DNA from: Myxococcota bacterium
GTDB taxonomy: Bacteria; Myxococcota_C; UBA6777
Assembly (NCBI GenBank): GCA_023150835.1
Contig: JAKLKB010000001.1
Coordinates: forward strand, 62,001-126,000
Direction of reading: 5' to 3'
DNA: 64,000 bases
Part shown: in pieces, positions 1-64,000 of the stretch
Position numbering within the stretch: position 1 is the stretch's first letter
How the letters are laid out: every line of letters starts with the position of its first letter
Made by a program: the position numbers and the translations under genes
Notes under the pieces: generated by a model
Seen by the model: only the letters and a program-made list of their open reading frames with translations
Databases searched by the model: none
What the model was told of the DNA's origin: nothing

Positions 1-51
1 GGCAGATCTCCGTGTATTGGGTGTTTGCGATGCGGTGCCTGATCTCGTTTC

Positions 52-170
52 ATACGAGATCCGCCCGTTGCGTTATCGTAAAGAGGTAAGGGCAGCCCCC
101 TGTAGCTGCCCAATAATCGGGCGTCTATGCACAGTCCTACGATCACACATCATTCGGATATCGTGTCACT
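52..170 (-). repeat. R1 dispersed repeat, copy a
   Basis: Begins with ATACGAGATCCGCCC and ends with CGGATATCGT, with a central GGGCAGCCCCCTGTAGCTGCCC-type hairpin. The same order of blocks recurs near 9964, 13245, 14698 and 29763, so this is one copy of a dispersed element of about 120 bp. The ends are imperfect inverted repeats of about 12 bp. The copy lies about 70 bp beyond the stop codon of the convergent malate synthase-like gene. No gene is visible in the first 238 bases. Confidence 0.8.
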
Positions 171-238
171 CATGCGAGAAAAGACGTTCTGAAGTGATAG
201 AGAGGATAGGTGCATCAAGGGCTTCGGAGTTTTACGGG

Positions 239-2293
239 TCAGGGGGATGAGGGAGCCTCGTGGTAGTGTTTGGGACAAAGAGAGCAAGCGGCAGCCCACG
301 GATCTTCGGCGTTTCGGATCACGTCGAAGGTGAAGGGCAAGAGCAGTTCAGAAACAAATTCGACGGGTTCGGGATCGGTGACGAGTTGGCGCAACAGCTT
401 GATCGCGATGGGATACCAACGCGCACACTCGCCTTGCCATCGGATCTGGACGCGCTTGGTGGGCGTTTGCCGACCTTCGCGCAAGAAGTCGACTTCTTCG
501 GCAAGAAGGCGCTCAAAGGTCTGCAAAGAGACGCGCTTGTGGGCGACTTCGGCCCAGAGTTCCCAGCGGGAGCGTTCGGTGGTGGCGAGGTCATCCATCA
601 CACGAACGAAGACGCTTTCGCCCGAAGCGTTGGTCATGGCGGCAGGAAGGGCCACACAGCCGTTGCCACGCAGCCAATCGGCGAGATATTGTAGGGCTTG
701 AAAGATATTGTAGCGGACTTCATCGGGATGATCGTTGGCGATCACATCGGATACAGCGAGATCTGCGGCGAGGATTCCGCGAAGATAAAGCGGATCATCT
801 TCGGAGAGGCCAGAGATATCGGGACCGTCGACGAATCGGAGCAATGGCGCTTGTTCGGTGGGGCTTGGGACGAGTGCGCAGATCAGTTCGTGGAGATCGG
901 TGCTTTGGGGATCGCGTTGGCGGCGTCGCCATGCTTCAACGAGCGCGATGCCGATCCGCACAAAGTTGGGGTGGGCGACCCAAAAGCCGTCGAGTCCACG
1001 TTTGAGTTGAGTGACGACATCTTTGATGTAGCCGACCATGCAAACCTCGAAGGATCGGGGATCGCCGTCTTCGTAAAGGATGCCGTACATTCCGCCGATC
1101 TTGATGCCTTGGATGGGCGAGAGTTCACGGACGAGCCGATCGTGGGAGGCTTTGATGCGGTTGATCACGATGTTGGGATCGGCTTTTACAGGGATGCGGT
1201 AGTTCGGGTCATGGCGGAATAGCCGAGCGGTCGAAGCAAGGAAGTCATGCCATCCAAGTGATCCGCCTAGAAAATACGGAGCGAGCGCCTCTGCGATCTC
1301 TCGAATGCGAAAGATCGCTCGTGGATGTTCAAAGACCACAAACAAACGGATCGAGCCGATCTTGTAGGAAGGATGGAGCGTTTGGAGTTGTTCTTCGGCA
1401 CAACGGATCAGGGTCTTGAAGTAGGCGGCTTCTTCTTCGCTTTCGAGCTTGGGGACGTAAAAGACCAAGGCTTCGGGATAACGCCAGTTGTGGAAGAGTT
1501 GAAGTGCAAAGTCCACGAGATGAAGCGGCAGAGGTTGACCGTGCCAAAGGTGGTGTCCATCGGGCAATGCCAGACCCGGGATGCGTTTGATGGCTTTGGC
1601 CAAGCCAGTAGAGGCGATGGCATAGTGACGTCCCGTCGTTGGGTCGTCATAGGTCAGCGATCCATCATAACAGCCGAGAAGATGGGCATTTGCGGCGAGT
1701 AGCGTTGGCGCGAGAGGGGTCATCGAGTCTTCGTTATCCGCGCCCCAGCGGGGCATCTGGCCGCTTTCTTCGACAAGCCGAGCGATGATCGCAGGTTCGT
1801 TCGGCAGGCGTCGATGCAGCGAATTCATCGCATTGATCGCCATGCGCGGATCATCAGGGGGGCCAAACAAGGTGATGTGTTCGCCTTGCATTGAGGGAGG
1901 GACGTCGACGGTGTGGGTTGGCAGAGGTTGTAAAGAAGGCCCAACAACGATGCGCCCGTTGTGATCGGGCTTTCCGATCACCGTTTCATAAGAGGCAGAA
2001 CGGTAATCGCGGCCTTTGTTGTGTTCGACACACGCCAAGGTCTGCTGATCCACAAAAGCCCGATCTTCTTGGCGCTGGAGCAAGATCGCACACAAGGGAT
2101 CGCGTACTTGTTCGTACAGCGCAACCACAAAACGCATGGCGTCGTCCGTTTCAATGCGGCCAAACTGTTCGACAAGTCCGGGTGTGCGAGACAATCCCGA
2201 GACCGCCACAACAGGTTCAGCGGAGGCGTTTAAGTGGGCAAGAAGCGTAGGGGGAAGAAAGCGAAGGTACGGGGGAATGTGCGTTGTCGACAT
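239..2293 (-). CDS. Malate synthase A-like protein, probably altered active site
   Basis: 684 residues, longer than typical malate synthase A (about 530). The middle and C-terminal parts align with E. coli AceB as I remember it: PKLESEEEA (281-289), the metal-ligand glutamate in VVFEHP (E322), the metal-ligand aspartate in LGWHDF (D350), GGM (400-402), WVAHP (438-442) and MDDLATTERSR, which carries the catalytic aspartate (D568). Malate synthase condenses glyoxylate with acetyl-CoA in the glyoxylate shunt. The catalytic arginine of the RVRG motif (R166 in E. coli) aligns without gaps to P239 in RIPG, so activity is doubtful. The flanks hold extra sequence, including about 130 N-terminal residues without recognised motifs. 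The ATG follows AGGTGA by 8 bases. No isocitrate lyase gene is nearby. Family membership is confident; a catalytic role is not. Confidence 0.75.
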   Translation of the reverse strand: MSTTHIPPYLRFLPPTLLAHLNASAEPVVAVSGLSRTPGLVEQFGRIETDDAMRFVVALYEQVRDPLCAILLQRQEDRAFVDQQTLACVEHNKGRDYRSASYETVIGKPDHNGRIVVGPSLQPLPTHTVDVPPSMQGEHITLFGPPDDPRMAINAMNSLHRRLPNEPAIIARLVEESGQMPRWGADNEDSMTPLAPTLLAANAHLLGCYDGSLTYDDPTTGRHYAIASTGLAKAIKRIPGLALPDGHHLWHGQPLPLHLVDFALQLFHNWRYPEALVFYVPKLESEEEAAYFKTLIRCAEEQLQTLHPSYKIGSIRLFVVFEHPRAIFRIREIAEALAPYFLGGSLGWHDFLASTARLFRHDPNYRIPVKADPNIVINRIKASHDRLVRELSPIQGIKIGGMYGILYEDGDPRSFEVCMVGYIKDVVTQLKRGLDGFWVAHPNFVRIGIALVEAWRRRQRDPQSTDLHELICALVPSPTEQAPLLRFVDGPDISGLSEDDPLYLRGILAADLAVSDVIANDHPDEVRYNIFQALQYLADWLRGNGCVALPAAMTNASGESVFVRVMDDLATTERSRWELWAEVAHKRVSLQTFERLLAEEVDFLREGRQTPTKRVQIRWQGECARWYPIAIKLLRQLVTDPEPVEFVSELLLPFTFDVIRNAEDPWAAACSLCPKHYHEAPSSP

Positions 2294-2392
2294 CGCGAAT
2301 CACCTGCATCTTTGGGAAAACGCAGACGATACTGGATCACACAAACGCTGTCAACGGCAAGTCGCAGGCTGTGGCGTGATGTTTGCGCAAGA

Positions 2393-3184
2393 TCAGCCGA
2401 GGATCTTTTTGCTCATCTGGTAGCCTTCAAAGAAGCGCTGGACGACGGGGTCAGGATCGATGAGGATTTGATCGGGCGGAGCGACGGCCCAGACCACGCC
2501 GTCATGCAAAAGAGCGATCCGATCTCCTACACTGACGGCGCTTTTGAGATCGTGGGTGATCACGATCGAAGTGACTCCGAGATCGCGTTGGAAGCGCCGG
2601 ATCATCCGATCGATCACGGTGGTGCTGATCGGATCGAGTCCAGCGGTGGGTTCGTCGTACAAGACGCATTCGGGTTGAGTGATGATGGCTCGCGCAAACC
2701 CGACGCGCTTGCGCATCCCCCCCGAAAGTTCAGAAGGATAAAGCGCTTCGATACCCGGGAGTTTGACATCGGCAAGAACACGGGCGGCACGCTTTCGGAT
2801 CTCTTCTTCGGGGACGCTGTCATTTTCACGCAGTGGATAAGCAAGGTTTTCGTACACCGTCAACGAATCAAACAGCGCGTTGGCTTGGAAGACCATCGAA
2901 AGCCGCTTGCGCAGGGGCATCCACTCCGTTTCGCGCAAGTCGTTGACGCGCTGGCCTTCAACCAAGATATCGCCCTGATCGGGCTTGACAAGGCCGATCA
3001 ACATCTTGACGAGGATCGATTTTCCTGTTCCAGAATTCCCGACCAAAGACACCGTTTCTCCCCGATACACCGAGAGATGGATACTTTTAAGGACTTGGAG
3101 CTTTCCGAAGGCTTTGTGGATATCGCGAAACTCCAAAAAAGGCGTATCACTGCGGTGAGGAGAGGTGATTTGGCCTGTTTGCAT
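2393..3184 (-). CDS. MlaF/Mkl-type ABC transporter ATP-binding protein
   Basis: 263 residues, the usual size of an MlaF-type ATPase. Walker A is GNSGTGKS (49-56), the signature is LSGGMRKRVGFA (from 153), and Walker B with its following motif is LYDEPTAGLDP (from about 175). The GMRKRV version of the signature and the ITHDLKSA segment are typical of ATPases that power Mla/Mce lipid transport between the inner and outer membranes. In that family the partners are an MlaE permease and an MlaD/Mce substrate-binding protein; neither is adjacent, so the subunits must be encoded elsewhere. It lies 99 bp upstream, in the minus-strand sense, of the malate synthase-like gene and may be co-transcribed with it. 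The ribosome-binding site is weak. Confidence 0.85.
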   Translation of the reverse strand: MQTGQITSPHRSDTPFLEFRDIHKAFGKLQVLKSIHLSVYRGETVSLVGNSGTGKSILVKMLIGLVKPDQGDILVEGQRVNDLRETEWMPLRKRLSMVFQANALFDSLTVYENLAYPLRENDSVPEEEIRKRAARVLADVKLPGIEALYPSELSGGMRKRVGFARAIITQPECVLYDEPTAGLDPISTTVIDRMIRRFQRDLGVTSIVITHDLKSAVSVGDRIALLHDGVVWAVAPPDQILIDPDPVVQRFFEGYQMSKKILG

Positions 3185-3226
3185 GGTTTGCCCGCTCTGA
3201 TCGTGTGAAGAAGACGGCCTTTTCTT

Positions 3227-3346
3227 GATAGGACTTACGCAGTTGAAAAGGGAAACCGTGAAGAATCAACGCGTTGTAGGGGCGGTTCGCGAACCGCCCG
3301 CGCCCGAACATGGGCCTTTTTCGTATCGAACTGCGTAAGTCCTATC
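3227..3346. mobile_element. MITE-like element with 18-bp terminal inverted repeats
   Basis: Perfect 18-bp inverted repeats, GATAGGACTTACGCAGTT at 3227-3244 and its complement at 3329-3346, enclose 84 bp with no ORF. The interior holds a perfect 20-bp palindrome, GGGCGGTTCGCGAACCGCCC. Size and structure fit a non-autonomous transposable element. A degenerate single end lies at 10230-10247. No transposase gene is in the window and no clear target-site duplication is visible. Confidence 0.7.
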
Positions 3347-3566
3347 TTGACTTGAGTGACGATAGGAGAAACGGCGAAGGGAGGCAAGGGGCCTGTTGGG
3401 GCGGAGGGACGGCGGAGGTGAGGAAGGCGGATCGAGGCGCGGAAAAAGTGGGTTGAGCGTGGATGGTCTTGTTTTTGGGGAGAAGGTTCGTGTATGTTGC
3501 GCTTTTTTAGCGAGGTGAATGCGCCGATTGGGGCGCGAGGTAGTGTGTTGAAAAGGATCTTTCGGG

Positions 3567-4883
3567 ATGATCGATCGTTTGGTGGGTGAGCTAAAGTCGC
3601 GTTTTGCGTGGATCCGCGAAGTACAGGTTGAACCGCTGTCAGTCTCCAAAGAGCCGTTGCTTGGGGGAGATCAAGGATGGGGAGACTGGCAAGCGTATCG
3701 TATGGTGTTTCATGTGTCGGATTATCGGCTAGAACAGAACACCGCAGCGTTAGAGGAGATCGCAAAAGCGACACTGGGCGAGCGGATCTGGATCGAGCCG
3801 TTGTTTTTGTCCTCCCAAGAAGCGGACGATCTCAAGGCGCTGGGAGAAGATCCAGACGCACGACTGTTGCGTGGGTTGGAGGGATTGCGTGCCAAGAACC
3901 TTGCCTCGGCCCGCCGCTATGTACACGCGGCGATGGACGAGATCTTACGGGTGCTGTGGCTGTTAGAGCAAGAGTTCACCACAACGGGGCTGCACACATG
4001 GCTGATCGCCCGCAAGCTGGAGATGTTGTTTCTTCAGGTGGTGCGTTGGGGATTCGCCTGCGATGGCCGAGTCTTTCGCTCAGATACCGAAGGTTGGGGG
4101 TGCTTTCAACGCGATATCTGCGGGGATGGCAAATGGTTTCCGCTGTCTTTTGCTGCGTATCCCCTACAGATCCGATCTTTTGTGGGACGCCACCAAGCCC
4201 TTTCCGTTGTGGTGACCCAAAGCTACGGGGAAAACGACCTAGAGATCGATCAATTGATGCACCCGCTCCAACAGGCCGCCGAAGCGCTCAAAAAGCGCGT
4301 ACGCACCGAGTGGACGGACGTAACAGAGCGCACACGCCGAGAAAAGCGCCGACGTTTGGTGTGGATCGGCTCGCTGGTGAGTGTGATCGCGATCGCGGTG
4401 GCGGGTTGGTTATGGATGCGCCCTCCGCATTTTGCAGCGGCAGCGTTACCGACAGGCTCCGCAAAAGGCGGGATCACGGGGCGTTATTATGCGGGGCAAA
4501 ACTTCGAGCGTTATGTGCGCCAACGTGCAGATTATGAGCTGAATTTTTCAAGCGACGGCGAACCGATGCCGGGTGTTCCGAAAGATCACTACAGCGTCCG
4601 TTGGGAAGGTTATCTAGAAGCCCCCGAAGCAGGCCTCTACGAGATCTGTGTGCGTGTGGACGACGGTGCGCGGTTGTACCTGCACCGCAAGATGTTGATC
4701 AACGAATGGCGGGTCGGTCATGCCCGAACCCGCTGTCGCCGAGCGCGGCTCCAAAAAGGCTGGCATCCTTTGCGGATCGAGTTCTTTGAGCGCGGATGGA
4801 TGGCCGTTTTGCGCTTGCTGTGGAAAACTCCCAGCGGCCAGCAGCAAGTCTTGATACCTTCGCAACGTCTGTGTTGTCGATAG
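3567..4883 (+). CDS. Membrane protein with C-terminal PA14 domain
   Basis: 438 residues in three parts. Residues 1-265 are an unrecognised, apparently cytoplasmic domain with a charged stretch before the membrane. One transmembrane segment follows (about 268-287, LVWIGSLVSVIAIAVAGWLW). Residues 305-438 look like a PA14 domain: GGITGRYY at the start, then SVRWEGYLEAPEAG, RVDDGARLYL and GWHPLRIEFFE, the usual strands of this carbohydrate-associated beta-barrel. The predicted topology puts PA14 outside the cytoplasmic membrane. The ATG has AAGGA about 9 bases upstream. It converges with the yceI gene that follows, with only 35 bp between their stop codons. The function of the N-terminal domain is unknown. 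Confidence 0.75.
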   Translation: MIDRLVGELKSRFAWIREVQVEPLSVSKEPLLGGDQGWGDWQAYRMVFHVSDYRLEQNTAALEEIAKATLGERIWIEPLFLSSQEADDLKALGEDPDARLLRGLEGLRAKNLASARRYVHAAMDEILRVLWLLEQEFTTTGLHTWLIARKLEMLFLQVVRWGFACDGRVFRSDTEGWGCFQRDICGDGKWFPLSFAAYPLQIRSFVGRHQALSVVVTQSYGENDLEIDQLMHPLQQAAEALKKRVRTEWTDVTERTRREKRRRLVWIGSLVSVIAIAVAGWLWMRPPHFAAAALPTGSAKGGITGRYYAGQNFERYVRQRADYELNFSSDGEPMPGVPKDHYSVRWEGYLEAPEAGLYEICVRVDDGARLYLHRKMLINEWRVGHARTRCRRARLQKGWHPLRIEFFERGWMAVLRLLWKTPSGQQQVLIPSQRLCCR

Positions 4884-4918
4884 CCTCGGAAAAAAGAGGG
4901 GATTGAAAAGAGGGGGAT

Positions 4919-5479
4919 TTATTTGGGGGAGGCGGTCAGTTGGATGGTGATGGTGACGTAGGGGCCTACGGTATCGTAAGAGTGCGAGACTTCAAAGTCG
5001 TGTCGGTTGATCTTTGTAGTCGCCGTAAAGGTCCGATAAGGCTTGCCTTTGTCGTCTGTTTTGATCTCGCTGACGGTCGCGGTCAGTTGGACGCTCACAG
5101 CAATGCCACGAATCGTCAGAGTTCCGTCGATGATCAGGTTGTTTTGTTTGTCTTTTTGGATCTTTGTGCTTTCAAAGGTGGCGCGGCGATAAGCATCCGT
5201 GTTGAAGAAGTCGGCCTCTTTGAGATGTTCGTCTCGTCGAGGAATGCCCGTTTGGATGCTGTCCGTTCGGATGATGGCGGAGATCTTGCTTTTTTCGGGC
5301 TGTTTTTCATCGTAATCCACGGTCGCTTGGAACTGTGAAAAACGGCCTTTGACGGGATAAAGCGTAGACACCTCAAAAGCGAGGCTCGATTGTTTGTAGT
5401 CGATCACATAAGGGCGAGCAGTCGCCAGACTCGGCAAGGCAAGCCAACTGCCAAGGACAACAAAGAACCATCGTTTCAT
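4919..5479 (-). CDS. YceI-family periplasmic protein
   Basis: 186 residues from the chosen ATG, which follows AGGAG by 7 bases and begins a signal peptide (MKRWFFVVLGSW...ATA). An upstream in-frame start would add 18 residues and destroy the signal. The mature part has YceI lipocalin-like features: YVIDYKQSSLAFEV at the start, FSQFQATVDYD, RRDEHLKEADFFNTDAY, LTIRGI and KINRHDFEVS near the end. YceI proteins are periplasmic or secreted, bind isoprenoid-like lipids in some cases and are often acid- or stress-induced. The next gene on the strand is a paralogue, which suggests local duplication. The precise ligand cannot be told from the sequence. Confidence 0.88.
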   Translation of the reverse strand: MKRWFFVVLGSWLALPSLATARPYVIDYKQSSLAFEVSTLYPVKGRFSQFQATVDYDEKQPEKSKISAIIRTDSIQTGIPRRDEHLKEADFFNTDAYRRATFESTKIQKDKQNNLIIDGTLTIRGIAVSVQLTATVSEIKTDDKGKPYRTFTATTKINRHDFEVSHSYDTVGPYVTITIQLTASPK

Positions 5480-5607
5480 CGCGCTCTCCTGCGGGTGTTG
5501 CGTGGATGTGTAGAGAAAAAAGGGGTGAGCCACCAGCTATTGTGGGGTTAGGCCAAACGGGGGGATCTTGGATCAGAAGCAACACAAGCGCAAGAGCGAA
5601 CCCATCA

Positions 5608-6171
5608 TCACTTACCAACAGCGGCGATATCGAGACTGATGGTGACATCCGCGCCGACGATACCTTTGCCGTAGGAGACTTTGAAGTCGTGACGGTTGAT
5701 GGTAAGGGTGGCTGTGAAGCCGTGGTGCGTCTTTTTGGTTTGGGGGTGTTGCATGGAGCCGTTGTAAGTGGCTTTGAGAACAACGGATTTGGTGATGCCT
5801 CGGATGGTCAGAGCGCCCGTGATATCCAAGGTGTTTTCGCCTGTTTTTTTGACGGCAGTACTTTTGAAGATCAAGCGGGGGTGCTTGGGAGCGTTAAAGA
5901 AGTCAGCATTTTGCAAGTGACCATCGCGCTTTTTGTTGTTGGTGTCGACGCTGGCGACTGCGATGTGGGCTTCGACTTTGCTCTTTTCAGGGTTTGCGAC
6001 ATCATAATCTAGTTTTACTTTGAATTTCCCGAACTTTCCGTTCACATTAGAGAAAAAGTGACGAACCTTAAAGGTGACGCTGGAGTGAACGACGTCGACG
6101 TTGAGGGTTTCGGCGTGGGCGGCAAAAGGGGCGACGATCAAAAAGGCTGCGATCAAGAGAATCTTTTTCAT
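5608..6171 (-). CDS. YceI-family periplasmic protein (paralogue)
   Basis: 187 residues from the ATG at 6171, which has GGAG upstream and opens a clear signal peptide (MKKILLIAAFLIVAPFAAHA). YceI hallmarks follow: NVDVVHSSVTFKVRHFF, KFKVKLDYD, KKRDGHLQNADFFNA, LTIRGITKSVVL and TINRHDFKVSYG. It lies 128 bp upstream of the other yceI gene on the same strand, and both proteins share the same block order, so they are probably tandem paralogues in one transcription unit. The expected role is periplasmic lipid binding or transport. The 34 extra residues available from an upstream start lack signal character and were discarded. Confidence 0.9.
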   Translation of the reverse strand: MKKILLIAAFLIVAPFAAHAETLNVDVVHSSVTFKVRHFFSNVNGKFGKFKVKLDYDVANPEKSKVEAHIAVASVDTNNKKRDGHLQNADFFNAPKHPRLIFKSTAVKKTGENTLDITGALTIRGITKSVVLKATYNGSMQHPQTKKTHHGFTATLTINRHDFKVSYGKGIVGADVTISLDIAAVGK

Positions 6172-6373
6172 GGGAAGGACTCCTTTGTTCCAGAACAGGG
6201 GGTTGTTGGCAGAAAAACAGAGGCGAGCAGCGCGAAGGCTTTTGGGGATGTTGCCCCACAGGCTCCTGCTCAAGTGCGCCTATGAGATGCGTCCTGCTCT
6301 CAGAACGTTGCGTTGATTTTTGGGACAATCTATCCCAACCAAAAAGAAGGCTGCGTCGCGGCCCTCTCTTTGG

Positions 6374-7000
6374 TTAGACACCGGGGAGTTCTTCACGACA
6401 GAGCAGAAAGTGGACGTCGATCTTGTCGCCGCGTTTCCAGACGCCGCCGATGGAGACATGGCGGGATATCCGTCGCATAAAGTCGCGGGTTTCGTGGTAG
6501 ACGAGGACTTGGAGTCCTTGATCGTTGGGGCGGACGGTGGGCCACCCTTTGGCGACGGCGGCTTCGGGGACTTGGTAATAATCGATCACAACGGCCCCGC
6601 GTTCGTGCCATTCGAAGCGTTGGCGCGTGGAATAAGCGACGAAGTATCCGGGACCGAGGAGGCGGTTGAGCAAAAAGCCGTTGTCGTTGTATCCGAAGAT
6701 GCGGGGCGTTCCATCGTTTGGGCGACAAAACACCTTTTTAAACTGCCGATAATTCTGGAAGAGTGGGAGGGTATTGATACCGTGATGGACAACGGGTTGG
6801 AGGGGAGGGCGGTTGTGAGGGACAAAAAAGTCGAGTGTGACGGGCATCGCGAGGGCGGCTTTTTCGTAGAGCGTCGCGAAGAGTTTTGTGGGGATAGCAT
6901 AGATCTGTTCGAGCCGATACTTGGGGGGGAGGGCATCAAGAAAGTTTCCGATCTGTTCGATGGAGATCTCAGGGTCTTGGATCATCGCGTGAAGAGACAT
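6374..7000 (-). CDS. Conserved-looking protein of unknown function
   Basis: 208 residues from the ATG at 7000, just after CGAGGTTTCACT. An upstream alternative start would overlap the end of the next gene. There is no signal peptide or membrane segment. The composition is that of a folded soluble protein rich in aromatic residues, with segments such as PPKYRLEQIYAIP, GYNDNGFLLNRLLGPGYFVAY and VIDYYQVPEAAVAKGWP. I recognise no family. It lies 95 bp after the dehydrogenase gene on the same strand and could be co-transcribed with it. Confidence 0.7.
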   Translation of the reverse strand: MSLHAMIQDPEISIEQIGNFLDALPPKYRLEQIYAIPTKLFATLYEKAALAMPVTLDFFVPHNRPPLQPVVHHGINTLPLFQNYRQFKKVFCRPNDGTPRIFGYNDNGFLLNRLLGPGYFVAYSTRQRFEWHERGAVVIDYYQVPEAAVAKGWPTVRPNDQGLQVLVYHETRDFMRRISRHVSIGGVWKRGDKIDVHFLLCREELPGV

Positions 7001-7095
7001 AGTGAAACCTCGGTGTACCGTTCGTTGGGTTCGAGCGTGGCGGGCGGTTTGTTCGGGTTTGGTTGACTGGTTTTCCAAACAGCGAAGAGGATTTG

Positions 7096-7968
7096 TCAGG
7101 GCTTGACTGTTTGGATGGCTTTCCAAACAGCGGAAAAATCGAGTGTTTCGAGGCCCATGCCGCGAGCGCGCAAAAATTGGGCGTTGGCGGCGGCGATGGT
7201 GGGCAGAGGGAGAGCGCAGATCTCGCCGAGTGCAAGGGCAAGACGCAGATCTTTTTGCATGTGTTGGAGGGGAAAGGAAGGGGAGAACTGTTCTTGTTCG
7301 ATCATCGGGCCTTTGAGACGAAACATCGGGTTGGCGGTGGCCCCTGCATCAAGAACGGCGAAGAGATCTTCGGGGGCGAGATGGTTGGCTTGTGCGAGGG
7401 CGATCCCTTCGCAAAAAGCGGCCATCATGCCGCCCATGATCATGTTGACGACGAGTTTCATGGCACTGCCTTGTCCGACTTCGCCGAGATAGACGGTGAG
7501 TTTTCCGATGGCCTCGAAGGCTTCTTTCATCTCGTCGTAGAGGGCATGATCGCCAGCGGCGAGGAGCACAAGTGTCGCATCTTCGGCAGGTTTTTTACTG
7601 CCGGATACAGGGGCTTCGAGATAGCGTGCATCTTTGGCGCGAACGGCTTTGGCGATGGCATGGGAGGTTTGTGGATCGATGGTGGACATCTCGACGTAGC
7701 CTTTGCCTTGGCTGAGTCCTTCGATCACGCCGTCTTTTCCGAAGGCGATGGCATGGGAAGCTTCGGGATTGGAGACCATCGCTATGGTGATATCGCAGGT
7801 GGAGGCGACATCAGCGGGGCTTTCTGCGGGCTTGGCACCTGCTTCGGTGAGAGGGGCCATCTTTTCGCGGTCGCGGTTCCATACGGTAAGGTCGAACCCA
7901 GCGTGAAGAAGGTTGCGGGCCATCGCAGACCCCATAATCCCTAAACCGAGAAAGCCCAATTTGACCAT
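7096..7968 (-). CDS. Beta-hydroxyacid dehydrogenase, glyoxylate/succinic semialdehyde reductase type
   Basis: 290 residues from the ATG at 7968, with GGAG 9 bases upstream; 84 further in-frame codons upstream are not coding-like. The N-terminal Rossmann fold has GFLGLGIMGSAMA and, at the end of strand 2, WNRDREK, whose Asn-Arg pair suggests NADPH use. The substrate loop APVSGSKKPAED (119-130) matches the plant GLYR subgroup, and the catalytic lysine is K171 in GQGSAMKLVVNM. Members reduce glyoxylate or succinic semialdehyde to the hydroxyacid in the cytoplasm. This fits aldehyde detoxification or C2 metabolism, and a malate synthase-like gene lies a few genes away. The substrate is inferred from the motif only. 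Confidence 0.88.
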   Translation of the reverse strand: MVKLGFLGLGIMGSAMARNLLHAGFDLTVWNRDREKMAPLTEAGAKPAESPADVASTCDITIAMVSNPEASHAIAFGKDGVIEGLSQGKGYVEMSTIDPQTSHAIAKAVRAKDARYLEAPVSGSKKPAEDATLVLLAAGDHALYDEMKEAFEAIGKLTVYLGEVGQGSAMKLVVNMIMGGMMAAFCEGIALAQANHLAPEDLFAVLDAGATANPMFRLKGPMIEQEQFSPSFPLQHMQKDLRLALALGEICALPLPTIAAANAQFLRARGMGLETLDFSAVWKAIQTVKP

Positions 7969-8266
7969 GATCTTGGCTCCTTTTGATGGATGTGGGACTT
8001 GTGTTCCAAGCGTCTGTGGAGGGTAGCTTGTGGGATGGGGAGTGTCAACATTCCGAGAGGCGAGGTGTTTTGGCGCGTGTGATGGGCTTGGCCTTTGTGG
8101 AGGCTGCTTTGGAGTCGGGCCAAACAGTCGGCAAGCTTGTGCTGCTGCCTTGATCGGGTGTGATAAATGGATCGCCCACAGGAACTTTTGGAGGCGGGCA
8201 TTGTCTTTGGGCGAGGCCAAAACCTTGTTTGTGTCGTTGCGGGTCGTGCGTTTGGATCGGAGCGGT

Positions 8267-9790
8267 ATGGCGATGTCAAAAGTCGAATCCTCAGATCATT
8301 TCCCCCCTGATGAGGTGTCGTTCGGAGAACCCGTCTTTCTCTCGCGGGAAGCGGTGTGCGCGCCTACAGAGATAGGTTCGATCCATCCGAGAGGATGGAA
8401 AGATTTGACACATCCGCCGACAGCGGAGAACACGACACCTCCGTCGATAGAAAAGAGCGCGACGTATCCGAAAGGATGGAACGAGGTGAACCATCCGCCG
8501 ACAGCGGAGAACGCGAACCATCCGTTGGAATGCGACGAATCAGCACGTTTCTCTACAGAAGAGAGCGCCATCCATCCGTGGGGATGGGAAGAAGACGAAC
8601 TCTTTCGATTGGCCCATAGCCCCGAGATCTCCGAAGCCGAGCCTGATATCTTGTTTGCTGCGGGCCTTTCTCGCGAAGCGCGCTTGGTTTATATCCTCAG
8701 TAACCCCTTTTGGTTGTTGAGTTTGTGCGGTTTGATCTTGGCGATCGGTGGGGTTTCTTTGGATCTCTATCTACAAAACCGCCCTCTGTCTTTGGATCCT
8801 CCCGAAGCCTCGGGCGCAAGAACTGCCCCGCAAGCCCCGCGCTCTCGCGAACCCTCGTTATCTCCTCCGATGCAGCAGCTTCAACAGCGTATTGCGCGCC
8901 TCTCCAAAGATCTTCTTCCCCCGCCGTATCCCCCTCTTCGTCAACTCTTTGTACCCAAGTCTTTGCCGGTCCAAGGAGATTGGCTGAGGCTTCAACACGA
9001 AGAAGGTCAATCTTTTGAAGAATACAAGGCGTCTCAGCCTGTGCGGCCTTCTGCACAACGCAAGGTGATCTACTTGCAGCCTTTGGGGGAGATGTCTGCG
9101 CACCATCGACGTGTGGTGTTGCAGGTCGCACGCTATATGGAGGCGTTTTTTTGCTTGCGTGTGGTGTTACGCCCTGCGTGGGAGCGTTTGCCTTTGCCTT
9201 CGTGGGCTACACGCGAAAAACCGCAAGGAAATCTACAACTTCACACGCCTTATGTGTTGTTTCACATTCTGAAACCCCGTTTGCCAAAAGACGCGATGAT
9301 GTTGATCGCCCTGACACAGCACGATCTTTGGCCCGGCATGGGCTGGAGTTATGTCTTTGGTCAGGCTTCGTTGAGTGAACGGGTCGGTGTGTGGTCAATG
9401 TCCCGTTATGGCGATCCTTCCCACTCACCAAAAGCCTTCCAACAACTCCTGATCCGCACCTTGAAGACCTCGCTACACGAAGCCGGGCATATCCTTTCCT
9501 TGCCCCATTGTATCGGTCATGACTGCGTGATGAACGGTTCCAACCATCTTGAAGAAGCCGATCGGCATCCTGCGTTTCTTTGCCCACATTGCATGGCGAA
9601 ACTGTGCTGGAATCTGGGCTGTGATCCGCTCCGACGACTAGAAACATTACGTGATCTTTCCCATCAGATGGGGATTTCAGAGCTTGAAGCGCACCACTCC
9701 AGCGCGTTGCGTCTCTTGCGTTCCGCCTCCGCTCTGAAACCACCGCCGACGGGTTCGCACAAACAACCGCCGATGGATGGGGGCAAATAG
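8267..9790 (+). CDS. Membrane-anchored archaemetzincin-like metalloprotease
   Basis: 507 residues from the ATG at 8267 with GGAG just upstream; an in-frame start at 8030 exists but the added sequence is not coding-like. Residues 1-110 contain imperfect repeats of HPRGW and HPPTAEN type. One transmembrane segment follows (about 149-168). The C-terminal half carries the archaemetzincin zinc site: HEAGH (404-408), a third histidine at 414 followed at once by cysteine, then Cys-x-Met four residues later and a CPHC pair (about 437-440). Family members are zinc peptidases with a HExxHxxGxxHC-x4-C-x-M core and an extra Cys-bound structural zinc. Here the glycine of HExxHxxG is serine. A membrane anchor and repeat-rich N-terminus are unusual for the family, whose members are normally small and cytoplasmic. 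Family call confident, substrate unknown. Confidence 0.8.
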   Translation: MAMSKVESSDHFPPDEVSFGEPVFLSREAVCAPTEIGSIHPRGWKDLTHPPTAENTTPPSIEKSATYPKGWNEVNHPPTAENANHPLECDESARFSTEESAIHPWGWEEDELFRLAHSPEISEAEPDILFAAGLSREARLVYILSNPFWLLSLCGLILAIGGVSLDLYLQNRPLSLDPPEASGARTAPQAPRSREPSLSPPMQQLQQRIARLSKDLLPPPYPPLRQLFVPKSLPVQGDWLRLQHEEGQSFEEYKASQPVRPSAQRKVIYLQPLGEMSAHHRRVVLQVARYMEAFFCLRVVLRPAWERLPLPSWATREKPQGNLQLHTPYVLFHILKPRLPKDAMMLIALTQHDLWPGMGWSYVFGQASLSERVGVWSMSRYGDPSHSPKAFQQLLIRTLKTSLHEAGHILSLPHCIGHDCVMNGSNHLEEADRHPAFLCPHCMAKLCWNLGCDPLRRLETLRDLSHQMGISELEAHHSSALRLLRSASALKPPPTGSHKQPPMDGGK

Positions 9791-9801
9791 TCGCCAAGGG
9801 G

Positions 9802-9839
9802 GATCGCTGTGGCCTGTTGTGATCGCTGTGGCCTGTTGT
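9802..9839. repeat. Two tandem copies of a 19-bp unit
   Basis: The 19-bp unit GATCGCTGTGGCCTGTTGT occurs twice head to tail, followed by a third GATCGC. It sits just after the archaemetzincin stop codon. Similar GTTGTGTGATC wording occurs within R1 copies, so it may be a degenerated R1 end. Confidence 0.75.
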
Positions 9840-9963
9840 GATCGCGAATACATCCGTTCACTTGTTTGTCATTTTTTTGTCACAGCCCCGTACGATGGGC
9901 TTTTGTGACGATGCTCACTGCTACCCTTGCTTCCCACCGCGTGTTTTTCTTCTCGCGTCCAAA

Positions 9964-10080
9964 TGATACGATATCCGAGTGATGTGTGACCGAAGGAGAG
10001 TGCCCAGACGCCCTGTAGTTGGGCAGCCACGGGGGGCTGCCCCTACATCTTGCGATCGAACTCTGGGCTGATTTCGTATG
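9964..10080 (+). repeat. R1 dispersed repeat, copy b
   Basis: Runs from ATACGATATCCGAGTGATGT to GATTTCGTAT with the central GGGCAGCC...GGCTGCCC hairpin. It lies in the 681-bp gap between the protease and glycosyltransferase genes. That gap also has an 8-bp-stem hairpin (TGGTGGGG at 10100-10107 with CCCCACCA at 10120-10127) and a transposon-end remnant, but no convincing gene. Confidence 0.8.
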
Positions 10081-10229
10081 ACGCGCAGCGATGGGGGTTT
10101 GGTGGGGTTTTACCCCACGCCCCACCATAGACCTGTGGCCCCTTGACCCCGTGTGGGCCTTTGTGATCGGTGGTGTTTCAAACAAGCAGCCGTGCGGCTT
10201 GACGTGCTGTGAACTCGGGGTTTTTTGCC

Positions 10230-10247
10230 CACTGCGTAAGTTCTATC
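10230..10247. mobile_element. Solitary degenerate end of the 3227-3346 element
   Basis: CACTGCGTAAGTTCTATC matches the right terminal repeat of the element at 3227-3346 in 16 of 18 positions. No matching left end lies within 200 bp, so this is likely the remnant of an old insertion. Confidence 0.5.
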
Positions 10248-10471
10248 GCAAAAACAAGGGAGCGGAAGGGGGGAATAGGGACAGAAAAGGCAGGCAAAAA
10301 GGTTGATTTCCTTTTGTTGTGGGCGGGTTCTGTTTGGGTGGGTTTGTCGGCATAGCCTTCGCATTGGGGGTCGAACGACAGATACAGCGCATCGTGGTGG
10401 TTCGTATGGCTCGATATGATCGCGGTTTGTGAGCGCTGCGTATTACCCAACAAAGCGAAGAGGAGAGCGTC

Positions 10472-11665
10472 ATGCGTATCCTTTATGGTGTGGTTGGCGA
10501 AGGCATGGGTCATGCGACCCGCAGCAAAGTGATCTTGGCACATCTTTTGTCGCGAGGCCACGAAGTGCAGGTGGTGGTCTCAGGAAAAGCCTATATTTTT
10601 CTTCGCGATGCGTTTGCGGGGCAAGCGCGGATCAAAGTCCGCGAGATCCAAGGTCTGACCTTGGCTTTTGAGGGCAACAAGATGGATCTGGGGGCGACCT
10701 TTTGGCAGAACCTGTGGAAAGCCCCGAAAAACCTGATTCAAAACGTGATCACCTACATCGAGATGAGCTTAGACGGCTTTGCTCCACAAGCGGTGATCAG
10801 CGACTTTGAATCGTGGGCTTATTTTTATGCGTTGAATCACGGCGTGCCGTTTGTGAGCATCGACAACCAACAGGCGATCAGTCGTTGTGTGCATCCGTCT
10901 TATATCACCAACCAGAAAAGCCGAGACTTTCAATTGACCAAGTGGTTTACGAGTCTAAAGCTGCCCGGGGCCTACCACTACATCGCGACGAGCTTTTTCT
11001 TTCCGCCTGTCAAAAAGCCCCGAACGACCTTGGTTTCACCGATCTTGCGGCCTGAGATCCTCGCGGCCAAAGCCGAACCAAGGGAACATATCTTGGTGTA
11101 CCCTTCGGCGGCCTTACGCGGCGGGATCGTCGAGATGTTGCGTGGCTTGCCTTACGAATTTCGTGTGTACGGGATGCCCGAAATAGGCGATATAGACGGG
11201 CACATCCACCTGCGGCCCTTTTCGCAAGAGGGATTTATCGAGGATTTTCGGACGGCGCGGGCGGTGATCGCGGGTGGAGGATTTTCGATGATGAGCGAAG
11301 CTGTACACCTGCATGTTCCGATGTTGGCCGTCCCGATCCAAGGGCAATTTGAGCAAGAGTTTAATGCGCGCTATCTCAAGCAACTCGGTTATGGTGATTG
11401 GACTTTTTCGCTTGAGCGCGAGCGTGTGGCGCGTTTTGTCCAAGACTCCGAGCGCTATCGACAAAAGCTGTCGCGCTACATTCCCCGCGACAACAGCCTT
11501 TTGTTCGGAAATATCGACGAGCTGTTGCGTTGCATCGAGCTTGATGAGCCTGCGCCTGCTCGCCTCCAGAGTCCGGCACTTGCAAAGTACGCGGGGCCGC
11601 TGCTTCCCGAAGAACGCGATGGTTCTCTTCCTTGGTCGATGATCGCCAACCCTGCACTTGCTTAA
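10472..11665 (+). CDS. GT-B glycosyltransferase, MJ1255/MurG-like
   Basis: 397 residues. The N-terminus MRILYGVVGEGMGHATRS is the acceptor-domain start typical of the MJ1255/VC2487 group of family-1/28-like transferases, related to MurG and UDP-glucuronosyltransferases. The C-terminal donor-binding domain has VIAGGGFSMMSEA, then VPMLAVPIQGQFEQEFNARYL. It is probably a cytoplasmic or membrane-peripheral enzyme that moves a sugar from a nucleotide donor to a lipid or other small acceptor; neither can be assigned. A strong ribosome-binding site (GAGGAGAG) precedes the ATG. It stands alone, followed by a 298-bp gap before metY. Confidence 0.85.
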   Translation: MRILYGVVGEGMGHATRSKVILAHLLSRGHEVQVVVSGKAYIFLRDAFAGQARIKVREIQGLTLAFEGNKMDLGATFWQNLWKAPKNLIQNVITYIEMSLDGFAPQAVISDFESWAYFYALNHGVPFVSIDNQQAISRCVHPSYITNQKSRDFQLTKWFTSLKLPGAYHYIATSFFFPPVKKPRTTLVSPILRPEILAAKAEPREHILVYPSAALRGGIVEMLRGLPYEFRVYGMPEIGDIDGHIHLRPFSQEGFIEDFRTARAVIAGGGFSMMSEAVHLHVPMLAVPIQGQFEQEFNARYLKQLGYGDWTFSLERERVARFVQDSERYRQKLSRYIPRDNSLLFGNIDELLRCIELDEPAPARLQSPALAKYAGPLLPEERDGSLPWSMIANPALA

Positions 11666-11803
11666 TCCGACAGGCTCGTTGCGGAGCTTGCGGGAATGTC
11701 TGCGTGCAAGGAAAAAATTGGGTGGGTGGGTATTGTCTTTAGGCCGAGGCGAGGGCTTTTCGGGCCGCGTACAGGAAATCATACGCATAATCTAGGAAAT
11801 CTC

Positions 11804-11832
11804 TTGACAGGGCAGGCCACCTGCGCAAGATG
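11804..11832 (+). promoter_or_regulatory. Candidate sigma-70 promoter upstream of metY
   Basis: A perfect -35 TTGACA (11804-11809) is followed 17 bp later by AAGATG (11827-11832), a weak -10. This is 132 bp upstream of the metY start. The long leader has small GC-rich stems, but I could not fit a known SAM or SAH riboswitch. The rest of the 11666-11963 gap shows nothing else. Confidence 0.35.
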
Positions 11833-11960
11833 GTGATCCTGCCGTCAAAAGGGATGGTCCCTGTTGGCCTCGATCGCGCTCGATCTCTCGGCCTACACAA
11901 CGAACCGAGGCGCGAATGCGGTGTTGAGGTGCGGCGCACACGGAACATACGACGAGGTGA

Positions 11961-13244
<1,284 letters not shown>

Positions 13245-13742
13245 TCGATATCCGAGTGATGTGTACACACAAGGATCGTACGTAGACGCCCTATCATTGG
13301 GCAGCCACAGGGGGCTGCCCCTACATCGTTCACGCAGTGGGCGGATTTCGTATTAATCGATCGATACGAGATCCGAGTGATGTGTACACACAAGGATCGT
13401 ACGTAGACGCCCTATCATTGGGCAGCACAGGGGGCTGCCCATACATCGTTCGATCACGCAATGGGCGGATTTCGTATTAATCGATCGATACGAGATCCGA
13501 GTGATGTGTACACACAAGGATAGTACGTAGACGCCCTATCATTGGGCAGCCACAGGGGGCTGCCCCTACATCGTTCGATCACGCAATGGGCGGATTTCGT
13601 ATTAATCGATCGATACAAGATCCGAGTGATGTGTACACACAAGGATAGTACGTAGACGCCCTATCATTGGGCAGCCACAGGGGGCTGCCCCTACATCGTT
13701 CACGCAGTGGGCGGATTTCGTATTAATCGATCGATACAAGAT
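13245..13742 (+). repeat. Tandem array of four R1 units
   Basis: Four head-to-tail copies of the R1 element. TCCGAGTGATGTGT starts at 13251, 13372, 13496 and 13621, giving periods of 121, 124 and 125 bp. Units are nearly identical and joined by an ATCGATCGATAC spacer. Each carries the GGGCAGCC hairpin (lost by a one-base change in unit 2) and ends in GGGCGGATTTCGTATTA. The small length differences come from presence or absence of GATC next to TCACGCA. The near identity suggests recent amplification. Confidence 0.9.
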
Positions 13743-13817
13743 ATCTTGTGTTGTGTTCACAGCGGTCGCGGCTGACTTTTTTTCACTCAGCCGCTCAGGA
13801 GGGGGTTCGCGACCAAC

Positions 13818-14027
13818 TTTTTTCTTGGTCGTCAACGTGGAGGGGGGGGCGCGACTGACTTTTTTCTTGGTCGTCAACGTGGAGGGGAGTTCGCGACTAA
13901 CTTTTTTCTTGATCGCCAACGCGGAAGGGGGTTCGCGACCGACTTTTTTCTTGATCGCCAACGTGGAAGGGGGTTCGCGACCGACTTTTTTCTTGATCGC
14001 CAACGCGGAAGGGGGTTCACGACCGAC
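13818..14027. repeat. 42-bp minisatellite, five units
   Basis: Five consecutive 42-bp units start at 13818, 13860, 13902, 13944 and 13986, each opening with TTTTTTCTTG and closing with GCGACCGAC or a variant; a partial sixth follows. The period is a multiple of three, so both strands read open: plus gives a 14-residue GGSRPTFFLIANAE unit, minus gives a Lys-Lys-Lys-Val-Gly-Arg-Glu unit. Neither frame has an ATG with a ribosome-binding site, so I annotate a repeat, not a gene. Confidence 0.85.
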
Positions 14028-14124
14028 TTTCGTTTTGGGAGCAAGTGTTAAGTGAAGTCGACAAGCCGAAGCCCCGCAGAGCACACGAAGCACAAAAGAT
14101 CATGAAAAAGCAGCGCGTGTAATG

Positions 14125-14697
14125 AGAGGGTGTTTGCGAAAAAGGTTTGCTCTGGAGAGAAGTTGGTTGGATTCGCGATGTTCTTACCTCCTCATACGAA
14201 ATCCGCCCATAGTGTTACCTTAACGGTGTAGGGGCAGCCCCCATAGGCGTTAGGTGAAGCGCTTGTTGGCCCCCCCACCCCAGCCCTCCCCCGTGAACAG
14301 GGGAGGGAGCGAAAGTCGGAAGCAGCGGGGATGTTGTTTTTTCATGACGCACGCTGTTTGCACGAGACGCAGACGCTGCCCGTTCCAACTTCCCCCCGTT
14401 CACGGGGGGATTGAGGGGGGGGGTAGAAAAAGAAACGGCGATCAGGTTAGACTATTCGGTGTTTCCACCTTAACAAGGCGCGTATGGGGGCAGACAGGTA
14501 TGGCTGCCCAAGAATCGGGCGTCTACGCAATATCTTACGATCACACATCGCTCGGATATCGTATCACCCCCCATAACACGCGGTCGATCTAGGAATCGCT
14601 ACGTAGTTGGGGGGGGAGGGGACATCACAAGACGTCCATTCCTCCGATGTTTCTGTGTACCAGTCCAAAAGCTCTCGCTTTTTCGCAAACACCCTCT
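14125..14697. mobile_element. 573-bp element with 19-bp inverted ends and nested repeats
   Basis: AGAGGGTGTTTGCGAAAAA at 14125-14143 is repeated perfectly in inverse orientation at 14679-14697. Inside lie the two halves of an R1 copy (14193-14245 and about 14485-14567). Between the halves is a segment of about 170 bp with its own imperfect inverted ends (CCCTCCCCCGTGAACAGGGG near 14287 and its counterpart near 14390-14425). No transposase ORF is present. The simplest reading is a non-autonomous element containing an R1 copy split by a second hairpin element. Confidence 0.6.
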
Positions 14698-14813
14698 GAT
14701 ACGAAATCCGCCCATAGCGTTACCGTAACGGTGTAGGGGCAGCCCCCTGTGTCTGCCCAAGAATCGGGCGTCTACGCAATATCTTACGATCACACATCGC
14801 TCGGATATCGTAT
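14698..14813 (-). repeat. R1 dispersed repeat, copy f
   Basis: A complete copy in minus orientation, from ATACGAAATCCGCCC to CGGATATCGTAT, starting at the base after the inverted end of the preceding element. It closely matches the two R1 halves inside that element, including the GTTACCGTAACGGT block (or a one-base variant), so these copies form a local subfamily. The following 230 bp up to the next gene show nothing recognisable. Confidence 0.85.
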
Positions 14814-15046
14814 GATTAGGTGGGGAGGGTTGTCGAATATCTCGTTTTGTATAGCTTTTGATACAAATCGCTGTCGCGGGGGATCTCTGGAAAACGCCGT
14901 AAATCCTTGCCCAACGGGATGTGAACGAACGGACCCATTTTGCTGTTGGGTTCGCACAGCGTTCCGAGCGGAGAACGCTTGAGATCCACCTTCATCTCTG
15001 TCTTTCCGTCCGTCCTTCCGAGGTATTTTGCAGGGCACATAGAAGT

Positions 15047-15709
15047 CTAGCGCCAAGAAAGAAGGAGGTGAAAAGCCCCGGGGGCAGGGTGCTGGGTGGC
15101 GATCTCGTAGCGTTTGCCGTAAGCGAGTCGGAGGAGGGCTTCGAGGGAGAGGACTTGGAGGGCTTGCCATGTGGGATGATCGTGATGGGCGGAGCCTTCA
15201 AACTGGAGGGTGGCAGCGTGTTTGTGTTGAAGCATACGCAGGATGCCTTGGTTGTAGGCGCGTTGGTAAAGTCCGGTGGCTTTGCGCAAGATCAGGGTCA
15301 TCGGCATGGTTTGGATGGCCCCACGTACCAAGCGAACGCGGTGGCTTTGTGAAGTTTGGAGCGCGTCGAGAGCCAGTTGAAGGAAGCCATCGAGTTCCCC
15401 ATCCATCCAGCGATCGGCGACGACCTCGGTAAGACGCAACAGCCAAGAAAGCGGATACATCGCGTGTTTGTCGATGTCTTGGGGAAGTAGATCGAGATCA
15501 CCGAGCGCGTCTTGGCGGGCCCATTGGATGGCGTCTGATCCGAAGTGTTGGGAGAGCTTTTCAGCCCAACCTTCGAAGAGGCGACCGTGGCAGCGTGTGG
15601 TGAGTTGTGTGGTTTGGTGATGGGGCCAACGGGAGAGGGATTGCGTGTGAAATCGCGCAAAATCATCGAGAGAAGGGCGATTGGAAGGGGCATGAAAGAG
15701 TGAAAACAT
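15047..15709 (-). CDS. Protein of unknown function
   Basis: 220 residues, soluble and mostly helical-looking, with no signal peptide. The ATG follows AGGAT by 6 bases. Distinct segments are LDDFARFHTQSLSRWP, ELDGFLQLALDALQTSQ and VRLVRGAIQTMPMTLILRK. The pattern recalls heme-NO/4-vinyl-reductase-like or TIGR02265-type proteins of Myxococcota, but I cannot confirm a family. It stands alone, with repeat DNA downstream and about 255 bp of unremarkable sequence upstream. Confidence 0.65.
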   Translation of the reverse strand: MFSLFHAPSNRPSLDDFARFHTQSLSRWPHHQTTQLTTRCHGRLFEGWAEKLSQHFGSDAIQWARQDALGDLDLLPQDIDKHAMYPLSWLLRLTEVVADRWMDGELDGFLQLALDALQTSQSHRVRLVRGAIQTMPMTLILRKATGLYQRAYNQGILRMLQHKHAATLQFEGSAHHDHPTWQALQVLSLEALLRLAYGKRYEIATQHPAPGAFHLLLSWR

Positions 15710-15965
15710 TGCGATATCCTACATGCCCTACCCGACGAGACTTTGGCAGGGCTCTCTACAACAAACAGACATACTTTCTGTTGATTCGGGTGCGACGCCT
15801 GTTTTGCACAGTGGAGAAGTTGTTTGTAGCAAACCTCCAACAGGGCGTACAATTTTTTGACGGTGGCGCGCCGCCGATATGCAGATCGAAAGATGCAGCG
15901 CGTGAGAAAGGATGTCCAGCGAAAACAAGTAGGATGTCGATGCGGTCCGATATACGGTCGTTTTC

Positions 15966-16063
15966 TTTAACCGCGAACAATCGAGAGGATCACACCCACG
16001 AGTGCGACGCCCCGTTTAGCCACGAACAAGCGAGAGGATCACACCCACAAGCGCACCGCCCCA
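15966..16063. repeat. 49-bp tandem duplication of the MAPEG gene 3' end
   Basis: 15966-16014 and 16015-16063 are two head-to-tail 49-bp copies of one sequence with several substitutions. The second holds the last codons and stop of the MAPEG gene. The first, beyond the stop, would read GVALVGVILSIVRG plus a second stop, against GGALVGVILSLVRG in the gene. It is a duplicated, untranslated 3' end. Confidence 0.85.
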
Positions 16064-16414
16064 CAGGACGAGACCTGCGAGCGAACTGATGGCAAAGCCC
16101 GTTCCGCGTTTGTTGGCCGCGATATAATAGCCTTGCGCATAGAGGATACGTCCCACCGCCCACACACCACCCGCGATACCGCCCCACATCGGGGAGATAT
16201 ACATCGAAAACAGCCAAAGAGACGGCAAAAAGAAAGCAAGCTGTTCAAGCGTGTTTTGTTGGACGCGGAAAAAGCGCTCAAATTCCTCGTTTCCTGTGGT
16301 GTGCGGGACGGGCACTTTGTATTTTGCCCGTGCGCCACCGACGCGCACAGCGGTGTAGAAATACACGGCGAGAGAGAAAAGTGTTGCGAGAGTAGGCCAA
16401 GCATAAGCTTTCAT
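16016..16414 (-). CDS. MAPEG-family membrane protein
   Basis: 132 residues from the ATG at 16414, with AAGGAG 9 bases upstream. Four hydrophobic segments cover most of the length. The MAPEG signature is seen as ARAKYKVPVPHTTGNEEFER followed by VQQNTLEQLAFFLPSLW, where N-x-x-E matches the conserved family site, and VWAVGRILYAQGYY later. MAPEG proteins are membrane-bound glutathione transferase/peroxidase-like enzymes. The bacterial substrate is unknown. The 44 residues available upstream lack signal or membrane character. The 3' end is duplicated beyond the stop codon. Confidence 0.88.
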   Translation of the reverse strand: MKAYAWPTLATLFSLAVYFYTAVRVGGARAKYKVPVPHTTGNEEFERFFRVQQNTLEQLAFFLPSLWLFSMYISPMWGGIAGGVWAVGRILYAQGYYIAANKRGTGFAISSLAGLVLWGGALVGVILSLVRG

Positions 16415-16623
16415 GGGGGAGTCTCCTTGGTTTGGGGTGTGGTGTATTGCGCGCAGAGCGTTTGGTTGCGAGGGGCCGCGTGGGCGATACGAAAAAAGCA
16501 CCGAGCAGCGGGGTCTATGGATAACCCTTTGTGGGCGTGTTGGCAAGCGCAGCGAGGGCGCTAATTTGCAGAGGCGTTGTGCATGGGGCGGAAGTGGTCG
16601 ATCTGGGCGGGGCGAGCGGGGTT

Positions 16624-16660
16624 GATATGAAATCCGCCTGTTGTGTGATCGTAAAAGAGA
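16624..16660 (-). repeat. R1 fragment (one end)
   Basis: ATATGAAATCCGCCTGTTGT followed by GTGATCGTAAAAGAG matches the first 35 bases of R1 in minus orientation with a few changes. The hairpin core and the other end are missing, so this is a truncated copy between the nicotinamidase-like and MAPEG genes. Confidence 0.6.
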
Positions 16661-16710
16661 GCCATCTCAAGGAGATCGCCGTGATCGAGGCAAGCGTAAG
16701 GGTTTGTCGC

Positions 16711-17679
16711 TTATTGTGGGATGTCTTCCTGTGTGGTGACGAGGTGCATCCCTGCTTGTTGGAGCAGGAGCAAGGTTTGTTCTGCGATCTGTGGGAAGTT
16801 GAGGTGGTCAGGTAGAGGATGCAGTGGGGGCGGTGGGACGGGCGACATCGCATCCTTGAGGATGTAGAACTTGCGCAGTTGTTCTGGGTGGGTGTGTTCG
16901 AGATGTTTTTTGATATCGAGCAAGGTTGCGCGGACACAGTGGGAGCTTGCTTGCCCGAATACATAGACGCGGTCGTAACTGAGCAAGCTTGCAAGAAGAC
17001 TTTCGCGAAAACCGCCGAGGGTCTTGCCTTCTAGCTCCGTCACTTCGGGGGCAAAGACCGAATAGCTTTCGGTGAGGGTTTCGCTGCCTTTGGCTTCAAA
17101 ATGGATGGGTTCTCCACGCACGAGGCTGTGGAAGAGAGCCGCTTCACCGAGTGCAGGCATCAACGCATGTCCCGCAGTTCCGCGCAGGGTGTGGTAGGGC
17201 CAGATCGTCAGGACGTATTTTCCGCTGGCTTCGAGGGCTTTGCAGTAGGCCAGACTGGCTTCGGGATGGCGCGTGGCGGTCCAATGGCCCGCTTCGATAT
17301 CTTCTGCGTGGATCACCGTCAACGGGGCGGGAGGACGGCCCGAAGCATCCCGCCACCAAGCGGGATGAAAGATCTGATGGATGCTGTGTGTATCGAGCGT
17401 AAAATACAGCGAAGTGATGTGCGAAAGGTTGCGATAAAACCAACCCAACGTGCGTTTGGTGTCTTCTACCGCCCCCCGAACATACAGCGCGCCTTGCGGT
17501 GCGCAAAAGTCCACTTGGCAGTCGATCCCAAAAGCCGCGATCCGTGTGGTATCTTCGCGAGAAGGCCGAATCATCCGCAGCTCTTTGAGTTTGCGTGCTG
17601 CTGCCGAGATCTCCCACGTCCGTTCTACATACACTTCTTCCGCTTGCTTCTCTTCGTAATATGAGGGTGCTGCGTACAT
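16711..17679 (-). CDS. Isochorismatase/nicotinamidase-family cysteine hydrolase
   Basis: 322 residues; about 45 N-terminal and 40 C-terminal residues flank the catalytic domain. The fold is marked by FGIDCQVDFCAPQGALYV, which includes the catalytic aspartate, then FTLDTHSIHQIFHPAWW with the Asp-His-His metal site of nicotinamidases, and the nucleophile motif GQASSHCVRATLLD. These residues favour an amidohydrolase acting on nicotinamide or a related amide, so a role in NAD salvage is plausible. It is larger than PncA (about 210 residues), and the WPYHTL segment lies where PncA-like proteins vary. The ATG has AAGGAG 7 bases upstream. It is the first gene of a possible minus-strand unit with the MAPEG gene, 300 bp apart. 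Confidence 0.82.
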   Translation of the reverse strand: MYAAPSYYEEKQAEEVYVERTWEISAAARKLKELRMIRPSREDTTRIAAFGIDCQVDFCAPQGALYVRGAVEDTKRTLGWFYRNLSHITSLYFTLDTHSIHQIFHPAWWRDASGRPPAPLTVIHAEDIEAGHWTATRHPEASLAYCKALEASGKYVLTIWPYHTLRGTAGHALMPALGEAALFHSLVRGEPIHFEAKGSETLTESYSVFAPEVTELEGKTLGGFRESLLASLLSYDRVYVFGQASSHCVRATLLDIKKHLEHTHPEQLRKFYILKDAMSPVPPPPLHPLPDHLNFPQIAEQTLLLLQQAGMHLVTTQEDIPQ

Positions 17680-17860
17680 CGTTGTCTCCTTGCGCTGTGT
17701 GGATCAGGTGTACTGTTCCTTCGACGTTGAGTATTTCTGATCAACGAAGGGTGATTCGCTCTCCATCGATGCTCCGTCCCCGACGGGCTAGAGATGCAAC
17801 TGGAGTCCACAAATGCGTGATCGTTGTCAAAGAGTCTTTTGTACCCAAAGAAAAGTCAAT

Positions 17861-17883
17861 CGAGATATCACTCGGATATCGTG
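17861..17883 (-). repeat. R1 end fragment overlapping a stop codon
   Basis: ATATCACTCGGATATCGT matches the terminal block of R1 copies. On the minus strand it encodes the last residues (Thr-Ile-Ser-Glu) and the TGA stop of the 1632-residue protein. Confidence 0.6.
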
Positions 17884-20800
17884 CAACGTGTGCTGGGTTG
17901 GGGGGATGGTTTGGGAGAGCGGCGTTGTCGGAGGGCAAAGATCAACAGAAAGAAGAGGAAGAAGGCAGGGGAGGAGGGAGAGGAGCCTTGGCAACCGCAG
18001 CCACCACCGGGGGTTTTGGTGTCGGCGTTATTTTCGTTGCTTTGGCCGATCTCTTTGGTGCTGTCGTCATTGGTGTTGCCATCGTTGGTGCTGTCGTCAT
18101 TGGTGTTGCCATCGTTGGTGTTGCCGTCGTTGGTGTTGCTATCGTTGGTGTTGCCATCGTTGGTGCCGCCGTCGTCGGTGGGTTCGTTTGTTTTGGCTTC
18201 TTGGTGGGTTTCGGAGGGATTGGAGGATTGGATGTGAAAGGTCCAAGTGTCGGACCAAGGGCCGTTTTCTTTGCCGTCGTGAGCGCGAGCGCGCCAATGG
18301 TAGGTTTTCCCTGCCTCGAGTCCTGCGGGTTGCCAAGAGACGGAGTTGTTGGTGGGAAGGAGTTGATTGTTTTCGATCACATCGTTGGAAAAGTCTTTTT
18401 GTGTGGAGAGTTGGAAGTGGTAGGTGAGTTTGTCTTTGTCGGGATCGGAGGATTCGGCGGCGCGCAAGGTGGCTTGGATGGAGGGAAGGGTGTTTCCGTT
18501 GGTGGGTTCTTGGAGGATGGGTGCGGTGGGTAGGTCATTTTTGCTGTTGACAAAGAATTCGCCACCGAAGACCCAAGGTGTGGTGGTCTTTCCGTCGGAT
18601 GCGCGGGTGCGCCAGAAGTAAGCTGTATTTTCTTTGAGCGGGGCAGCGGGTTTCCACGTGGTGATGCCGCTGGCGTCTTGTGCGATCTTGTCTTTTGCGA
18701 TCTTGTCGGTGCTATCGAAGGTTTTGACGGTATCGACCTCGATCGCGAGGGTGACAGGTTCGTTATCAGGATCGATGGAGTTGATGACTTCAAAGTCGGG
18801 TGGGTTGGTGGAAACGGTGTCGGCGTCTTTGGGTTTACGGGGTTGAGGTGCGGAGGGGGCTTTGTTGGCGAGGGAGACGGTGAACGAGGCGGGATTCATC
18901 CAAGGCCCGTCAGCGCCCGCTGTATCGGTGGCTTTGGCGCGCCAGTAGTAGAGCGTGTTGTCGGTGAGTTGGACATCGACTTTCCAGCTTGTTGCGCCAG
19001 AGCGGCCTTCGGTGACGGCGGCAGAACGGGAGAGGACTTGTTGGAAGTTTTTGTCGGTGGCGATCTCAAAGCGATAGACGAGGGCGGAGGCTTCGGGGTC
19101 GGTGGCGTTGGTGACTTCGAGGGTGGGTTGGAGGGAGGCGACTTGGCCGCCATCGACGGGCGAAGAGAGTGCGGGTGCGGTGGGCGGGTCGTTTTGAGCG
19201 TTGACGGTGAAAGAGAAGACAGCGGACCAAGGGCTTTGTAGGGAGCCATCGGAGGCTTGTGCGCGCCAGTAGTAGGTTTTGTTTTCTTGGAGGGGTGGTG
19301 TGACGGTCCATTGCGTGGTGTTGGGGGTTTCGGGGACGCTTTGGGAGGCGATCTTTTGGGCAAAGTTGGCGTCGGTGGCGACTTCAAAGGTGTAGGTGAG
19401 TTTGTCGCCGTCTGCGTCGGTGCTGTTGGTGAGGGTGAGAGCGGGAGTGAGTGAAGTGGCGGTGGCGGCGTTGGCGGGAGAAGTGAGGGTGGGTGCGGTG
19501 GGTGCTTGTCCTTGGGTGATCTGGAGCGAGGCGATGCCCTTGATGCCGTTGCTTTCGGCGGTGACGGTGACGGAACCTGCGGTGTTGGGGGCGGTATAGA
19601 GGCCGACTTGTGTGATCGTGCCGCTGCTTGCGCTCCATGTGACGGTTCCAAGGGCGATCGGTTGTCCGTTGGTGTCTTCGCCTGTGGCGGTGAAGGTTTG
19701 TTGGGCGTTGACCTTGAGGGTGGCGGTAGCGGGAGAGACGTTGATCTTGGCGAGTGTTGCGGCTTTTTTGATGATCACGGAGGCGTTGCCGTTGATGCCT
19801 CCAGCGGTGGCCGTCACGGTAAAGGTGCCTTCGGTGGTGCCGGCGGTAAAGGTGGCTTGGGTGCGGAGTCCTCCGCTCGGGGCGATGCTTCCGCCACCAC
19901 CGGGGAGAGACCAGCTAAAACTGGTGCCAGAGATGCGTTGGTTGTTGCTATCGTAGGCGGAGGCGGTGAAGAGTTGTTGCCCGTTGGGTTGGAGTGTGGC
20001 GCTGACGGGTGTGACGGTGACGGAAGCAACGGCAGGGCCAGAGGGCGTCACTTCGACGGTGGCGTAACCACGGATGTTTCCGCTGCGGGCTTCGACGGTG
20101 TTGGCAAAGGTTCCGGGCGTGGTGTTGGCGGTGAAAAGCCCCGTGGGATCGATGGTTCCACCGCCTGCGATCACGGCCCATGTGACGGAGGGGGTGGTGG
20201 CGAGGGTGTTGTTGTAGCGATCTTTTCCAACGACGGAGAATTGTTGTGTTTTGTTGATTTGGACTTGGGCGGGGTTGGGGGAGACTTCGAGTTTGTTGAG
20301 ATCGTTGGGGATGATCTCGACGTCTCCTGTTCCTGAGACGCCATCGACGGTTGCGGTGATACTGGCGGGATAGGTGCCTGCGATTGTTCCTGCGGAAAGC
20401 GTACCATCCGAGGTGATGGTGCCTGCGTTGGGAGTTGCGGTCCATGCGACGGATTTGTTCGTGATGATATTGCCGTATTGATCGGTAATACGGGCTGTCA
20501 CCTTTGCGCTTTCTCCCGCTTTGACGGTAGTTTTTGTGGGCAAGACTTCCACTTTGGTGGTGGGTCCGGGGAGAACATTGACGGTGGCGTAGCCTTTGAT
20601 GCTGCCCGAAGTGGCCTCGATGGTGCTGGTGTAGGTTTTGGCGGTGGTGTTGGCCGTAAAGAGTCCTGTGGCCGAGAGAGTCCCGCCGCCGTTGACGAGC
20701 GCCCAAGTAAAGGTCAACCCGTTCACTTGGCTGCCGTTGCTATCGTAGCCTATGGCGGTGAATTGTTGGCTTTGTCCGACGACAAGGTTGGCGGGTGTTG

Positions 20801-22766
20801 GGGTGACGACGATCTGGGCGAGGATCGGCTGGAAGGGGAGTGCGCCAAGGTCCGAGCCATCGGTTCCTTTTTGGCGTGCGGGGCTGTTGCTGGTGAGGTT
20901 GAAGTCGTCGGTGGTTTCGTTAACGAAGAGAGGGTTGGAGATCACGGTATTGGTGCAGGTGACGCGCTCAACGGTGGTGCCAGAGGTATCCCAGATCAGG
21001 TTGTTTTTGCAGGTGGGCATATAGGTGGTGCTGGCGTTGTAGAAGTCTGTGCTGGCGGAGTAGTTTTTGGAGAGGATATTGTTTTGGACGGTGACGATAC
21101 CGCCGCTGGCGCCGACGTTTGTGTAGAGTCCGTAGTAGGTGTTGAGAGTGATCGTGTTGTGATCGAGCAGCGTGAGGCCCGAAGCGTTGGTCGAAGAGAT
21201 GTACACGGCGTAGGTGCTGGTATTTCGATAGATCTGTGTGAATGTGATGCGGGTGGTGGCGTTGTTGGAGTAGAGGCCGTTGGTGTTGCGATGAACTTTT
21301 CCTCGAACCAGCGAGAGTTCCGCGCTGCTGCTTGCGTAGAAGGCGTACTGTGCGGTGTTGGTGATCTCGATATCGCTTGCGTCGAGGATGCCCGATGATT
21401 CGGCGGATGCGCCGTACTGTCCATCGCGCAGCAAGACATCGCGGAAACTGGCCTTTCCACCAGACAACACGCGGATGCCGTACCAGATGCCACGAGAGGT
21501 CGAAGCGCCTTTGAGTTCGGCGCGTTGACTGGAGGTGCCTTGGGCGATCAAGTTTCCTTGAACGACGATCTCGGCGCGGGCGGGATCGGCCCCCCCGACC
21601 ATATCGTCGGTGGATGCGGAGATTCGTGCGCCTGCTTGGAGAGTGAGTGTGATGCCGGGCGGAACGAGGAGATCGCCTGTGAGGGTGTAATCGCCCGCAG
21701 GAAGGGTGAGATCTTGGAAGAGTTTTCCGTGTAGGACGTTGGTGACTTGGGCGGTCCATTGGAAGGCACCGAGATCGACGCCGTTGATGCCGGCTTTTCG
21801 GGCGGGAGAGCGGTCGTAGAGGCGGAAGTCATCGGTGGTTTCGTTGACGAAGAGGGGGTTGTAGACGGTGGTGTCGGTGCAATTGGCGCGCTCAACGGTG
21901 GTGCCGGAAGTGTCCCAGATCAGGTTGTTTTTGCAGGTAGGCATATAGGTGGTGCTGGCGTTGTAGAAGTCTGTGCTGGTGGAGTAGTTTTTGGAGAGGA
22001 TGTTGTTTTGGACGGTGACGGTACCGCCGCTGGCACCGACGTTTGTGTAAAGCCCGTAGTAGGTGTTGAGAGTGATCGTGTTGTTGTCGAGGAGGGTTTC
22101 GCCCGAGGCGGTGGTGGAGGAGACGTAGACGGCGTAGGTGCTGGTGTTTCGGTACACGAGAGAGCCGCGCATCGTGAGTTTTGCGTTGTTGGTGTAGACG
22201 CCGTTGCTGTTGCGGTGGATGTTGGCGCGAGTGAGGGTGGGGATGGAGCCTGCGGAGGCGTAAACGGCGTATTGTGCGGTGTTTGTGATCTCGGTGTCGG
22301 TCACGTTGGAGGTTGCGCTACCTTCGAGGTAGAGGCCGTATTGGGCATCGCGGATCAAAGCGTGGCTGAGTGTCGCGTTGACGTTGGTTGCGATGCGGAT
22401 CCCGTACCAACAACCTCGCGTCGTTCCTGTTTCGCAGCGAAATTGGATGCGTTCGTTGGAAGTTCCGTTGGCGACGAGGCTTCCGTTGAGGATGAGTTCT
22501 ACACGTGCGGTGTCGTTGCCGCTGACAGAGCCGTCGCTTGAGCGAAACAAGACCTCGACGCCGGGATCGATGGTCAACGTCACGCCTGTGTTGACGGTCA
22601 GGTCACCTGTGACAATGACGGGAGATTGGGCTTTGGTCCATTGTGTGTTGGTGTAGAGGGTGCCAGAAACCGTGATGGCATGGGCTTTTGTGGAAAATCC
22701 AAGCAGAAGAAAGACAAAGAGCTTTGTCAGCACAAGAAGAGAGAAAGAAAGAGACCGATGTTTCAT
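17868..22766 (-). CDS. Giant secreted beta-helix/Ig-like/FN3 protein with MYXO-CTERM-like tail
   Basis: 1632 residues. In order: signal peptide (1-30); two parallel beta-helix halves (about 31-340 and 345-650) of right-handed repeats, whose 3' parts are about 90% identical; five BIG2-like Ig domains (about 655-1085, each with xVTVxP...QQFTA...G); four FN3-like domains (about 1090-1525) with DxDGDKLTYTFEVATD and YYWRAQASDG motifs; an Asn-Thr-Asn-Asp-Gly repeat linker (about 1540-1585); then GGGCGCQG, a hydrophobic helix (FFLFFLLIFAL) and RQRR. That last arrangement matches MYXO-CTERM sorting tails of Myxococcota, which anchor or release proteins at the outer membrane. Probable role: cell-surface adhesion or matrix binding. 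No catalytic site is seen. About 16 residues after RQRR are partly encoded by an R1 fragment. The start lies upstream of a clear signal peptide. Confidence 0.88.
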   Translation of the reverse strand: MKHRSLSFSLLVLTKLFVFLLLGFSTKAHAITVSGTLYTNTQWTKAQSPVIVTGDLTVNTGVTLTIDPGVEVLFRSSDGSVSGNDTARVELILNGSLVANGTSNERIQFRCETGTTRGCWYGIRIATNVNATLSHALIRDAQYGLYLEGSATSNVTDTEITNTAQYAVYASAGSIPTLTRANIHRNSNGVYTNNAKLTMRGSLVYRNTSTYAVYVSSTTASGETLLDNNTITLNTYYGLYTNVGASGGTVTVQNNILSKNYSTSTDFYNASTTYMPTCKNNLIWDTSGTTVERANCTDTTVYNPLFVNETTDDFRLYDRSPARKAGINGVDLGAFQWTAQVTNVLHGKLFQDLTLPAGDYTLTGDLLVPPGITLTLQAGARISASTDDMVGGADPARAEIVVQGNLIAQGTSSQRAELKGASTSRGIWYGIRVLSGGKASFRDVLLRDGQYGASAESSGILDASDIEITNTAQYAFYASSSAELSLVRGKVHRNTNGLYSNNATTRITFTQIYRNTSTYAVYISSTNASGLTLLDHNTITLNTYYGLYTNVGASGGIVTVQNNILSKNYSASTDFYNASTTYMPTCKNNLIWDTSGTTVERVTCTNTVISNPLFVNETTDDFNLTSNSPARQKGTDGSDLGALPFQPILAQIVVTPTPANLVVGQSQQFTAIGYDSNGSQVNGLTFTWALVNGGGTLSATGLFTANTTAKTYTSTIEATSGSIKGYATVNVLPGPTTKVEVLPTKTTVKAGESAKVTARITDQYGNIITNKSVAWTATPNAGTITSDGTLSAGTIAGTYPASITATVDGVSGTGDVEIIPNDLNKLEVSPNPAQVQINKTQQFSVVGKDRYNNTLATTPSVTWAVIAGGGTIDPTGLFTANTTPGTFANTVEARSGNIRGYATVEVTPSGPAVASVTVTPVSATLQPNGQQLFTASAYDSNNQRISGTSFSWSLPGGGGSIAPSGGLRTQATFTAGTTEGTFTVTATAGGINGNASVIIKKAATLAKINVSPATATLKVNAQQTFTATGEDTNGQPIALGTVTWSASSGTITQVGLYTAPNTAGSVTVTAESNGIKGIASLQITQGQAPTAPTLTSPANAATATSLTPALTLTNSTDADGDKLTYTFEVATDANFAQKIASQSVPETPNTTQWTVTPPLQENKTYYWRAQASDGSLQSPWSAVFSFTVNAQNDPPTAPALSSPVDGGQVASLQPTLEVTNATDPEASALVYRFEIATDKNFQQVLSRSAAVTEGRSGATSWKVDVQLTDNTLYYWRAKATDTAGADGPWMNPASFTVSLANKAPSAPQPRKPKDADTVSTNPPDFEVINSIDPDNEPVTLAIEVDTVKTFDSTDKIAKDKIAQDASGITTWKPAAPLKENTAYFWRTRASDGKTTTPWVFGGEFFVNSKNDLPTAPILQEPTNGNTLPSIQATLRAAESSDPDKDKLTYHFQLSTQKDFSNDVIENNQLLPTNNSVSWQPAGLEAGKTYHWRARAHDGKENGPWSDTWTFHIQSSNPSETHQEAKTNEPTDDGGTNDGNTNDSNTNDGNTNDGNTNDDSTNDGNTNDDSTKEIGQSNENNADTKTPGGGCGCQGSSPSSPAFFLFFLLIFALRQRRSPKPSPQPSTRCTISE
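18064..18183. repeat. 15-bp coding repeats (Asn-Thr-Asn-Asp-Gly linker)
   Basis: Imperfect copies of a 15-bp unit, GTTGGTGTTGCCATC or GCTGTCGTCATTGGT on the plus strand, encode NTNDG/NTNDS/STNDD on the minus strand. They form the flexible linker before the C-terminal sorting tail of the giant surface protein. The copy number is likely to vary between strains by slippage. Confidence 0.8.
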
Positions 22767-22959
22767 GGAAAATTCTCCGATGGATGCACACGCGGATGTT
22801 GTGGAACGATGCGTTGCGGTGAGATTGCGGGGATATCAGCGTAGTGTGGGGGCGGCGAAAAGGCAAGAGCAGGTGTGTGATCTTGATCTTTGAGCGGATC
22901 TTGGAGAGGATGCGCGGTCGAGAAAAGTCATGGACAGCGAATATCGCGGAGGTTTCGGT

Positions 22960-24342
22960 ATGACAGAGCAGGTATTCAACAGTCAAACGGTCGAGGAAGC
23001 GCCCTTTTCGGTGCAGACATGGGAGCGCGAAGCGTTGTCGCATTTCAAGGCGTTGCTGCGGATCCCGACAGTGAATCCGCCCGGCAACGAACGCCCTGCT
23101 GCGGCGTATATAGCAGGGGTTTTGGAGGCGAGCGGGATCGCGACAACGATCTTGGAGTCCGCACCGCAACGGGCGAATCTAATCGCTCGCTTGGAGGGGG
23201 ATGGTTCGGCCAAGCCGTTGCTGCTGGCGGGACATACCGATGTAGTGCCGGTGGATCGGGAGCATTGGAAGCATGATCCTTTTGGTGCCGTCGAGGCGGA
23301 CGGACATATCTGGGCACGAGGTGCGTTGGATATGAAGAACATGGTTGCGATGTCGATGATGGTGTTGTTGCGCCTCAAAGCGGAGGGAGTGAGGCTGGCG
23401 AGGGATGTGATCTTTTGCGCGGTAGCGGACGAAGAAGAAGGGTGTCGGTATGGCTCGCGTTTTTTGGTGGACGAGCATCCCGAGAAGGTGCGTGCGGAAT
23501 ACATGATCGGAGAAGTCGGTGGTTTCACGATGTACGTCAACGGCGTGACGTTGTACCCGATCCAAGTGGCCGAAAAAGGTCGTGTGAAGTTGCGGATGAT
23601 CGCACGTGGGGAACCCGGACACGGCTCGATGCCCAAGCGCGATAGCGCGGTGATCCGCCTAGCAGAAGCGGTGGAAAAAGTGGGTAAGTCACGATTGCCG
23701 CAACACAATACGCCGATCGTCGAAGCTTTTTTGTCGAAGCTGGCAGACACGCAAAAGCTGCCTGTGGGGATGATCCTCAAACTCTTGACCCAACCACAAG
23801 TCAGCAATCTTTTGCTAGACAAGGTGATCCCGAAAGGACTGGCCGCGACCTTTTATGCGCTGTTACACAACACTGCCTCACCGACCATTCTCCAAGCAGG
23901 CGTAAAGTTGAATGTGATCCCTTCGGAAGCAACGTGCTTGTTGGATGGTCGGCTGTTGCCGGGATTCTCGGGGGCCGATCTGGTGCGCGAGTTGAGGGCC
24001 GTCACAGGCGATGCTGTCGAGTTCATCATCGACGAAGAAGCGCCAGCGGTGGTCAATCCTTATCACACGGATCTTTACCGCTTGATCGAGCGAAAGATCC
24101 GCCAGCACGACGGTGCAGGGATCCCGATTCCGTACATGATTCCGGGCTTTACAGACGCCTGTCAATTTTCCCGCCTTGGCACGGTGTGTTATGGGTTTTC
24201 GCCCCTCCAATTGCCGAAAGATGCCGATTATACGTTCTCTCAGCTTTTTCATGGGCACAATGAGCGCGTTCCTGTCGAGGGATTTTTGTGGGGGCTGCGC
24301 GTGCTCTACGACACCATCAAGACTTTTTGCCAAGCTGGTTAG
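22960..24342 (+). CDS. M20-family metallopeptidase (ArgE/DapE-like)
   Basis: 460 residues from the ATG at 22960, which has GGAGG 7 bases upstream; an ATG at 22930 lacks such a site. Zinc-site motifs are in order: LLAGHTDVVPVD (first His), WARGALDMKN (bridging Asp), VADEEEGCRYGS (general base and ligand Glu) and, near the end, FHGHNERVPVEGF. A dimerisation domain interrupts the catalytic domain, with GEPGHGSMPKRDSAV. Members remove acyl or amino-acid groups from acylated amino acids or dipeptides; the exact substrate is unclear, as this long form includes ArgE-, DapE- and dipeptidase-like enzymes. It is divergent from the giant surface protein gene. Confidence 0.9.
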   Translation: MTEQVFNSQTVEEAPFSVQTWEREALSHFKALLRIPTVNPPGNERPAAAYIAGVLEASGIATTILESAPQRANLIARLEGDGSAKPLLLAGHTDVVPVDREHWKHDPFGAVEADGHIWARGALDMKNMVAMSMMVLLRLKAEGVRLARDVIFCAVADEEEGCRYGSRFLVDEHPEKVRAEYMIGEVGGFTMYVNGVTLYPIQVAEKGRVKLRMIARGEPGHGSMPKRDSAVIRLAEAVEKVGKSRLPQHNTPIVEAFLSKLADTQKLPVGMILKLLTQPQVSNLLLDKVIPKGLAATFYALLHNTASPTILQAGVKLNVIPSEATCLLDGRLLPGFSGADLVRELRAVTGDAVEFIIDEEAPAVVNPYHTDLYRLIERKIRQHDGAGIPIPYMIPGFTDACQFSRLGTVCYGFSPLQLPKDADYTFSQLFHGHNERVPVEGFLWGLRVLYDTIKTFCQAG

Positions 24343-24537
24343 CTTTGTCGAAGATCTCTTGAGCGGAGGACGAAGGGGCAGGGGTTGAAAATGTTTGCAG
24401 CGGTGTTAGTTTGGGGGAGCGGCAGCGGGATGCGAGGTGGGTTGTGGCGTGGCCGTTGCGGGCTTTGAACGAAGTCGAAAAGTCGCGATACACCGAAAGA
24501 AGCGAGGCATGGCTTCGCGAACGAAAGGGAGGAGAGG

Positions 24538-25602
24538 ATGTCGCGTTATCGAGGAAGACCCGAGCGTTACGAAGTGCGAGAAGGCTACCAAGGAGAAGTG
24601 TATCCACGTCAAGCAGGGCCGAATATGGCGTGGTTTTGGTTGATCGCGGCTTTGGTGGTGGCGGCGGGTGTTGTGGTGTACATACTTTTGGCGGAGACGA
24701 CTCCGCCGCAGCCGATGGTCGGGCGTTATATCAGCGGGCAGCCTTATCAAAGAGGAGGTGTGCCAACCTCGATGCCATCGCATCCAGCGATGCAGGCCGT
24801 CGAAGTGGGCGATCCCAAGATCGATCTCAAGTCGGTGGAGGAGGCGTTGTGGACCACCAAGGGCAAAGACGAGAAGGATTTTGAAGGGTGGATGAAGCGT
24901 TTTGAGGACGAAGTCAACGCGATCTATTTCGCGACGTTGAAGCGCCAGAAACCGAACGCCGATCCAACCACATTGTTGCCCAAGCCTGTGCGTGTGGACC
25001 CCAAACGCAACAATGATCTGCTCACTTTGTACGGATACATCGACGAAAACAACAAACCCGGTTATCAAAATGGCGAAGACAAGCTGATCTTTGCTTTTCA
25101 ACAAACCAAGCCATACAACAAAGATACGCGACAGCTTGCGTACTCTTTGCGCGATGGTTCGGGTTATTACTATCGCCAACCTGATTATGCTTATTCGGTC
25201 TCGGCGGGGATGACGCCCTTCTTTGTGGGATTTTTCTTGTATCCGATGATCTGGCATGCGGTGTGGTGGCGGGCGTCTTTTGGTTGGTACGGATCGCCGT
25301 ACTGGTGGCGTGGTGGGGCGTTTGCGGGGCGTTATGGCTATTATTATGGACGTTATCCCGCCTACTACGGGCATTATCGAACGACGTATTATTCGCATCA
25401 TCGACCGATGGGTTGGAATCGCGGCGTGTATTATCGCCGAGGCCCGAGTGGACGTTATGTTGCGCCCGGAGCAGCGGCGCGTTATCGGCGTTCGCAGTCT
25501 TACGGTGGGGCGCGTTATGGGAGTCCGGCGGGTGGGTCGCGTTATGGTGGGGGCCGTAGCTATGGTGGGTCGCGCAGCGGGGGTGGCGGCGGGAAGTGGT
25601 GA
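24538..25602 (+). CDS. Membrane protein with Gly/Tyr/Arg-rich C-terminal tail
   Basis: 354 residues. A short charged N-terminus is followed by a transmembrane helix (about 31-52, WFWLIAALVVAAGVVVYILL). A soluble, charged region of about 170 residues comes next, then a second hydrophobic Trp-rich stretch (FFVGFFLYPMIWHAVWW). The last 90 residues are rich in Gly, Tyr, Arg and Ser, with runs such as RSYGGSRSGGGGGKW. The tail recalls low-complexity sequences that form condensates or bind surfaces or RNA. I know no family. The ATG has GGAGAGG directly upstream. No partner gene is apparent. Confidence 0.75.
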   Translation: MSRYRGRPERYEVREGYQGEVYPRQAGPNMAWFWLIAALVVAAGVVVYILLAETTPPQPMVGRYISGQPYQRGGVPTSMPSHPAMQAVEVGDPKIDLKSVEEALWTTKGKDEKDFEGWMKRFEDEVNAIYFATLKRQKPNADPTTLLPKPVRVDPKRNNDLLTLYGYIDENNKPGYQNGEDKLIFAFQQTKPYNKDTRQLAYSLRDGSGYYYRQPDYAYSVSAGMTPFFVGFFLYPMIWHAVWWRASFGWYGSPYWWRGGAFAGRYGYYYGRYPAYYGHYRTTYYSHHRPMGWNRGVYYRRGPSGRYVAPGAAARYRRSQSYGGARYGSPAGGSRYGGGRSYGGSRSGGGGGKW

Positions 25603-25682
25603 GGCGGGTGGGGGTTGGGGAGAGCGAAGGCAACAGCAGCGTCATGGATGGATTCTATTGGGTTGGGATATCTGTGGTGCGT

Positions 25683-26219
25683 TTACTTTTTGGGTTTTCC
25701 CGGGGTCCAGTTGGGGACGATGTTTTCACCGGCGTGTTTGAGTTTGAGGGGGACGAGTTTGCGGTTGAAAGCGCGGCGTCGAAAGACGATATCGAGTCCG
25801 TTTTTTTGGGCATCTTCGAGGAAGGAGGGATGGGGTTTGTCAAAGGGAGAGGCTTTGTAAACGGCCTTGAGAAGGGAGTGATCAAAGGCATCAAGCCCGC
25901 TGGATTGAGCGATCTTGATCTTTTGTAATTTGCCTTGGGCATCGATCCACAACGTGAGGGTGGTGCTGCGTTTGTGGATGTCCATCAGAGGGAGTTTTTG
26001 GATATCCCAAGATCTTTGGATCTTGTCGTGGAGGTGGACGAGATAGCGCGCTGTGAGGGCGAGCGCAGAGGTGTCGTTGTTTGTGGCGGTGGGGTTGGTG
26101 GGTGTGTGCGTGGCGGTGGGCGGCTGTTTTTTTTCTTCTGCATGAAGCGAGGGAGTGCAAAGAAACCAAGCGAAGAAAAAGGCGAAAACCAAGGCGGATG
26201 CGGTTTGTTGTGATCGCAC
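25683..26219 (-). CDS. Exported TonB/TolA C-terminal-domain-like protein
   Basis: 178 residues from a GTG start at 26219, chosen because AGAGGA lies 6-7 bases upstream and a signal peptide (FAFFFAWFLCTPSLHA) follows at once; an in-frame start 81 codons upstream has no such support. After a Pro/Thr-rich linker, residues 60-130 fit a TonB/TolA C-terminal domain: IQRSWDIQKLP, TTLTLWIDAQGKLQKIKI, SSGLDAFDHSLLKAVYKASPF. These domains bind outer-membrane or Tol partners. No helix other than the cleavable signal is present, so it is not a classical TonB. Near the C-terminus it is basic. Confidence 0.75.
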   Translation of the reverse strand: MRSQQTASALVFAFFFAWFLCTPSLHAEEKKQPPTATHTPTNPTATNNDTSALALTARYLVHLHDKIQRSWDIQKLPLMDIHKRSTTLTLWIDAQGKLQKIKIAQSSGLDAFDHSLLKAVYKASPFDKPHPSFLEDAQKNGLDIVFRRRAFNRKLVPLKLKHAGENIVPNWTPGKPKK

Positions 26220-26340
26220 GGCGTTCCTCTCGACAAGGGGGTTTGGGTGATCGAGGTGATGGGCGATGATATCGAGCGAGGTGATCGAAGCGGTCAGGCG
26301 AGGTGTTGCGTTGTTTGTCCTTTGAGGAGACAGCACCTTC

Positions 26341-26946
26341 TTATTCTTTGAGGACACAGCGCCCATCGGAGTTACAGAAAAAATCTTCGTTGGGGCAATC
26401 GCTGCTGTCGGAGCAAGAAGGTTCTTCGACCTTGATCTCGCAGCGGCGTTGGACGCAAGCAAAACCTTGATCGCAGTCTTCGGCGACTTCGCAACGTTTG
26501 CCGACGCGACAGACGTTGCCGAAGCGTTCGTCGCAGATCAGGCTGGTGGGGTCGGGGCAGTCGTTGTCGACTTGGCAGGGAGAGCCTTCGCCGTTGCGGG
26601 TGCAGTATCCGCTTTTACAGGAGAGTCCTTGGGCGCAGGGCTTGGTGATCTGGTCGCATTCGATCAAAAGCTGTTTGGGGACGCAGAGGTCAAAGCGGCA
26701 TGCGGTATTGCTTGGGCAATCGGCGTTGTCTTTGCAGCCTTGTTTGGAAACGTCGATGCATACGCCGCGATCGCAAAACAGTCCGGGGATACATTCGTAG
26801 GTGCGAAGGCAGGATTGGCCTTGGGTAAAGTTAAAGCCGCAAGAGGCGAAGATGCCGAAAAGGCCCGTGAGTACGATACCGCGAACAAGCCACAAGCAGA
26901 GGCGATATCGGGAGGTGGAAAGAAGATTCGGACGGAAGCGTTCCAT
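26341..26946 (-). CDS. Cysteine-rich (Dickkopf/EGF-like) lipoprotein
   Basis: 201 residues with a signal peptide and lipobox (FGIFASC, Cys36), so probably lipidated by Lgt, which is encoded at 46.4 kb. The mature part has more than 20 cysteines in repeated C-x5-C-x3-F/A-C-x4-C patterns, e.g. CLRTYECIPGLFCDRGVC, DNADCPSNTACRFDLC and AEDCDQGFACVQRRC. Such disulfide-rich repeats are frequent in surface lipoproteins of Myxococcota. Function unknown; probably a binding or structural role outside the inner membrane. The gene stands 121 bp from the TonB-like gene on the same strand. Confidence 0.85.
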   Translation of the reverse strand: MERFRPNLLSTSRYRLCLWLVRGIVLTGLFGIFASCGFNFTQGQSCLRTYECIPGLFCDRGVCIDVSKQGCKDNADCPSNTACRFDLCVPKQLLIECDQITKPCAQGLSCKSGYCTRNGEGSPCQVDNDCPDPTSLICDERFGNVCRVGKRCEVAEDCDQGFACVQRRCEIKVEEPSCSDSSDCPNEDFFCNSDGRCVLKE

Positions 26947-27043
26947 CGAACAATCCTTTTGAGGGCAGCCAGTTGTGTGGAAAAGATCTGCTGCGTCTGT
27001 TTCGGGAGGTGTAGCAGAAGTTGGCGATCACAGCAAGACGGCC

Positions 27044-29656
27044 TCAACGGAGGAAGTGGAGTTGTTGTGGGCCGTTGAGGCTGATCTGTGCGGAGCCTTT
27101 GTATTGGGTGATCGCGCCTTGGATCTGTACGTACTTGCCGACGAGGGCTTGGGCGGGGGTTTGGTTGGAGAAGGACTGTTGGAAAGCGGGTACGCTGGTT
27201 TTCCAAAGGATCGCGACGAGTTGGCGTTCGACGGGTTTGGCAAAAAAGATCTGGAACATCTTGCGCCGTTCTTTGACGGCGACGATGCGTCCAGTGATCA
27301 CGCCCGTGTGTCCGACTTGGAAGCGGGCTTCGTAGGGGGAAAAGTGGAGTTCGTGGTCGCCTTTGAGAATGTAGCCGAGGGTGCGAGGGGCGATGCGGAC
27401 TTGGTAATATCCGGGGACTTCGGCGATCACATCAAGGGTATCGGAGGGGTGGTATCGTGCGAGGACTTCGGAGCGGATGGACGGTTGTTTGTACACAGGA
27501 GAAGGCCCACGCAAAACGATCTGGAAGATGCGGGAGTGCAGCCAGTCGCGGATGAACAGATCGGCGTAGTAGCTGGCGACTTTGGGGTGGCGGACGATCA
27601 CACCGACTTCACGGTTGCCTTTGAAACTGTTTTCTGTCCAGTTGATCGATCCAACAAAGACTTCTTTGCGATCGACGATCACGCCCTTGGCATGGATCTT
27701 TGCGACGCCTACGGCGGGTAGATTGATCAGGCGCGCACGCAGATTCAATTTTTCTTGTTCGGCCAGTTTGTTGAGCATGGCGACGGTCTTGTCGTTTTTA
27801 CGTTCGTCGCGGACATCGATATTGTACCAAGTGCTATCGATTAAAACGCGGACACGGCAGCCTTTTCGGGCGGCTTGGATCACGGCCATCAGCGGGAGGT
27901 TGGGGGTTTGGAGGAAAGAGCGTTGGCGCTTTTTTCCCCAAAACAACGGGATCGAGTTTTGTAGGATCAGGACTTCGTGTTGGCAGGACAAGATCGAGCC
28001 GATCAGACTTTGTTTTTCGTGAAGGCTGTTGTCGGGAGAGAGGACGAGTTCGAGATCGGCGCGGCCTTGGACGCGGAGGGGGGGGCGTCGATAGCGATAA
28101 AGGGGCGGATAAGAGCGCTCTTTGGGCTTGAAGGTGTCGGGAGGTGCGTCCCAACGTGTGCCGTCGGCGTCCTTGGCGTGGAGCAGATCGAGATGCGAAG
28201 CTGTCGAGGTGTCGTGCTTCCAGACCGCAAGAAGATCGCGAACAAGCAGAGGGGAACGGATGTGGATCTCCCATCCTCGGTTGCCGAAGGTCGGAGTGGG
28301 TGGATGGCCGGTTGCACCGTAGTTTTCGGTGCCGATCACAGCCCACGTGCGATCGACGATCGCGTATTTGGCGTGATTAAATCGGTATCGTCGGATAATC
28401 CGCTGTTTGCGATCTCCGCGCATCCACAAGATCGGGATGCCTGCACGAAACATCTTGTTGGCGTAGTAGCGGGCTTTTTTGGGGACGCCACCCACAGGCA
28501 CACCTTCAAACAAGATGCGCACGTCGACGCCCCGCTGTTTGGCTTGGATCATGGTTTGGGCGATTTGGGGGTTGGTAAAGAGGTAGACGTTAAGGAGGAT
28601 CTGCGAACGAGCGCTGCGGAGGCGTTGGAGTAATGCGTCAAAATTGTTTTCAGGGGCGGATGTTGCGAGGATATCGACGGGGATATCTTTGTATCGCTGT
28701 GGCGTAAAGAGGCTTTGTCCCGGGCGTTCGACGCGATGGGTGAGATCTGCGCCAAGGCGTGTGGCAGAGAAGCTATTGTTCCAATCGGCGGCGGTGTTGG
28801 TGTCGGGGATCGGGTGGCCGCGTTCATCGCGGTCACGAGCGAGGACTTGGCCGCGTGCAGCGAAAGGGTTGGCGCTGTGCATCTTGACGGGAGGACCGAC
28901 CCAATGGCCTGTGGGGATCAAGCTGGTATCCAGAGGGCTATCTTGTCCGTCTTTGAGGGCGTCATAACAAACGACATCGACGGTGTTTTCGCTTGCGTCG
29001 TGAAGAGAGACGACGCCACGAGTGGATGGCAGATTGGGCCATCCTTCGGGGATATCGGCTTTGGGGAGATTCGGGTGATCGCTTGCGCCTTGGATATCGG
29101 GCAAAAAGCCGAACATTTGTCGAAAGCCATCGGCTTGGTGAGCGACCCAGATGGTTTGGCGCGGTCGCAGGCGCGTGTTGGCGGGGAGGATGATGCGGCG
29201 GCGTTTTCCTGTGGGCTGGTAGGTTTCTTCGCGTTTGGTTCGCCCCCATTTTCCGCGTTTTTGGCCTTGGCGTGTTCGGACACGGCGAGGTTTGCGTTTG
29301 CGGGGGCTGCGCTTGGTGTACATATCCGAGATCATCCAGCCCGATACATCGACCGTTTGTTGTGTAAGATTCGTGATGCGGATCGATTCTTCGGGTTCGG
29401 GTCGGCCTTTTAAGAAGCCGTAGTAATACACGCCCGACAACACGACACTTCGTGCATAAGGCCGGCTGGCGTGAGCCTCGGAGATGGCGGATGCTGCGGC
29501 AAAAAAGCCGAGTCCAAGCAGTGGCCCCAAGAAGGCCAAGCCAAGCCAGCGCCCAAATACAGCGAAGGCCGCGAAGAGGCGGTGTTGCTGGCCTAAGCTT
29601 GGGCGGGATAAGTGTGTGTGGGCGACGATAGCGGGCTGGATGGAGGCTGCGTACAC
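27044..29656 (-). CDS. Secreted phospholipase D-family protein with lamin-tail and OB-like domains
   Basis: 870 residues from a GTG at 29656 with GAGG 7 bases upstream; an upstream TTG start at 29818 would run into an R1 repeat. The N-terminal 65 residues are hydrophobic and end in SEAHA, consistent with a signal peptide. Next is a lamin-tail-like domain (VVLSGVYYYGF...ESIRITNLTQQTVDVSGWMISD), then a PLD fold with two HKD motifs: HAKYAIVD (about 430) and HAKGVIVD (about 653), each followed by a GT/GS-N segment. An SH3-like stretch (about 715-765) and an OB-like domain (about 790-870) end the protein. PLD-family enzymes cleave phosphodiesters in phospholipids or nucleic acids. With lamin-tail and OB domains, an extracellular nuclease is a reasonable guess, as is a lipase. 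Confidence 0.82.
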   Translation of the reverse strand: MYAASIQPAIVAHTHLSRPSLGQQHRLFAAFAVFGRWLGLAFLGPLLGLGFFAAASAISEAHASRPYARSVVLSGVYYYGFLKGRPEPEESIRITNLTQQTVDVSGWMISDMYTKRSPRKRKPRRVRTRQGQKRGKWGRTKREETYQPTGKRRRIILPANTRLRPRQTIWVAHQADGFRQMFGFLPDIQGASDHPNLPKADIPEGWPNLPSTRGVVSLHDASENTVDVVCYDALKDGQDSPLDTSLIPTGHWVGPPVKMHSANPFAARGQVLARDRDERGHPIPDTNTAADWNNSFSATRLGADLTHRVERPGQSLFTPQRYKDIPVDILATSAPENNFDALLQRLRSARSQILLNVYLFTNPQIAQTMIQAKQRGVDVRILFEGVPVGGVPKKARYYANKMFRAGIPILWMRGDRKQRIIRRYRFNHAKYAIVDRTWAVIGTENYGATGHPPTPTFGNRGWEIHIRSPLLVRDLLAVWKHDTSTASHLDLLHAKDADGTRWDAPPDTFKPKERSYPPLYRYRRPPLRVQGRADLELVLSPDNSLHEKQSLIGSILSCQHEVLILQNSIPLFWGKKRQRSFLQTPNLPLMAVIQAARKGCRVRVLIDSTWYNIDVRDERKNDKTVAMLNKLAEQEKLNLRARLINLPAVGVAKIHAKGVIVDRKEVFVGSINWTENSFKGNREVGVIVRHPKVASYYADLFIRDWLHSRIFQIVLRGPSPVYKQPSIRSEVLARYHPSDTLDVIAEVPGYYQVRIAPRTLGYILKGDHELHFSPYEARFQVGHTGVITGRIVAVKERRKMFQIFFAKPVERQLVAILWKTSVPAFQQSFSNQTPAQALVGKYVQIQGAITQYKGSAQISLNGPQQLHFLR

Positions 29657-29762
29657 GTTGGAACCTCGCTGAGTTGTCAGGTGGATGATTGGGAGGATAG
29701 GTTCAGTGGATGGAGAACAGAAGACCGTGAAACCGAAAGAATCAGGCGGATCGATTGGTGTT

Positions 29763-29905
29763 GTACGAAGTTCGCCTGTTGTGTGGTCCCAAGAAGTTCG
29801 CCTGTTGTGTGATCCCAAAACGTAGGGGCAGCCCCCTGTGGCTGCCCTATTACAGGGCGTCTACGTGCTCTTGTTTGCTGTGTACATCACGCGGATATCG
29901 TATTA
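29763..29905 (-). repeat. R1 dispersed repeat, copy h
   Basis: A variant copy whose first part is duplicated: GAAGTTCGCCTGTTGTGTG appears twice in tandem (about 29768 and 29794). The GGGGCAGCCCCCTGTGGCTGCCC hairpin follows, and the copy ends with CGGATATCGTATTAA. The final TTA is the stop codon of the gene on the minus strand at 29903. Confidence 0.8.
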
Positions 29906-30445
29906 AAATCCGTCGAACAGTTCTTCGAGATCTTCGTTGGTCCAGCCCTCAAGCTGCCGCAACAGCAGGGCGATGCGTTGGACGTAGGCTCCGACCACGT
30001 CCGAGATGGCTTTTTGAGTTTGGGCGGTGTGGATCTCGACTTCTCCAAGATCGCGAAGAAAAGCAGGGGCTTCTTTAAAGCCACTCCATTCAAAGCGCAT
30101 CAACAGGCGGCCATCCTCAAGTCGCCAGTGAAGGTAATGTGCGCGGCTGCCCGGCTCGACGTCGTATTGTTGGAGGTAGATCGGGATACGAACGGCTTTT
30201 TCTTCGGCCAAGATACGCAGGCCGTTGGACATACTTTTGACAAAAGCGTGGACGGGCAAGATAAAGGCTTCGGGATAATTGGCGAGGATGTCGGTGTTTC
30301 CGATGCGCATGGAGATGTAGGCATCGAACTCTTTTTGAAGGTATTCGGAGATACCTGCTTTGTCGTCGATGGAGGTGAACTCTTTGATGTCCTCGAGGGT
30401 GGGCAATTCCGTGATCTGGATCTCGAATGATAGGGGGCCTTGCAT
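29903..30445 (-). CDS. Protein of unknown function
   Basis: 180 residues from the ATG at 30445, preceded by GAGGAACCAAGG; earlier in-frame codons are not coding-like. It is soluble and acidic, with regions such as LPTLEDIKEFTSIDDKAGISEYL, RIPIYLQQYDVEPGSRAHYLHW and a C-terminal helix AISDVVGAYVQRIALLLRQ. I recognise no family. It is divergent from dnaA. Its stop codon lies in the last bases of R1 copy h. Confidence 0.7.
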   Translation of the reverse strand: MQGPLSFEIQITELPTLEDIKEFTSIDDKAGISEYLQKEFDAYISMRIGNTDILANYPEAFILPVHAFVKSMSNGLRILAEEKAVRIPIYLQQYDVEPGSRAHYLHWRLEDGRLLMRFEWSGFKEAPAFLRDLGEVEIHTAQTQKAISDVVGAYVQRIALLLRQLEGWTNEDLEELFDGF

Positions 30446-30915
30446 CCTTGGTTCCTCTCTGTGGGAGAAGCACTGCGTGGATGATCTGCGCAGGCTTTGG
30501 ATGGTTTGGAGAAGGCACACGCAAGGGACGGCGCAACACGCGGGAAAAGGGGGGTGGGGGAGCCTCCCTGCTTGCCTTGGCAGTTTCCCTCTTGTAGCTT
30601 ACTTTCCGTTGCGAGACCAGAGAAAACATTGCGTGGCTGTGTCAGGCGGGTTTCTTTTGCGTGGCGGCCTCTTGACATTTTTGGGTGAGGCTGGTTTGTG
30701 TGTTGGCAAAGTCGTCGGCTCCGCAAGAAGACAAAGTCCGCGCTGGCACATCAAGCTCTAGCGTCGAGGGAGCGCGAAGCGTCATCAACTGTCATCCGAT
30801 ACAACAACGTCATGAGCAAACAAGATCATCGGGACTTGTGCCCTTTTGGGGGGCGCACACTTGTCTTTGGGTTGGAGTGCGAAACAGGATGCATGAAGAA
30901 GAAGTGAAGGGAACG
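30446..30915. other. Intergenic region upstream of dnaA, no oriC signature found
   Basis: 470 bp between a divergent unknown gene and dnaA. TTGACA at 30672 is followed 17 bp later by the poor -10 TTTGTG. I looked for clusters of TTATCCACA-like DnaA boxes and AT-rich unwinding DNA here and in the dnaA-dnaN gap and found neither. Nothing else is recognisable. Confidence 0.5.
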
Positions 30916-32256
30916 ATGCTCTGGCAAGCCATGTTCGAGGGTTTGCAAGAGCGGATCAGTCCCCAAAACTTTAAGATCTGGATCGAACCCGTCCGCCCGA
31001 GCCTTTCGGGAGGGGTGCTGCGTTTGTTTGTACCGAACCAGTACTTTCAGGATTGGATCGCGCAGAATTATCTCAACGATATCCACGAGATCGGCGAAAG
31101 TGTGTACGGCGGCTCTTTGCAGATCGAACTCACCTACCAAGAGGTCGAGCCGCTGGCGTTGGAAGTGCCGTTTTCGTCCCCTGCGTCCTCGACAGCGATC
31201 GCAGAAGGTCACTTTTTTGAACCCTTTACGACGCCCCGCCTCAACGAGCGCTATACCTTCGAAAGCTTTGTGGTGGGGCCATCTAACCAATTTGCGCACG
31301 CGGCTTGTTTGGCGGTCGCGAACGAACCTGCGGGCAGTTATAACCCGCTGTTTATCTATGGTGGCGTTGGTTTGGGCAAAACGCACTTGCTTCATGCGAT
31401 CGGCTGGGCTTTGCTCGAACATCCGCAAAGTCCGCGAGTCCTTTACATCTCGTCCGAACAGTTCGTCAACGAGATGATCACAGCGGTACGCTTTGACAAG
31501 CTTTCGGAGTTTCGTTCGCGTTATCGGGATCAATGCGATGTGTTGATGCTTGACGATATCCAATTCATCGCGGGCAAGAAGATGACCCAAGAAGAATTCT
31601 TCCATACCTTCAATTTCTTGCACAGTTCAAGCAAGCAGATCATCGTCACGTCGGATCGCTATCCGCAGGAGATCCCTGCGTTGGAAGAGCGCTTGCGTTC
31701 GCGTTTTCAGTGGGGATTGATCGCGGATATCCAAGAACCCGAACTGGAAACGCGGATGGCGATCGTCACCCAAAAAGCCGAGAACAACGGCCTGAATTTG
31801 GATAACGAGTTGGTGTTGTATCTGGCTTCGTCCATGCAAAACAACATCCGTGAACTCGAAGGGGCGTTGGTGCGCTTGCGGGCCTTTGCAGAATTGACGG
31901 GCCGTCAAGTGACCTTGCGGATGGCGCGAGACGTGTTGCGCGGTTTGATGCCCGAGCGCCAGCCTGTCGCCTCGGTCGAAGTGATCCAACAGATGGTCGC
32001 CGAGTATTACGAGGTGAAGCTGCATGATCTTCGCGGAAACAAGCGGCACAAGCAAGTGTTGTTGCCGCGTCAAGTCGCGATGTACCTGTGTCGAAAGCTC
32101 GCCCAAGCGTCCTTTGCGGAGATCGGGACGGGATTTGGTGGCAAGGATCATTCAACCGCGATCAACGCTTGTCAGCGGATCGAGCAGCTTTTACCGGATG
32201 ATCCTGTGTTGCGCTCGGAGATCAACGAACTCGAAGCGCGGATCCGCGAAGGTTGA
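30916..32256 (+). CDS. dnaA: Chromosomal replication initiator DnaA
   Basis: 446 residues, the usual length. The start MLWQAMFEGLQERIS at 30916 fits the typical DnaA N-terminus and has GAAGGGA upstream; an ATG at 30889 is the alternative. Domain I (1-80) is followed by a short linker; domain III has Walker A GGVGLGKTHLLHAIG (about 147-161), Walker B VLMLDDIQFI and the arginine-finger region; domain IV has the DnaA-box-binding helix GKDHSTAINACQRI. It is an ATP-dependent initiator that binds oriC. It is followed by dnaN and recF on the same strand, the common dnaA-dnaN-recF order. Confidence 0.97.
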   Translation: MLWQAMFEGLQERISPQNFKIWIEPVRPSLSGGVLRLFVPNQYFQDWIAQNYLNDIHEIGESVYGGSLQIELTYQEVEPLALEVPFSSPASSTAIAEGHFFEPFTTPRLNERYTFESFVVGPSNQFAHAACLAVANEPAGSYNPLFIYGGVGLGKTHLLHAIGWALLEHPQSPRVLYISSEQFVNEMITAVRFDKLSEFRSRYRDQCDVLMLDDIQFIAGKKMTQEEFFHTFNFLHSSSKQIIVTSDRYPQEIPALEERLRSRFQWGLIADIQEPELETRMAIVTQKAENNGLNLDNELVLYLASSMQNNIRELEGALVRLRAFAELTGRQVTLRMARDVLRGLMPERQPVASVEVIQQMVAEYYEVKLHDLRGNKRHKQVLLPRQVAMYLCRKLAQASFAEIGTGFGGKDHSTAINACQRIEQLLPDDPVLRSEINELEARIREG

Positions 32257-32457
32257 GCGGAGGGGATGCGTCGTCTTGGGTGATTGGAGGCGATGTGTTT
32301 GAGCGATGTGTCGATAAGAAAGCGCCGTCGCCAAGGCGTTTGGGTGGGGGGGGTTGTCTTGGAGAAAGAAAAAGGTAGAACGCTTGGCGTGTCGTGTCCA
32401 AGATAAACAGAGGTGAGATGTCGCCCGTTGGTGCGGCGTTCACGTGGAGAGAGATTC

Positions 32458-33603
32458 ATGCGATTGTTGATAGGTTGCAAGCCCTTGCTCAAGGTGGTGC
32501 AGATCGCACAAAGCGTCGTTCCCAAAAAGACGTCGAGACCGATCTTGATGCACCTACGATTGAAAGCGACGGTGGAGCGGGGGCTTGAGGTGACGGCCAC
32601 GGACGAAGAACTGACATTTCAGGCGACGACCGAAGCCCAAGTCGAAGTCCCGGGCGAGATCACCGTGTCTGCACGCGATCTGTACGAGATCGTGCGCACC
32701 ATGCCCGATGAGCCGTTGCGCCTCGAAGTCCTCTTGGACAAGGGGCAATTGGAGCTTTCGACGGGTGATCGGCGGATCGAGTTTCAATTGCACACACTCC
32801 CCGCAGGTGATTTCCCCGATACAGAGGGCATCTCCCCTGATCGCTCTTATGCGTACAAGGTCGAAGATCTGTTGCAATTGATCGATCGAACGGTCTTTGC
32901 GGTCTCGCAGGATGAAGCGCGTTATTATCTTGGCGGCGTCTTCTTGGAATGCCATGAAGGCGAAAATATCCGCGCTGTCGCCACCGACGGCCACCGGTTG
33001 GCGCTTGCAGAAGGCGCTCCTCCCGAAAAATTTGTCCTTTCCCCGGGAAAGATCCTGCCGCGCAAACTGCTCGGCGAGTTGCGCAAGACGCTCGACGATC
33101 GTCAAGGAGAAGTGCGATTTGGCTTTCAAGACAAAAAAGTGACGTTCCAACACGGCCCACAAACGCTGACCTCGCTGCTGGTGGAAGGCTCATTTCCAGA
33201 TTATCGGCAAGTGATCCCACGCACGCCGAGCATCGTGTGCCGCGTTCCTCGCGTCGACTTGCTCGAAGGGTTGCGTCGGATCTCGCTGCTGTCGCCTGAA
33301 AAGACAGGGGGGGTGCGCGTGCAGATCAAAGAAGACGCGCTACATCTCTTTAGCCAACACACAGGTCGCGGCCAAGCCAAAGAAGAAGTCCGTTTGCGCG
33401 AAGGTGGCGGAGATATCGAGATCGGATTCAATGCGAGCTATTTTATTGAGGCCTTGAATGTGATCGATACTGCCGAGGTCTTGCTCGAATTCACCAACTA
33501 TTTGAGTCCTTGCTTGTTGAAGCCCTACCAAGATCCCGCAAGCGAGGCCGAAAAAGGCAAGGCTCGTCCTCACCTCAACGTGATCATGCCGATGCGTTTG
33601 TAG
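32458..33603 (+). CDS. dnaN: DNA polymerase III beta subunit (sliding clamp)
   Basis: 381 residues from the ATG at 32458, with GGAGAGAGA upstream; the length is right for the family. Three successive clamp domains are visible, with typical segments PILMHLRLKATVERGLEVTATD, GDFPDTEGI, RYYLGGVFLE, RAVATDGHRLALAE, GSFPDYRQVIPR and GFNASYFIEAL, ending in an MPMRL C-terminus. The dimeric ring tethers the replicase to DNA. It lies 201 bp downstream of dnaA. In that gap I see no DnaA boxes. Confidence 0.96.
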   Translation: MRLLIGCKPLLKVVQIAQSVVPKKTSRPILMHLRLKATVERGLEVTATDEELTFQATTEAQVEVPGEITVSARDLYEIVRTMPDEPLRLEVLLDKGQLELSTGDRRIEFQLHTLPAGDFPDTEGISPDRSYAYKVEDLLQLIDRTVFAVSQDEARYYLGGVFLECHEGENIRAVATDGHRLALAEGAPPEKFVLSPGKILPRKLLGELRKTLDDRQGEVRFGFQDKKVTFQHGPQTLTSLLVEGSFPDYRQVIPRTPSIVCRVPRVDLLEGLRRISLLSPEKTGGVRVQIKEDALHLFSQHTGRGQAKEEVRLREGGGDIEIGFNASYFIEALNVIDTAEVLLEFTNYLSPCLLKPYQDPASEAEKGKARPHLNVIMPMRL

Positions 33604-33680
33604 TGGGTTGATGGGCTTTGATTTATGCCGAGTATCGGACTTTGTGATCTCTCTTTGTGCGTTTTGGGAGACCTCTGGGC

Positions 33681-34868
33681 TTGACGCTGCACCTCGCGCA
33701 ATTCGCATCCCACCATTTCCGCAACTTGGCGCATGAGCCTGTCACGCTGCATCCTCGCTTTAACTTTTTTTGCGGGGAAAATGGCCAAGGCAAGACCAAT
33801 CTGCTCGAAGCGATCTACTATTTGTTTACGTTGCGCCCGTTGCGTTCGGTGCGTCCAATCGATCTGTTGGCGTGGGGAGAGTCCCAAGCCTCTTTGTCGG
33901 GCGATATCTGCGGGCGTATCGAACGCACGTTGTCCGTACAATTTGGTCGACAAAAGCGCGATATCTTTCTCAATGGTGGGCCACCATTAAGCCTCGACGA
34001 CTACTTTAGCGAGTTGCAGATCGTCGCCTTTACACCCGAAGAGATCCAGTTGGTGCGGGGATCGCCGACTTTGCGAAGGCGTTTTCTGGATCGGGCTGTC
34101 TTTAACACAGATATCCGATATCTCCGAGAAGTTCGGCAATACCTCAAACTGCTCGATCACCGCAATGCTCTGCTCAAATCGTCTTCGCCCGATCGTGCGC
34201 TGCTGGACGTGTTGGCCGAGCAGTTTGCACAAGCGGGAGCGCGACTGATCCGCCGTCGTGTCGGGTTGCTTGAAAGCCTGCGGCCTCATCTGCGCGATGC
34301 CTACTATCGGATCTTTCCCGATCTGCTGATCGAGATCGATGTGCGCTACCAGTCGACGCTTGGCTCACTTCCGACCCTCGGCGAACATCCCTCGACCGAA
34401 GTGGTGGTCGCCTACGAACAAGATATCTTTGCGCGCTTTTTGGCGCAGATCCAAAAGATCCAGTCGCGTGAATTGGACCGACGGATGGCCTTGATCGGGC
34501 CTCATCTTGATGATCTCGAATTTTCTTTTGCCGGTCGCCCTTTCAAACAAGTCGCCAGTCAAGGACAAACACGGGCGTTGGTGTTGGCACTCAAGATCGC
34601 GGAGATATCCGAGATCAAAGCCCGCACAGGCGAACATCCGTTGTTGTTGTTGGACGATGTAGCCGGTGAGCTTGATCCCCGTCATTCGGGTATGTTCTTT
34701 GGATTCCTCGAAGAAACCCACGGTCAGGTCTTGCTTTCGACGACCAGTCTTGCGTACATCCAATTGCCCGATATCGAACGGTATCCGTGTTTTACCTTGG
34801 TCCAAGGAAAGATCGCGCCGTCGCCGCTTGGTGCAGAACACAGCGCGCAACATCAAGAAAGGGAATAG
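33681..34868 (+). CDS. recF: DNA repair/recombination protein RecF
   Basis: 395 residues from the TTG at 33681, which has GGGAG about 9 bases upstream and gives the family-typical start LTLHLAQFASHHFRNL. A GTG at 33657 would add eight residues without a ribosome-binding site. Walker A is FFCGENGQGKTNLLEAIYYL, the SMC-like signature is near ASQGQTRALVLALKIAE, and Walker B is LLLLDDVAGELD. RecF with RecO and RecR loads RecA at gapped DNA and is part of the replication-repair gene cluster. The stop codon lies 4 bases before the probable glgA start. Confidence 0.93.
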   Translation: MTLHLAQFASHHFRNLAHEPVTLHPRFNFFCGENGQGKTNLLEAIYYLFTLRPLRSVRPIDLLAWGESQASLSGDICGRIERTLSVQFGRQKRDIFLNGGPPLSLDDYFSELQIVAFTPEEIQLVRGSPTLRRRFLDRAVFNTDIRYLREVRQYLKLLDHRNALLKSSSPDRALLDVLAEQFAQAGARLIRRRVGLLESLRPHLRDAYYRIFPDLLIEIDVRYQSTLGSLPTLGEHPSTEVVVAYEQDIFARFLAQIQKIQSRELDRRMALIGPHLDDLEFSFAGRPFKQVASQGQTRALVLALKIAEISEIKARTGEHPLLLLDDVAGELDPRHSGMFFGFLEETHGQVLLSTTSLAYIQLPDIERYPCFTLVQGKIAPSPLGAEHSAQHQERE

Positions 34869-34872
34869 GTCG

Positions 34873-36366
34873 GTGGATTCGAGAAAATCATCATTGCGGA
34901 TCTTGATGGTGGCTGCGGAGATCGCACCTTGGGCCAAAGTTGGCGGTTTGGGCGACGTGATCGCGGCCCTTCCAAGTGCTTTGTGCCGCCAAGGAGCCGA
35001 AGTCGTCTTGGTGTTGCCGCGTTATCTGTGTTTGCGCGAGCCGCTGATGCCTGTGCGTGCGCTGCATCGTTCTCCTTTTCGGATGGCGTGGGGGCCTTAT
35101 TCGAGCTACAACTTGCGTTTGTTTGAAGCCCGTCATCCCGAAGGATTTCAAGTCTTGTTGGTCGACTGCCCTCCGCTATTTGATCGAGCGGGGATCTATC
35201 ATGCGCCCGGGGCCTCGTATGATTACGCCGATAGCTTGGTGCGTTGGACGGCGCTGTGTCGAGGCGCTTTGTTTGGTGCGCTGTTGCTTGGAGGCGAATG
35301 GGATATCGTTCACGCGCACGATATGCACGCTGCGCTGACACTCCCGCTGCTGCGCGAAGAACACAAAGCTTCTCCGCTTCATCACGCCCGTGCGGTGTTG
35401 AGCGTCCACAACCTCGCTTACCAAGGCATCCATCCCCTCGCATCCATCGAAGATATCGGTATCTCTCGCTCATACGCCGAACCTTTCGGACCCTACGAGT
35501 TTTACGGCCAGTTCAACATGATGAAAGCTGGCTTGCTGTTTGCCGATGGTATCCACACCGTCAGTCCGACTTATGCGTATGAGATCGTCGAAGAACCCGC
35601 GTTTGGTCACGGTCTGCAAGGGGTGTTGTGGTCGCGGCGTCATCAGGTGATGGGCATCCTCAACGGTATCGACGCCGACGTGTGGGATCCCCAAAGCCAA
35701 CCCGCCTTGCCCGCCGTTTACAATAGCGAAGAACTCGATGGAAAAGCCGTCTGTCGGCGCGCCTTGCAAGAAGAGTTGGGATGGTCGAACGATGACAAAC
35801 GCCCGATATTTGGGATGGTCACGCGCTTGACCGCCCAAAAGGGTCTCGATCTGGTCGCGGCTTGCGTGCCGATGCTGATCCAACAAGGGGCGCGGCTTGC
35901 GATCTTGGGGACGGGGGATCCCCGCCTAGAGGCTTCTTTGCGCGTTTTGATGGAACGCCACCCCGAACATCTCCAAGCCCGCTTCCTTTTTGATCAAGCC
36001 CTCGCCCACCGTATCCTCGCAGGTTCCGATCTGTGCCTGATGCCCTCTTTGTTTGAGCCGTGTGGTCTCGTGCAGATGTACGCCATGCGCTACGGCACAC
36101 CACCGATCGTCCGACGCACCGGCGGCTTGGCCGACACGGTCGAGATGTTTGAACCCGAACACCTCACAGGAACAGGCTTCTTGTTCGATGAACCTGAACC
36201 CAATGCCCTCGCCTCCGCCATCCAAAAAGCCCTGCTGATCTGGAGAAAACCAAACCTCTGGAATGAACTGGTCAAAAATGCGATGAAACGCGACTTTTCG
36301 TGGGATCACATCGCGCACGATTATATCCGGTGGTATCACGAACTTCTGACGGCCGTTCGCCCCTAG
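34873..36366 (+). CDS. glgA: Glycogen synthase
   Basis: 497 residues from a GTG at 34873, close after recF (4-bp gap) with AAGGGAATAGG upstream. The ADP-glucose-binding motif KVGGLGDV is at 22-29, AIL and HAHD segments follow, and the C-terminal domain has EPCGLVQMYAMRYGTPPIVR (about 394-413) with the family glutamate in EPCGL and the TGGLADTV loop. This GT5 enzyme extends alpha-1,4-glucan chains from ADP-glucose (or UDP-glucose) in the cytoplasm. Linkage to recF is unusual, as gyrB commonly comes next; no other glycogen gene is in the window. The stop overlaps the stop of ppx on the opposite strand. Confidence 0.94.
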   Translation: MDSRKSSLRILMVAAEIAPWAKVGGLGDVIAALPSALCRQGAEVVLVLPRYLCLREPLMPVRALHRSPFRMAWGPYSSYNLRLFEARHPEGFQVLLVDCPPLFDRAGIYHAPGASYDYADSLVRWTALCRGALFGALLLGGEWDIVHAHDMHAALTLPLLREEHKASPLHHARAVLSVHNLAYQGIHPLASIEDIGISRSYAEPFGPYEFYGQFNMMKAGLLFADGIHTVSPTYAYEIVEEPAFGHGLQGVLWSRRHQVMGILNGIDADVWDPQSQPALPAVYNSEELDGKAVCRRALQEELGWSNDDKRPIFGMVTRLTAQKGLDLVAACVPMLIQQGARLAILGTGDPRLEASLRVLMERHPEHLQARFLFDQALAHRILAGSDLCLMPSLFEPCGLVQMYAMRYGTPPIVRRTGGLADTVEMFEPEHLTGTGFLFDEPEPNALASAIQKALLIWRKPNLWNELVKNAMKRDFSWDHIAHDYIRWYHELLTAVRP

Positions 36367-37250
36367 ATCGCCTTTTGACGGTGCTTTTCGTACAGCAGCG
36401 AGACGATACCATCCACCAATCCGATCTGCGGCACAAACATCTCTTGCGTGCCTGCCGCGATCATCGCGCTGCGGTAGATCTCGGTCGCATGCACGATGAC
36501 ATCGGCGCGGTCTGGACGCAGTCCCAACACTTCGATCCGCTCCTCCACGCTGTAGCCACGCAACATCCCAAGCATCTCGTCGATCTTGTCGAGCGTCAGG
36601 GGCTTGCTGCTTTTCATTCCTGTGAGCTTGTGTAACGTGTTGATGTTTCCGCCTGTTCCGATCGCACTCAGCGGCTGGTACGGGAGAGCATACGTTTGTA
36701 ACCACTGGCGAAAGCGCTCTGCTTCGCCCGCGATGGCTTGCCCATGCAAGGCCCGCAGCGTCCCAAGCAAAAAAGAATTCGCGTTGACTCGCTGTTGTTG
36801 TCGCATCAGTGTCACTTCTGTGCTGCCCCCCCCCACGTCGATGTAGAGGTACGAACGCGCTGGATCGAGCTTTTCTTCGAGCGGGCTTGCACAGATAATC
36901 TCGGCTTCGCGTTTTCCGTCGATAATCTCCACCTGAAGCCCCGTTTGCTGCGCGATCTGCTCGATCAACGCAGAGCCATTTTCTGCACCACGCAAAGCGG
37001 CCGTCCCACAAGCCATCCAATCCAAGGGCTTTTGCACTCGCAACAGCGAACGAAAAGCCTTCATCGTTTCGAGCAAGTCCTCCGCCTTGGCTTCGGTGAT
37101 CCGACCCAAGGCGAACGCATCGTCCCCCAAACGCAACGGGACGCGCAACAAGGATTCTTTCTTGAAGGCCACTTTGCCCTTTGTCTCGATCACGTTGGAG
37201 ATCAACAGCCGCGCTGCGTTAGAACCGATATCGATGGCCGCAAATTTCAC
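36363..37250 (-). CDS. ppx: Ppx/GppA-family exopolyphosphatase
   Basis: 295 residues, matching the short single-module Ppx/GppA form without the HD-like C-terminal half of E. coli Ppx. The ASKHA ATPase fold is marked by FAAIDIGSNAARLLI, the catalytic-glutamate segment DGKREAEIIC, phosphate-binding YIDVGGGSTEVTL, and AIGTGGNINTL. It starts with GTG overlapping the ppk stop by 4 bases (GTGA) and has AGGAGG upstream, so translation is probably coupled to ppk. Such enzymes remove terminal phosphates from polyphosphate or from pppGpp. The gene is the last of the sixA-like/ppk/ppx group and converges on glgA. Confidence 0.92.
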   Translation of the reverse strand: MKFAAIDIGSNAARLLISNVIETKGKVAFKKESLLRVPLRLGDDAFALGRITEAKAEDLLETMKAFRSLLRVQKPLDWMACGTAALRGAENGSALIEQIAQQTGLQVEIIDGKREAEIICASPLEEKLDPARSYLYIDVGGGSTEVTLMRQQQRVNANSFLLGTLRALHGQAIAGEAERFRQWLQTYALPYQPLSAIGTGGNINTLHKLTGMKSSKPLTLDKIDEMLGMLRGYSVEERIEVLGLRPDRADVIVHATEIYRSAMIAAGTQEMFVPQIGLVDGIVSLLYEKHRQKAI

Positions 37251-39307
37251 GAATCCTCCTGTGTTTTTTCTTCTAAGTAGTCGCGAAATGCCTCTTGGGC
37301 ATGGACCTTTTTGCGGCCCTTCTTTTTGTAAACATTGCGTTGCTGTGCATCCAAGATCCGCGCTTTGCAGTTGTCGCGCAGTTGGATATCAAAAAAGCTT
37401 CGGATCTCCTCTTGGATCGAGGCGTCATAGATCGGACAGGCCACTTCGATCCGATGATTGAGATTGCGGTTCATCCAATCTGCCGACGTCAAGTAATACA
37501 ACGGATCGCCTCCGTTGCAAAAGACCATCAATCGGGTGTGTTCGAGAAAGCGACCGACGATGCTGATCACCTCGATGTTTTCGCTTAGTTCGGGGACATT
37601 TGGAATCAGAGAGCAATTCGAACGAACAATCGCGTGGATCTTCACGCCCGCGCAACTTGCTAAATACAACTTGTCGATCATCTCTTGATCCACCAAGCTG
37701 TTGATCTTCAAATAGATATAGGCGTCCAATCCTTGTTTGGCGCAGGCGATCTCGTTGTCGATCAGGCGCAAAAATCGTTTGCGCATTTGAAACGGCGACA
37801 CCACCAAGTGCTGATAACGCCCCACTTTGATGTTGTCTTCAAAAAATTGAAAGATCTGACTGACTTCGTTGGTGATGCGTGGATCGGCGGTAAATAGGCT
37901 GCAATCGCTGTAAAACCGTGAGGTCACTTCGTTGTAGTTGCCCGTACTCAGATTGGCGTAATGCACCCGCTTGCCTTGTTCAACACGTCGAATCAAGCAC
38001 AGCTTGGCGTGGACTTTGTAGCCCGGGACACCATACAACACCTTGGCCCCTTCTTCTTCGAGTTTGTTGGCCCAGTAGATGTTGGCCTCTTCGTCAAATC
38101 GGGCTTGTAGCTCCATCACGACGGTCACATCGGTTCCGTTTTTCACCGCGTTGATCAGCGCATTGACGATGTTGGAGTTTTTCGCCACCCGATACAACGT
38201 CATCTTGATCGCCTCGACCTTCGGATCGATCGCGGCCTCGCGCAAAAGATCGATCATCGAATCAAACGAATGATACGGATAGTGCAGCATGATATCGCGC
38301 TGCTTGATCGCGTTCAATAGGCTTTTTTCGCCGTGAAACCCGTCATGGGCAACCGTCTGAAAAGGCGGATAACGAAGGCTTTCTGAGCCGATCGTTGGAA
38401 AGTCGATAAAGTCTTTAAAGTTGTGGTAGCGTCCCCCCGGGATCCAGTTGTCTCGCTGTGTCAGTCCAAGCTTTTTCCCAAAAAATTGCAGCAGATCAGT
38501 AGGCATGGTCTCGTCGTACACAAAACGTACTGGACGCCCTCTTTTCCGCTGCTTGAGGCTTTTCGATATCTTGTCGATGTAGCTTTCAAAGGCGTCGTTG
38601 TGGATATCAAGCTCTGCATCGCGTGTCAGCTTGATCGTGTAGGCTTCGATCGTTTCAAAGTCGAATACCGCAAAGATCTGATCGAGATTGAGGCGGATGA
38701 CATCATCGAGCAAGATGATCTGATGCGTTCCTGCGGGGCTTGGAAGCACCACAAAACGCGATAAGTCTTCCGAGGGGATCTCGATCAATGCATACTTTTT
38801 CCGATCTTCTTGTGAAAGGTAGATCGCAAAGTAAATACTCTTGTCTTTAAGGTAAGGAAATTTCTTGATGTGCGCGCCCATGATGATCGGAACAAGACTG
38901 GGCTGCACTCGTGATCGAAAGTACTCGCGCACAAAGGCTTCTTGCTCTTTGGACAGTTGCTTCTCGCTCAAGATCCAGATCTGGTGTGCCGCAAGATCCG
39001 CAAGAATCTTTTGGTAGGTTTGCTCAAAAAGATCCTGTAGCTGCACCACGCGCTCGTGGATCTCATCCAGCACTTCTTGGGGATCTGTTTTTAAGACCTT
39101 TTCTGCTTCCTTGCGGCTTTGTAGTGCGCGCTTGAGGGTGGCAACACGCACACGAAAAAACTCATCCAAGTTCGATGAAAAGATCCCCAAAAACTTGACC
39201 TTCTCCAACAGCGGAACCTGCCGATCATTGGCTTCTTGAAGGACGCGTGCATTAAACGACAGCCAACTGATATCACGATTGGTATAAGATATCTTCTTTT
39301 TTGGCAT
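37247..39307 (-). CDS. ppk: Polyphosphate kinase 1
   Basis: 686 residues, full length for PPK1. Begins with NRDISWLSFNARVLQEA as in other PPK1 enzymes and has the N-terminal FLGIFSSNLDEFF segment. The two catalytic histidine motifs are present: KVHAKLCLI (about 430) with YANLSTGNYN after it, and FLEHTRLMVFCNGGDP (about 587). PPK1 makes long-chain polyphosphate from ATP at the membrane periphery, and with ppx gives a synthesis/degradation pair. The start follows a weak AAGGATG and lies 18 bp after the sixA-like gene. Co-transcription of the three genes is likely. Confidence 0.96.
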   Translation of the reverse strand: MPKKKISYTNRDISWLSFNARVLQEANDRQVPLLEKVKFLGIFSSNLDEFFRVRVATLKRALQSRKEAEKVLKTDPQEVLDEIHERVVQLQDLFEQTYQKILADLAAHQIWILSEKQLSKEQEAFVREYFRSRVQPSLVPIIMGAHIKKFPYLKDKSIYFAIYLSQEDRKKYALIEIPSEDLSRFVVLPSPAGTHQIILLDDVIRLNLDQIFAVFDFETIEAYTIKLTRDAELDIHNDAFESYIDKISKSLKQRKRGRPVRFVYDETMPTDLLQFFGKKLGLTQRDNWIPGGRYHNFKDFIDFPTIGSESLRYPPFQTVAHDGFHGEKSLLNAIKQRDIMLHYPYHSFDSMIDLLREAAIDPKVEAIKMTLYRVAKNSNIVNALINAVKNGTDVTVVMELQARFDEEANIYWANKLEEEGAKVLYGVPGYKVHAKLCLIRRVEQGKRVHYANLSTGNYNEVTSRFYSDCSLFTADPRITNEVSQIFQFFEDNIKVGRYQHLVVSPFQMRKRFLRLIDNEIACAKQGLDAYIYLKINSLVDQEMIDKLYLASCAGVKIHAIVRSNCSLIPNVPELSENIEVISIVGRFLEHTRLMVFCNGGDPLYYLTSADWMNRNLNHRIEVACPIYDASIQEEIRSFFDIQLRDNCKARILDAQQRNVYKKKGRKKVHAQEAFRDYLEEKTQEDS

Positions 39308-39325
39308 AAGAGAACATCCTTGATG

Positions 39326-40954
39326 TTATTCAGAAGGGGGCAACTTGGATCGGGGCGAGCGGTTCGATTGAGTCGATGGATTTGTTTTGCTGGAGTTGGT
39401 TTTTGGGGTTGGATTGGTTTTTGGGGTTGGATTGGTTTTTGGGGTTGGATTGGTTTTTGGGGTTGGATTGGTTTTTGGGGTTGGATTGGTTTTTGAGGGA
39501 CGCTGGCGGCGAGGGGGTGCTGTGGGGGAAGTTGTCAAGGGAGGTGTGTCTTGTGTTGGGGGGACGGTCTCGACGAGCGGATCTGGCGGCGAATGAAGGT
39601 TAACAGAGGTCGAAGAGTCCGATCCTTGGGGGAGTTCTGCGGTGGCATCGATTCGGCTGGTGTCGGTGGTGAGCGCGGGTTCGGTGGGGGGAGGCATGAA
39701 GGACGAAGAGAGCGAGTCGATCGAAGGCGAAGACAGCGAGGCCGTCTCGTGAGTAGGCGAAGACAGCGAGGCCGTCTCGTGAGTAGGCGAAGACAGCGAG
39801 GCCGTCTCGTGAGTAGGCGAAGACAGCGAGTCGATCGAAGGTGAAGACAGCGAGTCGATCGAAGGTGAAGACAGCGAGGCCGTTTCGTGAGCAGGCGAAG
39901 AGGGCCGATGCGAAGGCAAAAGAGGGCTGTTGGGAGTGGAGGAAGGCGGAGTGTTTTGGAGATTGCGGGCGATCTTTTCAAGGATCTTGGGAGAGATGGG
40001 TTTGGGCTTTCGCTTACAACCTTTGCATCGACCAAACAGCGCGAGATGCTTGAGATTTACTTTTTTTTGCTTCTCTGTTTTCTTTTGCTTTTCTGCGGAG
40101 CGAAGCTCTTCCTTTTTCGCTTTTCGCGGCTTTTCTTTCTCTTTCTCGGCGGAAGCTATTTTTTCAGAAGGATTCTGTTTTTTTGTTTTTTTTTCTATTT
40201 TTTCGCTTTCTTCTTTTTCAGCAGATACTTTTTCAGCAGATACTTTTTTCGCCAGTTTTTTTGCCGCTTTTTCGATGATCTCTTTCATCTTGGGTGAAAG
40301 TTCTGAAACAAGAGTTTGTGCGGCTGCTTCGAGTTTTTCCGTAAGTTGTATTTGTAAATGTTTTTGGATTTGTTTTTCTGGTGTTTGTTTTTCTGATGTT
40401 TGTTTTTCTGATGTTTGTTTTTCTGATGTTTGTTTTTCTGGTGTTTGTTTTTCTAGGCGTTTGGGTGAGTTGGCTGGGAGGACTTCGAGAAAATCAAAGG
40501 TATTGATTTGCTTTTGGAGATCGCGCCAAAACTCGACAGGGCAGGAGATGCCGATGAGGCCGCCTGTCGGGAGTGGCTGATTGTAGTGGTTAGAGAGAGC
40601 GCGGGCGAGGTCTTCAAAGGAGGGGTTATGACCAAACAAGCAGACAGCTTCGTGTTGATCGTCGAGTGTGCGCAACAGCCGCCACAGTCCTTCGTGATCG
40701 TCGGTGTAGAGGCGTTCGTTGATGTGGATGCTTTCGAGGGGGCGTTGCCATTCTTCGCAGAAGATCTTGGCGGTTTCTGCGGCGCGACGTGCGGGGCTTG
40801 AAAGCAAGAGCGGAGGAGTGAGACCTGCGTGGAGCAAGAATTGGGCGGCATGGCGGGATTCTTGGGTCCCTTCGTGGACGAGTGGGCGTTCAGCGTCAAG
40901 AAGGCCCGTTTGTTTGAGGGCTTTGCCGTGTCGGACAAGGTAGATTTTTTTCAT
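39326..40954 (-). CDS. SixA-like phosphohistidine phosphatase with Lys-rich repeat tail
   Basis: 542 residues from the ATG at 40954. Residues 1-160 are a complete SixA-type phosphatase: IYLVRHGKA with the catalytic histidine, SSPARRAAETAKIF, ERLY, and the second histidine in LFGHNPSFEDLA. The remaining 380 residues are low complexity: KQTSE repeats of 5 residues (about 170-190), a long Lys/Glu/Ala-rich stretch (about 210-290), an SLSSPTHETA repeat block (about 350-410), then a KTNPTP block of 6-residue repeats ending in a basic tail. No membrane segment is seen. SixA removes phosphate from histidine, for example on Hpt domains or PTS proteins. It is 18 bp ahead of ppk. The role of the tail is unknown; lysine-rich tails could bind polyphosphate, an inference from the neighbours. 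Confidence 0.85.
   Translation of the reverse strand: MKKIYLVRHGKALKQTGLLDAERPLVHEGTQESRHAAQFLLHAGLTPPLLLSSPARRAAETAKIFCEEWQRPLESIHINERLYTDDHEGLWRLLRTLDDQHEAVCLFGHNPSFEDLARALSNHYNQPLPTGGLIGISCPVEFWRDLQKQINTFDFLEVLPANSPKRLEKQTPEKQTSEKQTSEKQTSEKQTPEKQIQKHLQIQLTEKLEAAAQTLVSELSPKMKEIIEKAAKKLAKKVSAEKVSAEKEESEKIEKKTKKQNPSEKIASAEKEKEKPRKAKKEELRSAEKQKKTEKQKKVNLKHLALFGRCKGCKRKPKPISPKILEKIARNLQNTPPSSTPNSPLLPSHRPSSPAHETASLSSPSIDSLSSPSIDSLSSPTHETASLSSPTHETASLSSPTHETASLSSPSIDSLSSSFMPPPTEPALTTDTSRIDATAELPQGSDSSTSVNLHSPPDPLVETVPPTQDTPPLTTSPTAPPRRQRPSKTNPTPKTNPTPKTNPTPKTNPTPKTNPTPKTNSSKTNPSTQSNRSPRSKLPPSE
39398..39496. repeat. 18-bp tandem coding repeats (KTNPTP)
   Basis: The unit GGTTGGATTGGTTTTTGG recurs about five times, encoding Lys-Thr-Asn-Pro-Thr-Pro on the minus strand near the C-terminus of the sixA-like gene. 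Other repeats in the same gene are a 30-bp unit at about 39735-39890 (SLSSPTHETA) and a 15-bp unit at about 40380-40455 (KQTSE). Confidence 0.85.
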
Positions 40955-41105
40955 GGATCTGTTATCTCGGCGGTGGTGGGGACAATCGAGAGCAATCGGG
41001 GGGGGAACATACCAATCCGTTTCGCGGCCTGTCAAGGGCGATATGGTGGTTTGTGAACAAGCGGGCAGAAAAAGTGCGTAGAGTTGCAGAGAGCAGAGGG
41101 GCGGT

Positions 41106-44100
41106 TTAGGGGACGATGCTGATGCGGAGGGGGTGCTGCCAGAACTTGAGGTCGTCGTTGTAGTAGGGGTAGGCAGAAGAGGCGGGGCCCGTGTAGTTGC
41201 CGGTGACGTGGGCGACGAGGTCGAGGTGGAGGGTGCGTCGGGCTTTCGGTTCCATCTGGCGCAAATAGACGATCAGTTCGCGGGGATGGAGTTCATAAAA
41301 GTCGACGATGTTTTTTTCTTTGAGTTCTTTGAGTTGCCAGATCTGGGGGGTGAGGCCGCCGGGAAAGGCGATGCGTGCGAGAGTCATGGCTTGGGGTTGG
41401 TCGCTTTTATTGAGGATCGAGGCGGAGAGGCGGGTGATCTCGCCGAGTTTGAGGCGGCGTTTGCTCATCTCGATCTCAAGGTGTATGGGGGCGTTCGGGG
41501 CGGAAGGAGGTGTGTAGATGTAGAAGGAGGCGTGGGCGCTAAAGGGGATGTTGGCTTTGCCTTTGAGCGAAACGTTGAGTTGATTTTTTCCCGGATGTAG
41601 GGGGATTTTTTTGTAGATGGAGCTACTTACGTTGCTTTGTTGGGGATCGAGGGTTTGGGCGAAGAAGGGAGTGTCGTCGAGTGAGGCGAGTAGGTCGTAC
41701 TTGGCGGAGGTGGAAGGGAAGCGTTGTTCAAAGGCGGCAAGGGCTTGGAGGGCGAGAACGGTGGCTTGGGTGGCTCCATAACGCCCGTACATACTGCGTT
41801 GTTGTTGAAGCCAAGATAGCGAAGGCGTGATCTGTTCTTCGGGCATACGGGCGCGTAGCATGGCGAGGATGGCGAAGGAGGTGGTTTCGATGGCGAGGTT
41901 GCGACCGTAGGAGCCGACAAACGAGCCACGGCGGCCTTGGAAATGCCCACCTGCGCGGCGTTGTTTGAGCAGTTGGTTCAAATAAGCCGAAGCTTGGGCG
42001 CTTTTGGGGCCGTTGGCATGTTGGGTGGCGAGGGTAGCGAGAGCGAGTAGGTAGGCGTCTTGGGACTTCGTTGCGGTATGTTGCGTGGCGGAAAGCTCGG
42101 TGGATAGGTCACGTTCACCTGCTTCAAACAGAGCGAAAGTGATGTAGGCGTTATGAACATCGCGGGAAGTGTTTCCAAAGTCGCCGTAGCTTCGGCCTGT
42201 ACGAAAGCCGCCATTTCCGTTTCGGCGGCTTTTGAGCCAACGGCGTGTGCGTTCGAGCAGGGCTTTGCTGACGGGATAGACTTCGCGCATGGCGAGGAAT
42301 TGGAGGAGGCCGTAAGCGGAGAGGGCTTCGTCAGCGGGAGGGGAGCCGTACCAATCGAAGCCACCGCCTCGGATCTCAAAGCTGATCAGACGGCGATATC
42401 CCGAAGCGAGATAGCGATGGGCGCGGGCGTAAAGGGCGGGATTGTCGATGCGTTTTTGTTTGAGGTAGCGCAAGGCCATGATGTTGGGGTAGTTGGTGGC
42501 GGAAGTTTGTTCAAAGCAACCCGACGGATAGCGGAGCATACCAGCGGCGGCTTGGGTCATGCCTTGGAGGGAAGAGGTGTAGAGTTTGAGTTGGGTGTGG
42601 AGATTGGTGAAATCTCTGGCTGGAGGGAGTTGCAAGGCGAACTGTTGGGTTTTTTCGTTTCGAAGGGTGCCGGAAACACCGATTTGGCGGGGGAATCCGC
42701 GAGGTCGGATGCGGATAGATTGTGAGATCGCATCGGAGAGACCTTGGGAGGTGGCGGTGATGCTGACGGAACCTTCGCCGCGTGGGGCTTGAACACGTAG
42801 CGGCAAAAAGGTGGTGATACCTTCGTTGGGCTGAAGGGTGAGGCCGTCTGCAAAAGGATCTTCGAGCAGTTTAAAGTGATGGCTGATCTGGAGCTTGGTG
42901 TGGAGGGTGAGGGGGGTTTTGCTGTCGTTGCGTAAGGTGATGGGGAGGACCATCGCGTCGGAGGAGGAGACTTCGTTGGGGATGCGGACGGCGAGGAAGA
43001 AGGGCCGCTTGGAGGCGATGGTATGTGTTTTTCGTCCGATGTATCCGCCGCCAACGCTGGTGGTGAGGATCCGAAAAGAGGTGATGCTATCGTTGAGACC
43101 GAAGCTGATCTTGGCTTCTCCCCAAGCATCCGTTTTGATCAACGGGTTCCAATACAGGGTTTCGCGAAAGTCTGTGCGTTGTGTGGGGGCTTGGGCTTGG
43201 GTTGGTTGTGCGGGTGGTGTGGGGGCTGTGTTGGCTTGGGCGTAAAAGCGGATCGGGAAGACGCGAGGAGTTTGCCAAGAGAGTCGTGCAAACAACGAAG
43301 CTGTGGGTGTGGTTGCGATCGCTGTGGGGGGAGCCATGCCGCGATGATCGGCGGCACTCCATCTGCGTCGGGCTTTGTCTCGCTTGCCACGCGCTCCTCG
43401 ACGAGAACGGCGTACACGACGAGCCCGCGATTTTTTCGGACGAGCTGCTTCGTCTGCGCTGATCGGTCGGACGATATCAGCAGGGGGAGATTGTTTCGCG
43501 GCTACGTTGCCCATCACAGGCGCAGGATCGGGGTTGGCGCGCTGTTGTTCTTGTGAGGGCGCAGGTTCTGCGGAGGGGGCGCTTTGTGTGTTGCTTGCAA
43601 CGGAGGGGCTTTTTTCAAGATCGGGGGAAGGCATCGGGATCCGCGCAGGCGGCGGTGATTCGGGCTTTTGTGCGTGTGCGGAAGGGGTAGGTCTTGCGGC
43701 AGGGGTGGGGGTGGGTAAGTCGGCGGGAGACGCGGCAGGTGTGGGGGGGGCGGTGATGGCGGGTTTTGCGCGGCGTTTGGAGCGCGGAGAGGAGCCGTTT
43801 TCTGTTCGGCTTCGGCTGCCGTAGCCGCGTCCCATTCCGCCGATGTTACCGCGTCTTGTCTCGCCGCCCAACAGTCCGAGCGCAGTGCCTCCGCCGCTGA
43901 CTCCATCGCCTCGCATACCGATGCCTCCCGAAGGCTCAGCAGGGCTTTGGATCGTTGTCGTGGGTTCGGCGGGGGATTCGTAGCGTTGTACTGTGTACCC
44001 GCCATAGCCGCGAAAACGTCGATACCTTCGGTTTTGGCGGAGCCACAGCGCTTGTTGGATCGCGGATTCATCTTGGGCGAGCGGTTGTTGAAGAAACGAT

Positions 44101-46010
44101 GTATCGGGGATCTCGGTGAGTGCTGCGAGGGCTTTGGGAGGGCGTCCTATTTTGAGGATCTTCCATGAAAAGTCGCGCCACCCGTGAGTTCCCATCACGA
44201 GGTCGATGGCGGCGAAGCGTTGTTTGTTGGAAGCGCGGAAGTAGCGGTTGGGCTTGTAGATCTTGCCGACGAGTTGGGCGGTGAGGTGGCGTTGGGTGAG
44301 CAGGTGTGGTTCGTGGTCATCGGCGTAGGTGAGGACGGTATCATCGACGACCGCGACACCAAGGCGGGCATCTTTGAGCGGTTTTCCTTGGAGGTCCGTC
44401 ACGCGGAGTTTGAGATGCGCGGTTTGACGGGGCTGATAGCTCGGTTGATCGGGGATAATCTCGATCTTGACTTGTTGGTCGAGGTGTCGAAACACCAAGC
44501 GCTCGGCGAGTGGGGTGCGATACGCTGCATCAAACAACGTCAGGCGCACGATCCCTCGTTTTTGCGCGGTCAACGGGAGTTTGAGGTGCTGTGCGCCTTG
44601 TTGGAGCGTGTAGCTTTGGTGTCCGATGATCTGCTCGTGTTGCATCGCCATGACAACGATCTGACGGGGCTTTTGCGCTTCGACAAGGATCTGGAGATCG
44701 GCGTTTTTGGTGTGCCAATCGTCCACCAGCCGCATGGTCAAACCGACATTGCGGCTTGTGGAGGGCAAGGGGTAGCGTTCGGTTAGGCCGATGGGGCGTG
44801 TAATTCGCAACGTGTAGGTTTGTTTGTCTATTGGAACGAAGCTGAATCGGCCCATGCCATCGTAGAAAGATCGAACTTCGGCGATCTTGGTTCCTGTGCT
44901 GTCTTCGATGATCCCTTCGACGTCTTGGGGCTTTTGGTCGATCTCTCGACGGATCGAGAAGTAGACGCGGTTTTGGAGTCCGCTGACCAGACCGCCGCCC
45001 TCGGGGAAAAACCCGACCAACAGGCGCTTGGCGCGAAGGGGGATGGCGCGAGAGAGCGATTCTTGTGCGCCCGACTCCGTCACGAAGGCCGTCAGGGTGC
45101 CTTCTTCGGAAGAGGTTTCTTTCGGTAGATCGGCGCGCAACAAGACGTGACCTTTGTCGTTGGTTTTGGCGGTCCATTGGCGAAATACGCGGCCTGAGAG
45201 GGCGGCTTCTGCGCGGACGGGGTGGTTGGCCAAGATCACCCCTGCAGCGGTCTTGACGCGCAGCGTGGCCTCGATGGTATCGCCGGGTCCGTATCCTTTG
45301 CGTACGAATTCCATTTTCATTTGGAGGCGAGGTGGTTGGTAGGCCATGACAAAGATTTTTTTCTCGGCCTTGCTTTGGGTGCTTTCGAAGTGGAGGTGGA
45401 GTGTGTACTCACCGCCTTTTGCGTCGCTGCTGAGAGAAAAGGCGGTCATGGTGTGGCCTTGAGCGACGGGGAGTTTGTGTCGGTGCACGATATCGCCGCG
45501 AGGTCCGCGCAATTCAAAGATCGCGGCATCGAGGGCTTGGCGGGTGTCGTTGGTGTATTCTTGGATCTCGACACCGCGCACCCAGATGGTTTCGCTTGGT
45601 TTGTAAAGGGGCTTGTCGGTTTCGAGGAGCAGCCGGTAGCTGCGGCCTTTTCCGATGGAGCGTTTGATCCGCTCGGCAAATCCGCGATCTTGGAGCTTTA
45701 ATTTTTGGGATGAACACAGTGGGCCTTCGGCGGGAAGGGCGGCGAGTTGTTTTTGTGCGGTGGGAGGGGCAGGAGATGGAGCAAGCGCAGGCGCGGGAGG
45801 GATCGGAGATTTGTCGGAAAAGCGCAAGGGCGCAAAGCGCGGCATCGGCGGTGTAGCCCAGCCCCAGTCGATAAAGCTGAGGGGGGCTTTGGTGAGGCGA
45901 TCGACGTTTTGGGCGATCTGACGGGGTTCACAAGCGAGGCTGCCGCCGAGGAGTAGTGCTGTGCCAAAGAGCCACAGCACGCTTTGTTTGAGGCGTTTGT
46001 TTTTTTTCAA
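41106..46010 (-). CDS. Alpha-2-macroglobulin-family lipoprotein with thioester motif
   Basis: 1634 residues, starting with TTG and AAGGAG 9 bases upstream. Signal peptide with GGSLAC (Cys27) suggests lipidation. MG2-type beta domains from about 95 (LLLETDKPLYKPSETIWVRG), repeated MG domains to about 640, then a Pro/Ser-rich, Arg-rich insert (about 690-890) containing RRVRRSRRGARGKRDKARR. The bait-like/complement-like C-terminal half has FRILTTSVGGGYIGRK and the thioester motif YPSGCFEQTS (about 1160), then the TED helices and receptor-binding-like region. Bacterial A2M proteins sit in the periplasm and trap proteases by bait cleavage and thioester bonding. Often a penicillin-binding protein PbpC is adjacent; here lgt is divergent instead. 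Confidence 0.9.
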   Translation of the reverse strand: MKKNKRLKQSVLWLFGTALLLGGSLACEPRQIAQNVDRLTKAPLSFIDWGWATPPMPRFAPLRFSDKSPIPPAPALAPSPAPPTAQKQLAALPAEGPLCSSQKLKLQDRGFAERIKRSIGKGRSYRLLLETDKPLYKPSETIWVRGVEIQEYTNDTRQALDAAIFELRGPRGDIVHRHKLPVAQGHTMTAFSLSSDAKGGEYTLHLHFESTQSKAEKKIFVMAYQPPRLQMKMEFVRKGYGPGDTIEATLRVKTAAGVILANHPVRAEAALSGRVFRQWTAKTNDKGHVLLRADLPKETSSEEGTLTAFVTESGAQESLSRAIPLRAKRLLVGFFPEGGGLVSGLQNRVYFSIRREIDQKPQDVEGIIEDSTGTKIAEVRSFYDGMGRFSFVPIDKQTYTLRITRPIGLTERYPLPSTSRNVGLTMRLVDDWHTKNADLQILVEAQKPRQIVVMAMQHEQIIGHQSYTLQQGAQHLKLPLTAQKRGIVRLTLFDAAYRTPLAERLVFRHLDQQVKIEIIPDQPSYQPRQTAHLKLRVTDLQGKPLKDARLGVAVVDDTVLTYADDHEPHLLTQRHLTAQLVGKIYKPNRYFRASNKQRFAAIDLVMGTHGWRDFSWKILKIGRPPKALAALTEIPDTSFLQQPLAQDESAIQQALWLRQNRRYRRFRGYGGYTVQRYESPAEPTTTIQSPAEPSGGIGMRGDGVSGGGTALGLLGGETRRGNIGGMGRGYGSRSRTENGSSPRSKRRAKPAITAPPTPAASPADLPTPTPAARPTPSAHAQKPESPPPARIPMPSPDLEKSPSVASNTQSAPSAEPAPSQEQQRANPDPAPVMGNVAAKQSPPADIVRPISADEAARPKKSRARRVRRSRRGARGKRDKARRRWSAADHRGMAPPTAIATTPTASLFARLSWQTPRVFPIRFYAQANTAPTPPAQPTQAQAPTQRTDFRETLYWNPLIKTDAWGEAKISFGLNDSITSFRILTTSVGGGYIGRKTHTIASKRPFFLAVRIPNEVSSSDAMVLPITLRNDSKTPLTLHTKLQISHHFKLLEDPFADGLTLQPNEGITTFLPLRVQAPRGEGSVSITATSQGLSDAISQSIRIRPRGFPRQIGVSGTLRNEKTQQFALQLPPARDFTNLHTQLKLYTSSLQGMTQAAAGMLRYPSGCFEQTSATNYPNIMALRYLKQKRIDNPALYARAHRYLASGYRRLISFEIRGGGFDWYGSPPADEALSAYGLLQFLAMREVYPVSKALLERTRRWLKSRRNGNGGFRTGRSYGDFGNTSRDVHNAYITFALFEAGERDLSTELSATQHTATKSQDAYLLALATLATQHANGPKSAQASAYLNQLLKQRRAGGHFQGRRGSFVGSYGRNLAIETTSFAILAMLRARMPEEQITPSLSWLQQQRSMYGRYGATQATVLALQALAAFEQRFPSTSAKYDLLASLDDTPFFAQTLDPQQSNVSSSIYKKIPLHPGKNQLNVSLKGKANIPFSAHASFYIYTPPSAPNAPIHLEIEMSKRRLKLGEITRLSASILNKSDQPQAMTLARIAFPGGLTPQIWQLKELKEKNIVDFYELHPRELIVYLRQMEPKARRTLHLDLVAHVTGNYTGPASSAYPYYNDDLKFWQHPLRISIVP

Positions 46011-46354
46011 GAGTCTCGTCTCCTTCGTAGGTTTCGATCGGCGATGTGCGCGGCGTGTGGAGGGGGGAGCCTACTTGCGTGCCAAGTCGCTTCTTTGTAC
46101 TTTGCTGCGCGAGCGCATCGGGGCTTGTCGAGTTTTCTTTGGCCCTATCTCATTTCGTTGGGGTCAGCGGTGGGATACAGAGCGCGATCTCGTTGAACGA
46201 CACACGACGTTTTGCGATCTAAATCTTGTTTGTGCCTTGTGGTTTCTGGCCGAACGCTTGTGCGGATGGTTGGCTGGATCGTGAAAAAGTTCCCATGTAC
46301 GGTGTGTTTGATCTGTCTGCTTGGTGTGCAGTTTGTAAAAAGGAGCAACGTTTG
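46011..46354. other. Divergent intergenic region between A2M and lgt genes
   Basis: 344 bp with the ribosome-binding sites of both genes at its ends. TTGAAC at 46193 has a poor -10 (TCTAAA, spacer 19 bp), so no promoter can be assigned. An ORF beginning at 46226 merely extends lgt in frame and is not coding-like before 46355. Nothing else is visible. Confidence 0.5.
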
Positions 46355-47572
46355 ATGAAGTATCCAGAGTGGTTATCGCCGTTTATCATCTCGCCGGATA
46401 TCCCGCTGCGTTGGTACGGTACGATGTATGTGTTGGGCTTTCTGTCTGGCTTTTTGATCATGCGCCATTACATCAAGACCAAGGAGTTCAAGATCCCGCT
46501 TGAAGAAGAGGGCGGACTCTACGACCTGATGATGTATCTTATCCTTGGTTTGATGATCGGTGCGCGGGTGGGCAACTACATCCTCTACAGCCCAGAAGTG
46601 TTTGTTTTGCGGCCTTGGGAAGTCATCGGCTTCCATTATCGGCCTGATGGGAAGTTTAGCCATTTTGCCTTGTCTGGGATGTCTTTTCACGGCGGGCTGT
46701 TCGGGGTATTTGTGGCGATCTTGCTGTTTTTGCGTCGCTACAATTACAAGTTTTCGCACATCGGAGACTGGGCGGTTCTTGCGGCGACGCCCGGTCTGTT
46801 CTTCGGTCGGATGGGGAACTTCTTTAACGCCGAACTTTACGGTACGAAGACATCTTCGATCTGGGGGATGCGGTTTCCCCTTTACGATAAGGTCGGTGGA
46901 TACGAGAAATGGATCAAGCTTCCTGCGGCGCTGCGCCCGTACACAGAGCCACGCCACGCTTCGCAGCTTTACGAGGCGTTGCTTGAGGGCTTGGTGCTGA
47001 TGTTGATCTTGTTATTTATCAAAAGCCGCAAGCCTGCGCGGGGTGTGATGGCGTGGGCGTTTGTCGCCTTCTATGGTCTATTTCGGACGATGGTTGAATT
47101 TGTGCGCGATCCGAGTATCGCTTGGTCGTTGGGATGGTTCACTTCGGGGATGTTTTATTCTGTCCCGATGTTCCTCGTCGGGGTGGTAATGATGATCCGA
47201 CTCCAACAAAATCGCACCTCCTTTGTGGGGGATGATGCTTCGCCTTATCGCAATCCTTCGCCTTTCAAGGTTTCGGCTTCCAAAAGCGGGGCAGCGCCCA
47301 AAGATCGGCAGCGCCCATCTTCTCCGAAAGATCCGCCTCTTTCGTCTGCATCTTCTCCTGCAAAGGCATCGAATAAGGCCAAAGAGGCCGCCCCCAAAGC
47401 CCCCGCAAACCCACCCTCGGATGAAGCCTCTGCTGTTTCCACAAAGACCGCTCCTTCGGCAAAGACCGCTCCTCCGAAAAAGAACACTGCTCCGAATCAG
47501 CACAAGCCCACCCCGAAATCCTCTGTCTCGCAACAAGCCGCCAACAAAAGCAGCAAAAAGAAGAAAAAATAA
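46355..47572 (+). CDS. lgt: Prolipoprotein diacylglyceryl transferase with Lys/Pro-rich C-terminal tail
   Basis: 405 residues from the ATG at 46355 with AAGGAG upstream. The first 290 residues are a typical polytopic Lgt: PLRWYGTMYVLGF, GARVGNYIL, the catalytic-region SFHGGLFG and the signature GLFFGRMGNFFNAELYG with the conserved Arg, Asn and Glu, then HASQLYEALLEG. It transfers diacylglycerol from phosphatidylglycerol to the lipobox cysteine of prolipoproteins in the inner membrane. Residues about 300-405 are a low-complexity tail rich in Lys, Ala, Pro and Ser ending in six lysines out of seven, absent from E. coli Lgt. It is divergent from the A2M lipoprotein gene, a likely substrate, as is the Cys-rich lipoprotein at 26.3 kb. 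Confidence 0.93.
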   Translation: MKYPEWLSPFIISPDIPLRWYGTMYVLGFLSGFLIMRHYIKTKEFKIPLEEEGGLYDLMMYLILGLMIGARVGNYILYSPEVFVLRPWEVIGFHYRPDGKFSHFALSGMSFHGGLFGVFVAILLFLRRYNYKFSHIGDWAVLAATPGLFFGRMGNFFNAELYGTKTSSIWGMRFPLYDKVGGYEKWIKLPAALRPYTEPRHASQLYEALLEGLVLMLILLFIKSRKPARGVMAWAFVAFYGLFRTMVEFVRDPSIAWSLGWFTSGMFYSVPMFLVGVVMMIRLQQNRTSFVGDDASPYRNPSPFKVSASKSGAAPKDRQRPSSPKDPPLSSASSPAKASNKAKEAAPKAPANPPSDEASAVSTKTAPSAKTAPPKKNTAPNQHKPTPKSSVSQQAANKSSKKKKK

Positions 47573-47652
47573 ATCTTGGAAGATCGAGGGCTTGTTCAAA
47601 TCAATCGCAGCGTTGTTTCAACGCCTGCAAGCACAGGGGCTGTTTGCCACAT

Positions 47653-47690
47653 CATACAAAATCTGCCTAGTGCGTGATTGAAAGATGGCG
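47653..47690 (-). repeat. Degenerate R1 end
   Basis: ATACAAAATCTGCCTAGTGC followed by GTGATTGAAAGATG matches the R1 end ATACGAAATCCGCCCATTGC plus GTGATCGAACGATG with scattered changes. No hairpin core remains. It is an old, decayed fragment. Confidence 0.5.
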
Positions 47691-47782
47691 GATTATCCGT
47701 CTTTTTATGCATCGTCTCCTTTTCTTTCTCTTCTATTCTTTCGTTCCACCCGTCTTCGATGCAAGGCAACGTTTGCAATCCT

Positions 47783-47968
47783 TCACCATCCTTTCGGATG
47801 CTCCGCTTTTCTCCCCCCTCGCCTCCGCTGCGCAGCCCCAAGGCGGCGGCTCCAACACTCTTCGATGCACCGGCTGGTGAGTTTCAAGGAGTTGGCTTGT
47901 TTGCTGTCTTCTTTGTACTGCTTCCTTAGGGTTTTGACGCAGCTTTGTTTGCAGGCATTGAGAAACAA
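47783..47968 (-). CDS. Possible small protein with twin CX3C motif
   Basis: Up to 61 residues. It carries CKQSC and CIEEC, two Cys-x3-Cys pairs 23 residues apart, with a lysine-rich helical segment between them. There is no ATG (only TTG) and no ribosome-binding site, and related reading upstream is broken by frameshift or stop. It may be the remnant of a larger Cys-rich exported protein. The last 20 residues are Arg/Gly-rich and less convincing. Confidence 0.3.
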   Translation of the reverse strand: MFLNACKQSCVKTLRKQYKEDSKQANSLKLTSRCIEECWSRRLGAAQRRRGGRKAEHPKGW

Positions 47969-48213
47969 ACGACATTCATCGCTCGGTGAGCTGGGCCATC
48001 CGTCTCTGTCTGGTGCTTGGCCTGATGCTATTGCCCTCGATCTGTTGCGTCGGTGACCTCTTCATCGCCATCTTTTTTGAACGAACCCGTTCTTCGGGCG
48101 CGAAAGTTGAAGAAACTTAGTGATACTTACTTATAACGAGATAAAATTTGTGTTCGCGGCATTTCAAGCGGCAGTGTTGCTTGAGTGAAAGAACGATGAT
48201 CTCTTCGCCAACA

Positions 48214-48263
48214 TGGGGTCAAGGGGGCTAAGACCCCTTGCGGGGTGTGGGGCCGCGCCCCAC
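48214..48263. repeat. Two GC-rich hairpins
   Basis: GGGGTC pairs with GACCCC across AAGGGGGCTAA, and GTGGGG pairs with CCCCAC across CCGCG a few bases on. No T-run follows on either strand, so this is not a clear terminator. It resembles dispersed GC-hairpin repeats of many genomes, but no second copy is in this window. Confidence 0.4.
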
Positions 48264-48333
48264 AAAAACAAAACCAACAACGCAGATGGTGTAGATGACG
48301 GATAGACGGGCGTTATGGGGTAGATGTGGGACT

Positions 48334-48480
48334 CTAAAACAAGGCTTTGGCTTGTTCGATCAGTTTGAAGATCGCGCCGTCGTCGTTTTTGCGCAGGCGT
48401 CCGAAAAGCCCGTCCCTCCAGCGTTTTGGGAAGGCGTCTTTGCCATGCAAAGCGCCGATTAGGGTAGCGAGCCTTTTTAT
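48334..48480 (-). pseudogene. C-terminal remnant of an ADP-ribosylglycohydrolase-like gene
   Basis: In the minus-strand frame ending at the TAG at 48334-48336, the sequence reads LATLIGALHGKDAFPKRW, then RDGLFGRLRKNDDGAIFKL and IEQAKALF. This resembles the end of ADP-ribosylglycohydrolase (ADP-ribosyl-acceptor hydrolase) proteins: the GALHG helix, the PERW-type motif and the final helix. Only about 48 codons remain, with no start or catalytic Asp motifs. The 5' part is lost, and the fragment begins at the stop codon of the neighbouring membrane-protein gene. Identified by eye from a family resemblance; a profile search would settle it. Confidence 0.5.
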
Positions 48481-50144
48481 TTGGAGGTATCGGAGGCTTG
48501 TGGGTCATCGTTTTCATCGGAGCCACCGAGCAATTGGAGGATGATGGCTTCATAGACAAACAAGCGAACCGCAAGATAAAGCAGGGCGGGGAGGCCCCAC
48601 AAAGGCAAGCTGAGCAAGAGCAGCGCACCTAGCACATAAGCAACGGAAAGAGCGGGTGCTTGGGTGGATTCGCCCTCGGAAGTGATGCGTTCTTCGCGTG
48701 GATAGAGTGCGTCGAGGGCATTTTCTCCGAGTTGACGCATCATGCCTACGACAAAGTCGAGAACGAGCAACAGCGGAAAGAGTAGCAAGCTGAGGACAGA
48801 CAAAGGAAAGATCCGCATCCATCGTGGAGGTTGTAGGGTGCGTTTTGAGAGATCACTAAGGAAGTAGAGGGTTGTGTTGAGGATAAGAGACCAGAGGAAA
48901 AAGAGGAAAAAGAAGGGAACCCAAAGAGGCGCGCTAAAAAGCAGTTGTACGCGCAGGCGCAGTTCGGGCTGCATACACCAAACGCCCGCGATGCCTGCGA
49001 TGGGTACGATCAAAGCGAGCAAAAGGGTGATCTTGTGGAGGTTTTGCCCTGCGGGGAGGGTGTTGCTGTAGAAGACAAAGAGGCGAAGCAAAAAGAAAGA
49101 AAAACCAAAAAGCAGCCAGATGACAGCGACTTGGGGGTAAGAGGGCTTGGGCTGTCGGAGAGAGAGGCCGAGCAGCGCGTAAAGAGGGAGCAAGGCCGAC
49201 ACAAGGGTGAGAAGAAGAGGGACGGAGAGCAGCGCAGCCGTCGCGCTGAGGAGGAGGTTGGCCGCAAGGGGAGAAGCGAGCGCGGAGGCCCGATCCAGCA
49301 GCAATACGAGAAGAAAAGGGCTGAGAAAAAGCAATGCGACGGAGCGTGCGGACAGTCGGCGTTGTTTGCTCCATGACCACAACAAAGCGCCCGAAGGAAG
49401 GGCGATATAGAGTGCGACGATTAAACCCGCGATGTGTTTGCTGAGCGCGCTTGCGGTGAGCGAGGGAAAGAGCGATTGGAGAAGCTTTGCGAGGGGTTGT
49501 GCGATGTCCGAATGGAGTCCGAGGATGGCTTTTTGGGTGATGGCTTGAGCGATCAATCCGGCTTGATCGGCGGCACCTTGGAGGATATGCCCGAAGATGG
49601 CGAGTAGCACGAGGCTTTCGTAAGCGAGGGTAGTAAGGAAGAGGCCGATCTGATCGCGCAGGTGGTCGTGTGTGAGCAAGCCGTAGCCAAGGGAAAGAGA
49701 CAGCGGCGCAAGAAAGAGGCCGGGAAAGGTCCGGATGAAGGCAGGATCCATCAAGATCAGTTTGCGGGTAAGCATCATCTGGAGGGCAGGATCGGCTTGG
49801 AAAAGACGCACGATGTCGCTCAAGAGCCAGAGGAAAGAACCGAGCAAAAGTTCGATGGCAAGGGTCTTTCGGAACAAGGTATAGAGGCGTGCATGGAGCG
49901 TGGGTGCGATCGGTTGCAGCCCCAAGATCAAGAGAAAAGGGCTGAGGATGGCACTGGTGAGAACAGAGATCCCAAAGAGGGGAAAGCCGATGGATACGGG
50001 CGAATGGAGGAGCCATCGGATCGAAGGCGGCCAAAAGAAAGGAAGCAGAAAACCAAAGACAACCGCCCACGCACCCAAGATCGCGCCAAAAACAGCGAGG
50101 GGTAGGTGCAAAACATGGGGTGTGGTACGTGAGAGAGAAGGCAT
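48477..50144 (-). CDS. Polytopic membrane protein of unknown function
   Basis: 555 residues with about 12-13 hydrophobic stretches long enough to span the membrane, including WAVVFGFLLPFFW, AVIWLLFGFSFFLLRLF and FFLFFLWSLILNTTLYF. The C-terminus (about 500-555) has one more hydrophobic pair, then an acidic end (GGSDENDDPQASDTSK). It is leucine- and serine-rich, with long loops around Lys/Arg. The ATG has AGGAG 8 bases upstream. It is 84 bp downstream of the GYF/TPR gene and may share its transcript. I know no family; transport or lipid-linked roles cannot be decided. Confidence 0.8.
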   Translation of the reverse strand: MPSLSRTTPHVLHLPLAVFGAILGAWAVVFGFLLPFFWPPSIRWLLHSPVSIGFPLFGISVLTSAILSPFLLILGLQPIAPTLHARLYTLFRKTLAIELLLGSFLWLLSDIVRLFQADPALQMMLTRKLILMDPAFIRTFPGLFLAPLSLSLGYGLLTHDHLRDQIGLFLTTLAYESLVLLAIFGHILQGAADQAGLIAQAITQKAILGLHSDIAQPLAKLLQSLFPSLTASALSKHIAGLIVALYIALPSGALLWSWSKQRRLSARSVALLFLSPFLLVLLLDRASALASPLAANLLLSATAALLSVPLLLTLVSALLPLYALLGLSLRQPKPSYPQVAVIWLLFGFSFFLLRLFVFYSNTLPAGQNLHKITLLLALIVPIAGIAGVWCMQPELRLRVQLLFSAPLWVPFFFLFFLWSLILNTTLYFLSDLSKRTLQPPRWMRIFPLSVLSLLLFPLLLVLDFVVGMMRQLGENALDALYPREERITSEGESTQAPALSVAYVLGALLLLSLPLWGLPALLYLAVRLFVYEAIILQLLGGSDENDDPQASDTSK

Positions 50145-50228
50145 GAGAGGACTCCTGTTTCGGCAGAGATAGAGGTGCGGAAAAAGAGGGTATAGGCTTG
50201 GGAGGGTCGGAAGATCCAGTAAAAAGGC

Positions 50229-53200
50229 TCATTCATCGGAGGTTTGTGGGAGACAACGTGCGTAGAGGTAAGCGAGCAGAAGTCGCATGGAAGAGGAGGG
50301 GGGTGGCGTGCTGCCGCGAAGTTGAACGAGGGGCGAGCGACAAGCAGGAGGGTTGTTTTCGCGGCGTGCGATCTCGCTTTGTGCGAGCCATGGGATCTCC
50401 CATGAGGGGTAGTCACGAGCAAGAGCGGCAAAGCGAGCCTTTGCGGTGTTGGGTTGTTGTTGGAGGTCAAAGAGGATCTGCAACAGTGCGCGAACGCGTG
50501 GTGTAATCGACGGAAGAGCCTCCCACTTTTTGCGTTTTTTTGTGGAGGTGGGAGCGTCTTGAAACAGAAGATCCAGTAAAAAAGGCCAAGCGTGAAGGAT
50601 ATCTGCGTCAGGAGGAGGAGTGGACTTTTTGTGGAAGAGCCGCAAGGCAGCGCGGGTTTTGGCGTCTGTGGCGAGTTGAAGCCAGAGCAGCCATGCAGGA
50701 AGGAAATCCGTCTCTTTTTTGAGTAATATCTCAAGAATACGGATGGCTTTGGGTAGATTTTCGGAGGCAACATAGGCAAGAGCTTGTCCGAATTGCATCG
50801 CGGTTTTTTCTTTGCTTTGGGCTTCTGCGCGTTGGAAGAGTGGGAGAGCTTGTTCTGCCTTTGCATCGCGCAATAGGCAAATGCCGTTGGCGAGGGCAAA
50901 CTGATGAGTAGGGCATTGTTCGGATGAGGGGATCTCTTCGCATTTTCCGATGCTGGCGAGGGCGAGAGATTGCATTGAAAAGATCTTACAATGTTCGTTT
51001 GGAGGTCGTGTTTGGAGGGCGTGTTTGAGGTAGGGTAGGGCTTCTTTGGTTTGGCCTAGGTTGGAAAGCATCTGGATCAGCGGGTAGATCAAGCGGATGC
51101 GTCCGTCGCCAAGGGTGTAGGCTTGACGTAAGAAGGCGAGACGTTCATGGGGGGGACGTTTCGTATCAAGGGCGACCAATTCGTAGCCATAAGGGGAACG
51201 GGGAAAGCGGGAGCGCAGTGTCTGTTGGAGAGCAAGACGTTCGGCGGATTCTTTTGCGGGGTCAAGTGAAAGAGCGCGCCAATAGAGGGGTTCGGGTTGG
51301 TTTGGGTAATCGCGGGAAAAGTCATCAAGGTATTTGGTGCGTTCGTTGAGATCGGGTTCTTCTTGGGCCAACAAGAGGCGCATGAGTGCGGGATAGGCAA
51401 AGGGGGTTTTGGGGCGCCAACGCTCTTGGAGGGCTTGGCGGTAGGCTTGCAAGGCGATCTCTGGTTTGCCTTGGAGTTCAAACCATTGTCCTTGGATGTA
51501 GAGAGTGAGGAAGCGATTGCGGGGGTGGGCAAGTCCTTTTTTCTGAAGGTGGCGGAGGGCTTGTTGCCAAGGCTTGCGCAGGTTGAAGTGGCGCAAAAGC
51601 TGGAAGTAAAGCAAAAGCATCTCGGGCTGTTGGGGGATGTGTTGGGGGTAAGTTTTTTGAATGTCGTCCAAGGCACGTTGGGGTTGTCCAGCCCAAAAAG
51701 CATAGCGCAGACGGCGTTGGAGGATATCGTCGTCTTGAGGCTCAAGGTTGTGGGCTTTTTCGAGGGCGCGAAGGGCTTCGTCCGCTTGGTTTTCGCTCCA
51801 GAGGTAGCGTGCTTCGAGCGCGTAGTATTGGGCCATAAGAGATTGTGGGTAGTGTGCTTGGAGGGTTTTTTGTTGGATGGCTTGACGGATCTGAAGGATT
51901 TGGGCGTTCCATTCGGGCGTATCTTTTCGCCAAGCGTGTTGGAGGAGGGTGAGAAGGGCGGGGAGGTGTTCAGGGGCGCGGCTTTTGGCTTGGAGCAAAA
52001 AGGCGGTGGCTTGGTTTTCTTGGTTGTGTCGGAGGTGATAAAGCGCTTGTCGCCAACAAGGTAGGACGTAAGCGGTGTGTTTTTGGCAAAGGGAGCGATA
52101 GATCTCGATGGCGGGCTTTTCGCGCCCCATGAGTTCGAACATTCGGGCAATCATATATCCCCATACGGGGTCTTGAATGCGTGTTTTTAGAGATTGTCGA
52201 AGCTGTGGGTAGAGTTTTTGAAGGTCATCTTGGGAGCGTAAAGCGACTGCGCGGCTCAATTCAACGAGAGAAAATTCTTTTTGGAGGGTGGGAGAAAACT
52301 TTTGTTTGAGGAGATCGCGCCAGATGATCTCGACATCTGCGCGCATCGAGCGTTCGGTGCCGTGGCTATCAAAGAGAAGATAAGCGTAGCGGATGGCGAG
52401 CCAATCCGCAGGGTTTTTTTGTTGTTGATAGGCCTGCATGGCTTTTCGGCTAAGCGTGCGATGTGCTTGGATGTGATCGAGTTGGAGAGCGCGTTGTGTG
52501 AGGGAAAGCGGAGGTTTTTTTAGGCGTTGGCTTCGTCGGAAAGATGCGCTGCGAAAGGCCCAAAAAGTGGCGAAGACGCTACCAAAGAAAAGAAGGCTCG
52601 CAAGCGTCCATACAGCGGGGTGGATGCTTCGCCAAAAGGAGGTTTTTGTGGGGGCGGGCATATTTTCGCGTGAAGAAGTAATGAGAGCCTCGGTAGAGCC
52701 TTCGCTGCGTGTGCGGGTTCCGGGCATGGCGACCCGAAGGGGATTTTGATCGAGCCATTGGATCAGAGGTGAAAAGCTCGGCCAAGTGTAGAGCGGCTGC
52801 CATTGGAGTGCTTCGGGAGACTCCGCGATCAAGGGAGCGAGTTCTTCGTTGCCGTCCAATTCATGTTTGTTCAACATATCAAAGATTTCTTCTTCGTGGA
52901 AGGGTCCAAATTGCTTTTCACTACGGCGGATCAAAAAGCGCTGAAGCGTTGAATTTGTCTCGTTTTCGCTATGGACGAAGTCTTTTAAAAGCTCCTGCAT
53001 CTTTGAATGACTTGCCGAGGCTTTTTTCTCTTTGGGCAGGGTATTTTGGCGTGGGGGGGGGGGTTGTTTGGGCGTAGCTGGGTTAGGATTCGGCTTAGAG
53101 GGGTTGCGTTTTCCTGTGGAGTAGCGAAGTCCGCCTTCGGTCGGAGAGGAATCGAGAGCGGGTGGTGTTGGGTGTTCGTCGTTGCGGGGTTGTGGGCGAG

Positions 53201-54281
53201 GATAGTACGTTTGTGAGGGCGGAGCTTCGGGGAGATGGAAGGTGGGGTCAGGGAGGGAAGGGGGTGAGTGGGAGGCTGTGTGTCGAGGGGCAGGCTCGAC
53301 GGTTTTACGGATGGCGGAGCGGAGATCTTCGGAGAGCGAGGGAAGGTCAGGGAGGGCGGAGGCCGAGAGCGGCGGATTGCGGGGAGGGGGTTGTTCGTAG
53401 AAAGAAGGCAGTTCTGTTTCAGAAGAGAGCCGATCTTCAAATCGCAAGGGTTCACCGAGGAGATCGCTGATTTCTTGTACGCTGGTGAGGGGAGTGAGAG
53501 AGTGGTCGGGCTTGAAAGGAGGGGAGGTGTTGGCTGAGAGAAAGTCGTCAAAAACATCGAGATCTTGTTCTTGCATGGCGATGTGTTCGGGGAGATCGTC
53601 ATCAGCCATGGGCAGATCGGCAAAAGAGAGAGACTCACCGAGGGGTTCTTCGGGAGGGGTCCAGTGCCGAGCGTTGTATTGATCGCTGGAGGGGCTGCGT
53701 TGTGGGTAAGGGGCTTGAGGAGAGGGGGAGTAGGCGGGGGTATGTTGCCCAAAATGGGGAGCAGGGTAAGAGCCAGAAAGTCCGCGATGAGGAGCGGGAA
53801 GGTTTGCGGGTGGATAAGCATCGATTTGGACGGAAGGAGGCGAATAGGCGGAAGGGAGATCTGTTTTCGAGAATTGCGGGAGGTTGGTTTTTGAGCGAGG
53901 TTGATGGGTGGGTGGGGGGTAGTCTGGTTGTGTTGGGCGATAATGTCGTGGGGTGCTTATGACAGAACGAGAGGGGGAGTGTTCAGGAAGTGGAGGGCGA
54001 TTTTCTTCGATATCCCAGACTTCTGGGGAGATTTCATGAAGTTGGTCGCTTGAAAAAGTCTGTTTTTGAGCGGGGTTGTGAGGATAAGGCGGGGAGGATT
54101 GTCGGTGTTGTGGAGAGGTGGGCGGTTGAGTGTGTCGATGAGATGGGGGGTTGTTTGGTGCTTGAGGAGCGTGTTTTTTGGGAAGCGGGGAGATGTGGTT
54201 GGAGGGATGAAGGTGTGCCGTTTCGGAGGGGTGAAAGGGCTGTTTTGGATCTGGAGGGGATTTGGAGCGATCGCGTGTCAA
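50229..54281 (-). CDS. Large Pro-rich GYF-like/TPR membrane protein
   Basis: 1350 residues. The start is a TTG at 54281 with GAGGAG 6 bases before it; another TTG at 54302 has no ribosome-binding site. Residues 1-410 are Pro/Ser/His/Gln-rich and disordered. A GYF_2-like domain follows (about 440-490: EKQFGPFHEEEIFDMLNK, LDGNEELAPLI). One transmembrane helix is at about 545-565 (VWTLASLLFFGSVFATFW). The last 750 residues are helical with many TPR-like repeats (for example ADEALRALEKAHNLEPQDDDILQ, KEALPYLKHALQTRPPN). This layout, a cytoplasmic disordered arm with a GYF-like module and a periplasmic TPR scaffold, suggests protein-protein interaction. No function is certain. The polytopic gene follows. 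Confidence 0.82.
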   Translation of the reverse strand: MTRDRSKSPPDPKQPFHPSETAHLHPSNHISPLPKKHAPQAPNNPPSHRHTQPPTSPQHRQSSPPYPHNPAQKQTFSSDQLHEISPEVWDIEENRPPLPEHSPSRSVISTPRHYRPTQPDYPPPTHQPRSKTNLPQFSKTDLPSAYSPPSVQIDAYPPANLPAPHRGLSGSYPAPHFGQHTPAYSPSPQAPYPQRSPSSDQYNARHWTPPEEPLGESLSFADLPMADDDLPEHIAMQEQDLDVFDDFLSANTSPPFKPDHSLTPLTSVQEISDLLGEPLRFEDRLSSETELPSFYEQPPPRNPPLSASALPDLPSLSEDLRSAIRKTVEPAPRHTASHSPPSLPDPTFHLPEAPPSQTYYPRPQPRNDEHPTPPALDSSPTEGGLRYSTGKRNPSKPNPNPATPKQPPPPRQNTLPKEKKASASHSKMQELLKDFVHSENETNSTLQRFLIRRSEKQFGPFHEEEIFDMLNKHELDGNEELAPLIAESPEALQWQPLYTWPSFSPLIQWLDQNPLRVAMPGTRTRSEGSTEALITSSRENMPAPTKTSFWRSIHPAVWTLASLLFFGSVFATFWAFRSASFRRSQRLKKPPLSLTQRALQLDHIQAHRTLSRKAMQAYQQQKNPADWLAIRYAYLLFDSHGTERSMRADVEIIWRDLLKQKFSPTLQKEFSLVELSRAVALRSQDDLQKLYPQLRQSLKTRIQDPVWGYMIARMFELMGREKPAIEIYRSLCQKHTAYVLPCWRQALYHLRHNQENQATAFLLQAKSRAPEHLPALLTLLQHAWRKDTPEWNAQILQIRQAIQQKTLQAHYPQSLMAQYYALEARYLWSENQADEALRALEKAHNLEPQDDDILQRRLRYAFWAGQPQRALDDIQKTYPQHIPQQPEMLLLYFQLLRHFNLRKPWQQALRHLQKKGLAHPRNRFLTLYIQGQWFELQGKPEIALQAYRQALQERWRPKTPFAYPALMRLLLAQEEPDLNERTKYLDDFSRDYPNQPEPLYWRALSLDPAKESAERLALQQTLRSRFPRSPYGYELVALDTKRPPHERLAFLRQAYTLGDGRIRLIYPLIQMLSNLGQTKEALPYLKHALQTRPPNEHCKIFSMQSLALASIGKCEEIPSSEQCPTHQFALANGICLLRDAKAEQALPLFQRAEAQSKEKTAMQFGQALAYVASENLPKAIRILEILLKKETDFLPAWLLWLQLATDAKTRAALRLFHKKSTPPPDADILHAWPFLLDLLFQDAPTSTKKRKKWEALPSITPRVRALLQILFDLQQQPNTAKARFAALARDYPSWEIPWLAQSEIARRENNPPACRSPLVQLRGSTPPPSSSMRLLLAYLYARCLPQTSDE

Positions 54282-54406
54282 GGCAAACTCCTCGATTCGC
54301 AAGAGACGGCGCTTAAGCGAAATTGGGGTTGTATGTTACGCTATGCTTGCGCAGAGATCAACCGCGAGGAAGAAAGAAGCGTGTTTTTGTGCGAGGAGGG
54401 GAGGTG

Positions 54407-54532
54407 ATGTATCGTAAGGGAGGGGACTTGCGCGAGCGCAGGTTCTGGCATAACAAAGCGATGCGCCGAACACGGCGTGCGATGTGCGAAAAGAAATATC
54501 AAGGACATAGGGCCGTTGTGGAGGACGTATGA
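54407..54532 (+). CDS. Small basic protein of 41 residues
   Basis: The ATG at 54407 follows GAGGAGGGGAGGTG, an excellent ribosome-binding site. The 41-residue product is strongly basic (14 Arg/Lys) with WHNKAMRRTRRAMC in the middle. It overlaps the next small ORF by ATGA, the classic sign of translational coupling. No family is recognised. The gene is directed towards the amidase gene and the ribosomal cluster. Confidence 0.55.
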   Translation: MYRKGGDLRERRFWHNKAMRRTRRAMCEKKYQGHRAVVEDV

Positions 54533-54636
54533 AAGCCAATCCAACGGTCCGTTTGCACCCGCATCCACGTCGATTTATTAAGAAGCAAAAGGGTTTTCGA
54601 GAAGTGCAAGGAAGTGTTTTTGAAATAAAGCGGTAG
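54529..54636 (+). CDS. Small basic protein of 35 residues
   Basis: A 35-residue ORF starting inside the stop region of the preceding one (ATGA overlap) and ending 5 bases before the amidase ATG. It is rich in Lys, Arg, His and Pro (MKANPTVRLHPHPRRFIKK at the start). No family is recognised. The tight packing of two small ORFs and amiC supports a real operon rather than chance, but size limits confidence. Confidence 0.5.
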   Translation: MKANPTVRLHPHPRRFIKKQKGFREVQGSVFEIKR

Positions 54637-54641
54637 AAGCG

Positions 54642-56000
54642 ATGCGCAACAAGATCTGGGCGATAGGATTCTTTTTGTTGGGATGGATAGGAGTGGAACA
54701 ACCCCACGCAGCGAAGCGAACACGGATGCGTGTTTTGCGAGAGATTCGCTACGAAAAGCGTGAGAATTATACGCGAGTGGTGTTGTTGTTGAGCGGGCGG
54801 GTGCAGATCGAAGAAGGAGAAGCGCCTGCAGTCGTGCATCAAGGACTTCCCCCACGGCTGTATGTTGATTTGACGCCTTGTTTGCCGATTCGGAAGTGGA
54901 GGCGGGGGCCGTTGCTGGTGCAAGGGCGGCGTTTGCGTCGAGTGCGTGTCGCACGTCACACGTTGCGGACCACGCGGGTGGTTCTGGAATTAGGAGAGGT
55001 GGGGCGTTCGCAAGTCACGGTATTGAGTGATCCTGTGCGGATCGTGATCGATCTAGCGGATCAGAAGTTGCCAGCGCGCCCAACGACAAAGACCCCTTTG
55101 CCGCTCCAACAACCCTCATTGCAGAAGAATGTTAGAGAATCCAGTACGTTGGGGCTGCCCGTTGAGGGGAACCTGCCCTCTCCGCCCGAAAGGCGCCCGT
55201 ATGTTTTGCGTTATGAGGGTCCGTTGCGTTTGCCGTTTCCTGTTCGTGTGCGTCGGGTGGCGATCGACGCGGGGCATGGAGGGCGAGAGGATGGGGCGGT
55301 TGGCTTGCGAACGAGGCTGAGAGAAAAGACGGTGACGTTGGATATCGCTCGTCGATTGGTGAAGTGGTTGCGTCCAAGAACGTCAGTGGAATTTTTTTTG
55401 ACGCGAGAGCAAGACGAGTACATCTCGATCTCGCAACGGGCTTTGTTGGTGAAGCGAAAGGCTGCGGATTTGTTGATATCTGTGCATATTAACGCGAACC
55501 GAGATCGCAAGATACAGGGTCTGGCGACTTATTTGTTAAATTGGGACGAGCGCTTTTATGCGTCGCGGTTGATGGCGTCTGATGCGTTGATGGCTCGTGA
55601 AAACCAAGGAGTGGATCCAAGCCTATTTCAGGATGTGAATATGATCCTTAGTGGTATGCAAGTACAAAATCACTCGGTGGTTTCAAGGATTCTGGGCGTA
55701 GCGATCCAGCGCGGGATGGTGCAAGGGGTACAAGGGGCCTATCCGTATGTTCGGGATTTGGGAGTGCGTGATGGGTTGTTTTATTTGCTTTTTGCTTCGG
55801 AAGTTCCGGGTATCTTGGTTGAGGCGTCTTTTTTAACGAACCCAACGGAGGAGCGATTGTTGGGGACAACAAGATATCGATCTGAGATCGCACGCGGGAT
55901 CGGTCAAGGGCTGTTGCATTTTTTGAAGATCGCAGACGCAAGCGTGGCTGCAAGCCCGCAAACGACGGCACCGATCACGCGAAAGAAACAGAAACCGTGA
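54642..56000 (+). CDS. N-acetylmuramoyl-L-alanine amidase (AmiC-like, AMIN + Amidase_3)
   Basis: 452 residues. Signal peptide (MRNKIWAIGFFLLGWIG...) then an AMIN-like domain (about 28-145, RVLREIRYEKRENYTRVVL ... PRLYVDLTPC), a Pro/Thr linker and Amidase_3 (about 200-445). Zinc ligands: His in VAIDAGHGG (about 211), Glu in REKTVTLD, His in ISVHINAN (about 282); the catalytic glutamate is in GILVEASFLTN (about 394). It cleaves septal peptidoglycan in the periplasm during daughter-cell separation, with AMIN targeting it to the division site. An EnvC/NlpD activator gene is not in the window. It is preceded by two tiny ORFs and ends 18 bp before the ribosomal promoter. Confidence 0.92.
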   Translation: MRNKIWAIGFFLLGWIGVEQPHAAKRTRMRVLREIRYEKRENYTRVVLLLSGRVQIEEGEAPAVVHQGLPPRLYVDLTPCLPIRKWRRGPLLVQGRRLRRVRVARHTLRTTRVVLELGEVGRSQVTVLSDPVRIVIDLADQKLPARPTTKTPLPLQQPSLQKNVRESSTLGLPVEGNLPSPPERRPYVLRYEGPLRLPFPVRVRRVAIDAGHGGREDGAVGLRTRLREKTVTLDIARRLVKWLRPRTSVEFFLTREQDEYISISQRALLVKRKAADLLISVHINANRDRKIQGLATYLLNWDERFYASRLMASDALMARENQGVDPSLFQDVNMILSGMQVQNHSVVSRILGVAIQRGMVQGVQGAYPYVRDLGVRDGLFYLLFASEVPGILVEASFLTNPTEERLLGTTRYRSEIARGIGQGLLHFLKIADASVAASPQTTAPITRKKQKP

Positions 56001-56018
56001 TGTTGAAAGAAAAAAGGC

Positions 56019-56047
56019 TTGACAGAAAGAAAGAAGGGCGATATAAC
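56019..56047 (+). promoter_or_regulatory. Sigma-70 promoter of the ribosomal protein operon
   Basis: TTGACA (56019-56024), 17-bp purine-rich spacer, TATAAC (56042-56047): a near-consensus vegetative promoter, immediately after the amidase gene. It would give an untranslated leader of about 330 bases before rpsL; I see no ORF in that leader. The leader may carry translational control, but I cannot identify a known motif. Confidence 0.85.
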
Positions 56048-56382
56048 CCCACTCCACTTGCGGGAACGTAACGCAAACGCTTGAAAAGTGTGCCTTCACA
56101 CACAAGCACTCAAGTTTTCTTTCCGGGTCCTCCGAACCATGTTTCGTGACCCATCTACACTTTTTTGATCATTCGATCACGGGGAACCCTCCCCGACTAT
56201 TTTCGCAGCGTTTGATCGCCTGCAAATCATATAAGCTCCGAAGCATCGAGTCTTTTTCGTGTCTCGCCGTGTGCGCGTGTTTCTTATCGCGAACTCGACA
56301 CGAAACGCGTGATGTGTATAGCGCCCAGCGGCATCCGCGATGTCGCGGATGCGCACAGATATGGAACGAGGAGAGGCACTCT

Positions 56383-56757
56383 ATGCCGACAATCAATCAA
56401 TTGATCCGTCACGGTCGGGTTCAGCGGAAAAAGAAAACGGCCGCTCCTGCCTTGAAAAACTGCCCCCAAAAGCGCGGTGTTTGTACGCGCGTCTATACAA
56501 CGACGCCAAAAAAACCAAACTCTGCGTTGCGGAAAGTTGCTCGTGTGCGGTTGACCAACCAAATGGAAGTGACCGCGTACATCCCCGGTGAAGGTCATAA
56601 CCTCCAAGAACACTCTGTGGTATTGATCCGTGGTGGTCGTGTCAAGGATCTTCCGGGGGTTCGCTACCACATCATCCGCGGTGCATTGGACTCTGTGGGA
56701 GTGCAAAAACGCCGTCAAGGTCGATCCAAATACGGAACCAAACGTCCCAAGTCCTGA
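56383..56757 (+). CDS. rpsL: 30S ribosomal protein S12
   Basis: 124 residues from the ATG at 56383 with GGAG upstream; the longer in-frame ORF from 56146 is leader sequence. Hallmarks are [37 protein letters not shown] (the streptomycin-binding loop, with Lys at the classical K42 position), [16 protein letters not shown] and the basic C-terminus. It acts in decoding at the A site. First gene of the operon. Confidence 0.98.
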
Positions 56758-56888
56758 GCAAAGCAGATCGTATCTTGATCGTGTTGGTTTTGTGTGGCCG
56801 TAGACGAGAACGTCGGCCACGAGTTCAAGATGCAGCCCAAAAAACAACAAGCGGATGAGCTGAGAAATAAACGTAGAGGAGACCCCCG

Positions 56889-57359
56889 ATGCCAAGGCGT
56901 AAAGTCGTCCACAAAAAACGAGCCCATGTGGACCCTGTCTTTAAAGACGCGTTGGTGGCCCGTTGTATCGCAAACGTGATGCGCTGCGGCAAGAAGTCTG
57001 TCGCAGAACATATCGTGTATGGTGCATTTGAGATCATCGCAGCGAAAACTCGCCGCGAACCCCTTGAGGTGTTTCGTAAGGCATTGGATAACCTGCGCCC
57101 CCAAGTGGAAGTCAAAAGCCGTCGTGTGGGTGGTTCGACCTATCAAGTTCCGGTCGAAGTACGCGCAGAGCGTCGTACAGCTCTTGCGATCCGTTGGTTG
57201 ATCGGCTATGCAAAACAGCGCAACGAGCGGACCATGCGCGAAAAATTGGCAGGCGAATTGTTGGATGCTTTCAATGATCGCGGTTCTGCTGTGAAAAAAC
57301 GCGAAGACACGCACCGCATGGCCGAAGCGAATAAAGCTTTTGCTCACTATCGTTGGTAG
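56889..57359 (+). CDS. rpsG: 30S ribosomal protein S7
   Basis: 156 residues, the usual length, starting PRRKVVHKK and containing the conserved [13 protein letters not shown] and AFAHYRW end. It binds the 3' major domain of 16S rRNA and organises the head of the subunit. The gap to rpsJ is only 160 bp: the usual fusA and tuf genes are absent between them. Confidence 0.98.
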
Positions 57360-57519
57360 GTTTTCCCGCTCGAACGCGAAGTGGGCGAGCGTAAACATCA
57401 GATGGCTTTTCCATCAAGCGAAAGATGTTTGGTTCCTTTCAAAAGCTCCCTGACGTACAAGCGGTGGCTGGTGATTGGACGGAAAACAAAAAGACCCAAG
57501 AAACGACGGAACGAGAAGA

Positions 57520-57831
57520 ATGTACACCACCAAAATTCGGATCTGCCTCAAAGCCTACGATCACAAACTGTTGGATCAGTCGACCCGTGAGATCGTGGAT
57601 ACTGCACGCAAGACGCGTTCCCAAGTCGCCGGCCCGATCCCGTTGCCGACGAAAATCAACCGTTATACGGTGCTGCGTTCGCCGCACGTAGACAAAAAAA
57701 GCCGCGAACAGTTCGAGATTCGTACCCACAAGCGCCTCGTGGAGATCTTGGATCCTACCCAAGACACGCTCGAAGCCTTGATGAAGCTCGATCTGTCGGC
57801 TGGTGTAGACGTAGAAATTAAGCAAGTTTGA
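57520..57831 (+). CDS. rpsJ: 30S ribosomal protein S10
   Basis: 103 residues, starting [19 protein letters not shown] from the ATG at 57520; the earlier in-frame start at 57475 is untypical. It has [31 protein letters not shown] as in all S10 proteins. It joins the head of the 30S subunit and also serves in Nus antitermination. First gene of the S10 cluster proper, here directly after rpsG. Confidence 0.97.
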
Positions 57832-57934
57832 CGCCCCTGAGCCTTTCGTTCAGGCGTTTTGAGGCAATGACTCAAGTCCTTCCCCCTGCAAGGATGGACT
57901 CACCCCAACGAAGGTAGAGGAGAGGGGTCAGGCC

Positions 57935-58552
57935 ATGGCAAGTGGACTTATCGGAAAAAAGCTGGGCATGACCCAGATATTCAAAGATGGTCGTCGTGTT
58001 CCAGTGACCGTGATTCAAGCAGGACCGTGTACGGTCTTGCAAAAGAAAACACACAGCAAAGAAGGCTACAACGCAATCCAGTTGGGCTTTGCTGAAAAAG
58101 TTGCAAAACGCTGCAACAAACCCGCCTTAGGCCATTTTAAGAAAGCGGACAAAGGCGCGTTCTACAAGATCGCCGAGTTTCGTGTCGAACAAATCGATAC
58201 GTACGAGGTGGGCCAAGAACTCAAGACAGAAGGTTTTGAAGCAGGCCAACGTATCTCTGTGACCGGGACCAGCAAAGGTCGCGGTTTTCAAGGAGTTGTC
58301 CGTCGTCATGGTTTCCGTGGTGGTCGCGAGACTCACGGTTCGATGACGCACCGTCGCCCTGGTTCGATCGGCCAAAACACCTTCCCTGCGCGCGTTTTCC
58401 CAGGACACCGCATGGGCGGCCACATGGGCAATAAGCGAGTGACGATCCACAATTTGGAGATCGTCGAGGTCGATGCAGAAAACAATTTGCTGCTAGTCAA
58501 GGGTGCAGTACCCGGGGCGAGCAACAACTTTGTGCTGATCCGGCGTAAGTGA
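57935..58552 (+). CDS. rplC: 50S ribosomal protein L3
   Basis: 205 residues: GLIGKKLGMTQIFKDGR at the N-terminus and the central GRGFQGVVRRHGFRGG...THGSMTHRRPGSIGQNTFPARVFPGHRMGGHMG loop, which reaches toward the peptidyl-transferase centre. It has the S10-operon position after rpsJ, with GTAGAGGAGAGG before the ATG. Confidence 0.98.
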   Translation: MASGLIGKKLGMTQIFKDGRRVPVTVIQAGPCTVLQKKTHSKEGYNAIQLGFAEKVAKRCNKPALGHFKKADKGAFYKIAEFRVEQIDTYEVGQELKTEGFEAGQRISVTGTSKGRGFQGVVRRHGFRGGRETHGSMTHRRPGSIGQNTFPARVFPGHRMGGHMGNKRVTIHNLEIVEVDAENNLLLVKGAVPGASNNFVLIRRK

Positions 58553-58563
58553 GGAAAGAGACG

Positions 58564-59220
58564 ATGGCGACCTTTGATGTCTACAATCAAAATCGAGAAA
58601 AAGTCTCGCAAATCGAGTTGGACGATCGCGTCTTTGGTGCCGAAATCAAAGAACACCTGTTTTGGGAAGCGGTGCGAAACCAACTCGCAAACCGCCGCGC
58701 TGGTACAGCATGTGCGAAGACACGCGCCTACGTAAGCGGTGGTGGTATCAAGCCGTTCCGCCAAAAAGGAACAGGCCGTGCGCGCCAAGGTTCGACGCGT
58801 GCGCATCACATGGTTGGTGGAGCCGTGGTTCATGGCCCCCAGCCCCGTGATTATTCTTACACACTTCCCAAAAAAGTGCGCCAACAAGCGCTATGTGGCG
58901 CGTTATCGCATCTTGCCAAAAACCAGCGACTGACGATTCTTGAAGATCTTGACCTTGCACAGGCCAAGACCAAAGGACTCAAAAGCGTGTTGGAACGTTT
59001 TGGTCTGAATAAAGCGTTGATCGTGGACGAAGAAAACAACAATCTGTTGCTTTCTTGCCGCAACTTGGAAAACTTCCAAACACTTCCTCCGATCGGAGTG
59101 AACGTGTTTGATGTGCTACGTTACGATCATCTGGTGTTGACGCGCCGCGCTGCGGAAGCGCTTGTGGCTCGGTTGACGCGCTCTCGCAAAGCGCAAGAAG
59201 CGGAAAGCAACGAAGGCTGA
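58564..59220 (+). CDS. rplD: 50S ribosomal protein L4
   Basis: 218 residues from the ATG at 58564 with GAGGAAAGAG upstream; a GTG at 58549 overlapping the rplC stop is the alternative. The exit-tunnel loop has FRQKGTGRARQGSTRA. It ends in a Ser/Glu-rich tail. In Gammaproteobacteria L4 regulates the S10 operon; no such leader could be shown here. Confidence 0.97.
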   Translation: MATFDVYNQNREKVSQIELDDRVFGAEIKEHLFWEAVRNQLANRRAGTACAKTRAYVSGGGIKPFRQKGTGRARQGSTRAHHMVGGAVVHGPQPRDYSYTLPKKVRQQALCGALSHLAKNQRLTILEDLDLAQAKTKGLKSVLERFGLNKALIVDEENNNLLLSCRNLENFQTLPPIGVNVFDVLRYDHLVLTRRAAEALVARLTRSRKAQEAESNEG

Positions 59221-59329
59221 TCTCCTCGGAAGAAGGACGACCGAAACCAAGGACAGGCGTATCCGAAAAAGCCGTTTGAGCGGACAATTCGGACGCCACA
59301 ACAAACGTTGCCTTGCGAAGGAATAGCAA

Positions 59330-59623
59330 ATGAGCAAGTCTCCCTACGAAATTATCAAGCATCCGCTCTTTACGGAGAAAAGCTCTGTGCTGCGTGGTGC
59401 GAACAACCAGGTGAGTTTTATCGTGCGTTTGGACGCCAATAAGATCGAGATCCGCCAAGCGGTGGAGAAGATCTTTGATGTTCGGGTAAAAGACGTGCAA
59501 ACGCTGATCGTGCGCGGCAAGATCAAACGCTTTGGTCGGACGCAAGGAAAGCGCCCGAACCGAAAAAAAGCGATCGTGACCTTGCACGAGGGGCAAAAAA
59601 TCGAGTTCTTCGAAAATACCTGA
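59330..59623 (+). CDS. rplW: 50S ribosomal protein L23
   Basis: 97 residues with [16 protein letters not shown] at the start and the [17 protein letters not shown] end typical of L23. It lies at the tunnel exit and docks SRP and trigger factor. The ATG follows AAGGAATAGCAA. A 109-bp gap separates it from rplD. Confidence 0.97.
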
Positions 59624-59642
59624 GCAGTACAGGGATAAGATC

Positions 59643-60470
59643 ATGGGCATCAAGAAATATAAACCGACCTCTGCAGGGCGGCGCGGGATGAGCGTGGCAG
59701 ACTTTGCCGAGATCACCAAGTCAAGCCCCGAAAAGCGCCTTCTGGAAACGCTCAATCGTCGCGCTGGTCGCAACAATGAGGGCGAGATCACTTGCCGTCA
59801 TCGTGGCGGTGGTGCCAAGCGCAAGTATCGCGTGATCGACTTCAAGCGCAGCAAGCTTGATGTGCCGGCGCGGGTCGCCGCGATTGAGTACGATCCTAAC
59901 CGAACTTCCCGCATCGCGTTGTTGTTTTACCGCGACGGTGAAAAGAGTTACATTCTCGCTCCCCAAGGCCTCAACGTGGGAGACGAGGTGGTCAGCAGCG
60001 ATAGCGCGGATATCAAACCCGGCAATAGCTTGCCGTTGTCCAACATTCCGACGGGTATCGTGCTTCATAACATCGAGATGAAACCGGGTCGCGGTGGCCA
60101 GCTTGTGCGCAGCGCGGGCGTGGGCGCGATCTTGATGGCGAAAGAAGGCAAGTATGCGCTGCTACGTTTGCCTTCTGGCGAAGTTCGCCAAGTTCCCCAA
60201 CGTTGTCGTGCAACAGTCGGACAAGTTGGAAACATCGACCACTACAACGTTGCGATAGGAAAAGCGGGTCGCTCGCGTTGGCTTGGGCGTCGTCCGAGCG
60301 TTCGGGGTGTCGCGATGAACCCTGTCGATCACCCGATGGGTGGTGGTGAAGGCCGTTCGAGCGGTGGGCGTCATCCTTGTACCCCTTGGGGAAAACCCAC
60401 AAAAGGTTACAAGACTCGCTCTAAGCGAAAGTCGTCCAATAAATACATCGTGACCAAACGCAAGAAGTAA
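59643..60470 (+). CDS. rplB: 50S ribosomal protein L2
   Basis: 275 residues. Conserved features: [47 protein letters not shown]-like core, and the catalytic-region [21 protein letters not shown] with the conserved histidine. It bridges the subunits and the peptidyl-transferase centre. It lies 19 bp after rplW. Confidence 0.98.
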
Positions 60471-60491
60471 GCGAAAGAGCTGGAGGAGCCG

Positions 60492-60764
60492 ATGGCACGC
60501 TCGATTCGGAAAGGTCCCTTCGCGGACGAACATCTCCTGAAGAAAGTCCTTCAGGCCAACGAAGAAAGCTCACACAAAGTGATCAAAACGTGGAGCCGCC
60601 GCTCGACGATTCTCCCTGAGTTTGTGGGCCATACGTTCGCTGTTCATAACGGAAAAACGCATACTCCGGTGTACGTGACGGAAAATATGGTAGGGCACAA
60701 GTTGGGCGAATTCGCTCCGAGCCGTACCTTTAAGTCTCACGCCGGAGATCGCAAAGGTCGATAA
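60492..60764 (+). CDS. rpsS: 30S ribosomal protein S19
   Basis: 90 residues: [40 protein letters not shown] and [19 protein letters not shown] as in all S19 proteins. It sits in the 30S head near S13. GGAGGAG precedes the ATG. Confidence 0.98.
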
Positions 60765-60790
60765 GAGCGGCGGGCTGGAGGATGGGTTCG

Positions 60791-61213
60791 ATGGAAGACA
60801 AAAAGAGTATTCGTACAAAAAAAAGCAAACGCAGCCCACGCCAAGTGCGCAAGCGTCAGCGTCAAGAAAACGGCAAGTTGGATTTTGCGCGCGCCCACCT
60901 CCACTCGGTTCGTGTGGCTCCTCGCAAAGTACGTCTTGTGATTGATCAGATCCGTGGGAAATCCGTGGACGAAGCCATGCGGATCTTGAATTTTTCACCT
61001 CGCAACGCAGCCAAGCCTGTGAGCGTGTTGCTTCAATCCGCGCTCGCAAACGCGGAACAAGAAGGACTAAACCCTGATACCCTCAAAATCTCTGATGCGT
61101 GGGTGGATGGCGGTCCTGTGTTAAAGCGCTTTATGCCACGCGCCATGGGTCGAGCAGCCCGTATCCACAAGCGCACCAGCCACGTGACTGTGGTCTTGAG
61201 AGAAGAGGATTAA
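60791..61213 (+). CDS. rplV: 50S ribosomal protein L22 with basic N-terminal extension
   Basis: 140 residues from the ATG at 60791, placed 9 bases after GGAGG; the ATG at 60782 touches that site directly. The L22 core starts at about residue 30 (FARAHLHSVRVAPRKVRLV) and ends GRAARIHKRTSHVTVVL; L22 normally begins near that point. The first 25-30 residues are an unusual Lys/Arg-rich extension (KKSIRTKKSKRSPRQVRKRQ). L22 lines the exit tunnel. Confidence 0.95.
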   Translation: MEDKKSIRTKKSKRSPRQVRKRQRQENGKLDFARAHLHSVRVAPRKVRLVIDQIRGKSVDEAMRILNFSPRNAAKPVSVLLQSALANAEQEGLNPDTLKISDAWVDGGPVLKRFMPRAMGRAARIHKRTSHVTVVLREED

Positions 61214-61216
61214 GCG

Positions 61217-61870
61217 ATGGGTCAGAAAGTTCATCCCGTTGGGTTTCGTTTGGGCGTGATCCGCTCTTGGAACTCGAACTGGTACGAAGAGAAAAACTAC
61301 GCGCATTGCTTGAAAGAAGATGATATACTTCGCAAGTATGTCAAAAAAGCGTGTGAAAACGCTGGCGTTGCAAAAGTAGAGATCGAGCGTGCGGCCAATA
61401 AGGTCAAGATCAGCATCCACACAGCCCGCCCCGGTATCGTGATCGGCCGAAAAGGTGCTGAGATCGATCGATTGAAAGCTGAGTTGGGAAAACTGACAAG
61501 TTCCGAAGTGATCCTGCACATCGAGGAAGTGCGCAAGCCCGAACTGGATGCTCAACTTGTGGCAGAAACCGTAGCAATGCAGTTGGTTCGTCGTGTCGCT
61601 TTCCGCCGCGCAATGAAAAAAGCGGTCGGTACCGCCATGAAAATGGGCGCGGGCGGCATCCGGATCTGTTGTTCGGGTCGTCTTGGTGGCGCGGAGATGG
61701 CTCGCCAAGAATGGTACCGCGAAGGTCGTGTTCCTCTTCATACGTTGCGTGCAGATATCCAGTACGGTTATGCGATCGCAAAGACGACCTACGGAACTAT
61801 TGGTGTCAAAGTCTGGATCTTCCGTGGGGAAGTCCTGCCAGAGAAGAATCGCGCACCACGCTCTGTCTGA
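61217..61870 (+). CDS. rpsC: 30S ribosomal protein S3
   Basis: 217 residues. Starts [21 protein letters not shown]; the KH domain has [14 protein letters not shown] (GXXG as GRKG) and the C-terminal domain has [36 protein letters not shown]. It is at the mRNA entry with helicase activity. Overlaps the rplV region closely (3-bp gap). Confidence 0.98.
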
Positions 61871-61903
61871 GCGGTTGTGCAAAGAGAATAGGGAGTCGTC
61901 GTC

Positions 61904-62317
61904 ATGCTGTCTCCAAAACGCACCAAATGGCGAAAGCAGCGCAAAGGCCGTGTTACCGGAAATGCAAAGCGCGGAGATTCGCTGAGCTTTGGTGATATTG
62001 GTCTTCAAGCACAAGGTTCAGCGCGCATCACAGCTCGCCAAATCGAAGCAGCGCGTATCGCGATCAATCGCCATATCCGTCGTAGTGGGAAGATGTGGAT
62101 TCGCATTTTTCCTGATCGCTCTGTGACTAAAAAGCCTGCAGAAACACGGATGGGAAAAGGTAAAGGGAACCCTGAATTGTGGGTTGCTGTCGTGAAACCC
62201 GGTCGTGTTATGTACGAATTGGAAGGTGTCTCCGAGGATTTGGCGCGTGAAGCGTTGACCCTTGCGGCTGCCAAGCTCCCCATCCCGACCAAAGTGATTG
62301 TACGGGAGGAGTTTTAA
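61904..62317 (+). CDS. rplP: 50S ribosomal protein L16
   Basis: 137 residues: [15 protein letters not shown] at the start, then [30 protein letters not shown], and [25 protein letters not shown]. It sits near the A-site tRNA elbow. It lies 3 bp before rpmC. Confidence 0.98.
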
Positions 62318-62320
62318 ATC

Positions 62321-62530
62321 ATGTCCGAACATATCCTAAAAACAGAAGAATTGCGCAATCGTACAGTTGACGAGTTATCCAAACAACTCGTCGAGTTGAA
62401 ACAAGAACTGTTCAATTTGCGCTTCCAACATCACACAGGCCAGCTCGAAAACTTTCGTCGCATTGCCCATGTGAAACGAAATATTGCGCGCCTCAGCACG
62501 ATCTTGCGTGAGCGTGCGCTCCACGCTTGA
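62321..62530 (+). CDS. rpmC: 50S ribosomal protein L29
   Basis: 69 residues, two helices: [35 protein letters not shown], then [16 protein letters not shown]. The family is normally 60-70 residues. It is followed by a 290-bp gap, wide for this operon, that holds a second promoter. L29 lies at the tunnel exit next to L23. Confidence 0.97.
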
Positions 62531-62630
62531 GTCGGGCATCCGCCCAGCCCATCGCGTCTTCCTCCTATCCTTGAGCGCCCACCTCGCAAACGCACAAAAA
62601 AAGCAATGCTTCTTGTGCAAAAATAACTCT

Positions 62631-62660
62631 TGACAGCAGATCAAAGACTGCTGTATAAAA
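62631..62660 (+). promoter_or_regulatory. Internal promoter with dyad, before rpsQ
   Basis: TTGACA (62631-62636), 18-bp spacer, TATAAA (62655-62660), a near-consensus sigma-70 promoter inside the S10 operon. The inverted repeat ACAGCAG (62634-62640) / CTGCTGT (62649-62655) fills the spacer and touches both hexamers, which could be an operator. It would drive rpsQ-rplN-rplX from a leader of about 150 bases. A weak hairpin (62593-62619) lies upstream without a T-run. Confidence 0.75.
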
Positions 62661-62820
62661 CGGCGCTCTTTAAGAGTCCGCTTGATCTTTTGATGCGTCT
62701 TGGCACCTCACAAAGAACGGGTCCACGCAAAACAAGATCCTCCCCAATGTATGGTGCGCATTTCTACGGCAAGACTCGGCCTCTGAACCGAGCAAGCACT
62801 GAAAAGCATAAGGTTTACCG

Positions 62821-63084
62821 ATGAGTGAGCAAAAGGGCAATCGCCGAACCCTAACTGGGATCGTTGTGAGCGACAAAATGGACAAGACGGTGGTGGTTGA
62901 GGTCGAGCGCTTCGTTCAAAACCGCCAATTCAAGAAGTATACGACGCGCCGAAATCGTTATAAAGCGCACGATGAACAAAATCTTTGTCGTGTGGGTGAT
63001 CGTGTCATGATCGAAGAAACGCGCCCGATCAGCCGTGACAAGCGCTGGCGTGTTCAGCGGACGATTGAAAAGTCTCCCGAATAA
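62821..63084 (+). CDS. rpsQ: 30S ribosomal protein S17
   Basis: 87 residues: [62 protein letters not shown], the OB-fold S17 pattern. It binds 16S rRNA in the 30S body. It follows the internal promoter and leader; AAGG is 8 bases upstream of the ATG. Confidence 0.98.
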
Positions 63085-63119
63085 GCGCCGTTGGCGCGTT
63101 TCGGCGCAGGAGGAGTTCC

Positions 63120-63488
63120 ATGATTCAGATGCAAACCGCGCTCGAGGTCGCAGACAACTCTGGCGCCAAAAAAGTGATGTGCATCAAGGTGTTGGGTGGT
63201 TCAAGAAGACGCTACGCTTCGATCGGTGATGTGATCGTTGTTTCCGTCAAAGAAGCTCTGCCCAACTCAAAAGTAAAAAAAGGTGACGTTCACAAGGCTG
63301 TGGTCGTTCGTACCCGCAAAGAACTTGGACGTCCAGATGGTTCGTACATCCGCTTTGATGAAAATTCAGCGGTGTTGTTGAACAACCAAAATGAGCCGAT
63401 CGGTACGCGTATCTTTGGACCCGTAGCCCGTGAATTGCGCGCAAAACAATTCATGAAGATCGTCTCCTTGGCTCCGGAGGTACTCTAA
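63120..63488 (+). CDS. rplN: 50S ribosomal protein L14
   Basis: 122 residues: [76 protein letters not shown]. The length matches bacterial L14. GGAGGAG precedes the ATG. The stop overlaps the rplX start by one base (TAATG). Confidence 0.98.
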
Positions 63489-63859
63489 TGGCTGCCAAGA
63501 TCCGTAAAGGCGATCTCGTCGAAGTGATTGCGGGTGCATACAAAGACACTCGTGGTCGTGTGATCCGTGTGCAATCTAGTAAAAACCGCGTGTGGGTTGA
63601 AAAGATAAATATCATCAAACGCCACAAGCGCGGCGTGACGGGCCAATCGGAAAGTGAGATCCTGCGTAAGGAAGCCCCGATCGACATCAGCAACGTGATG
63701 ATCGTGGACCCCAAAACCAACGAACCCACCCGTGTCGGTTTTAAATTGGTCTTTGATATCTCTGACGAAGAGCGGCAGCGTCTCGAAGCTGCGGGTACTC
63801 CAGTCAAGCCCTTGAAAAAAGTCCGCTACGCCAAAAAAAGTGGCGAGATCTTGGATTGA
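63488..63859 (+). CDS. rplX: 50S ribosomal protein L24
   Basis: 123 residues with the KOW motif KIRKGDLVEVIAGAYKDTRGRVIRV at the N-terminus and GESEILRKEAPIDISNVMIVDP-type middle. It is the early assembly initiator of the 50S subunit. Translation is probably coupled to rplN through the TAATG overlap. Confidence 0.97.
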   Translation: MAAKIRKGDLVEVIAGAYKDTRGRVIRVQSSKNRVWVEKINIIKRHKRGVTGQSESEILRKEAPIDISNVMIVDPKTNEPTRVGFKLVFDISDEERQRLEAAGTPVKPLKKVRYAKKSGEILD

Positions 63860-63983
63860 CGCTTCCCGTAAAAGCCGACAGACCACTCTTTTCACGCACG
63901 CAAACTGTGATGCGTCTTTGAGTCGTCTTCGTACCGTGTTCTTTTGATGATTGGACCGGTAATAGAAAGAAACAGGTGACGGT

Positions 63984-64000
63984 ATGGCGAGAGCAATTCC
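63984..64000 (+). CDS. Start of the next ribosomal gene, probably L5 (partial)
   Basis: The last 17 bases read ATG GCG AGA GCA ATT CC, i.e. MARAI, and AGGTGACGGT precedes the ATG. In the standard S10-spc order rplE (L5) follows rplX, so rplE is expected. The sequence ends before any diagnostic residue. Confidence 0.4.

Follow-up and report, generated by a model that had tools for sequence, protein, structure and literature searches.

The DNA that we analysed, hereafter the window, is 64,000 nt long, and all positions below count from its first letter. Three minus-strand genes lie side by side in it, with the following features:

41006..41035, minus strand: promoter-like TTGACA-18-TATGTT, upstream of sixA
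39326..40954, minus strand: sixA-like gene, 542 aa (phosphatase domain, helical module and disordered tail)
40475..40954, minus strand: SixA phosphatase domain, residues 1-160; RHG at 8, GHNP at 108
40369..40454, minus strand: 15-bp tandem repeat encoding an EKQTS/P linker
39935..40450, minus strand: Lys/Glu-rich part of the tail, residues 169-340; 24% K, 14% E, net +22
40178..40381, minus strand: residues 192-259, predicted to form a two-helix module that is probably related to a standalone ppk-linked protein
40160..40249, minus strand: PASK motif region, residues 236-265
39329..39934, minus strand: Ser/Thr/Pro-rich part of the tail, residues 341-542; net -1, with a KTNPTP repeat at its end
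37247..39307, minus strand: ppk1, 686 aa; motifs HAKL (433) and EHTR (589)
36363..37250, minus strand: ppx (short Ppx/GppA type), 295 aa, GTG start

The open reading frames confirmed the compact arrangement described in the initial annotation, with 18 bp between sixA and ppk and a 4-bp GTGA overlap between ppk and ppx, and family matches bore out its view of the three genes as a polyphosphate (polyP) unit. The ppk product is unambiguously PPK1 (838 bits; TIGR03705, 808 bits against a cut-off of 466; all four Pfam domains). The ppx product matched the Ppx-GppA domain at 104 bits (cut-off 27) and fell below the TIGR03706 cut-off (182.6 versus 307 bits), while the SixA domain scored 31 bits for His_Phos_1 and 61.6 bits for TIGR00249 (sixA), whose cut-off is 74.5. 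The SixA and PPX assignments therefore hold at the domain level but fall short of the strict NCBIfam cut-offs. The first protein is SixA-like, short of a certified TIGR00249 equivalog, and its phosphohistidine phosphatase activity is putative.

The SixA-like protein has the SixA fold with its RHG and GH catalytic motifs. An AlphaFold model of residues 1-260 gave a pLDDT mostly of 90 or more across the SixA domain, and a fold search with this model returned SixA structures (2rfl, 1ujb and 3f2i) as the best PDB matches. Behind the domain, the model places a disordered linker (residues 162-186) and two helices (192-217 and 221-259). Promoter-like sites around sixA showed no excess over shuffled sequence. 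Immediately preceding sixA, and read in the same direction, is a large gene for an alpha-2-macroglobulin-type protein (41106-46010), which precedes sixA in the sister genome too.

Counted from residue 168 onward, the tail comprises 374 residues. Its earlier description as about 380 residues of Lys/Glu/Ser repeats fits only from about residue 169 to about residue 340, beyond which the protein becomes Ser/Thr/Pro-rich with a different repeat. The DNA of the tail contains tandem repeats of 15 bp (5.7 copies, EKQTS), 30/24 bp (LSSPTHETAS) and 18 bp (5.8 copies, KTNPTP). A PASK motif is defined as at least 75% D/E/S/K in 20 aa including a lysine (PMC12345225); six 20-aa stretches within residues 236-265 qualify, and sixA was the only one of 26 window genes checked that encodes such a motif. 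The tail is only mildly basic overall, which counts against a polyP-targeting reading, and it contains no AT-hook. A CHAD domain was considered for the tail and rejected, as PF05235 had no match in the window SixA protein. Elsewhere in the window, the last 115 or so residues of the lgt product (46226-47572) form a tail with much Lys, Ala, Pro and Ser that terminates in KKKKK.

For comparison we used a sister genome of the same genus, G001, whose ppk-bearing contig belongs to KLAP109 ('Myxococcota bacterium'). Between the two, the SixA domain had a dN/dS of 0.225, against 0.042 in ppk and 0.092 in ppx, and the two tail pieces that could be compared gave 0.315 (N part) and 0.42 (C part). The tail thus changes quickly, yet with values well below 1 it does so as a protein-coding sequence. 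Repeat units have turned over between the genomes (15 bp in one, 18 bp in the other). At the G001 locus (L007:1501-2292) an in-frame TAA, where the window has GAA, follows straight after the SixA domain; placed at residue 169, it would leave a SixA of 168 aa, close to the median of 166 aa for SixA near ppk. The frame behind this codon is still open, with a dN/dS of 0.32, and the contig ends within the tail, so that the TAA is either a real stop or an assembly error; as it stands, it is a point against a function for the tail. No ppk1 was found in the three other family members examined, and the polyP unit therefore appears patchy in this lineage.

We then compared gene order across the nearest ppk loci from GTDB genomes, restricting counts to loci with enough flank. 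Apart from the sister genome these were mostly from Bacteroidota, at about 51-58% identity. Of 73 loci, 48 have sixA immediately before ppk, and of 77, 47 have ppx immediately after it; the full sixA-ppk-ppx order occurs in 28 of 71 and is common in Bacteroidota, often with the same 4-bp overlap as in the window (14 of 49 loci overall). A cluster of ppk, sixA and ppx has also been published for HIMB59 (PMC10734472), which, like the Bacteroidota loci, has the same three genes side by side. Being both frequent at related loci and published, the layout is already known, although the annotation knew of no described system of this kind. What sets the window apart from Bacteroidota is the protein itself: their SixA is about 165 aa long and carries no fused tail, and in 15 of their loci a module with a Lys-rich tail is encoded by a separate gene. 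In gene order the window offers nothing new; what stands out is the tail. Our literature searches found nothing that explains the frequent adjacency of SixA to ppk, and nothing on 'phosphohistidine phosphatase SixA' together with polyphosphate.

The annotation had also proposed looking for sixA-ppk-ppx neighbourhoods with an extended SixA, and this proved productive: besides the recurrent gene order, we recovered the tail module on other SixA proteins. Long SixA proteins occur at ppk loci L087 (576 aa), L109 (537 aa), L070 (418 aa), L085 (258 aa) and L105 (243 aa; this one adjoins ppx, about 2.3 kb from ppk), and together with the window protein they have a common helical segment behind the SixA domain. 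Long SixA frames at L170-L175 proved to be N-terminal over-reading and were rejected as tails. In 386 diverse genomes, a profile of SixA plus the segment reached the module, among the matches listed, in the window genome, G001, G049, G240, G148 and G161; the extended SixA lies directly beside ppk in G240 and G161, and away from ppk in G049 and G148, which speaks against a polyP reading. In 296 Bacteroidota genomes, the extended SixA among the matches listed came from a single class, f259, where all four genomes examined carry it just upstream of ppk. SixA with the module, mostly beside ppk, was seen at L070, L085 and L065, and in G240, G679, G161 and the four f259 genomes. The module sits at the SixA C-terminus in at least five lineages besides that of the window, two of which have H1-like or AT-hook-like tails behind it: PKKAA-type and H1-like in L070 (net +42), and, in f259, numerous repeats of KKRGRKP that resemble AT-hooks (net +34 to +85). 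Further SixA proteins have short ends behind the module, and the short or acidic fused tails of G240, G161 and G679 weigh against a polyP reading. On the PPK tree, whose deeper forks are modestly supported, the extended SixA required 2 changes, compared with a mean of 11.0 and a minimum of 6 in 200 shuffles.

A module search against all 4655 ORFs of the ppk loci picked out small ORFs just upstream of ppk. Direct inspection showed a separate ORF of 82-151 aa ending 12-94 bp before ppk in 15 Bacteroidota loci (L078:6701-6964 is one example); 12 of them have sixA on its other side, and in the other three (L064, L067 and L115) no sixA was found upstream of it. The encoded protein opens with a two-helix domain and continues into a tail of 25-57% K+R; its net charge as a whole is +16 to +33. 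Its predicted structure (helices at residues 3-25 and 27-55, then a low-confidence tail) reproduces the anatomy of the window module. A profile built from the standalone proteins, with no SixA in it, found as its best matches outside the family the SixA modules of L227, L168, L065 and L166 (E of 2e-7 to 1.5e-3 in the 4655 ORFs), whereas the same profile reversed as a control yielded nothing below E 0.6 in that set. Profile-profile comparison of standalone and SixA modules gave 97.3% (E 2.5e-11). The window module alone matched the standalone profile weakly (7.9 bits, with 1 of 200 shuffles as good), and its membership in the family consequently rests on a chain of relatives. No Pfam or NCBIfam family scored above its cut-off for the standalone module. 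A broad Bacteroidota sample gave three weak module matches, with no ppk, sixA or ppx within about 1.5 kb on either side; the standalone gene therefore seems limited to some lineages. Literature searches for H1-like proteins with ppk in Bacteroidetes, and for AT-hooks with polyP granules, found none.

Several known systems resemble the window protein in part. For polyP granules to be spaced evenly, AlgP needs its H1-like tail (PMC9239181). AlgP and PhaF, both tied to granules, have a helical N-terminal part and a disordered, H1-like and Lys-rich C-terminal tail, and in this pairing of helices and tail they resemble the window protein; AlgP, however, has KPAA repeats and no phosphatase, and the window tail (K/E and then S/T/P) contains no KPAA-type Lys/Ala/Pro-rich repeats. 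The tails of L070 and of the standalone proteins come nearer to the H1-like composition of AlgP/PhaF than the window tail does. CHAD phosins are built on a polyP-associated helical domain, and SixA-PPX-CHAD gene groups occur in archaea (PMC10892726). Like CHAD, the window module is helical and linked to SixA and PPX genes; unlike CHAD, it spans only about 55-65 residues and has no CHAD match. At L035:4490-5797 (genome G055), a single fused gene encodes a CHAD domain N-terminal to a SixA-like domain. Disordered lysine-rich stretches bind polyP (PMC12345225), and the formal PASK motif aligns the window protein, by its sequence, with the proteins described there. Mycobacterial MutT1, represented by the structural matches 5gg9 and 3fjy, shares a SixA-like phosphatase domain with the window protein but has it fused to a Nudix domain. 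Its gene presumably lies near ppk1 in mycobacteria, and we know of no basic tail on MutT1.

Going beyond the observed gene order, module relatedness, tail composition, PASK motif and constraint on the tail, we read the window gene as an apparent fusion in which sixA has been joined to a ppk-linked, H1-like protein. Elsewhere, a tail of this type stands alone as a little protein whose gene neighbours ppk, so the window tail is probably part of polyP biology and not junk. The fusion and the shared linkage to ppk suggest joint action of SixA and the module-tail protein on polyP. Given the binding of polyP by Lys-rich stretches, the AlgP tail and the SixA-CHAD fusion, our preferred reading is that the tail takes SixA to polyP; by analogy with AlgP on granules, the fusion most likely places the phosphatase on polyP. 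The proposal as a whole, a polyP operon in which a module and a partly Lys-rich tail keep SixA at polyP, seems to us about equally likely to be right or wrong. The initial suggestion of a link between the tail and polyP remains reasonable, with the PASK motif, and a helical start probably akin to a ppk-linked protein, in its favour. Its covalent form, polyphosphorylation of lysines, we set aside, as attachment to lysine repeats is argued to be non-covalent (Neville 2024, as cited in PMC12345225; a companion paper on the covalent question is likewise cited by PMC11352482).

Mechanistically, PPK1 would make polyP and PPX would take off its end phosphates, while SixA, a predicted histidine-type phosphatase and recurrent neighbour of ppk, would be held by the fusion at polyP or at a polyP-nucleoid interface. 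The basic tail could bind polyP electrostatically; alternatively, it may link polyP to DNA, a role already proposed for the H1-like AlgP tail. The substrate of SixA might be a polyP-linked phosphoprotein, short polyP or a nucleotide. PPK1 works through a phosphohistidine intermediate, which makes an attractive guess for that phosphoprotein. More tentatively, and as one possibility among others, an undescribed family of ppk-linked proteins, small, basic and H1-like, might organise polyP granules or their link to the nucleoid in several phyla and have been repeatedly fused to SixA, delivering the phosphatase to polyP and perhaps onto the PPK1 intermediate. A Lys-tailed ppk-linked module, alone and SixA-fused, would offer a handle on how bacteria place and size polyP granules, beyond AlgP and CHAD phosins, and on the SixA-ppk adjacency.

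The polyP operon could be real and the tail still be a neutral, slippage-driven, low-complexity extension in an extension-prone genome, with no role in polyP. The short tandem repeats and their turnover between sisters fit such an origin, as does the stop after SixA in G001, and the Lys-rich tail on lgt in the same window keeps the idea alive. We nevertheless consider it somewhat unlikely, given that the module has a probable counterpart in a gene of its own beside ppk, that it is met again on SixA in other phyla, and that the tail's dN/dS is well below 1. The G001 stop also raises the very unlikely prospect that the functional SixA of the genus ends after the phosphatase domain, at normal length, and that the intact tail in the window is a remnant, either in decay or misassembled; no stop interrupts the window ORF, however, the G001 frame stays open and constrained past its stop, and that stop sits at a repeat, which a metagenome consensus may get wrong.

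Alternatively, the tail and the standalone proteins might bind the nucleoid or RNA and not polyP, their linkage to ppk reflecting co-expression in starvation. The AT-hook-like repeats of f259 and the H1-like tails of L070 and the standalone proteins would suit DNA binding, but the linkage to ppk is tight even at loci without sixA, the window tail is PASK-like and without an AT-hook, and binding of DNA and of polyP are compatible. We regard this alternative as quite unlikely.

Some further features lie outside these comparisons. The polyP operon directly follows a stretch at 30685-36366 that we take, from translations and general knowledge, to hold dnaA, dnaN and recF in that order before glgA, and it is thus near an apparent origin-type gene cluster. 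Tandem arrays of 125 bp (4 copies) and 42 bp (5.5 copies) occupy 13250-14030. In the 1.5-Mb genome G014, locus L033:2117-5482 has the order ppx-ppk-sixA, with overlapping genes and a SixA of normal length.
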